A DNA stretch of 35,997 nucleotides from positions 1 through 35,997 of the forward strand of contig JBCCIM010000042.1 of NCBI GenBank assembly GCA_039111535.1, read 5' to 3'. How positions within the stretch are numbered: position 1 is the first letter of the stretch; each line of letters opens with the position of its first letter. This DNA comes from Bacteroidota bacterium (GTDB lineage Bacteria; Bacteroidota; Rhodothermia; Rhodothermales; JAHQVL01). The notes under the pieces were generated by a model. That model was not told where the DNA came from and searched no databases. It saw nothing but the letters and a program-made list of their open reading frames with translations. Positions 1-35,997 of the stretch are shown here, one piece after another. A program made the position numbers and the translations under genes.

Positions 1-626
1 TTGAAATGCCGCCCCTGCGCGAGCGCGAGGGAGATGTCGAGCGGTTGTCGGCGTTTTTCCTCGAACGATTTTGCCAGGAGTTCGGCAAGACCGTCCGCGG
101 GATCGGGCCCCAAGCGTTGACCTTGCTGCGCCACTATCCCTGGCCCTTCGACGCTATGCAGGTGGTTATAATCTGGAAACGCCCGCAACATCACAGGGAG
201 CGCATCCAGAAATTCATCGTGGTGAAACTTCGAATTGAAAACAATCGCATCTGCTGCAAGGCAGGAAAGGTAGTTGATGTACGCATAGGTGTAATCGCGT
301 TCCCGTCCTTCCTTAAGCGGATAGGTGAGCTGGTTCTCATGCAGGTACAGGATCACCGGCACATCGGACAGTGAAGGCCGGCACAGGGCCAGGAAAGCCG
401 GCACATTCACCATATCTGAAGCCAGAATCACATCCGGCTTGTTGCCCTCTGCCACCCAGTCATTGACTTTACGCGCCATGGTAACAGCCCCACCATGCAT
501 GCGCCATTTCCAAAAACGGGCGGACATGGTTACGGCGTGGACGTCGTGTTGGCTGTGTTTTTTGAGCCCATCCAGAAAATTTCTATGCGACCCTCCATAC
601 CAGGGCTCTAGCGCTAATACCTTCAT
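1..626 (-). CDS. DUF3524 / QTMAN-like glycosyltransferase, N-terminal part only
   Basis: Reading leftward from the ATG at 626-624 the product begins MKVLALEPWYGGSHRNFLDG. It contains ARFWKWRMHGGA, ILASDMVNVPAFLAL, VILYLHENQLTYP and ADAIVFNSKFHHDEFL. This is the pattern of the DUF3524 N-terminal domain of GTDC1/tRNA-queuosine alpha-mannosyltransferase, a GT-B family enzyme that in animals glycosylates queuosine in tRNA(Asp). The bacterial role is inferred. The family is about 350-450 residues long. Here about 160 residues match, ending near FPDYNHLHSVE around base 147. Beyond that the frame stays open to the window edge, but it is antisense to the sigma-54 activator fragment and no longer looks like the enzyme. 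The catalytic C-terminal Rossmann domain is therefore missing. No Shine-Dalgarno sequence is visible. Confidence 0.7.
   Translation of the reverse strand, partial: MKVLALEPWYGGSHRNFLDGLKKHSQHDVHAVTMSARFWKWRMHGGAVTMARKVNDWVAEGNKPDVILASDMVNVPAFLALCRPSLSDVPVILYLHENQLTYPLKEGRERDYTYAYINYLSCLAADAIVFNSKFHHDEFLDALPVMLRAFPDYNHLHSVEGPGIVAQQGQRLGPDPADGLAELLAKSFEEKRRQPLDISLALAQGRHF
3..146 (+). pseudogene. Fragment of a sigma-54-dependent activator (NtrC-type AAA+ domain), cut at both ends
   Basis: Frame 3 from base 3 reads EMPPLREREGDVERLSAFF and continues through LERFCQEFGK to LLRHYPWP. This is the conserved C-terminal part of the sigma-54 interaction AAA+ domain of NtrC-family regulators, which normally continues as GNVREL straight after the PWP. 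Here the match stops at the WP (bases 141-146) and the next codons (FDAMQVV) have no resemblance to the family. The piece is 64% GC (93 of 146 bases), against about half for the rest of the window. The open frame continues to 374 only by chance, over another gene on the opposite strand. The 5' part lies outside the window. It could be a real remnant left by rearrangement or the product of a mis-joined assembly. Confidence 0.75.
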
Positions 627-669
627 CAAAGGGGGTACTTGAGAGTTTGTATTTCGCCGATCTGGCGGC

Positions 670-936
670 TTAGTCTTCTTCTGCCTCGGTTGCCTGACGT
701 GCTTTCTCTTCATCGATAAGCTTCATCAGTTCATCTTCTTCCATTTCTGTAGATGGACGAACAATGCTAATGGCACGCACCTGCAATTTCTCGCGCAGTG
801 CGGCATCCCTTACCTCATCCGCTGTGATAAGCTTTTCTTCACCAGGATTCAGCCGCAGCGGACGCGTCTTCATCTCGATGTCAACCGCACGTGTGTTGGT
901 GTTCTTAATTAACATTCCTCTACGTTGCTTCGCCAC
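670..936 (-). CDS. Small acidic-tailed hypothetical protein
   Basis: An 88-residue product from a GTG start at 936, preceded seven bases upstream by AGAGG, a better ribosome site than most genes here have. An ATG at 915 (81 residues) is the alternative; an ATG at 1011 would add an unlikely cysteine-rich extension. After a basic N-terminus (AKQRRG) the protein reads as short beta segments: an RAVDIEMKTRPLRLNPGEEK stretch, then ITADEVRDAALREKLQVRAI. It ends in a strongly acidic helix rich in Glu, Asp and Lys (EMEEDELMKLIDEEKA). There is no signal peptide or membrane segment. The LxPGE...EV pattern resembles small phage or structural accessory proteins, but I do not recognise a family. It lies 44 bases downstream of the glycosyltransferase start on the same strand and seems separately expressed. 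Confidence 0.6.
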   Translation of the reverse strand: MAKQRRGMLIKNTNTRAVDIEMKTRPLRLNPGEEKLITADEVRDAALREKLQVRAISIVRPSTEMEEDELMKLIDEEKARQATEAEED

Positions 937-1917
937 GCAGATACCTCTTGCCTTAAATTTTGTTGATGTACTGTACATGCAGGATGGCTGCATAATACAA
1001 CATTTCGCCATAGATTTATGAAAGGTTCCCGTCGATTACTTTCTCTTTTCACAAATCGGCCGCCGAGCCTGGTACTTTTCTGTGTAAAAATGGTGTTTTC
1101 AGACCAGCAATTTGAGGCCATCCCGCGCCGTTGAGCAGCTATTCTCCTAAATAAAATCAGCCGAGGTACAAAGTACCCCGGCCTTAAGCCCCAGACCATA
1201 CTGGTCGCCGACCCACGTTGCGACCCCATACAGCCTGAAACTGCCCAAGGATACCTTTTACCTAACACATTAATCAACCAGAAACACCTCCTTTTCACGG
1301 AATCTTGGCCTTTCACATCAATTATTAAGCAAATACTTACCAACAGTAGATCAATTTGACCGCTTTCAGAAAAAAACCGAGACCAAAAGCAGGTTTCGCC
1401 AAAAGAAAGCGCGCGCAACGTCTAGTGCTAGACGTTGCGCGCGTGCACCCTTCAGAGACCATCAGGAGCTATTGTTGGTCATGCTGTTATACCGGGGAAA
1501 TCTGTGGGTCGAATATTATTTCACAGCATACACACAGGTGCAAATATCCTAAAACATCGTAAATAGTCGGATTACCAAAATCCAGAACAGCAAACAGAAT
1601 CCGAGCGAGGATCCCATTACAAGCAATCCATTCAACAAATCGCCGTACTCAATAGAAGGAATACGGCTTGCCGGTGTTGGTATGACTGTACGGTTGGTCA
1701 TCTGTTCTGTTCAAGGAGACATCGTGGCAGTAATCAATGGAGGGATATTGTGTTAAAATGATACTCTTATTTCGCCGGCTGATCAATCACATATCTATGT
1801 GAAAAACAGGTATGTCTATACACTAAATCCGTCTATTACAATAAATAACCCACATTTTCATGCTATAAAGAGGGTAGCTGATTAACTGCTTACGCGTTTT
1901 TTGTAACGCAAATCGTT
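937..1917. other. Gene-poor stretch of about 980 bases
   Basis: No convincing coding sequence on either strand. The longest frames (909-1418 minus, 1356-1562 plus) have no recognisable protein pattern and run through the hairpin at 1410-1443. Besides that hairpin I see small possible stems: GGTCGC at 1203-1208 pairs with GCGACC at 1220-1225, and GGTAC/GTACC surrounds AAA near 1165-1177. A structured RNA between about 1140 and 1350 is conceivable but I recognise no known family. The AT-rich 1740-1917 part probably holds the promoter of the downstream comF-like gene. Confidence 0.5.
1410..1443. repeat. Perfect inverted repeat, 16-bp arms, 2-base spacer
   Basis: Arms 1410-1425 (CGCGCGCAACGTCTAG) and 1428-1443 are exact reverse complements separated by TG. 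The structure is very GC-rich in an AT-rich neighbourhood. On the plus strand no T-tract follows. On the minus strand it is followed by a TTTCTTTT run, so it could act as a minus-strand terminator, yet no gene is seen upstream for it to end. It may instead be a protein-binding palindrome or a remnant of a mobile hairpin element. Confidence 0.75.
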
Positions 1918-2700
1918 ATGCCAAAGCCACCGCTTTTCCCCTTTCGTGGGCGGAGATCAGCACACACATTGCGCTTGTTTACTACCCAATATTTACAAGA
2001 AACTGCGCTTGGTATGGCTGATCTCCTCTTCCCGGTACAATGTTCGGGATGTCATGGGCGGGTCGTGGCGCGGTGTTACCCGGTGTGCACACGCTGCTTG
2101 CAAAAACTAGAGCGGGTCCCTGAACAAGAGGCACAGCAGTCGCTGGCTAACCTGACACAAGCATGTGAGGCATTTGAACGCGTATTACCCCTCTGGATAT
2201 TTGATAAAGCAGGAACAGTGCAGCGTATTCACAGTGCGCTCAAATATAAAAACCAGCCTTTAACCGGCCGGCAACTTGGGGCTTTGATGGCAAAGCTCCT
2301 TATTGTCCCCCTGGCACTGGACGCGCGCCCTACGCTGGTTATTCCCATCCCTTTGCATCGGCAGCGCTTATTCGAACGCGGCTACAATCAGAGTGCGCAA
2401 TTGGCAATTGGGCTCGCCAAAACCGCAAATATCCCATTTGACGCAAGCATAATGGTTCGGCGTCGATACACCCGTACACAAACAGGATTTGATCAGCAGC
2501 AACGGCTTGCGAATGTAAAAGGCGCTTTTGGAATCCGCGCGGCGCGCAGTAGTGCGGTTTGTGGCGCACATGTATTGCTTGTTGATGACGTATTGACAAC
2601 CGGCGCAACCTTGTTAGCTGCTGCAGAACCCTTGCGGGAGGCCGGCGCAGCAGCTGTGAGCATTGCTACTCTCGCCATGGCGCGGCGCACCAACCGTTAA
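1918..2700 (+). CDS. comF: ComF family protein (phosphoribosyltransferase-like)
   Basis: 260 residues. An N-terminal zinc-ribbon is visible as CSGCHGR plus C53, CTRC (Cys 42, 45, 53, 57, 60). It is followed by the double-zinc-ribbon and PRTase fold of ComF, with PIPLHRQRLFERGYNQSAQL and the PRPP-binding loop VLLVDDVLTTGAT (residues 219-231). ComF proteins support DNA uptake during natural transformation in Gram-positives and Haemophilus; the exact role in this group is unproven. The ATG at 1918 gives a 32-residue extension before the conserved MADLLFP, so a start at 2014 is possible; neither has a clear ribosome site. The stop codon overlaps that of the convergent ABC ATPase gene by four bases. 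Confidence 0.88.
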   Translation: MPKPPLFPFRGRRSAHTLRLFTTQYLQETALGMADLLFPVQCSGCHGRVVARCYPVCTRCLQKLERVPEQEAQQSLANLTQACEAFERVLPLWIFDKAGTVQRIHSALKYKNQPLTGRQLGALMAKLLIVPLALDARPTLVIPIPLHRQRLFERGYNQSAQLAIGLAKTANIPFDASIMVRRRYTRTQTGFDQQQRLANVKGAFGIRAARSSAVCGAHVLLVDDVLTTGATLLAAAEPLREAGAAAVSIATLAMARRTNR

Positions 2701-3323
2701 CGATGGTCTTCGATATTAACGCTGGCGTTACACCATGCTGCTTCATCCACATTGTTCGAAGCGAGAATAAGGATGCCGTTGCGCGACCGTTGCATATCCA
2801 TGACAGTCCGCACCATTGCAATGCCGGCTGCGTCAAGGTTGGTTGTTGGCTCATCCAAAATCAACACGTCGGGTTTTGTGAGCATCGCTGCGGCAAACTT
2901 TACCCGCTGCTTCATTCCCGAAGAATACGTTTTTACAAGGTCGTGCTCCCGGCCCTTTAAGGTGACCAGCGCGATCAGGTCATCAATTGTCTGCCCTGCC
3001 AGAGAAAGCCGGCGCGCGCGCGCGATAAACTCCAGGTTTTCTCGCGCAGAAAAGCCGTCGTACACATTGAGATAGGGTGACACAAAACCCGTGCGGAGCG
3101 GGCGATCTGGCGGTAGTACCTTCTCTCCCGAAAGCTCAAGGTCAACATCACCCTTTGTTGGCGTCATTACGCCTGCAATGATTTTCAACAAAGTGGATTT
3201 CCCCGATCCGTTGGCACCAGTAATTGCCAGGGCTTGCCCACCTTCAACCGCGCAGGACAACTTCCTGAACAGAATTCGCCGGCCAAAGCGCTTTGCGACA
3301 TTGTCTAACGTAAGCTTATTCAT
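2697..3323 (-). CDS. ABC transporter ATP-binding protein (CcmA-like, atypical H-loop)
   Basis: 208 residues, a single nucleotide-binding domain. Walker A is GANGSGKST (36-44), the signature is YSSGMKQR (133-140), Walker B is VLILDEP (153-159) with a D-loop NLD. The short length and the YDGFSARENLEF region resemble CcmA, the heme-exporter ATPase of cytochrome c maturation, and similar small ABC ATPases. The H-loop histidine is replaced by Asn190 (LASNNVDEA), and the usual Q-loop glutamine is not evident (FVSPYLNVY). No permease lies next to it in the window: the upstream neighbour is a divergently transcribed polymerase and the downstream one is the convergent comF, with which it shares TTAA at its end. 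Transport substrate unknown. Confidence 0.85.
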   Translation of the reverse strand: MNKLTLDNVAKRFGRRILFRKLSCAVEGGQALAITGANGSGKSTLLKIIAGVMTPTKGDVDLELSGEKVLPPDRPLRTGFVSPYLNVYDGFSARENLEFIARARRLSLAGQTIDDLIALVTLKGREHDLVKTYSSGMKQRVKFAAAMLTKPDVLILDEPTTNLDAAGIAMVRTVMDMQRSRNGILILASNNVDEAAWCNASVNIEDHR

Positions 3324-3512
3324 GCGATCTGGGGCCTGTAACGCGAAGCGCGGGAAACTGATTTTTTAAATGATCCGGCTAAAATACATCGTTCCGGCTG
3401 CATTCACCTACAAGGCTTGATGAAAGTTTCAAGGGAATTGCCCTATGCCAAAGTGTTGTCACTCCCTATGCCGTATCTTTTCTGATTCCTCGTAACCCTG
3501 ACAATTATTGGT

Positions 3513-5909
3513 TTGACACCCGAGACAAATCCAAAAGCCCAGACGCCCAGGCCAACCGCCGACCAACACGATGTTGCCCTGTTCGGCAAATCAAATACGC
3601 GGGAGATAGTTGCCGTGCATCCTGTTACAGACAAACGTAACCGCGAAGCCTCCTTTGTTCGTGTATACAGCAGAGACGTGGCGCAAGACAAGGTTACGAG
3701 CAGTGACGCGCAGGTTTATCCGTTCTTCTTCCTCTCCACCATCGACTGCCTTCATGGCTTCCCACGAGCCAGGTACCAATATCAAGAACTTGGTGGTGAT
3801 AATTTTTACCGATACCTGGTAGTTTTCAAGAGCTGGAATGCATACTGGGATGCAATTCGGCATGTTGAGCAAACAACCAACCAGAAAGGCCGAACACCAG
3901 ACGAACTGTATTTGGTAACCAATCCGGTGCAGCAATACCTGATGCAGACAGGAGAGACTTGCTTCAAAGGGATGCCTTTTGAGGCGCTCCACCGCATGCA
4001 GTTGGATATTGAAGTATACTCCGAAGCCGGCTTTCCCAATGCAAAACGCGCCGGCGATGAAATAATCATCATTGCACTTTCAGACAACCGGGGCTGGGAA
4101 AAGCTTTTGCATTCCAAAAACAGCTCTGAAAAAGCCATCCTCGAAGAGCTCGTAGCAGTCATTCAGGACAAAGACCCTGATGTAATCGAAGGCCACAACA
4201 TTTTCGCCTTTGACTTTATGTACCTGATGGAGCGTTACCGCAAGTACCGTATCCCGTTTCGCATTGGTCGGGACCAGTCAGAACCTCGCACGTATCCTTC
4301 CAGCATGCGTTTTGCAGAGCGCAGCATAGATTTCCCCGCGCTTCAAATAGCCGGCCGGCACGTGGTAGACACCTATTTCCAGGTGATGTCCTACGATGTC
4401 TTCAAGCGCGACCTACCAGGTTATGGCCTTAAAGTGGTCGCAAAATACTTTGGCTTTGCCCCGGAAGACCGTACGTATGTGGAAGGGGACAAAATTGCAG
4501 AGACCTGGCGAACGGATCCTGATCTCTTGCTGCGGTACGCGCTGGATGATGTCCGGGAAACCGAACGCCTTGCCCGACACCTATCGGGGTCAACGTTTCA
4601 TCTGACGCGCATGCTGCCCATGCCTTATGGACAGGTTGCGCGTACGGGGCCGGCTGCAAAAATTGAGTCGCTGTTTGTTCGCGAGTACCTGCGTCAGAAA
4701 CAGGCCCTGCCCAAAAGCACCTGGGGCAGCCAGACGCTTGGTGGATACACAGACGTATTTCTGACCGGCGTTACAGGACCGATTGTGTATGCGGATGTAG
4801 AAAGCCTCTACCCGTCTATTATGCTGAACTACAACATTCAGCCGGCGCAGGATCACCTTGGGCTTTTTCCTTACCTGCTTCGCCGGCTTACCGACCTGCG
4901 GTTTGAATCCAAAAACGGCATGAAAACCGCTGAAACAGAAGAAGAACGCAGCGAATTGGATGCACGCCAGAGCTCATACAAGGTGCTGATCAACTCCTTC
5001 TATGGCAATCTCGGCTTTAGCCATGCGGCCTTTAATGATTTTGCTGAAGCCGACAGGGTTGCTTCAATTGGACAGCAAATCCTCCGCAAAATCATTGCAT
5101 TGCTCGATCGGGAAAAAGCCACAGTAATCGAAGTGGATACGGATGGCGTACTTTTTACGCCGCCCGATACATGTCGGGGTGAGGCAGCAGAGCGCGCATT
5201 CCTGGAAAAACTCAACAAAGAAATGCCCGCCGGCATCCGGATCGGGTTTGATGGGCGGTTCAAGAAAATGTTATCTTATAAAAAGAAAAACTATGCACTC
5301 CTGACCTACGAAGAGCAATTAAAATTCAAAGGCTCATCGCTTGTATCACGGTCAAATGAGCGCTTTGGGCGGGACTTTGTCGCTGAAGCTATCAGGCTAC
5401 TGTTGGACGAAGATGTTGCCGGTCTGCATGCGCTTTACCTGGCAACACGGGATAAAATTGTGCAGCATGCATGGCAACAGGTGCAGGAATTTTCAAAAAC
5501 AGAGACACTAAAGGATACCATTACGCGTTATAAAGAAGACGTGTTGACCGGCAAGAGAACCCGGGCAGCATCTTATGAGTTGGCCCTTAAGCGCCAGCAA
5601 GCCTCCGGGCAGCCAGTAAAAAAGGGGGATAGAATCTCGTATTATATTGCCGGCACAGGGCTCGGCTCGGCTTCTTTTGAGCTGGCCAAACTTGCTGATG
5701 AATGGTCGCCCGATCAGCCAGACGAGAACACTGCATATTATCTCAAACGTCTGGATGAGTTTGCACGCAAATTTGAACCCTTTTTTACCGATACTGACTT
5801 CCGCTTGATATTTTCGCCCGAAGATCTCTTCGGCTTTGATCCTTCAGGCATCAAGATCCTCTCACACTACACGGCCCCACAGCACCTGGAAACGGATACC
5901 CCGTTCTGA
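3513..5909 (+). CDS. Family B DNA polymerase (archaeal-type, with 3'-5' exonuclease)
   Basis: 798 residues. Exonuclease motifs are intact: Exo I LDIEVYS (D165, E167), Exo II GHNIFAFDF (N229, D234), Exo III YALDDV (Y342, D346). Polymerase motifs are intact: A, DVESLYPSIML (D428); B, KVLINSFYGNLG (490-501); C, VIEVDTDGVLF (D542, D544). Motif C has Glu-Val where eukaryotic enzymes have Tyr-Gly, and Gly instead of Ser after DTD, as in archaeal polymerases. KKKNYALL and the thumb FKGSSLVSRSNERFGR follow. The enzyme should synthesise DNA with proofreading; in bacteria such polymerases are auxiliary to PolC/DnaE and often linked to repair. The start is a TTG at 3513: an in-frame stop lies at 3483-3485 and there is no ATG until well inside the exonuclease domain. 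First gene of a plus-strand run. Confidence 0.93.
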   Translation: MTPETNPKAQTPRPTADQHDVALFGKSNTREIVAVHPVTDKRNREASFVRVYSRDVAQDKVTSSDAQVYPFFFLSTIDCLHGFPRARYQYQELGGDNFYRYLVVFKSWNAYWDAIRHVEQTTNQKGRTPDELYLVTNPVQQYLMQTGETCFKGMPFEALHRMQLDIEVYSEAGFPNAKRAGDEIIIIALSDNRGWEKLLHSKNSSEKAILEELVAVIQDKDPDVIEGHNIFAFDFMYLMERYRKYRIPFRIGRDQSEPRTYPSSMRFAERSIDFPALQIAGRHVVDTYFQVMSYDVFKRDLPGYGLKVVAKYFGFAPEDRTYVEGDKIAETWRTDPDLLLRYALDDVRETERLARHLSGSTFHLTRMLPMPYGQVARTGPAAKIESLFVREYLRQKQALPKSTWGSQTLGGYTDVFLTGVTGPIVYADVESLYPSIMLNYNIQPAQDHLGLFPYLLRRLTDLRFESKNGMKTAETEEERSELDARQSSYKVLINSFYGNLGFSHAAFNDFAEADRVASIGQQILRKIIALLDREKATVIEVDTDGVLFTPPDTCRGEAAERAFLEKLNKEMPAGIRIGFDGRFKKMLSYKKKNYALLTYEEQLKFKGSSLVSRSNERFGRDFVAEAIRLLLDEDVAGLHALYLATRDKIVQHAWQQVQEFSKTETLKDTITRYKEDVLTGKRTRAASYELALKRQQASGQPVKKGDRISYYIAGTGLGSASFELAKLADEWSPDQPDENTAYYLKRLDEFARKFEPFFTDTDFRLIFSPEDLFGFDPSGIKILSHYTAPQHLETDTPF

Positions 5910-5911
5910 AA

Positions 5912-5937
5912 GGCACAGTCTACAGGCACAGTCTACA
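5912..5937. repeat. 13-bp perfect tandem duplication
   Basis: GGCACAGTCTACA at 5912-5924 is repeated exactly at 5925-5937, just after the polymerase stop codon. Probably a replication-slippage duplication in the 87-base spacer; no regulatory role can be claimed. Confidence 0.85.
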
Positions 5938-5996
5938 GCAGACTTGACTCAGCGCTACAATCTTGCTACGCTGTTCTGCACTACAATTAGAGAACC

Positions 5997-8024
5997 ATGT
6001 ACCAATATCTCACACTTGTTTTCCTTTTCGTTTTTATGGCCACTGAAAGCAACGCACAGTCCCAAACGACCAACTTGCCCATCAAAAAAGTTCAGCTTTA
6101 CTCCAGTGGGGTCGGCTATTTTGAGCACGAAGGACGGGTAGAAGGCGCATCTACCACAGAATTACGTTTTAGGGCAGCGCAGATGAACGATGTGCTCAAA
6201 TCCTTGCTATTGCAGGATCTTGACGGCGGACGTATAAACTCTATTGTTTACCCGTCACAAGATCCGGTAGATAAAATCCTCGGCAGTTTTGATATTGATT
6301 TGGGTAACAATCCTTCGCTCGGGAATGTACTCACACAACTCCGTGGTTCTGCTGTGACCATTCGTAGTGGTACGGATGTACACCGCGGCGTCATCCTCGG
6401 TGTTGAGAGCAAAGTCATCAACACACAAGGTGGAGCAGCTAGCGAGGACGTAGTAAACCTGATCAAACAAGGTACCATCACCTCGCTTCGGCTCTCGCAG
6501 GTGGATGCTATAGAAATTGAAGATGAGGCTTTGCAGGAAGAGTTCAACAAGGCACTGCAGGCTGTTGCACAAGCACGCGATCAGGACAAAAAACCTCTGC
6601 TGATCGCCCATGAAGGCAATGGCCGCCGGCGGGTTCGCGTTGGTTATGTGGTAGAATCACCGGTATGGAAAACCAGCTACCGCCTGGTACTACCTGAAGA
6701 AGGTGAAAAAGAAGGCTACCTTCAAGGCTGGTCTATTGTTGAGAACCAGACGGAGAATGACTGGGAGAACATCGAACTCACGTTGATCAGTGGACGGCCC
6801 ATCTCGTTTATTCAGGACCTGTATAATCCATTGTATGTACAGCGTCCGGTTGTAGCGTTTGAGTTGCAGGAAAACCTGATGCCTCAGATGTATGAACGTG
6901 GTATGGACCTCCCTATGGATATGGAAGCAGATGCCATGGAAGAAGCTGTCGTTGGCCGCAGCCGCGCCAAACGTTCAACAATTTCCAACATGCCTCCTCC
7001 CCCTGCTGCGGCCCCCACTCTTCAAGCATCGATGGGTGGTAGCGTTCAAACGGCAGCACAGACGGCAGAAGCCGGCGAACTCTTTCAATATATCATCGGC
7101 AGCGTTTCCCTCCCACGGCAACGTTCAGCCATGATTCCGATTGTTACCGAATCGGTTGATATGCAAAAGGTCAGTATTTTCAATGCCAATGTGCAGCCTC
7201 GCCATCCCTTACATGGCGTCAGAATCACAAACAGCACAGACATTCACCTGATGCAGGGGCCAGCGACAGTCTTGGATGCGGGTAGTTATGCCGGCGATGC
7301 CCGCTTGAATGAACTACCGTCAGATAGCAAACAACTGCTTTCTTACGCACTCGACTTTGAAATGCAGGTAGATGTAGTCAGCAGCAATGAGCCGATGACA
7401 ATACAGTCTGCCAAAATTGTGAATGGGGTTTTGGAATCACAACGCAAACGCCAACACAAAACGACGTATACATTAAAAAACGAATCAGAAAAAGCCCGTT
7501 CAGTTATCATCGAACATCCACGTAAAACACAGTGGACCCTCCTGGACACGGACGAGCCTATGGAAACGACAGATCAATACCATCGATTCCAGGTAGATGC
7601 AGCCGAATCCAAGCAAACTGCCTTCACCGTAATGGAAGAGCAGATTAGCAGCCAGGCAATCCAGCTAACCTCCCTGGATGTAAATGCCCTTTCCGTATAT
7701 ACCAGGGGTGGTGCAGTTTCATCAGATGTTAGACGAGCTTTGCAAAAGGCCATTTCTCTAAAACAGCAAGTGCAGCAATCAGACCAGCAAATTCGGCAAA
7801 AAGAGCAGCAAATCAAGAACATTGCTGCAGAACAGGGCCGTATCCGCGAAAACATGGGGACCGTAGAACGCAGCAGCAGCTACTACAAACGCCTGCTTGG
7901 AAAACTCGAAGCACAAGAAAACGATATTGACAAAATGGGTAAAGAGATCGATGGTTTGCGCAAATCCCGTGACAAAGACCAGCAAGAGCTCGTCGAATTT
8001 CTACGCGGGCTTAACGTGAATTAA
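5997..8024 (+). CDS. Secreted DUF4139 domain protein (MuiA-like)
   Basis: 675 residues. Residues 1-21 form a signal peptide (hydrophobic LTLVFLFVFMA, cleavage after SNA). The N-terminal domain VQLYSSGVGYFEHEGRV and the following DVLKSLLLQDLDGG are typical of DUF4139/MuiA family proteins. The central beta-rich DUF4139 domain includes VGYVVESPVWKTSYRLVLP and WSIVENQTENDWENIEL. It is interrupted around residues 320-360 by a low-complexity Pro/Ala/Gln linker (MPPPPAAAPT). The C-terminal 590-665 region is a Gln/Lys/Glu-rich coiled coil. The protein should sit in the periplasm or at the outer surface. Its biochemical function is not known; one relative (MuiA) was described as a mucoidy inhibitor. 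Second in the run that starts with the polymerase, 87 bases after it. Confidence 0.87.
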   Translation: MYQYLTLVFLFVFMATESNAQSQTTNLPIKKVQLYSSGVGYFEHEGRVEGASTTELRFRAAQMNDVLKSLLLQDLDGGRINSIVYPSQDPVDKILGSFDIDLGNNPSLGNVLTQLRGSAVTIRSGTDVHRGVILGVESKVINTQGGAASEDVVNLIKQGTITSLRLSQVDAIEIEDEALQEEFNKALQAVAQARDQDKKPLLIAHEGNGRRRVRVGYVVESPVWKTSYRLVLPEEGEKEGYLQGWSIVENQTENDWENIELTLISGRPISFIQDLYNPLYVQRPVVAFELQENLMPQMYERGMDLPMDMEADAMEEAVVGRSRAKRSTISNMPPPPAAAPTLQASMGGSVQTAAQTAEAGELFQYIIGSVSLPRQRSAMIPIVTESVDMQKVSIFNANVQPRHPLHGVRITNSTDIHLMQGPATVLDAGSYAGDARLNELPSDSKQLLSYALDFEMQVDVVSSNEPMTIQSAKIVNGVLESQRKRQHKTTYTLKNESEKARSVIIEHPRKTQWTLLDTDEPMETTDQYHRFQVDAAESKQTAFTVMEEQISSQAIQLTSLDVNALSVYTRGGAVSSDVRRALQKAISLKQQVQQSDQQIRQKEQQIKNIAAEQGRIRENMGTVERSSSYYKRLLGKLEAQENDIDKMGKEIDGLRKSRDKDQQELVEFLRGLNVN

Positions 8025-8123
8025 CTATCGAAGCGGTATATTCCTTATAAATATCTAGTTGATCCCTTGTGGGACGTGGCTGGTATCTGATTGATACTTG
8101 CTGCTTACTATGCGCAAAAAGCA

Positions 8124-8852
8124 ATGAGCGAAGGTAACGAAAGTCTTGAGAGAAAATTTGAGCGCATCCTCGGTGAGGATGGGGTCCCTGATTCTGGTGA
8201 TGAAAAGCAGCCCGAAGAAAAGGACGTTGATGAGGTACGACTGAGTCGGCGAGAAAAACGCCGGCGGGAGCGGATGGCACAGCAGCAGAAAGAAGACGAA
8301 GAGATCCGCAATATCAACGAATACTGGTACAAAGACCCCAACATTTCTGTTAAAATCCCAAAGCCAGACGCCCCCTACGAAGAGCTAGAGGCGTCCTTGC
8401 TGGAGAACCGGGTAACGCTGGAAACGCTGAAGCGTACGTACTGCCGTTCAAAAAAACGCAACCATCAGATCATCACCGATGCATACCTGCATGAAATCAA
8501 GCGGTACGTGATGGCTATCGAAGGTATTAAAGACATTCTGGCTGCGCGCGCAGAAGATTACCGTATTTACTACACCGACCGAGAGCACCCGAATGTGGCC
8601 TGCCGGCGTATTGTGCTTGACTGTTTTGTCGCTTCAAATCTCTACGGGATGTACGCGTACGAAACGGATGTTTTGCGACTCTATCGCGACGTTCGACTTT
8701 CAAAAAGTGCGGCGGGCCGGCTTTTCATCGACGTCTACTACCGATTCATTGGCCGTAGCGTTGCAGCGCTATTACACCGCTTTCCGCGCTTAAAGCAGCC
8801 CACAAAGCGTATCATGGATTTTGTCGTAGCGCGTGTAGCACGTTTGATCTAA
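8124..8852 (+). CDS. Hypothetical protein with CFI-box-like C-terminal domain
   Basis: 242 residues from the ATG at 8124; a TTG at 8091 would add 11 residues. The first 70 residues are highly charged (LSRREKRRRERMAQQQKEDEE), probably helical or disordered. A helical middle follows, with YLHEIKRYVMAIEGIKDIL. The C-terminus reads CFVASNLYGM (Cys167), ETDVLRLYRDVRLSKSAAGR, then FIDVYYRFIGRSVAALL. This closely follows the CFI-box-CTERM pattern (C-F-I-A-T-x-x-Y-G, L-R-x-F-R-D, GRxFVxxYY). That domain has no established function. Unusually, no signal peptide or clear transmembrane segment is present, although the last 40 residues are amphipathic. It ends 10 bases before the convergent sulfatase gene. 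Confidence 0.75.
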   Translation: MSEGNESLERKFERILGEDGVPDSGDEKQPEEKDVDEVRLSRREKRRRERMAQQQKEDEEIRNINEYWYKDPNISVKIPKPDAPYEELEASLLENRVTLETLKRTYCRSKKRNHQIITDAYLHEIKRYVMAIEGIKDILAARAEDYRIYYTDREHPNVACRRIVLDCFVASNLYGMYAYETDVLRLYRDVRLSKSAAGRLFIDVYYRFIGRSVAALLHRFPRLKQPTKRIMDFVVARVARLI

Positions 8853-8862
8853 CAGTAGGTTG

Positions 8863-10281
8863 TTACTGCATTTGAGCCAACACCTCCTCAAATGACTGCA
8901 TCAGTTGCACTTCATTTGCATCCAGGTTCTCGCGCGGCACAGGCCGGCGCTCCCTGGGATCCTTCATCATATTAAACACGCGACCATCTTCGTATAGCTT
9001 CCAGGTATGGTTGTGTACATACCGGACGTGTTCAAACCGGCCCCATTGCGGTGCGTAGTGGCAAAACACCCAGGAGCGGACGCTATCTGCCTGTGCAACA
9101 AGTTGTTTGTGGAAACTAAGCCCATCAAGTGTATCCCCTTCAGGCAACGCAACACCTGCCAGGTCAGCCAGGGTGGGAAGAAAGTCGGTAAAATCTATCA
9201 GGTTGTTGTTCACAGCCCCTTCAGCGATTGTGCCCGACCAGTTGGCAATCATGGGCACATGGGTACCATACTTTGTGGGATTGCCTTTGTCACCACGGAT
9301 TTGCCTGTCGCCATACGCTGACGTGACATCCCTGTCCGTCCCATTGTCACCAATGAACAGCACGAGGGTCTGTTCTCGAATGCCCTGGTCATCCAGCGCT
9401 TCGACAAGTCGGCCAACAATTTTATCCATATACGCGACATTGTCTGCAAAATAAGCGGCGTCATTGAGATTGGAATCTGCCGGATTAAAAGCGGGATAAT
9501 CCGGGTGCCCGGGAGTTGGCTGAAACGGATCATGCGTGAGCACCATGGGATAGTATGCAAAAAAGGGACGATCCTTGTTTTGCGCCATGAATCCAATGAG
9601 CGAATCAGCAAACACATCTGGCCCGAAGGCGCCGTCGAGATGTTGTACGGTTTCACTGTTTAGATTCAAGCCGGGATTTTTGAAGCGGTTTGGGGGCCGT
9701 TCGTCAATCTGCCAGAGATAATAGGCATCAAAGCCAGCTTCAGCCGGTTTTGCACCTGTGCGATTAAAAAGTTGGCGTTGCTGGCGGTTGCCGTAGAGTT
9801 GCCATTTACCGGCAATTGCGGTACGGTAGCCGGCGTCCTGCATCATATGCCCAAAAGTTCGTTCTTCAGGATCCAGAATGCCAAAACCGACGTAATTTCT
9901 AAAGTTGTACTTCCCAGTCATCAGTTGTACACGCGATGGTGTACAAAGCGGCGTTGAATATGCAGCCGTGAATCGCATGCCGGTTTCGGCAAGTTGATCT
10001 AAATTTGGCGTGGAATATGCAGTGCTCCCATTAACCCCAAGGGTTTCATACCCAAGATCGTCAGCCATAATCAAAATGATATTTGGCTGTACCGGCGCAG
10101 CGTCCCCAAACTCCTCTCCCCCGCTGCATCCGGCAATACAAAAGAGTACCACTGTTGGCAATACATAGTATTGCAGCGCTGTAATCTGCCTTCTAATTAT
10201 TCTGCTACAGCCTGCAATCAGATTGCGCAGCTTTTGCGTCCCCTGAGATGCGTAATTCATAATCATCATTTGCATTACCAA
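8863..10281 (-). CDS. Sulfatase family lipoprotein (type I formylglycine sulfatase)
   Basis: 472 residues. The sulfatase domain begins PNIILIMADDLGYETLGVNG with the metal-binding Asp pair (D74, D75). It carries the maturation motif CTPSR (113-117), whose Cys113 would be converted to formylglycine. Further conserved parts are LMTGKYNFRN, AIAGKWQL and VLFIGDNGTD (calcium ligands). A hydrophobic stretch ending CIAGC (lipobox, Cys52) indicates a lipoprotein, but it is preceded by an unusually long 40-residue N-region, so the true start may lie downstream of 10281; no better codon is obvious. The enzyme should hydrolyse sulfate esters, probably on algal polysaccharides. No sulfatase-maturing enzyme is in the window. 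Convergent with the CFI-box gene, divergent from the NmrA-like gene. Confidence 0.9.
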   Translation of the reverse strand: MVMQMMIMNYASQGTQKLRNLIAGCSRIIRRQITALQYYVLPTVVLFCIAGCSGGEEFGDAAPVQPNIILIMADDLGYETLGVNGSTAYSTPNLDQLAETGMRFTAAYSTPLCTPSRVQLMTGKYNFRNYVGFGILDPEERTFGHMMQDAGYRTAIAGKWQLYGNRQQRQLFNRTGAKPAEAGFDAYYLWQIDERPPNRFKNPGLNLNSETVQHLDGAFGPDVFADSLIGFMAQNKDRPFFAYYPMVLTHDPFQPTPGHPDYPAFNPADSNLNDAAYFADNVAYMDKIVGRLVEALDDQGIREQTLVLFIGDNGTDRDVTSAYGDRQIRGDKGNPTKYGTHVPMIANWSGTIAEGAVNNNLIDFTDFLPTLADLAGVALPEGDTLDGLSFHKQLVAQADSVRSWVFCHYAPQWGRFEHVRYVHNHTWKLYEDGRVFNMMKDPRERRPVPRENLDANEVQLMQSFEEVLAQMQ

Positions 10282-10331
10282 TTGCCCGTGCGTATATGAA
10301 ATATTACTAATCTACCCCTTGCGAAACTACT

Positions 10332-11195
10332 ATGGCCCGCATATTAGTAGCCGGCGCAACCGGCAATTTAGGAAAACAAATTGTTGCCGAGCTAAAAAAA
10401 CAAAACCATTGGGTTCGGGCGTTGACCCGCAAACCCATGCGCCTCTTTCCGATGGCTGATGAAGTTGTTGGAGGTGACTTGAACCTCGTGCACTCCCTCA
10501 ATGCTGCCTGTGGCAATATCGACATCATCATCTCGGCAGCCGGCGCAAGTGTAAATCCTTCCCTTGCTCGGAAGGAAGGTGACTACAATTCGATTGATTA
10601 TCAGGGGCACCGCAACCTGTTGCGCGTTGCCGGCAACTCTGGCATTAAACGGTTTATCTACGTTTCTGTCTTTTCGACGCCGGCGCTGCAGCATCTAGAA
10701 TACATCAGCGCCCACACGCGGTTTGCGGATGAATTGAAAGCAGCCGGCCTGTCGTATGCTATCATCCAACCCACGGGTTTCTTTAGTTCATTTGATGCGA
10801 TCCTGGATATAGCCGCAGCTGGCATTGCACCCTTGATTGGAGATGGCAACGCCGTCACAAACCCCATTCATGAGGCAGATTTGGCCCGTGTATGCGTTGA
10901 TGCCATCGACGGGCCCAATCGGGAAATCCCGGTGGGTGGCCCGGAAATCTTTACACGGAAACAGATCTTTGAACTGGCATTCAGGATTCTCAACAAGAAA
11001 CCGCGTTTCATTCGCGTGCCAGGTGCGGCTATATCAGCACAGAGCAGGATTATGTCGTACTTTAACCCGCGTGTATCGCAACTGCTGCTTTTTCTGCAGC
11101 AAGTCAGTAAGGTAGACGTGGTAGCGCCGGCATCCGGCTCACATCGCCTGGGTACATATTTTGAAGAGAAAGTAAGTGTAACAGCAAATTCCTAG
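10332..11195 (+). CDS. NmrA/SDR-like NAD(P)-binding protein
   Basis: 287 residues. The N-terminal dinucleotide-binding loop is VAGATGNLGKQIV (GxxGxxG, residues 6-18). It is followed by VRALTRKP, which usually contacts the NADP phosphate, a KRFIYVSVFST strand and LSYAIIQPTGFF. This is the atypical/extended SDR layout shared with NmrA, UDP-sugar epimerase-like and NDUFA9-like proteins. The usual catalytic YxxxK is not present in standard form, so it may be a regulator, an isomerase or a quinone-linked protein rather than a typical dehydrogenase. No signal peptide, so cytoplasmic. Starts 50 bases from the divergent sulfatase and is followed after 64 bases by another SDR gene in the same direction. 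Confidence 0.85.
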   Translation: MARILVAGATGNLGKQIVAELKKQNHWVRALTRKPMRLFPMADEVVGGDLNLVHSLNAACGNIDIIISAAGASVNPSLARKEGDYNSIDYQGHRNLLRVAGNSGIKRFIYVSVFSTPALQHLEYISAHTRFADELKAAGLSYAIIQPTGFFSSFDAILDIAAAGIAPLIGDGNAVTNPIHEADLARVCVDAIDGPNREIPVGGPEIFTRKQIFELAFRILNKKPRFIRVPGAAISAQSRIMSYFNPRVSQLLLFLQQVSKVDVVAPASGSHRLGTYFEEKVSVTANS

Positions 11196-11259
11196 GCCAG
11201 GGATTGCCACCTGCCTCTAAAATGCAGTCAGCCCCCTGCCTCCTTCAACTTTTTGATTT

Positions 11260-12033
11260 ATGCCCCGGAAAAATATTTTTATCACAGGAGCAGCAGCAGG
11301 CATCGGCAAAGAAACAGCGCGACTTTTTGCAGCAAAAGACTGGTTCGTTGGATTGTTCGATATAGACGAAGCCGGCCTAAAAACGCTATCAGACGAATTG
11401 GGCGAAGCCAATGCTTGCTGGCATGTACTTGATGTCACCGATACACAAAGTGTAGCTGATGCAGTCGCTTTTTTTGGTGAAAAGACTGGCCAATCCATGC
11501 ACGTCTTGTTCAATAATGCCGGCATCATACACGCCGGCGATATCGACGCGATAAGCCTTGCACAACACAAACAGCTGATCGATGTGAATGTATGGGGCGT
11601 TATCAATTGCTCTGTGCAGGCACTTCCCCTGTTAAAGCAAACAAAAGGCGCAGCCATCGTGAACATGTCATCCGCGTCTGCACTGTACGGGCATCCGTCC
11701 CTCACAAGTTATGCGGCATCAAAAATGGCTGTACGCAGCATCACGGAAGGCATGGACCTTGGACTGGAAAAGCATGGCATACGGGTATCTGACGTTATGC
11801 CGATCTGGGTAAAAACCAACCTTGCAAAAAACGCCGCGAATGAGTGGCAGGGGCTCAAGAACAGTGATGTAAAAATTACGCCGCAGGCTGTGGCCAAACG
11901 CGTCTGGAAAGCTGCCCACAGTAAAAAATTGCACTGGTTGATGGGCGCCGAAACCTACGTATACAGCTTTCTTGGAAAGATAATGCCAGCTGCGATAACG
12001 CGCCGTACAGCTGCAATCATCACAAAAGACTGA
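11260..12033 (+). CDS. Classical short-chain dehydrogenase/reductase
   Basis: 257 residues. The cofactor loop TGAAAGIGKE (residues 9-18), LDVTD, NNAG, the catalytic serine in NMSSASALYG, and YAASK (Tyr-xxx-Lys) are all present, so it should be an active NAD(P)-dependent oxidoreductase. Asp after the second strand (LFDIDEAG) favours NAD(H) over NADP(H). Substrate unknown; relatives act on sugars, steroids and fatty acyl groups. The C-terminal 40 residues contain a hydrophobic AETYVYSFLGKIMPAAI helix. Same direction as the NmrA-like gene and likely cotranscribed; a separate promoter for the next gene is suggested in the 92-base gap that follows. Confidence 0.9.
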   Translation: MPRKNIFITGAAAGIGKETARLFAAKDWFVGLFDIDEAGLKTLSDELGEANACWHVLDVTDTQSVADAVAFFGEKTGQSMHVLFNNAGIIHAGDIDAISLAQHKQLIDVNVWGVINCSVQALPLLKQTKGAAIVNMSSASALYGHPSLTSYAASKMAVRSITEGMDLGLEKHGIRVSDVMPIWVKTNLAKNAANEWQGLKNSDVKITPQAVAKRVWKAAHSKKLHWLMGAETYVYSFLGKIMPAAITRRTAAIITKD

Positions 12034-12063
12034 AGCTCGAAACAGCGTTTCTGCCGCAGTACC

Positions 12064-12093
12064 TTGTAAAAAAGACGTTACTTAGCCTATACT
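12064..12093 (+). promoter_or_regulatory. Candidate sigma-70-type promoter for the ThuA-domain gene
   Basis: TTGTAA (12064-12069) and TATACT (12088-12093) are spaced by 18 bases, placing a start point about 25 bases before the ATG at 12126. Bacteroidota promoters differ from this consensus, so the call is weak. Confidence 0.3.
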
Positions 12094-12125
12094 AACAAGG
12101 TCTTAGATTAAACGGCAGAACCACT

Positions 12126-13067
12126 ATGCACTCCCGACACCTTACATCCATCCTGCTGATGCTAGTTGTATTGCTCGCTGCAGCATGTCAAACCGCAACA
12201 GGAGACAGCAATGCGCCGGCAGTAAAAGAGGCCAACAAACAAGTCTTGTTGCTATCCGGACAAAACAATCACGACTGGAAAGAAACCCACATATTCCTGC
12301 AAGAAATCATTGGTGAATCAGAGCACTTCGACCTGACTGTCACCTTAACGCCCGAAAAAGGGGCAGATGCTGCCGCCTGGGATGCCTGGCAGCCAGCATT
12401 TGCAGACTACGACGCCGTGGTTTTCGACTACAACGGTGAGATGTGGCCCGAAGTGCACAGACAGGCATTTGAGTCATACATTTCCGGAGGCGGAACGGCC
12501 TACATGGTACACGCCAGCAACAACCCATTTCCGGGTTGGACTGCCTACGAAGAAATGGTTGGCATACTCTGGCGCGGTAAAGACACCGGGACCCGTATCT
12601 ACATGAACGACGAAGACGCGCTGGTCGATCATCCGCCAGGAGCAGACCTGGGAGCCGGCCATGGCAAAGTACATGACTGGCAAATTCAGGTGCGCAACAC
12701 TTCGCACCCGATCATGAAGGACATTCCGCCCGTTTGGTTGCATGCGCATGATGAATTGTATCATGGCCAACGCGGACCTGCAGCAAACATGAAAATCCTT
12801 GCAACTGCCTATTCGGATCCCGAATTTGGCGGCAGTGGGCAGCACGAATTGATGATGTGGTGGATCCCATACGGGGATGGCAAAGTACTCACGTTCCTTG
12901 CGGGCCATCATTGGCCCAAACAAGACAATATCAATGCATTCATGTGTATTGGATTCCGGACTATGATCAACCGGGGCCTGGAGTGGCTAACAACAGGCGA
13001 TGTCACTTCGCCTGTCCCAGACAACTTTCCCACTGCAGATGCAGTTAGTCTGAAGGCTGCCAACTAA
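12126..13067 (+). CDS. ThuA-domain lipoprotein
   Basis: 313 residues with a lipoprotein signal (hydrophobic LLMLVVLLAAAC, Cys21). The mature domain starts VLLLSGQNNHDWKETH and has DYDAVVFDYNGEMW, YISGGGTAYMVHAS, a HPIMKDIPPVWLHAHDELYH stretch and TFLAGHHWP. This is the glutamine-amidotransferase-like fold of the ThuA/trehalose-utilisation family. ThuA was named in Sinorhizobium, where ThuA/ThuB process trehalose-type disaccharides through 3-keto intermediates; many secreted ThuA-like proteins lie beside Gfo/Idh/MocA oxidoreductases and cytochromes, as here. It is anchored to the cell envelope and probably acts on keto-sugar derivatives (inference). Followed after 41 bases by the DUF4399 gene in the same direction. 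Confidence 0.9.
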   Translation: MHSRHLTSILLMLVVLLAAACQTATGDSNAPAVKEANKQVLLLSGQNNHDWKETHIFLQEIIGESEHFDLTVTLTPEKGADAAAWDAWQPAFADYDAVVFDYNGEMWPEVHRQAFESYISGGGTAYMVHASNNPFPGWTAYEEMVGILWRGKDTGTRIYMNDEDALVDHPPGADLGAGHGKVHDWQIQVRNTSHPIMKDIPPVWLHAHDELYHGQRGPAANMKILATAYSDPEFGGSGQHELMMWWIPYGDGKVLTFLAGHHWPKQDNINAFMCIGFRTMINRGLEWLTTGDVTSPVPDNFPTADAVSLKAAN

Positions 13068-13108
13068 GGCTTCTCAACCCTATAAATATTTACCTTACTG
13101 TTTTTCTT

Positions 13109-13543
13109 ATGAAAACGAATGTTTCTTTACTCTTTGTTTTGTTGATGGTGTTTACGGTCACGGGTGCATGCGCGCAACAGATGGAACGCAGTGCATCGCC
13201 AGCCGGCGCATCAGCTTATATTATTTCGCCGGCACATGGTGAAATGATCACCGGCCCTGTTACAGTGAAATTTGGTTTGCAAGGCATGGGCATTGCACCG
13301 GCCGGCATCAAATACCCTGACGCAGGCCACCACCACCTGCTGATCAACGCTACCGGACTGCCCGACCTCAACATGCCTATCCCGGCTGATGAAGTCCATA
13401 AACACTTTGGTAAAGGACAAACAGAAACGATCCTCGACCTTGAGCCCGGTACGTATACCTTGCAAGTGTTGCTAGGCGACCAGAACCATGTGCCACATGA
13501 TCCACCAGTGATGTCAGAAGTAATCACCATTGTGGTCAAGTAG
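13109..13543 (+). CDS. Secreted DUF4399 domain protein
   Basis: 144 residues. Signal peptide MKTNVSLLFVLLMVFTVTGA with cleavage near ACA-QQ; a lipoprotein reading (VTGAC) is possible but the lipobox is poor. The mature part YIISPAHGEMITGPVTVKF, AGHHHLLINATGLPDL, then LEPGTYTLQVLLGDQNHVPH is the DUF4399 pattern, a small beta-sandwich with a conserved histidine cluster that may bind metal. Function unknown. It is likely the last gene of a two-gene unit with the ThuA-domain gene, since a strong terminator hairpin follows 14 bases after its stop. Confidence 0.9.
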   Translation: MKTNVSLLFVLLMVFTVTGACAQQMERSASPAGASAYIISPAHGEMITGPVTVKFGLQGMGIAPAGIKYPDAGHHHLLINATGLPDLNMPIPADEVHKHFGKGQTETILDLEPGTYTLQVLLGDQNHVPHDPPVMSEVITIVVK

Positions 13544-13557
13544 GACCTAATAACTAC

Positions 13558-13606
13558 AAATAGAAAAGCCGGCAGATGTACTTTACATCTGCCGGCTTTT
13601 CTATTT
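13558..13606. terminator. Strong bidirectional intrinsic terminator
   Basis: Arms 13558-13580 and 13584-13606 are exact 23-base reverse complements around a CTT loop. The GC core (GCCGGCAGATGTA) is flanked by an A-rich left arm and a T-rich right arm (CTTTTCTATTT), so it can work in both directions. It ends the DUF4399 transcript; on the minus strand it would stop read-through entering the 3' end of that gene. The core contains the GCCGGC word that is over-represented in the window. Confidence 0.9.
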
Positions 13607-13748
13607 AATCTCCACATGTGCGACTTAGGGGATAATCTGCATTAATGACTGCTTCTCTGGCAAAAAAAGAGAACATCACGCGACCTTCGTCACTCGAAAA
13701 TCGGCATTAAACGCAACCCTTAGTTCGCATCTAATATGCGCCCCAGAA

Positions 13749-14615
13749 TCAGGAAGCCAGTGTTGAAAGGTAGGCCTGAATTGATTTGAGTTCGGTATCG
13801 GTCATATGGCTATACGCCCGCCACGGCATAACCGTTGGGTCCATTTCCGGATTACTGGGTGTTTCTCCAGTACGCATCGCTTTAACAAACACATCAAAAG
13901 GCCATGCGCCGGCTGCAACCAGATCTGGGGGTGCCGGCTTGCCTGGCTCAAGCGGCTCTCCGCCACGCATTGATTCCCCATGACAATACCCGCAAGTGAT
14001 GGAGGCGAGGTATTTACCCTGTGCAACCTGGCCAGCCGCTTCATCTACTGGCTTACGTTCCGATGCCAGATGTACTTCACTGGCTACATCGAGGGCCCCG
14101 GTGCCGGCGAGTACTTTCCCAATGGTTCTGAGCTCGGTTTTAGGGACTTCATTGTCGACAGGAGTCAACTGCTGGAAATACGAAATCATGGCAGCAGCAT
14201 CTTCATCGTTCAGGTTGTGTAGCGTTCGGGATGGCATGAACATCAACGCCGAGCCATCCGGACGCACGCCATATCGAATGGCCCGATCCCAGTCTTCAAC
14301 AGAAAAACTGCCCCCAACGCCGCCTTTGCCTGACGTTAGGTTTGACGCGCCCGTAACAAATGGTGGGGCATCAATAAAAATTTGGCCGGAGAAGTTTTCG
14401 GCATGACAGTCCGCACACGCGTGTATCTTCGCCAGGTGTGCGCCTCTGGCAATCGTAGCCGAGTCGGTTGGTACGTCTGATAAAAGGGTTGCAGTAACGG
14501 TATGGATTTCAGCTTTTGCTGAAGCGCCTTTGTTGGTGACGACAAAGCCGGCAACGAGCAATACAATAATAAGCCCAAGCAGAACAATGCCTGTCCATTT
14601 TAAAAATGTTTTCAT
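13749..14615 (-). CDS. Membrane-anchored diheme cytochrome c
   Basis: 288 residues from the ATG at 14615 (an ATG at 14633 would add six). A single N-terminal membrane helix (TGIVLLGLIIVLLVAGFVV) anchors two cytochrome c domains outside the cytoplasm. Heme sites are CADCH (67-71) and CGYCH (208-212), with candidate Met ligands in ALMFMPSRTLHNL and in the C-terminal PTVMPWRAYSHM. The first domain (VEDWDRAIRYGVRPDGSAL, LNDEDAAAMISYF) resembles cytochrome subunits of membrane alcohol or sugar dehydrogenases. It probably receives electrons from a periplasmic oxidase of sugars, for which the nearby Tat-exported Gfo/Idh/MocA proteins are candidates (inference). No cytochrome oxidase lies nearby. An element shared with the 17213-19093 gene lies about 100 bases upstream. 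Confidence 0.9.
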   Translation of the reverse strand: MKTFLKWTGIVLLGLIIVLLVAGFVVTNKGASAKAEIHTVTATLLSDVPTDSATIARGAHLAKIHACADCHAENFSGQIFIDAPPFVTGASNLTSGKGGVGGSFSVEDWDRAIRYGVRPDGSALMFMPSRTLHNLNDEDAAAMISYFQQLTPVDNEVPKTELRTIGKVLAGTGALDVASEVHLASERKPVDEAAGQVAQGKYLASITCGYCHGESMRGGEPLEPGKPAPPDLVAAGAWPFDVFVKAMRTGETPSNPEMDPTVMPWRAYSHMTDTELKSIQAYLSTLAS

Positions 14616-14715
14616 GGTACTGAGATGGGTCAACAGACCCGGTGGTTAGTGGTAGGTCTTGAATAAACAGGTGGCAAAAAGAGGGCAACAAAGCCAATCA
14701 CGGATGCCTCCTGGG

Positions 14716-14746
14716 TATGCGACAAAATTTAGTACTTTGCGACATA
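14716..14746 (-). promoter_or_regulatory. Upstream element shared with the ketosynthase operon
   Basis: Read on the minus strand this has TATGTCGC, then GTACT, then TTTTGTCGC and ATAC, with TGTCGCA repeated 20 bases apart. The same blocks in the same order occur at 19169-19216. It lies 101-131 bases before the cytochrome c start. TAAATTTTG resembles the Bacteroidota -7 box (TAnnTTTG). Promoter or operator role is inferred. Confidence 0.3.
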
Positions 14747-14754
14747 GAAGACTA

Positions 14755-14789
14755 AAAAGGGCTGCACCTTCACAGATAACAGCCCTTTT
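14755..14789 (-). terminator. Intrinsic terminator after the first Gfo/Idh/MocA gene
   Basis: AAAAGGGCTG (14755-14764) pairs with CAGCCCTTTT (14780-14789) around a 15-base loop. On the minus strand the stem is followed by a T run, 27 bases after the stop of the 14816-16195 gene. It separates that gene from the cytochrome c promoter region. Confidence 0.8.
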
Positions 14790-14815
14790 ATCACAGTATT
14801 TTTGGCAACATTAGC

Positions 14816-16195
14816 TCATACTTGTGCCGGCACCACAAACGGCTCGCGGTATGCACGGGTTAAATGTTTGTTGGCTTCTTTGTCTCCCGGGAAGGTTTCA
14901 TCATCCCCATCAAACCGCAACTCGCGCCCCAATTGATACGCGATATTGCCAAGCATGGGCAACGCAGAAGACATGTGCCCTTTTTCAATATCGCAGGTCA
15001 AGTCATCGCTATTACCAGATCGTACCGCCGCAATAAAATTGTTGTAGTGTCCCCCGCCTCCCGGCGCTGCAAGGTAACCAGTTGTATTTCCATCGTCTTG
15101 TTCACCTCCGCTATCTGAACTGGGACCGGGTTCATCATTACGACCCAAGTAGGTTTTCCAGTTGCTACCGCTTAGCTCCATCCACCCTTCTGTGCCGTAG
15201 AAGAGGTTACCAATCTTAACATTCATCGAATCCTCGCCGGCGGTATACAGGCCGCGCACTTCAAATTGCAGCAGCTTGCCATCTGCGTACTCAAACGTTG
15301 TGGTTTGCGTGTTGGGCGTTTCCTGCGAACACACGTCAGAAGTAAACTTGAAGTAGCCTCCCATCGATTGGATGCGCACAGGGTGTTCATCTTTGCCCAG
15401 CCCCCAGCGCGCAATGTCGTACTGATGTGGCCCCTGGTTGCCATTGTCGCCGTTACCGGTAGCCCAATGCCAGTGCCAGTTGTAGTGGGCTTTCTTTTCG
15501 TTGTAGGGCCGCCACGCAGCTGGCCCAAGCCACAAGTCATGGTGGAAGCCGGCCGGCGCCTCGCTGTCGGCTGCAATACCAAATGAGTCGCGTGGTTTAA
15601 AACAAAGGCCCCGCGCCATATACACCTCACCAAGTCCACCGTTGTGCAAAAACTGCATGGCTTGCCGAACATTGTTTATCGATCGATTCTGAAATCCAAC
15701 CTGCACAATCACGTTGTATTTACGCGCCGCCTCTATCATTTTCCGGCCTTCCCAAACGTTATGCGAACTGGGTTTTTCCACATAAACATGTTTGCCCGCC
15801 TGACACGCCCAAATTGTGGAAAGCGCGTGCCAGTGGTTTGGTGTCGCTATAGAAATGGCGTCTATCTCCTGGTCGTCAAATACGCGACGCATATCGATTT
15901 CGGTACCAGGCGCCTCACCTTGCAGTTCTTCAACTGCTTTGATACGCTGTTCAAACAGATTTTCATCTATGTCACAAATGGTACGTATCACCACGTTGTT
16001 GTTTTCTGCCATGCCGGCCCATCTACGCAGGTGACTAAATCCTTGACCACGCACACCGATAACGCTCATGTTTATCCGTTCGTTGGCGCCTAAGATGTTT
16101 GCATAGCTTTTAGCCGTCATGCCCATACTGCCAAGGGTTACCCCTGCCGCGCCGGCAGCAAGTTTTTTGAGGGTCGCTCTGCGTGAGGTGTTCAT
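14816..16195 (-). CDS. Tat-exported Gfo/Idh/MocA family oxidoreductase
   Basis: 459 residues. A twin-arginine signal (SRRATLKKLAAG, residues 4-15, then a hydrophobic stretch) predicts folded export with bound cofactor. The Rossmann loop is MSVIGVRGQGFSH. The family motif EKP is at 140-142 (VYVEKPSSHN), after the conserved ISIATPNHWHALST. The C-terminal domain has GFHHDLWLGPAAWRPYN and GNQGPHQYDIARW, typical of the large secreted Gfo/Idh/MocA group that acts on sugars, often forming or reducing 3-keto groups. Substrate unknown. The nearby cytochrome c and ThuA-domain proteins fit a sugar-oxidation pathway. It follows the 16284-17177 gene by 88 bases on the same strand, probably with its own promoter. 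Confidence 0.92.
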   Translation of the reverse strand: MNTSRRATLKKLAAGAAGVTLGSMGMTAKSYANILGANERINMSVIGVRGQGFSHLRRWAGMAENNNVVIRTICDIDENLFEQRIKAVEELQGEAPGTEIDMRRVFDDQEIDAISIATPNHWHALSTIWACQAGKHVYVEKPSSHNVWEGRKMIEAARKYNVIVQVGFQNRSINNVRQAMQFLHNGGLGEVYMARGLCFKPRDSFGIAADSEAPAGFHHDLWLGPAAWRPYNEKKAHYNWHWHWATGNGDNGNQGPHQYDIARWGLGKDEHPVRIQSMGGYFKFTSDVCSQETPNTQTTTFEYADGKLLQFEVRGLYTAGEDSMNVKIGNLFYGTEGWMELSGSNWKTYLGRNDEPGPSSDSGGEQDDGNTTGYLAAPGGGGHYNNFIAAVRSGNSDDLTCDIEKGHMSSALPMLGNIAYQLGRELRFDGDDETFPGDKEANKHLTRAYREPFVVPAQV

Positions 16196-16283
16196 CGTTG
16201 TCTTTGCCCGATTTTTTATGTGGATGGCCCGCGTTGAAAATGCCGACCGTTAAAGTCGCGTGTTATGGAAAAAGAAGAAATTG

Positions 16284-17177
16284 CTATGCTGTAGATTCTT
16301 GGGCAGCTAATTGGGCCCGCTTGTGCTGTACGAGTGCGGCATGCAAGTTCTCAGCTGCCAGGCCATGCAGCATCAGGCGGTTGCCGGCCTTTAGGGTCGA
16401 CATGGGAATCATAGGATGTTTGTTATTCACCAGGCTGAGGTAGCTTGTATCTCCAATCAACTTGGCTGCGTAAATGGCTACTGTTTCGTCTAGCTGCAAT
16501 GAATTGCACGCCCTCCAGAAATCGCTATCGGTAAGAAAGAGCTGATACAGCGGGGTATACACTTCAATGGCCGTTTCAAGATCTATAAAATTCAACCAGC
16601 TTTTAGGCAAAGGTTCGATGGGAAACGGTCCGTCTGTGATGGCATCAAAATTTAGCTTTTCGCGGGCTTTCAGTTCAATGCCTTTTTCCCGCATTTCTTT
16701 ATTGAGCCGGATGATAAAGTTGTAGATATTCAGGTCATGTGTAAGAAAGACATGATCGCGCAGGTCCCACAAGTTCTTTGGTCGCAACGGATTTAACTCG
16801 ATTTCTGCTTCGGGGACATTGTCTACAATGAATTGCAAAATCTCGGTGCCGATGTTGAAATGCCTGAGAATGAGCAAGTTGGCCTCTGGCATCACAAATC
16901 GTTTCAACCCATGATAAATCCCCTTGTGCAGGAAAGCAGAAGAGGTAAACTTGTTGGGAATAAAAATTTTGAGCACCTGAAAAAGTGCAATAAAGAGGCG
17001 TGCAAACGGTCGGACAAGCGGTAACAGAAACTGGCGCGAGCGCGAGCTGTTGCTACGCAAAATTGAGGCTTTTGCCTCCCTACGCATGGGCACACTGGTA
17101 TCAAGAAACAGGGCGAGCCATGGGTCAGGATCTTTTGGATCGTGTGCAATCTGGTCAAAATGCTGGGTAACTTCCAT
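16284..17177 (-). CDS. Unrecognised alpha-helical protein, partner of the ketosynthase fusion
   Basis: 297 residues; I do not recognise the family. There is no signal peptide. Residues 50-75 are hydrophobic and amphipathic (FLLPLVRPFARLFIALFQVL), which suggests membrane association. The middle has FVMPEANLLILRHFNIGTEI, NLWDLRDHVFLTHDLNIYNF and ETAIEVYTPLYQLFLTDSDF. Several His/Glu/Asp residues (RHFN, HVFLTHD) could bind metal, but no signature is clear. The C-terminus includes KHPMIPMSTLKAGNRLMLHG. It starts 35 bases after the stop of the ketosynthase III-diiron fusion on the same strand, so the two are almost certainly cotranscribed and likely share a pathway or complex. A membrane-bound lipid-modifying role is a guess. 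Confidence 0.7.
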   Translation of the reverse strand: MEVTQHFDQIAHDPKDPDPWLALFLDTSVPMRREAKASILRSNSSRSRQFLLPLVRPFARLFIALFQVLKIFIPNKFTSSAFLHKGIYHGLKRFVMPEANLLILRHFNIGTEILQFIVDNVPEAEIELNPLRPKNLWDLRDHVFLTHDLNIYNFIIRLNKEMREKGIELKAREKLNFDAITDGPFPIEPLPKSWLNFIDLETAIEVYTPLYQLFLTDSDFWRACNSLQLDETVAIYAAKLIGDTSYLSLVNNKHPMIPMSTLKAGNRLMLHGLAAENLHAALVQHKRAQLAAQESTA

Positions 17178-17212
17178 CTTATTCCATGTCCAATTGATGT
17201 GGGAGAACCGGG

Positions 17213-19093
17213 TTAGAATGAGCCTATTTCTTCCAACTGCAACAAATACAGTCGGGCTGTGACTTTGGCCGTTTTCACTATATGATCGACCAGAGGCGCA
17301 GTAAGAATGCCCGACTGCACCGCCATATCCAGCCGTTCAAAGTGGTATTCGTCACTTTCCGAATGATAGAGAAAAAAGGACACCTGGTCATCGCTGAGGT
17401 TGAGTTGCTCCTGGATGAGCGTGCCCCATCGCCGGGCAATACGCATTCCCAGCCCTTCAATGATAAACATCGCGCCTATCAGATCAAACGGATTTTCTCG
17501 GCTTGCCTGATGGAGGATGAATGCTGTCAGGGCCTCGCTTCCGATATTGCGTGTGCCAGCATACATTTCGTCAAGCTTGCCGCCAACCGCAACATAGTTT
17601 TTTTCGAGCATTTCGTAATCCCGATGCTCATCGCTGGTATGCGCAATGAAGGCGGATCGAATGGGAAAGTATTCGCGGGTGATATTGGATGCAGCCCGTG
17701 CAATCCAGCGTGACCCATCGATGACTTGCTGACGGAGGTTGAATAGAAAGTCGCGATAATCATGCATCGATAGCCGGCCGCGGTTGAGCTTGTCGACAAT
17801 AGGCACCTGATTCAACTGCTGCTCAAACTCAACCCATACCCGGGCCAACTGGCGCACCAGAGAGGCTTCCAGTGCCGTACCTTTGGTGCGCAACAAGGGC
17901 GGTTCAATGTCATCTACCGCGCGACCCACGGTAGTAATTGCGTTATCAGCCTGTTTACTGCCGGCGACAACGGTAGCCAGCATATAAGCAAAAGAAAACC
18001 GACCGCTTTCCGGCACAACGCACAGCACTTGCTGGCCCTCCGCCAGTTTACCTGACTGGAAGAGTTCATCCAACATGATAAAAATGGAGGCTGCCCCCGT
18101 ATTCCCTTTTGTATATAGGTTTGTAAACCACCGCTCCTCGGGGATGACAACGCCCCCGCGTTTCATCAGCTCGCGCGCTTCACCCCGAAAAATGTGTGAG
18201 GAGTAGTGGCAGCAAAACCAGTCAATTTGATCCGGATTTAGCTTGCCAGCCTCGATTAGCTCGAAAAAACCATCCACAGCGCATTTCATCACATCTTTCA
18301 ACATCCGGGTATCTTGCCGCAAATTGATTGCGCCAACATCAGCTGCTGCGTGGTAGCTATCGTAATCCAGCCACGACGTGTCAACATGTCCCGCGTCATT
18401 TTTAGCCGGCCCAACGTACATGCACGGGTCATATTTACTCGCAAGTGACTTGATCTCCAGCCACTCAATACGCAGTGAGTTACCGCGTAAATCGGGTTGG
18501 GGCTCCAGCACCATGGCCCCTGCGCCGTCTGATAGCATCCAGCGCAGGAAGTCGGTATCAAAGGGGACACCTCCGTTTTCCTGGTACGCCGCCTGCTGCT
18601 CAAATCGGCTCGCCTTGAAGAGCCGGCTGGGCAATTCGCTTGCGCACGCAACAGCTTTCTCTTTCTCGCCGGCGCCAACTTCAAGAAATGCGCTGCGGAG
18701 GGCCATCATACCACTCGAACAGATGCCATGGTGCGAGGTAATGGCGCAGGCCGGCGTTTCAAGTTCGCCGTGTACCATGCTGGCAAAACCCGGCACCGGT
18801 AAATCCCCCTGTGTGGTAGCCAGTGCCAAAAAGTCAATTTCCTTTTCCAGCACACCACTTCCTTGCAGGGCTTCACGAATGGCTCCCACGGCCAGTTCAG
18901 CGTTTGAATGCGTGGTACGCTGGGTTTTGTCCAGCGCATAATGCCTGCGCTTGATACCGTTCTGTTTCAAAATGCGGGTTCGTAACCGCGATGGCTGCCC
19001 TCCAATCATACCCAGGTAGCTTTCTATATCGTCATTCTCAACGGGTTCGCCGGGTAAAAAGCTGCCAGTTGAAGTGATGTATACATCTCGCAT
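17213..19093 (-). CDS. Ketosynthase III (FabH-like) fused to a heme-oxygenase-like diiron domain
   Basis: 626 residues from the ATG at 19093 (MRDVYITSTGSFLPGEP); an ATG at 19150 would add a 19-residue basic extension. Residues 1-385 are a thiolase-fold ketosynthase III with the full triad: Cys125 in GICSSGMMA, His296 in CCHYSSH, Asn331 in KGNTGAAS. It should condense an acyl-CoA or acyl-ACP with a malonyl-type or second acyl unit. Residues about 410-620 form a second, all-helical domain with VPIVDKLNRGRLSMHDYRDF, HTSDEHRDYEML (485-496), IIEGLGMRI (Glu546) and YHSESDEYHFERL. The last gives H577-x3-D581-x2-H584, 31 residues after Glu546, matching the H-x3-D-x2-H ligand pattern of heme-oxygenase-like diiron oxidases such as CADD and SznF. 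Single-chain fusion of the two is unusual. First gene of a two-gene operon. Confidence 0.85.
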   Translation of the reverse strand: MRDVYITSTGSFLPGEPVENDDIESYLGMIGGQPSRLRTRILKQNGIKRRHYALDKTQRTTHSNAELAVGAIREALQGSGVLEKEIDFLALATTQGDLPVPGFASMVHGELETPACAITSHHGICSSGMMALRSAFLEVGAGEKEKAVACASELPSRLFKASRFEQQAAYQENGGVPFDTDFLRWMLSDGAGAMVLEPQPDLRGNSLRIEWLEIKSLASKYDPCMYVGPAKNDAGHVDTSWLDYDSYHAAADVGAINLRQDTRMLKDVMKCAVDGFFELIEAGKLNPDQIDWFCCHYSSHIFRGEARELMKRGGVVIPEERWFTNLYTKGNTGAASIFIMLDELFQSGKLAEGQQVLCVVPESGRFSFAYMLATVVAGSKQADNAITTVGRAVDDIEPPLLRTKGTALEASLVRQLARVWVEFEQQLNQVPIVDKLNRGRLSMHDYRDFLFNLRQQVIDGSRWIARAASNITREYFPIRSAFIAHTSDEHRDYEMLEKNYVAVGGKLDEMYAGTRNIGSEALTAFILHQASRENPFDLIGAMFIIEGLGMRIARRWGTLIQEQLNLSDDQVSFFLYHSESDEYHFERLDMAVQSGILTAPLVDHIVKTAKVTARLYLLQLEEIGSF

Positions 19094-19168
19094 AATACGT
19101 GACCTGTTATTGATAGTGCGCCGGGGCCCAATGCCATCAGCTAAGCACAATAAAAAGAAGCAATGGCT

Positions 19169-19216
19169 GTATGTCGCGACAAAACCTATAACAGAAGTAC
19201 CAAAAACACGACATAT
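19169..19216 (-). promoter_or_regulatory. Upstream element of the ketosynthase operon
   Basis: Located 76-123 bases before the 19093 start. On the minus strand it reads TATGTCG, GGTACTTCTG, TATAGGTTTTGTCGCGACAT and ATAC, containing the palindrome TGTCGCGACA (19172-19181). The block order matches 14716-14746. TAGGTTTT resembles the Bacteroidota -7 box. Function inferred. Confidence 0.3.
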
Positions 19217-19313
19217 CTGCCAGAAACTATCATTTTTGCGCTACAATCGAAAAGGTAGCACGATTCGCGCTGACATCGTAGATTAAAGCAGTCCTCCTCC
19301 TAACAGCTACCCA

Positions 19314-20654
19314 ATGGCCATGAACCGCAGAAACTTCCTAAAAACCGGCGCTGCCCTTGCCAGCATTCCCACGATTATCCCTGCATCAGCCCTTGGCCGA
19401 GCAGGACGCCCAGCCCCCAGCGACCGCATCACCATGGCGCTTATTGGCGCAGGCAACCAGGGCATTAATGACATGAACGGATTTCTTGGTGATGAGCGCG
19501 TACAGTTCACGGCCGTATGCGATGTAAACAAAGAGAGTGCGGGGTATTGGAACGGAAAAATTGCCGGCCGTGAACATGTCCGCCGACTCATCAACTGGCA
19601 TTACGCCAATCAAACGGCTTCCGGCAGCTATAAAGGCTGTGATAGCTACGAGGACTTTCGCGATGTGATGAACCGGGATGATATAGACACGGTATTGCTG
19701 GCCCTGCCTGATCACTGGCACGCTATTCCGACCATCATGGCGGCACGTGCCGGCAAAGACATCTATGGTGAGAAGCCGCTCTCCCTTACCATTGCAGAAG
19801 GCAGGGCGATGAGCGATGCCGTGAAAGTGAACAACAGAATTTTCCAGACGGGCAGTCAACAGCGTTCTGACTTCAGGTTTCGGCGGGCGTGCGAACTGGT
19901 GCGCAACGGTCGCATTGGAGACTTAATCTCGGTGCGTGTTGGCCAGCCTTCGGGCACCCCTGATTTTGGCAAATCGGGCAATCGCAGATCGCCAGAACCT
20001 GTACCCGCCGGCTTCAACTATGACCTGTGGCTTGGCCCTGCACCAGAAGCGCCCTACAGTCCGGCCCGATGCCACGTAAATTTCCGCTGGATCTTTGATT
20101 ACTCGGGTGGACAGGTGACAGATTGGGGAGGCCATCATCCGGACATTGCCCAGTGGGGTATGGGCACAGAAGATACAGGACCGGTTGCCGTCAAAAATGC
20201 AAAGGGAATTTTCTCCACGGATGCCCCCTGGGACACAGCAACTGAATACTATTTCGAATGCCACTACAAAAATGACGTAAGGCTTACGGTGTCGAGCAAA
20301 GACAAAATGGGGGTTCGATTTGAAGGCACTGAAGGCTGGATTTGGGTGACCCGTGGTAACTGGGACGCGTCAAACCCTGCCTTGCTGGATTCCGAAATTG
20401 GCGCTGACGAAGTCCACCTTTACAAAAGCGAGAACCACTTCCGCAATTTCATTGACTGCATAATTTCCAGGGAAGCCCCGGTGGCACCAATAGAAACAGC
20501 ACACCGGTCGATCACCATTGCCCATCTTGGCAACATTGCGATGCAAGTGGAGCGTGATCTAACCTGGGACCCGGACAACGAACAGATTATTGGCGATGAG
20601 GAAGCCAACAATATGTTGTCACGGCCGATGCGTGCCCCCTGGAGCCTGGAATAA
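19314..20654 (+). CDS. Tat-exported Gfo/Idh/MocA family oxidoreductase (second copy)
   Basis: 446 residues; the ATG at 19320 is an equally good start. The twin-arginine signal is NRRNFLKTGAALASIP. The Rossmann loop MALIGAGNQGIND (GxGxxG) is canonical, and the family motif EKP lies in DIYGEKPLSLT after LLALPDHWHAIPT. The C-terminal half has GFNYDLWLGPAPEAPYSP and GGQVTDWGGHHPDIAQW, the hallmark of secreted sugar oxidoreductases. Overall it resembles the 14816-16195 product in layout but differs considerably in sequence, so the two probably handle different substrates or opposite steps. It is divergent from the ketosynthase operon. Its last 36 bases overlap the end of the opposite-strand beta-helix gene. 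Confidence 0.92.
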   Translation: MAMNRRNFLKTGAALASIPTIIPASALGRAGRPAPSDRITMALIGAGNQGINDMNGFLGDERVQFTAVCDVNKESAGYWNGKIAGREHVRRLINWHYANQTASGSYKGCDSYEDFRDVMNRDDIDTVLLALPDHWHAIPTIMAARAGKDIYGEKPLSLTIAEGRAMSDAVKVNNRIFQTGSQQRSDFRFRRACELVRNGRIGDLISVRVGQPSGTPDFGKSGNRRSPEPVPAGFNYDLWLGPAPEAPYSPARCHVNFRWIFDYSGGQVTDWGGHHPDIAQWGMGTEDTGPVAVKNAKGIFSTDAPWDTATEYYFECHYKNDVRLTVSSKDKMGVRFEGTEGWIWVTRGNWDASNPALLDSEIGADEVHLYKSENHFRNFIDCIISREAPVAPIETAHRSITIAHLGNIAMQVERDLTWDPDNEQIIGDEEANNMLSRPMRAPWSLE

Positions 20655-23123
20655 GTCTCTTCGACCGTCTTTCTCGGAGGCGCCGGCTGTGCAAGAAGCA
20701 TCAGCTGCCGGGAAGCAGGTAATGATGCCGGTCACATATTGCAAAACCAGTGCAGCATCAAGCGCGGACAAGTCTCCGTTGCCGGTTACATCGCCGGCGA
20801 TATACGCTGCGCCTTCCAGTTCTATGTACCCGACGGTGTATTCCAGAATTGCTGAAGCATCTGAGGCAGAGACAGTACCGTTGCCGGTTACATCACCAAA
20901 CGCCTGGGTAATTTGTGTATCAAATCCGAGTGATGCCTCGCTGATCATATTCCATGCATTGCTGCTTGTACCGTAACCAATGATACGGACATATCGAGCT
21001 GTGACTGGTGTTATGTTATACGTTTCCAATCCCGTTGTGGCCCCCGAACTCTCCATGTTCTCAGCGACTGTGGTCCAATCGGCAGCGTCTTCAGAGACAG
21101 CAATATCAAAGTAGGCTACACGCGTATCGCCACGTGCCCATGCCAATTCTACTGAAGAAACTGTAGCACTAGAAGAAAGGCTGTACTGAATCCATTGCCC
21201 TTCTCCGTGTGCTGCCCAACGGGTATTAAACTGCCCGTCGAGTGTGTTATCCGGGCTCGCACCTTCGCGGCTATCACTTGCGATAACGCTGGTTATGTAG
21301 ACGTCCTCGCTATCCTGTGTGGTTACAGAAACGGTTACTTCGCTGGATATGGTTGTGGCACCTTCGTTATCCGTAGCGCCTGCGGTTAGCACGTAAGATC
21401 CATCCAGCACATTGGACCACTCAAAAGAATAGGGTGCGTCTGCGTCACTCCCCTGCCAAAAACCATCAACATAAAAATCGACGCTGGTAATGGTGCCATC
21501 CGGATCAGAAGCATCAGCCTCAATGGTGACGCTGCTGCCGGAAGCGAAGTTGGTCCCGCTGGCGGGCGAGGTAAGATTAATTTCAGGTTTATCGTTTGTA
21601 TCTCCAGGCCCGATACCGATGAGGTTTTCGTAGCGCAACTGCGCCGGAATTTTATTAGTAGCCGATGTGCTTACGTCGTGACCAAAAGCCGGCCAGGCAA
21701 GGTCTGACGGCCAAAATGCCGGCGGTGCTTCGAGATAAAGCGAGGGCGGAATATCTGCACCACTAGATAAGGTATTCCATTCTGTCGCCCCCTGTATAAC
21801 GTTCCCTTCAGCATAGAGGTCATCAACATCAGCATCCTTTTCCAGCGTACTATTGCGCAGGAAATAGTTTGATATGATGTTTTGTGAATCAGAGTTGTCA
21901 TAAACGATGACGCCCTGATCGTTCTCTTTTTTTCCGTGGATCTGGCTCCTGAACAGGGTATTCTCTGGTCCTACCTGCCCCCAAAAATCTGCAAACCCTA
22001 CCCACCAAACGATATTGCCTTCGTACAGGTTATGGTTTGAAAAATGGCCATGCAGGCTGAGGTCAACCAGTTCCTTAATATCCACATTGTAGTTGTAGCT
22101 GATGACGGAATGGTTCACCCCGGTTTGCATCAACATGTGATGACGGAGATTTTTGAAAATGTTGTTGGTGACCAGAATATTTGTTGAGAGATTTTCGAGG
22201 TTCACCCCATATCCATGCCCACCCGTACCGTAGTTCTGTGCGTCATGGATGTAGTTACCACTGATCTCCACCTGCCGGCCACGATAAACAAACACGTGAA
22301 ATTTGACGGCATTGTAAGATTCTACATTCTTGACAAAGGCATTGTAAACCGTACGGAATTCGATATTCGAAGACTCATCATACTGTTTTCGCTCGATGTA
22401 GAGGTCCTCAACCCCCACATTGCGCAGCGGCCGCAGTTTTAGCACCTTGGGCTGTTGAGACGTATCGATGCCTAATGAGAGCGGCAAATCAACGGTTACA
22501 TCGTTGCCATTAATTGCAGTAATAAACACAATTTGTCCCCATGATCGGCTGCCCCATTCTGCATCCCAGGTTTCCAGTTCCTGGTTGATCTGGATGAGGT
22601 CTCCAACGGCGAGGTCATTTGTGTTCTCGAGGGTCAAAACCTGCCCGCCGGCCGCGGTGTTGCTTACCACATTGGTTTCGTCGTACGTCCATCCTAAAAA
22701 GCGAATGCCGTTGATTGCAGAGCCGTCGAGGTAAAAGAAGGTCTGATCGCTGCCGGCGCCGCGGATAATGACATTGTCGTTGTTGATGTCGACAGCGGAA
22801 GCAAAAGTATACTCCCCTGGCGGGAAGTAGAGGACGGTGGGTACGTCCGCCTCATTCGCCAAATTCATCAACACAGGACTGGCATCTGCGGCACCCGGTG
22901 TGATGCCGGCAGTTGTGACATCGACTACGGTCCAGCCGCCTGGATCTTCCCAATTGAAGTCGCGCCATTCAGCTACAGGAAATCTATCAGCGGGCAAGCT
23001 TCCAAAATCAACAGGCGCTTGCTGGCTGGTCTGCCACTGCGCATGCAAAAGCACTACAAAGAAAGGCTGTACAAAAAACAATACACCCAACACACAGGCA
23101 AAAACCCGAATCCTTGCTTTCAT
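20619..23123 (-). CDS. Secreted beta-helix protein with Ig-like, F5/8 type C and dockerin domains
   Basis: 834 residues. Signal peptide 1-28 (VLFFVQPFFVVLLHA). Residues about 30-490 form a right-handed parallel beta-helix of the pectate-lyase superfamily, with FPPGEYTFASAVDINNDNVI, VEISGNYIHDAQNYGTGGHG and VTNNIFKNLRHHM. About 505-600 is an Ig-like domain (VTIEADASDPDGTITSVDFY). About 608-745 is an F5/8 type C (discoidin) carbohydrate-binding domain (NTLDGQFNTRWAAHGEGQW). About 750-815 holds two dockerin-like calcium loops, GDVTGNGTVSASDAS and GDVTGNGDLSALDAA. The enzyme probably cleaves an acidic polysaccharide, or binds one; the active residues cannot be assigned. The last ~12 residues are encoded antisense to the Gfo/Idh/MocA gene. 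No cohesin is present in the window. Confidence 0.88.
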   Translation of the reverse strand: MKARIRVFACVLGVLFFVQPFFVVLLHAQWQTSQQAPVDFGSLPADRFPVAEWRDFNWEDPGGWTVVDVTTAGITPGAADASPVLMNLANEADVPTVLYFPPGEYTFASAVDINNDNVIIRGAGSDQTFFYLDGSAINGIRFLGWTYDETNVVSNTAAGGQVLTLENTNDLAVGDLIQINQELETWDAEWGSRSWGQIVFITAINGNDVTVDLPLSLGIDTSQQPKVLKLRPLRNVGVEDLYIERKQYDESSNIEFRTVYNAFVKNVESYNAVKFHVFVYRGRQVEISGNYIHDAQNYGTGGHGYGVNLENLSTNILVTNNIFKNLRHHMLMQTGVNHSVISYNYNVDIKELVDLSLHGHFSNHNLYEGNIVWWVGFADFWGQVGPENTLFRSQIHGKKENDQGVIVYDNSDSQNIISNYFLRNSTLEKDADVDDLYAEGNVIQGATEWNTLSSGADIPPSLYLEAPPAFWPSDLAWPAFGHDVSTSATNKIPAQLRYENLIGIGPGDTNDKPEINLTSPASGTNFASGSSVTIEADASDPDGTITSVDFYVDGFWQGSDADAPYSFEWSNVLDGSYVLTAGATDNEGATTISSEVTVSVTTQDSEDVYITSVIASDSREGASPDNTLDGQFNTRWAAHGEGQWIQYSLSSSATVSSVELAWARGDTRVAYFDIAVSEDAADWTTVAENMESSGATTGLETYNITPVTARYVRIIGYGTSSNAWNMISEASLGFDTQITQAFGDVTGNGTVSASDASAILEYTVGYIELEGAAYIAGDVTGNGDLSALDAALVLQYVTGIITCFPAADASCTAGASEKDGRRDLFQAPGGTHRP

Positions 23124-23470
23124 AAATGAAGAGGGGGAAAGGTCAAGCAGCTTATTTACTGCGCTTGAACGTATGGTTTGATCCGTACAGGGCAGATTAA
23201 GCTACCTGGGACCATGCTAAAGCGATACGGGGGGCCTTGCGTGAAATTAGAATAATCAAAAGGTATGCCAGCATTGGTGAAGCCATACCATCATTATCAG
23301 CAGATCAACCCAAAAATGAACAAATCACTCTGTGTGAGGCAATTATCAATGTATTCAGGCCCACTCACCTTAGTGAGATTTGCTAACGTAGATTGTTGTT
23401 TTTTACAAAAAAAAGGGGCAAAATAGCACGCAGCAGGTTTTGCATACAAAGTGAGTCCCACCCTCTACAC
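23124..23470. other. Divergent intergenic region, 347 bases
   Basis: Lies between the minus-strand beta-helix gene and the plus-strand membrane protein, so it should hold both promoters. GGTATG near 23261 pairs imperfectly with CATACC near 23283. An A/T-rich run at 23395-23424 precedes the membrane protein gene. I see no gene or recognised site. Confidence 0.4.
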
Positions 23471-24127
23471 ATGAAAACAGCCCGTAAGTACTGGATTATT
23501 GCTGCAATCACGGGTTGCCTATTGATTGGCAGCGGCCTGCTTGAATTGGTCATTCGACGAAGCACGGCACCCACCCCCTACCTCCTCAATAAAGCTGTTG
23601 CGTGTGCAGGATTGTTGATGATTTTGATGTCTTATGTATTCAGCGCTGCTTATCATTTCTGGAAGCCGTTGCGGAAAGGCCTTGCGCTGCGACGCCCCTT
23701 TGGCATTACGGGCTTCATCCTGGTGGTGGTGCATGTGGGTATGGCGCTTACCATAGCCGACCCGGCGCAACCAGCAAATGCAAAATTCCCTTTTCCAGAC
23801 TACTTTCTGGATAACTGGTTTGCCATGGTGCCGGCTGCGATGGCACTTGTATACTTTTCTTATGCGTGCTATTTATCCATAAACCCCGAACAACATTGTA
23901 CAACAGCGGCAACTACAGCAAAGTGGCGGCGGCGGTTGCGTTATGGTTATCTGGCAACCCTCGCTGCGTTGCTACATGCGGGTTTGCTAAAATATGAAGG
24001 CTGGTTAACTTGGTTTGCAACCAATGAACCAGCGCTCCCTCCGCTAAGCCTGATTGTTATCAGCTGTTGCCTTGTACTTGTTGTACTGAAGAGCTTACAG
24101 CTCATCCAAATGCGCCGGCTTTTTTAA
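23471..24127 (+). CDS. MsrQ/ferric-reductase-like heme membrane protein
   Basis: 218 residues from the ATG at 23471; a TTG-type frame open to 23393 adds a polar extension with no support. Five to six membrane helices are visible: 8-28, 43-60, 77-95, 117-136, 157-173 and 192-209. LRRPFGITGFILVVVHVGM (His88) and YGYLATLAALLHAGLL (His169) match the RRxLGL...H and LA..H heme-ligand helices of YedZ/MsrQ-type ferric reductase-like domains; His62 (AAYHFW) is a third candidate. MsrQ passes electrons through heme b to the periplasmic methionine-sulfoxide reductase MsrP. No msrP is seen here, so another partner is possible. Stands alone, followed after 73 bases by the PhoD gene. Confidence 0.72.
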   Translation: MKTARKYWIIAAITGCLLIGSGLLELVIRRSTAPTPYLLNKAVACAGLLMILMSYVFSAAYHFWKPLRKGLALRRPFGITGFILVVVHVGMALTIADPAQPANAKFPFPDYFLDNWFAMVPAAMALVYFSYACYLSINPEQHCTTAATTAKWRRRLRYGYLATLAALLHAGLLKYEGWLTWFATNEPALPPLSLIVISCCLVLVVLKSLQLIQMRRLF

Positions 24128-24200
24128 TTCTTGTCTGAAAAGCCTGAAATTGCGCTTTTGGTTACTTAGGTTATATGACTCCACACAACACGCCAGCGTT

Positions 24201-26777
24201 ATGAAGTCGACACCCCGCCCGCTATTGCTTTGCCTGTTTTTTGCAGGATGTATTTGTATGGTTTTATCGAGTTGCCAACCAGCAGGAACGGCGTTCCGCA
24301 CGGGCTGGCCGACAGACTTGAACAGAACGTGGGTAGGTCCGGAATACTGGGCAAACCGGCTGCAAGACTGGCACATTGCTGATGGTCGCCTGGAAACTAC
24401 AGTACAAGCGAAAGGCAAACCCATGCGGACCCTGCACTTGCTTACGCGTCGCCTTGGCGCCCACGATGGCAGCTTGAATATGCAGGTCGAAGCCGGCTGG
24501 ATTGACGCTCAGCACGCGCCAAGCGAAAACGAACTTGGGTTTCTGATTGGCGCTGGCAGCACACTCGATTACAGAGCAGCTGCGCTTATACATCACAGCA
24601 GTGGACCAGGCGCAGGGATTTTTGTAGGCACCAACCAGCAAGGCACCCTGTTTATACGAAATTTGAGTAACGATGCAGAAGAGCTCGCCCGCAGCGAACA
24701 AGTAAACCTAGAAACCCCCCTTGAGGAAGTTCGCCTTGCGCTCGACATGACCGTGGAGAATGCCGGCCATACGCTTACGCTATCTCTATACACTGCAATT
24801 GATGGCCCTGCGCTAACATCGGTAAGTTACAGATTCCCTGAAGAAGCTGATCTTGCAGGCAACCTTGCCCTCGTATCAAGCCAGGACCAGACATGGTTCC
24901 GTGATTGGCGGGTAGATGGCACAAGGCTCGAAGTACATCCCGGCAGAACCGCTGGGCCGGTATTAAATACGCAATACACGCTGAGCAAAGATATCCTTAA
25001 AATGACCGCCCAAATGATGCCAGTCGGCGAAGAGGACGCTCAAACGGTAACGCTGGAGGTGAAGGACGAAGATGCCTGGCGCGAGGTAGCATCCACATCA
25101 ATTATTACACCGGGATACACCGCGCCGTTCAGGGTAGAAAACTGGGAGCGTGGCGCCGACACCCCATACCGGGTTGTATATGACTATGCCAAGGCAGACG
25201 GCTCTATCACCACCTATTTATTCCATGGTACGGTTAAACAGGATCCGGTTGATCAGCCGGTTGTTTCCGTGGCCGGCTTTACGGGCAATCACAACACGGG
25301 CCGTGGTGTAGAGGGAGGAAATTTTAGATGGATTGACCGGGTTTGGTTTCCACACAACGACATCGTGAATAACATCAAACAGCAAGATGTCGACGTGCTG
25401 TTTTTCTCCGGCGACCAGGTCTACGAAGGTGCCAGCCCCACCTTTCCGGACAGAGAAAATGCACACCTCGATTATCTCTACAAGTGGTATTTGTGGGGAT
25501 GGGCATTTCGAGATATTACAAAAGACAGGCCTACCATAACCATTCCGGACGACCATGACGTATATCAGGGTAACATCTGGGGTAATGGCGGACCTGCCGT
25601 TCCAGTAGACAACATGGGCGGCTACGTAATGCCGGCAGACTGGGTAAAGATGATCGAGCGCACCCAAACCAGTCACTTGCCCGACCCTTATGACCCGACG
25701 CCCATCAAACAAGGAATTGGTGTGTACTATACCAGTATGACGTATGGGCGCGTCGGTATTGCCATTTTGGAAGACAGGAAATTCAAATCAGGTTGTTATG
25801 GACTAGTGCCGGGGCACGAAGGCCGGCCGGATCACTTCTCGCAGGAAAACTTTACGCCGGCGATGGTAGACAAGCCGGGGCTGACCCTTTTGGGGGATCG
25901 ACAACTGACATTCATTGATGATTGGGCTGCAGACTGGCGTGGCCAGGACATGAAGCTTGCCGTGTCACAAACTGTATTTGCCAACATGGCTACACATCAT
26001 GGACCCAACTTGATGCGTTTGTATGCTGATTTGGACTCGAATGGCTGGCCCAAGCGCGGCCGTGATAGCGCACTACGTGCCTTGCGCCGTGGATTTGCCT
26101 TTATGCTGCAGGGAGACCAGCACCTGTCTACGATTGTACATCATGGCGTTGATGCGCACAACGATGCCGGCTATTCATTTTGTGTGCCTTCTATCGCCAA
26201 TTTTTATCCGCGTGGCTGGCAACCAGAAGAAGCAGGGGAAAACAGGCCTGAGGGCGCTCCTGCGCATTACGGGCAACACCAGGATGCTTTTGGCAATTTT
26301 GTGACGGTGTATGGCGCAACCAACCCAACAGGCCTTACAGGCATTTCTACAGAGAAAGAGCCCCTGGCGTTGCATGACCGGATGCCGGGCTATGGCATCG
26401 TACGCTTCAATAAAACAGACCGCACGATCACCATGGAAAATTGGCCGCGGTACGCAAAGCCGATGAGTCAGTCTGAAGCGACGCAATATGAAGGCTGGCC
26501 GAAGACCATTGCGATGGAGGATAATTATGGCCGAGAAGCTGCCGGGTATCTACCAGCGTTGCGCGTATCAGGGCTTGCCAACCCTGTTGTTCAGGTTGTA
26601 GAAGAGGCAACAGGTGAGATTGTGTATACCCTTCGCATCCAGGGCGACAGCTTTCGCCCGAAGGTGTTTGCGCAGGGCCGGTACACGGTGCATGTGGGCA
26701 ATCAGGATGCCGGCGAGATGCAGACTTTTTCAGGGGTTACCATTGCAGAAGATGAGGTGCTTGAGGTTATATTTTAA
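24201..26777 (+). CDS. PhoD-type alkaline phosphatase lipoprotein with N-terminal lectin-like domain
   Basis: 858 residues from the ATG at 24201; an ATG at 24150 adds 17 residues before the signal. The lipobox is VLSSC (Cys25). About 40-230 is a concanavalin/LamG-like beta-sandwich (GSLNMQVEAGWIDAQHAPSE), then a beta domain to about 350. The metallophosphatase domain follows with VSVAGFTGNHNTGRG, FFSGDQVYEG, PDDHDVYQGNIWG and LQGDQHLSTIVHHG. These supply the Asp/His metal ligands of PhoD enzymes, calcium- and iron-dependent phosphodiesterases/monoesterases that release phosphate from organic phosphate esters. Expected at the cell surface or in the periplasm. The longer than usual N-terminus suggests attachment to a substrate. 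Followed by a bidirectional terminator; no Pho box identified. Confidence 0.88.
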   Translation: MKSTPRPLLLCLFFAGCICMVLSSCQPAGTAFRTGWPTDLNRTWVGPEYWANRLQDWHIADGRLETTVQAKGKPMRTLHLLTRRLGAHDGSLNMQVEAGWIDAQHAPSENELGFLIGAGSTLDYRAAALIHHSSGPGAGIFVGTNQQGTLFIRNLSNDAEELARSEQVNLETPLEEVRLALDMTVENAGHTLTLSLYTAIDGPALTSVSYRFPEEADLAGNLALVSSQDQTWFRDWRVDGTRLEVHPGRTAGPVLNTQYTLSKDILKMTAQMMPVGEEDAQTVTLEVKDEDAWREVASTSIITPGYTAPFRVENWERGADTPYRVVYDYAKADGSITTYLFHGTVKQDPVDQPVVSVAGFTGNHNTGRGVEGGNFRWIDRVWFPHNDIVNNIKQQDVDVLFFSGDQVYEGASPTFPDRENAHLDYLYKWYLWGWAFRDITKDRPTITIPDDHDVYQGNIWGNGGPAVPVDNMGGYVMPADWVKMIERTQTSHLPDPYDPTPIKQGIGVYYTSMTYGRVGIAILEDRKFKSGCYGLVPGHEGRPDHFSQENFTPAMVDKPGLTLLGDRQLTFIDDWAADWRGQDMKLAVSQTVFANMATHHGPNLMRLYADLDSNGWPKRGRDSALRALRRGFAFMLQGDQHLSTIVHHGVDAHNDAGYSFCVPSIANFYPRGWQPEEAGENRPEGAPAHYGQHQDAFGNFVTVYGATNPTGLTGISTEKEPLALHDRMPGYGIVRFNKTDRTITMENWPRYAKPMSQSEATQYEGWPKTIAMEDNYGREAAGYLPALRVSGLANPVVQVVEEATGEIVYTLRIQGDSFRPKVFAQGRYTVHVGNQDAGEMQTFSGVTIAEDEVLEVIF

Positions 26778-26798
26778 CTGGAGGGTATGTCTATACTA

Positions 26799-26833
26799 AA
26801 AACCCGTCGGGTCTGGGAGACCCAACGGGTTTT
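26799..26833. terminator. Bidirectional intrinsic terminator between convergent genes
   Basis: AAAACCCGT (26799-26807) pairs with ACGGGTTTT (26825-26833), and GGGTCT (26809-26814) pairs with AGACCC (26818-26823) around GGG, with one C/A mismatch. A and T runs flank both sides. It serves the plus-strand phosphatase gene and the minus-strand T9SS cargo gene, which end 21 bases to its left and 25 to its right. Confidence 0.88.
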
Positions 26834-26857
26834 CGTTCTATCGTAAATTCAGGCCGG

Positions 26858-29800
26858 CTACTTAACCAGCATCATCGTCTTGCTGAACGACTTACCAGCC
26901 GCCTCAAGCCGATAAACGTAAACCCCTGAAGCCAATCCGGAGCCATCAAAACTGGCACTATATCGACCCGCTGCCTGCTGGCCATCAACAAGCACTTTCA
27001 CCATACGCCCTTGCGCATCGTAAACAGCCAGCTTTATGTGCCCGTCTACTGGCACGTCATACGAAATCGTAGCTACAGGATTAAAAGGATTCGGATAGCT
27101 GGACATATCGTATGCTTCCGGTGCCGGCAAATAGACTTCAGCAACCTCAGAATGACGGAAGTCGCCATTAAAGTCTACCTGCTTGATCCGGTATGCAGCA
27201 CGGCTTGCACGAAGTCCGCGTGCCGCATCTTTAAAGGTGTAGGTGTGAGCGGTATCTGAAGTACCCTGCCCTTTCACAAATCCGATGTTCAGCCAGCCCG
27301 TCGCACCATCGCGATCCGTTACGCGGCGCTGCACCTCAAAACCAGCGTTGTTCACTTCGCTAGCCGTTGTCCAGACAAGCTGAACACTTCCGTTGTCAAA
27401 CACCGCATCAAACTGCGTCATCTCAACCGGCAGTGTCACATCGTCAGGATTGTCCGTGATAAGCATGAGAATGTCATCATCTTCGAGTACCACGCCTGTA
27501 AACGAGGCAACACCAGCCGTAAAGCTGTTGGCTTGCTGCAAGATCCGGCTGCCATTTGTAGGATCTGTATCGGTATCTACAACCAACCAGAAATCTGTCG
27601 CAGCACTACCAGATACGGTCGCACCATTAAGGTCAAACTGCAACTCAAGGCTGCCCGAATTGCCTGTCTCTTTAACCAACCACTTCCGCCCCAGCAACTG
27701 TGCCGGACTGGAACCGAACATGACCGTGCTCTCGGTCAGGGCACCTGTATCGTGGCCCCAAAAAAGGAAGCTTTTATCAGACGCAAATGAGTTGCCATTT
27801 GACGGGTTGTCTGCAGCCAGACTACCGCGGCTCGCAGCCATTATGCCGCCAACAGACTGCTTCTGGTTTAACCCGGAAGCATCATCCCGACCGATACCGG
27901 CAACGTCATTGTGGTAAATGGCATTTGCTGTTGGATCCCATAACAGGGTCGCATCGGATGCCACATAGTTGTTATCCAACTGCAAACCATATTTAAGTGC
28001 AAGATAAGTGTCAATTTGTAGCTGCTCAGCATCAGATACTGCACCCGTAAACACAATCAGTTCTGCGATATCAGAATCGTTGTAATCAGAACTCGGCACG
28101 TTGTTGGCCAACTGAAAATCATTAATTGAGGGAAAGGTAAACGATGAAACAGAAGCATCGGTAGAAACCAAATTACCATCGCGGTAAATGGCTTGCTTCG
28201 GTGTCGCTGATTCATACTCGAAACCCCACAGGTATGGCGTTCCAACTGACTCACTCCACGCTGCACTCAATCGAAAATCGCCGCTCGTAGTACCTGCATC
28301 CCAGTAAATGGTCGAAAGTGTATTAAACGGTACGTGTGCACTTACCCTGTCGCTTTGACCCACTTCCTGCTCTATAAACAGCCAGCTATCTGAAAGGGTG
28401 TTATGCTGCGCTACCACAAAGATATTCACATTGCTATGCGCTGTGTTCTCAAAAACACTCGGTGTATTCAACCCTTCACTGTTAGATGCATCAAAGGCTA
28501 CAATCGGATTGTAATTCAGATCGGATGCAGCAAATGCCGGCAAGTTTGAAACCCCATTGGCCGCAGCATCACGTGCATTTCCACTCTGATCTGCCCATAC
28601 AGAAATGTCTCCCGCAGACTCCGTAACCCCGGCATCCGACTTCAACCACAGCGCTAGATTTGACGCTACACCACCTGGTGCCGGCATGTTAGCCCCAAAC
28701 GTGAAGAAGTCACCATTCGAAAAGTTGATTGTCGCGCTCGATGTGCCATCGCCATTATCACTCAGCAATGTCTCATCAGGAGAAGTAAAACTAGCGTTGT
28801 CGTCAGAGATCAGGTATGTAGCTCCATATGCATTCGGAATTCTTACCTCGACGGTACCTACACCATTTACTTCCTTAACCTTCCATTCACGCGCCATACG
28901 ACGATTGGTGCTGGTACCGGCAAAGGCTTCGGTCAGCAGCGTGCTTCCGTTGTCATCGGCCCATGCCAGGAACTGCAAATCGCTCGAAAACGTGTTGACA
29001 TTGGACGCGTTATCTGCTGCATAGCTGCCCAGGGCGATAGTAACGAACGCGCCGGCTTCGCTACTCATGGTTTGCTTCTGGTTCAGTCCAGAAGCATCAT
29101 CGCGGCCAATTGCGGCAATGTGAAAGTCGTATGTACCTCCCAGTGCACGAACTACGGTGCCATCTGAAGCAAAATAATCGTGCCCGAGTGTGATGCCATA
29201 TTTTATTGCGAGATAGGATTCTACTTCGTGCATTTCCTGGGTCGTCATGACCTGTGAATGGACCACCACCTCATAAATCTCACCGTTAAAGACGCCGCCT
29301 ACCCCATCGTCACCGAGGCCACCAATTTCGAACGTGTTGGAAGTTGTTGGATCTTGATCTGCTGTAAACTGCAACAACTGTGTACCATTCCCAAACACGT
29401 ACGAACCACTCGCTGCATCTTCGTCAAACTGGACTGTACCGATGGTTGGCACATCTGTTGGGAAAAGACCCAGCGCTGTGTCAAATGTGGGTCCATATCC
29501 TACCTCACCGTCAGTACCTGAGTGATTGCGGATTAGACGATCTCCGGAGCCGTCAAATTCGCCCCAGACAGGGCCGGCAGCAGCAGCAGTTGTCCGGTAG
29601 ACGGCAAAAATGGTTGCGTCAGGTGCTGTTCCTGCATTGATATCGAGTGCCGTATCCAGGTAATCATCTGTCCCATCAAAAAGCAAAGCCGGATTGAAGT
29701 TCAAGCCGTTTGCCACATACATGGGCTGCAAGGTACCGCTTGCCTGCGTGGCGTTGTTGGAATTTGTACTCTGGTCCGCCCAGGCGCTCACAGCGCCAAC

Positions 29801-29941
29801 GGATTCAGTGACACCCGCGTCAGCTTTGAGCCAGAGATCAAGGTTTGTGGAGACGCCACCGGGTGCCGTCTGCGCATGGGCTCCGTAAGGAAGCGCTAAA
29901 AACAGAAATGCTAATGCAAGTACGTAAAGATGCCGTTTCAT
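26858..29941 (-). CDS. Large T9SS-exported multi-domain lectin-like protein
   Basis: 1027 residues. Signal peptide 1-23 (YVLALAFLFLALPYGAHAQ). Two copies of a roughly 400-residue module follow. Each has a LamG/concanavalin-like domain opening NLxLWLKxDAGVTES with WADQS, then a second domain marked by HxAxIGRDDASGLNQKQ and ending near DxFTFG or a variant. Then comes a fibronectin-like domain (about 865-960, VQLVWTTASEVNNAGFEVQ) and a C-terminal Por-type sorting domain starting YPNPFNPVATISYDVP and ending GVYVYRLEAAGKSFSKTMML. The sorting domain directs export by the type IX system and attachment to the outer surface. A role in adhesion or carbohydrate binding is likely. Paralogous to the next gene upstream, from which it is 104 bases distant. 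Confidence 0.88.
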   Translation of the reverse strand: MKRHLYVLALAFLFLALPYGAHAQTAPGGVSTNLDLWLKADAGVTESVGAVSAWADQSTNSNNATQASGTLQPMYVANGLNFNPALLFDGTDDYLDTALDINAGTAPDATIFAVYRTTAAAAGPVWGEFDGSGDRLIRNHSGTDGEVGYGPTFDTALGLFPTDVPTIGTVQFDEDAASGSYVFGNGTQLLQFTADQDPTTSNTFEIGGLGDDGVGGVFNGEIYEVVVHSQVMTTQEMHEVESYLAIKYGITLGHDYFASDGTVVRALGGTYDFHIAAIGRDDASGLNQKQTMSSEAGAFVTIALGSYAADNASNVNTFSSDLQFLAWADDNGSTLLTEAFAGTSTNRRMAREWKVKEVNGVGTVEVRIPNAYGATYLISDDNASFTSPDETLLSDNGDGTSSATINFSNGDFFTFGANMPAPGGVASNLALWLKSDAGVTESAGDISVWADQSGNARDAAANGVSNLPAFAASDLNYNPIVAFDASNSEGLNTPSVFENTAHSNVNIFVVAQHNTLSDSWLFIEQEVGQSDRVSAHVPFNTLSTIYWDAGTTSGDFRLSAAWSESVGTPYLWGFEYESATPKQAIYRDGNLVSTDASVSSFTFPSINDFQLANNVPSSDYNDSDIAELIVFTGAVSDAEQLQIDTYLALKYGLQLDNNYVASDATLLWDPTANAIYHNDVAGIGRDDASGLNQKQSVGGIMAASRGSLAADNPSNGNSFASDKSFLFWGHDTGALTESTVMFGSSPAQLLGRKWLVKETGNSGSLELQFDLNGATVSGSAATDFWLVVDTDTDPTNGSRILQQANSFTAGVASFTGVVLEDDDILMLITDNPDDVTLPVEMTQFDAVFDNGSVQLVWTTASEVNNAGFEVQRRVTDRDGATGWLNIGFVKGQGTSDTAHTYTFKDAARGLRASRAAYRIKQVDFNGDFRHSEVAEVYLPAPEAYDMSSYPNPFNPVATISYDVPVDGHIKLAVYDAQGRMVKVLVDGQQAAGRYSASFDGSGLASGVYVYRLEAAGKSFSKTMMLVK

Positions 29942-30045
29942 GGCCAGGATGATTGGTTAAAAGAAAATTCTAACAATCACCGTATCGGCCAATGGCCATG
30001 ATTATTTAACGCTTGCTAAAATAAGTTACCCAGTACGATTGTCGA

Positions 30046-33000
30046 TCACTTGGCCAGTATCATTTTCTTTACGTGCACTTCGGTGCCGGCACGCATCTGG
30101 TACAAGTAAATGCCTGCCGCAAGGCCACTTGCCTCAAAGTGAACTTCATGTTTGCCGGCCTGCATTTCTTCATCCACCAGCACCTTAACCGGCCGGCCCA
30201 GTACATCGAACACACGAATTGAAACATGCACAGGCTCAGGAATATCGTACCCTATGGTTGTTTGTGGATTAAACGGGTTGGGATAATTCTGGTACAGATC
30301 AAAACTTTCAGGAATCTCCTCAATAAGCAGTTCAGGACTTTCTTGCGTTTTGCCAAGACTGTTGGCCGCTGCATCAAAACGCAGTACACGGTTGTGTGCG
30401 CTATCAACAATCCATACCTGGTCGCTCGCAGTGTCGATAAATACATCATGGACGCTATTGAACGAGGCATTGTCTACGAGGCCGTGCGAAGACGTAAAAT
30501 CGGTTTGCCCCAGTACAGCATCAGCGGCAGCGCCATCAGCTTTGGCTGCGGCATCTTCATACCAGAGCACACGGTCATTCCAGCGATCAGCAACCCAGAT
30601 ACCGCCCTGGTTGTCACCATCAATGCCGGCATCCGGCCAGTGGAGCGTATTGGCCGCCAGCGTACTGCCTCTATTGACGCGCCAGGACGTAAAATCAGCC
30701 TGCCCAAGGACACCATCCGCATCAGCGCCGTTGGCTTTACTTGCCGCAGTATCAAAGCGCAGGATACGGCTATTGCCCGCATCTGTAACCCATAGCCGGC
30801 CGCTATTGTCGACAAACACGCCGGCCGGGTACGCAAGCGAGTTGATGTCTGTCTGGTTCTGCCATTCCAGGATTCGGGTTGTAAAATTGGCCTGTCCAAG
30901 GACGCCGTCTGCACCAGCGCCATCAGCTTTGGATGTAGCGCTGTCGTAACGCAGTACCCGATGATTCAACCAGTCCACTGCCCACAGCCGGCCACCACTA
31001 TCCATGTAGAGGTCTTTTGGCCAGCGCAAAGAATTTGCCGCTACGTCTTGCCGGCGATTTTCTTCGTTCGAGATAAAATCAGCCTGTCCAAGAACGCCAT
31101 CTGCATTTGCTCCATCACTTGCGCTTTCAGCATTGTCAAACCGAAGGATCCGGTGATTTTCGGAATCAGCCACGAACAGCGCACCACTGCTTGTTACAAA
31201 AATTCCACTTGGCGTATACATCGTATTTGCAGCTACTGTACTCCCACGGTTAGCACTGTTTGACGTGAAATCCGCCTGTCCTAACACCGCCTCAGCGGCA
31301 CTTCCATCCATTGCAGCATTCACCGAACCCCACCGCAGAACGCGATGATTCTGGGTATCTGCGACAAACACTTTCCCGGAAGGCCCCATTGCAAAATAGC
31401 CAGGATTATTCAGGGTAGATGCTGAAATCCCCCCATTATTTTTGATTGAAGAATCGTAGTCGGGCTGCCCTAAAACCCCGTCGGCGGCAACCCCATCGGT
31501 CACGGGTGGGCCGACTGGCGCAAGATCATAATCCGTCAACAAGATCAGATAATCGTTATCAGCAATATCAACGCTGGAAAACGTAACAACATCCGAAGCA
31601 AAGCTTGTAGCGGCTATAATCTGGCGTGTGCCGTTGGAGGGATCTGTATCCGTATCGAGGACAAGTTGGAAATCAGCTGCTACAGTACCGGATACGGTTA
31701 TGCCTGTCAAATCAAAAGTCAGCGCTAGCGTAGCCCCTGTATCTCCTGTTTCTTCAGCAAACCATACACGGGCGAGCCGGTCTGCTGAGTAAGCACCAAC
31801 GGTGACGGCGCTCTCAGTCAGGGCACCATTGTCATGTCCCACAATCAAAAAGACCGCATCGCTGCTAAAGCTGTTTGCGTTCGACGCGTTGTCAGCAGCC
31901 AGTGCTCCGAGTGCAACGGTCATGATGCCGGCAGCGGCTTGCTTTTGGTTAAGCGCAGATTCGTCTTCTCTCGCGATACCAATCACATCGTTTTGATAGG
32001 GGGCATTGGCAGTGACATCCCACAGCGTTGATGCATCAGACGCAAGGTAATTATGCCCCAACGTGATTCCATATTTGATGGCCAGGTACGTTTGAATCTG
32101 CTGTTGCTCCGTATCAGACAAAGCGCCATTAAATGCGATCATCTCCGCGATATCTGCATCTATGAACTCAATACCACGGTAACTGCCAATTTGGAAAGCG
32201 TTTGTGCCGGCAAAGGTAAATGTACTTACCGTTGCGTCGGAAACCAGGGAAGTCCCATCTTTATAAATAGTCTGCACTGGCCCCGACGCCTCATATTCGA
32301 AGGCCCAGAGATATGGTGTTGCCAGGGATTCAGTCCAGCCTGTACTCAATCGATTATCACCTGTATTGGCCCCAGCATCCCAAAAAATGGTCAAATTACT
32401 CTGCCAGGGTATGTGGGCACTGACGCGGTCGCTAGAGCCAGAACCTTCACCAAATAAAAAGCTGTTAGCTAATGAATTGACTGTAGCTACGGCAAACAGG
32501 TTGATATTGCTGTGTGTATCGTTGCCGAATACACTACGTGACTCCAGCGACTCAGAATTGCTGTTATCAAACGCGATTGCTGGATTGTAGTGTATATCGA
32601 TTGAGGAAACAGACGGCAAATTCGCTACGCCGGTCACAGCAGCATCCCGGCCTGAACCACTCTGATCTGCCCAGGTGGTAACATCACCTGCTGCCTCAGT
32701 TACGCCCACATCAGCACGAAGCCAGAGTTCAATATCCGTAAATACACCACCCGGAGAAGCTCCAACACCAAACGTGAAGTATTGCCCATCTGTGAAGTCC
32801 AGCGTTGCACTGCGCGTGCCATCGCCATTGTCGGTCAAGGCCACCTCGGTTGGCGAAGTCAGGGCGCTGCTGCTGCTTACAATCAGGTGGGTGGCGTCGT
32901 ACGTATCGGGAATTTCAATTTCTACCGTTCCGACCGTGCCGACCTCCTCAACTTTCCAGATCCGGGCCATGCGGGTGAATACATCGGTGCCACTAAAATC

Positions 33001-35997
33001 AGTAGCGAGGTTTGTACTACCATTGTCGTGGCCCCACATCAAGAAGGATAGATCTGCACTAAAGGCGTTTGCGTTGCTGGCATTGTCGGCCGCCACTGCG
33101 CCCAGCCCGATCGACACTATGGATCCGCTCTCACTCACAGATTGCCGCTGATCCAGCACAGCTTCATCATCGCGGCCAATACCCGCTACATCGTTGTGAT
33201 ACGCGGTCTGCGCCGTGTAATCCCAAATGGTTGAACCATCTGAAGCCAGATAATTGTGCCCCAGCGTTATGCCATACTTTAAGGCCAGATAGCTTTCTAC
33301 TTGTTCGCGCGCCGTTGTACTCAGTAACGCTGAATAAGCGATGACCTCGTAAATCGTTCCGTCAAACTCGTGGTTGCTGCTCCCTACTGATCCAATTTGA
33401 AGCGATGCTGAGGTTTGTGGATCATGGTTCGCGGTAAATTGCTGCCCCAGCGTACCATCTACATAAACAGCACTACCACTGGCTGCGTCTTCATCAAAAA
33501 CGACTGTACTAAAAACAGCCTGCTCTGCCACAAATAACCCGGTGATGGTCAATCCGGCGCTGCCTGTGCTGACAACATTATCATACGAAGCATTGTCCCA
33601 GATAAATCGGTCCCAGTTGGTGTCGTCCTCTCCCCAAACACCGCCGGCGTTGTCTACATCAGGTTTATATACTGCAAGTAAGGTCAAGTCTGAAATGGTG
33701 CCGGCACTGATATCCATACCCGTATCCAGTACATCATCAGACCCATCGAAAGCAATACCCGGATTATAGTTCAGGGCATTCGATTGATAGTCGGGTTGAA
33801 ATGAAGTTGTCCCTTGTGTTGCGTCATTTCCGTTTACGCTTTGATCTGCCCAACTGCTCACGTCGTTGGAAGACTCCGTGACTCCAGTATCTGCATCCAA
33901 CCAGAGAATCAAGCTGGTAGACACACCGCCCGGCCCGGTTGTGCTTGTACCAAAGGTGAAAAATTCGCCATCGGAAAAGTTAACAGTGGTACTCATCGTA
34001 CCATCCCCGTTATCTGTTAGCAGCGTTTCAGTCGGGGTGGTGAGTGCGCTACTGCTGCTTACAATGAGATGGGTTGCGCCATATGTATCAGGAATCTGGA
34101 TTTCGACATTCCCAACTGTGTTGGTTTCTTCTACCTTCCAGATTCGCGCCATGCGGACATTGGTGCTTGTCCCACTGTATGCCGTAGCGACGTCTGTGCT
34201 TGCGTTATCATGGCCCCAAACCATGTAAGTCACATCTCCAGAAAAGCTATTTGCGTTGGAAGCATTGTCACTTGCAAGGGCACCCAGGCCAATGGCTACA
34301 ATTCCACTGCTCTGGCTGGCAGACTGTTTCTGATTCAGTTCAGAATCATCGTCGCGACCAATGCCGGCAACGTCGTTATGATACGATGCATTGCTGGTTG
34401 CATCCCATAGTGTTGTGGCATCGCTGGCGATATAGGTTATAGGTAGTGAAAGTCCGTATTTCAACCCAAGATAGGACTGTATTTTCTGCTCGTCATTGCC
34501 GTTTGCATGGTCGGCAGTATAGACGATCATCTCAGCCAGTGTTCCGTTGTATTGATTAAAACTATCCCCAGAGCCGCTGCCATGCGCCCCAAGTTTAAAA
34601 TTGCCTGTAGGCGCAGAAGACCAATTTTGCGATTCTGTGATGGGGGTACCAGCGTCCACGCTGAACGTCATCGTCGTGGTCCCCAAATCGTAATGCGCGT
34701 TGGCCATATAGGTACCACTCGGCACTGTTTCTGTCACAGATGCATTGTCACCAAACGACGCAGTCATCGTTCTTATGTAGAATCGTCCGCCGGTCTCGCT
34801 CGCGAGCAGGTGGTTATCCCCATCTGAATCGTTTTCATCGAGTATGTAGTACGCATGGATATCGGATGGCGCAGTAATCGGAGTTGTCGCAAAATCCAGG
34901 CGGTCATCGTCACTTTCATCAAAGGTGAAGACGGGGTTATAGTTGAGCCCACCAATGCTGTGATCTGCCCGCAAGGACGAAGAGGATTGTGAGGTTACAA
35001 ATCCGTTGTTTGATTGGTCAACCCAGCAGCCCAGTGCATCATTTGTATCCGAACCCGTTAGCGCGGTAGTACAGCCATTGTCGCTAAAGACGCCGGCATC
35101 TGCTTTGAACCACATATTTAGATTTGCTGCCACGCCGCCGGGGCCGACACTGCTTGATCCAAACGAAAAATAGTCACCATCAGAGAAGTTAACGGTAGTA
35201 CTCATTGTACCATCCCCATTATCTGTAAGCGCAGTTTCCGTTGGTGAAGTCAGCGAACTGCTGCTGCTTACAATCAAGTGCGTAGCGCTATAAGAATCAG
35301 GAATCTGGATTTCCACGGTCCCTACTGTGCTTGTCTCCTCCACTTTCCAAATACGAGCCATCCGCATGTTGATGCTGCTACCACTGAAGGCAGTTGCCAG
35401 GCTGGTGGTTGCATTGTCATGGCCCCAAACCATAAAGGCAAGATCGCCCGAGAAGCTATTTGCGTTTGATGCATTGTCAGTCGCAATTGCACCAAGTCCA
35501 ATCTCAACAATCCCGCCTCCCTGGCTGGTTGACTGTTTTTGATTTAGCCCTGAGGCATCATCCCGGCCGATGCCGGCGACGTCGTTGTGGTATGTCGAAT
35601 TTGCTGTGGCATCCCAAAGAGACGTTTCGTCTGAAGCCAGGTAATTGTGACTGATATGAATCCCATACTTGAGGGCCAGATAGGTGTCCACCTGGTACCG
35701 CTCGGTCTGCGACAGGACTACGTTAAATACAATTTGCTCTGCAATATCACCTTCCCAAAAGTAATTGCCTGAAGCCGACTCGGTGGCTCCTGCCCCTACA
35801 CGATATGGACTGCCCGACCCCGTTGCGGTATCAAAGGTTGCCGTTGTCGAACTGCCCGTCTGGGCACCATCAACATAAAGGTACTTTTCGGCATCGCAGG
35901 CGCCTGTCTGCCCGCTAACACTCACGAGCTCAAAGCTATTGAACGTCACGCTTCCTCCCGTAATCGCATTCCAGCTACTACTCGCGGCAGTCCAAAA
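30046..35997 (-). CDS. Giant T9SS-exported repeat protein with NHL propeller (5' end outside window)
   Basis: At least 1983 residues; the reading frame is open to the window edge (upstream codons read AASSSWNAITGGSVTFNSFE), so the GTG at 35949 is not the true start. From the N-terminus there are a partial LamG-like domain and four GIxRDD/LNQKQ-type modules separated by three full LamG-like domains (openings FKADAGVFSD, LDADTGVTES, LRADVGVTEA). Then six NHL-like blades, each starting with VLGQxDF or a variant and containing VxDxxNHRVLRW, about 63 residues each. The C-terminus YPNPFNPQTTIGYDIPEP...ASGLAAGIYLYQMRAG is a type IX sorting domain. Expected on the outer surface, probably an adhesin or glycan-binding protein with a six-bladed propeller. 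Likely shares history with the 26858-29941 gene. Confidence 0.88.
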   Translation of the reverse strand, partial: FWTAASSSWNAITGGSVTFNSFELVSVSGQTGACDAEKYLYVDGAQTGSSTTATFDTATGSGSPYRVGAGATESASGNYFWEGDIAEQIVFNVVLSQTERYQVDTYLALKYGIHISHNYLASDETSLWDATANSTYHNDVAGIGRDDASGLNQKQSTSQGGGIVEIGLGAIATDNASNANSFSGDLAFMVWGHDNATTSLATAFSGSSINMRMARIWKVEETSTVGTVEIQIPDSYSATHLIVSSSSSLTSPTETALTDNGDGTMSTTVNFSDGDYFSFGSSSVGPGGVAANLNMWFKADAGVFSDNGCTTALTGSDTNDALGCWVDQSNNGFVTSQSSSSLRADHSIGGLNYNPVFTFDESDDDRLDFATTPITAPSDIHAYYILDENDSDGDNHLLASETGGRFYIRTMTASFGDNASVTETVPSGTYMANAHYDLGTTTMTFSVDAGTPITESQNWSSAPTGNFKLGAHGSGSGDSFNQYNGTLAEMIVYTADHANGNDEQKIQSYLGLKYGLSLPITYIASDATTLWDATSNASYHNDVAGIGRDDDSELNQKQSASQSSGIVAIGLGALASDNASNANSFSGDVTYMVWGHDNASTDVATAYSGTSTNVRMARIWKVEETNTVGNVEIQIPDTYGATHLIVSSSSALTTPTETLLTDNGDGTMSTTVNFSDGEFFTFGTSTTGPGGVSTSLILWLDADTGVTESSNDVSSWADQSVNGNDATQGTTSFQPDYQSNALNYNPGIAFDGSDDVLDTGMDISAGTISDLTLLAVYKPDVDNAGGVWGEDDTNWDRFIWDNASYDNVVSTGSAGLTITGLFVAEQAVFSTVVFDEDAASGSAVYVDGTLGQQFTANHDPQTSASLQIGSVGSSNHEFDGTIYEVIAYSALLSTTAREQVESYLALKYGITLGHNYLASDGSTIWDYTAQTAYHNDVAGIGRDDEAVLDQRQSVSESGSIVSIGLGAVAADNASNANAFSADLSFLMWGHDNGSTNLATDFSGTDVFTRMARIWKVEEVGTVGTVEIEIPDTYDATHLIVSSSSALTSPTEVALTDNGDGTRSATLDFTDGQYFTFGVGASPGGVFTDIELWLRADVGVTEAAGDVTTWADQSGSGRDAAVTGVANLPSVSSIDIHYNPAIAFDNSNSESLESRSVFGNDTHSNINLFAVATVNSLANSFLFGEGSGSSDRVSAHIPWQSNLTIFWDAGANTGDNRLSTGWTESLATPYLWAFEYEASGPVQTIYKDGTSLVSDATVSTFTFAGTNAFQIGSYRGIEFIDADIAEMIAFNGALSDTEQQQIQTYLAIKYGITLGHNYLASDASTLWDVTANAPYQNDVIGIAREDESALNQKQAAAGIMTVALGALAADNASNANSFSSDAVFLIVGHDNGALTESAVTVGAYSADRLARVWFAEETGDTGATLALTFDLTGITVSGTVAADFQLVLDTDTDPSNGTRQIIAATSFASDVVTFSSVDIADNDYLILLTDYDLAPVGPPVTDGVAADGVLGQPDYDSSIKNNGGISASTLNNPGYFAMGPSGKVFVADTQNHRVLRWGSVNAAMDGSAAEAVLGQADFTSNSANRGSTVAANTMYTPSGIFVTSSGALFVADSENHRILRFDNAESASDGANADGVLGQADFISNEENRRQDVAANSLRWPKDLYMDSGGRLWAVDWLNHRVLRYDSATSKADGAGADGVLGQANFTTRILEWQNQTDINSLAYPAGVFVDNSGRLWVTDAGNSRILRFDTAASKANGADADGVLGQADFTSWRVNRGSTLAANTLHWPDAGIDGDNQGGIWVADRWNDRVLWYEDAAAKADGAAADAVLGQTDFTSSHGLVDNASFNSVHDVFIDTASDQVWIVDSAHNRVLRFDAAANSLGKTQESPELLIEEIPESFDLYQNYPNPFNPQTTIGYDIPEPVHVSIRVFDVLGRPVKVLVDEEMQAGKHEVHFEASGLAAGIYLYQMRAGTEVHVKKMILAK
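30380..31500 (-). repeat. Six tandem NHL-type blade repeats (coding)
   Basis: VLGQ-starting units have their first codons near 31475, 31285, 31090, 30900, 30710 and 30510, a spacing of about 190 bases. Each contains an [IL]W/FVxDxxNxRVLR strand pair, as in NHL/SMP-30-like propellers. Six copies would close one six-bladed propeller. Confidence 0.75.
31800..35660 (-). repeat. Four ~1.2-kb coding modules in the giant protein
   Basis: The IGRDD-type codons fall near 35565, 34360, 33175 and 31975, a period of 1185-1205 bases. Copies around 33960-34440 and 35160-35660 remain visibly alike in DNA, sharing TGGCCCCAAACCAT, CAGGAATCTGGATTT and CTGCTGCTTACAAT in the same order. The downstream paralogue has the same spacing (about 29105 and 27892). 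Confidence 0.8.

Follow-up and report, generated by a model that had tools for sequence, protein, structure and literature searches.

A ketosynthase joined to a diiron oxidase-like domain

We found that a Bacteroidota bacterium encodes a single protein joining a beta-ketosynthase III (KS) domain related to StlD and DarB to a heme-oxygenase-like diiron oxidase (HDO) domain, next to a gene for a DUF6999 protein. Our favored reading, held tentatively, is that this KS-HDO protein carries out two steps in a small lipid-biosynthesis cassette spread by horizontal transfer, in which a DarB-like condensation would be followed by oxidation by the HDO domain. The three proteins stay together, fused or split, in widely differing bacteria and in marine archaea, a pattern pointing to a single conserved reaction sequence.

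The KS-HDO open reading frame lies on the minus strand, from 19093 to 17213, of the window (the whole 35,997-nt stretch of DNA that was analyzed). It encodes 626 amino acids from an ATG; an upstream in-frame TTG at 19150 gives an alternative of 645 amino acids. The KS domain spans residues 1-379 (17956..19093, minus strand). It is followed by a linker predicted with low confidence (17909..17955, minus strand; pLDDT <50 at residues 379-395) and by the HDO domain, a putative dimetal oxidase or oxygenase covering approximately residues 396-626 plus the stop codon (17213..17908, minus strand). The DUF6999 (PF22523) gene, encoding 297 amino acids, lies 35 nt downstream on the same strand (16284..17177, minus strand). 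The flanks encode Gfo/Idh/MocA oxidoreductases, a cytochrome c, ThuA and a pectate-lyase-like protein. These form no recognizable biosynthetic cluster, so KS-HDO and DUF6999 stand as a two-gene unit alone in the window. The original prediction, a ketosynthase III followed by a heme-oxygenase-like oxidase, was borne out for both halves, by a match to StlD and a score above the PF14518 cut-off. Chance was excluded as a source of this architecture because several bacterial phyla, and archaea as well, have full-length homologs (38-63% identity).

Elsewhere in the window, two neighboring minus-strand genes (26858-29941 and 30046-35997) encode very large proteins that look secreted and contain repeated modules and a C-terminal sorting tail of the YPNPFNP type. 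A 798-amino-acid family-B DNA polymerase-like protein is encoded on the plus strand (3513-5909), with the motifs DIEVYSEAGFPN, YADVESLYPS and EVDTDGV recognized by eye.

The KS domain is related to StlD and DarB

The KS half was closest to StlD, which acts as ketosynthase/cyclase in the Photorhabdus stilbene pathway (PDB 5gk0-5gk2), both in sequence (E = 1e-86 against 5gk0; 42% identity over 372 residues) and in fold (AF2 model against 5gk2: VIA Z = 53.6, rmsd 1.6, 372 residues). The earlier description of a FabH-type triad was correct as to ketosynthase III, but a generic FabH this domain is not. The catalytic triad fell where it had been predicted, and we observed that it was conserved in the cassette-side KS rows (C125, 55/56; H296, 55/56; N331, 56/56). 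All three residues were also present in 15/15 other StlD/DarB-type KS.

Scores against curated models fell below the cut-offs, narrowly for the StlD/DarB model NF005293 (437.9 bits over residues 4-376; cut-off 450) and by a wide margin for the DarB model NF053539 (380.7 bits; cut-off 550). We therefore named the cassette KS a sister subfamily and not a DarB, and its reaction may differ from those of StlD and DarB. On the KS tree, rebuilt without two long-branch rows that had disturbed the first tree, the cassette KS formed one clade of 54 rows (bootstrap/SH-aLRT 100/100). StlD and 14 other StlD/DarB-type KS fell apart from it; those outside included one KS from Prevotella and those from deltaproteobacterial clusters. 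The cassette KS thus share their triad with StlD and DarB but differ from them in their own clade, their scores under the curated cut-offs, the fused or adjoining HDO and the pairing with DUF6999.

Two kinds of related loci were observed alongside. A relative of the window's order carries a short locus (L003; G008:C242) with neither HDO nor DUF6999; its KS is 45% identical over the first 226 residues and has an unstable place in the tree. Several deltaproteobacterial loci (L093, L097, L100, L104 and others) have a StlD/DarB-type KS within large clusters containing radical SAM proteins, FabF-type KS, acyltransferases and ABC transporters, again without HDO or DUF6999.

OleA and PpyS, head-to-head ketosynthases that share the KS III fold and join two acyl chains, suggest another route. 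The KS would make a linear long-chain beta-keto acid head-to-head, and the HDO would decarboxylate or cleave it to an olefin or shortened ketone. OleA was near the KS model in fold (VIA Z = 38.6), and fatty-acid decarboxylation by an HDO is known from UndA (PMC13108848). We nevertheless regard this route as unlikely. In OleA and PpyS, a Glu ~24-26 residues before the catalytic Cys is needed and deprotonates the bound acyl chain (PMC4578411). Position 99 of the cassette KS was L, V, P, M, I or A, never Glu, and position 101 likewise had no Glu but a near-invariant Pro (P101 in 80/83 KS). The OleA-type Glu is absent from StlD and DarB as well, and StlD, not OleA, was the nearest solved relative in both sequence and fold. 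The missing Glu makes the olefin route named in the original prediction less likely.

The HDO domain carries a candidate metal site

The HDO domain scored above the PF14518 (Haem_oxygenas_2) cut-off of 28.9 bits, both within the whole protein (31.7 bits) and alone (34.4 bits), and all 22 HDO domains scanned matched this family at E 0.1. The predicted model of residues 396-626 is all helical (pLDDT mostly 84-98) and places E489, E546 and the H577/D581/H584 group on three helices. Foldseek and VIA searches with the full 626-amino-acid model listed thiolase-fold (KS-type) structures only.

We observed that E489, E546, H577, D581 and H584 were invariant in 63/63 aligned HDO domains, and H490 in 62/63. 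The previously noted C-terminal motif was present as described, with 31 residues from E546 to H577 and then H-x3-D-x2-H (577/581/584). The first metal helix reads H485-x3-E489-H490-x-D492; H485 and H490 were invariant or near-invariant, and D492 was invariant. A profile search matched 3dde (E = 3.5e-10) and, weakly, MboA (9ypi; E = 0.07). Set against the metal ligands of MboA (PMC13185094), E489 aligned with Glu86 and D492 with His89 (chain numbering shifted by 25, by our own count). Most HDOs have six ligands, three His and three carboxylates (PMC13108848). Because D492 stands where MboA has its first-helix His, the ligand set of the cassette HDO may be unusual: the third His may come from H485 or H490, or carboxylates may dominate the site.

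The cassette HDO therefore resembles the superfamily that includes UndA, SznF, MboA, CADD and PolF in its Pfam family, in the all-helical domain of the model, in the helix Glu followed 31 residues later by H-x3-D-x2-H and in the conserved Glu on an earlier helix. It differs in its fusion or coupling to a ketosynthase and in the H-x3-E-H-x-D pattern of its first metal helix, and it has no close sequence relative of known function.

KS and HDO stay linked through fusion and fission

A whole-protein search with one genome per species yielded 79 loci. Fused KS-HDO proteins occurred in Acidobacteria, Paenibacillus, Myxococcus/Corallococcus, Leptolyngbya-type cyanobacteria, Plantactinospora and uncultured Myxococcota. 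KS and HDO were separate genes in sphingomonads, gammaproteobacteria (Alkalimonas, Cellvibrionaceae) and Poseidoniales (marine group II archaea), adjacent in the order KS-HDO and usually overlapping by a few bases. The exception was Novosphingobium profundi (L105), in which HDO and DUF6999 lie ~8 kb from the KS within one locus; there (9995-20744), the KS part and the HDO-DUF6999 pair are each preceded by a gene from one TetR-like cluster (c16).

Fused and split forms interleaved on the KS tree, with at least 5 changes between them. Sequencing frameshifts may account for some of the splits in draft genomes. This interleaving indicates that the KS-HDO link was kept through repeated fusion or fission, which is standard evidence for a shared pathway. 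The distances of the three proteins were also correlated (KS-HDO, r = 0.88; KS-DUF6999, r = 0.75; HDO-DUF6999, r = 0.76), and none of 2000 permutations reached values as high.

These observations bear on a role for the HDO in protecting or regulating the KS, by consuming O2 or peroxide or by sensing a metal, with the KS product left unmodified. Such a role has a precedent in DtpC, a desiccation-protection HDO of Acinetobacter that is tied to defense against oxidative stress and not to biosynthesis (PMC13232832). We consider it very improbable for the cassette HDO. The direct fusion or translational coupling to the KS, the KS-HDO co-variation and the lipid-enzyme neighbors argue instead for a substrate shared by the two.

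DUF6999 is a near-constant partner

The DUF6999 protein of the window is a clear member of PF22523 (409 bits against a cut-off of 27; profile positions 1-275 of 275). DUF6999 was present in 59/64 HDO loci, the window's own included. In four of the five loci without it, the contig ends within ~1 kb of the HDO gene, which leaves a Leptolyngbyaceae MAG (L043) as the sole real exception. No locus with DUF6999 but without HDO was seen among the loci found via KS-HDO. KS-HDO had been the route to all of those loci, so we repeated the search blind with a DUF6999 model. Matches were obtained in 3/296 genomes of the window's phylum and in 6/289 alphaproteobacterial genomes. All eight matches outside the window's genome adjoined both KS and HDO, one of which (G327) was already known from the KS-HDO search. 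DUF6999 is thus an obligate-looking, near-constant partner of KS-HDO.

Alignment of 49 DUF6999 sequences showed eleven invariant residues (D26, R105, H106, N120, P133, H147, D148, D199, D230, H271 and E276). Eight of them are His, Asp or Glu (all but R105, N120 and P133), and this conserved set suggests a metal site. The predicted model is all helical (pLDDT 94.6, pTM 0.91), and a hydrophobic helix lies near the N terminus. No clear match to this fold was found in the PDB (Foldseek best E = 0.17; VIA best Z = 4.7 over 71 residues), nor any sequence relative there (best E = 0.64); a weak structural match is no proof of a new fold. A reading of DUF6999 as a diverged HDO was unsupported on sequence (hhalign probability 0.3%). 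An HD-domain assignment (H...HD...D) had no supporting profile, and we do not claim it. We found no paper on DUF6999, and the databases gave no function or structure for it.

With respect to mobile elements, DUF6999 was absent from 50,697 phage records and from viral contigs. One Pseudoalteromonas plasmid carries the DUF6999 cassette, with KS and HDO as separate genes.

HDO and DUF6999 may stand in place of a DarA-type partner

In DarAB systems, DarB is a cyclase and DarA an aromatase (PMC3949708), and expression of darB with darA yields a dialkylresorcinol (PMC3992019). We observed a flavodoxin-like protein adjoining two DarB-type KS, on Streptomyces plasmids and in Prevotella. We take this protein to be DarA-like from its position and size; no NCBIfam family model names it. 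The cassette loci lack it, and so do 11 cassette genomes, among them the window's; if it is DarA-like, this sets the cassette apart from the dialkylresorcinol pathway. HDO and DUF6999 thus stand where the DarA-type partner would be.

The Streptomyces plasmid cluster (L132, Streptomyces sp. NBC_00008 plasmid, 7706-16144; also L133) combines a StlD/DarB-type KS, ACPs and the flavodoxin-like protein with an FAD monooxygenase, a P450, FabF and FabG, and is possibly of the dialkylresorcinol type.

Lipid-type neighbors occur in some lineages

Genes of lipid metabolism adjoin the cassette in several lineages. A fatty acid desaturase gene (FA_desaturase, PF00487) overlaps or touches it in Corallococcus and relatives, in one deltaproteobacterial MAG, in one Myxococcales MAG and in several Poseidoniales. 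Sphingomonad cassettes have an acyl-ACP-phospholipid O-acyltransferase alongside, and in one acidobacterial copy a fatty-acid hydroxylase (FA_hydroxylase) overlaps the KS. In Poseidoniales, gammaproteobacteria and Myxococcales, a His-rich 190-amino-acid membrane protein overlaps the KS start by 4 nt (L063:9423-9998, L050:9432-9998, L062:9072-9653 and L131:5621-6178, the last assigned by position only). It has invariant His/Glu motifs (HE..AH.D...R.IS..E.HAH.L..P) and no Pfam or NCBIfam match, and it looks like an uncharacterized membrane metalloenzyme. In a deltaproteobacterial MAG, the desaturase is followed by a 270-amino-acid protein (L048:4127-4939) with E..H-type motifs and no Pfam match, which resembles ferritin-like diiron proteins.

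The desaturase, the His-rich membrane protein, the hydroxylase and the acyltransferase are what membrane-lipid modification would lead one to expect. An unusual chain (branched, cyclic or cross-linked) would enter phospholipids or other polar lipids, and the HDO would act on the acyl chain and not on a free secondary metabolite. The location of the cassette, usually outside recognizable secondary-metabolite clusters, and its broad, scattered distribution that includes Poseidoniales also fit. We still hold this to be a rather unlikely account. The lipid neighbors are lineage-specific, and only KS, HDO and DUF6999 are common to all lineages; the window copy has no adjoining lipid gene besides DUF6999.

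Proposed pathway

In the favored two-step reading, the KS would be acylated at C125 and would join two acyl thioesters, most likely in the StlD/DarB style, in which a 2,5-dialkylcyclohexane-1,3-dione arises from a beta-ketoacyl thioester and an alpha,beta-unsaturated one. Alternatively, the product may be a closely related cyclic or beta-diketo lipid. We propose this step because of the KS family, triad and fold; weighing against the reading, the cassette itself includes no ACP or acyl-activating gene. The HDO domain would bind two iron ions (or Fe/Mn) through E489, E546, H577, D581, H584 and a further first-helix ligand, activate O2 and oxidize the KS product by dehydrogenation, aromatization or hydroxylation, taking the place of the flavodoxin-like, DarA-type partner. 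This step is suggested by the residues of the candidate metal site and by the lack of a DarA-type partner. DUF6999 may act on the same membrane-bound lipid as a second metal enzyme, or it may accept the product or pass it on; here, the evidence is its co-occurrence only.

A further-reaching version is possible, if doubtful. The cassette would encode an undescribed O2-dependent pathway, spread horizontally across many bacterial phyla and Poseidoniales, to a new class of two-chain lipids. The HDO, with its unusual ligand set, and DUF6999, as a metalloenzyme with no clear fold match, would together perform the oxidation that is the task of DarA elsewhere.

Implications

As the original prediction had supposed, no published function was found for the KS-HDO architecture. 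We found no paper on this fusion, and the words "ketosynthase" and "fused" do not occur in a 2026 review of HDOs (PMC13108848). The search for proteins with the same domain order and for their neighbors returned fused relatives, the split-gene counterpart and the DUF6999 partner. The original prediction covered part of this system; the split-gene form and DUF6999 were missing from it.

The product of the cassette has so far been named by no one. If the favored reading is correct, the HDO superfamily would gain a reaction coupled to a ketosynthase, and DUF6999 would have a first function. The DarA step of resorcinol-lipid biosynthesis would also have an alternative that depends on oxygen. Caulobacter vibrioides, a tractable laboratory organism, gave a DUF6999 match, and if KS and HDO adjoin it there, a direct test may be possible. 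Surface oceans hold abundant Poseidoniales, and a cassette lipid made by them could matter for work on marine lipids.
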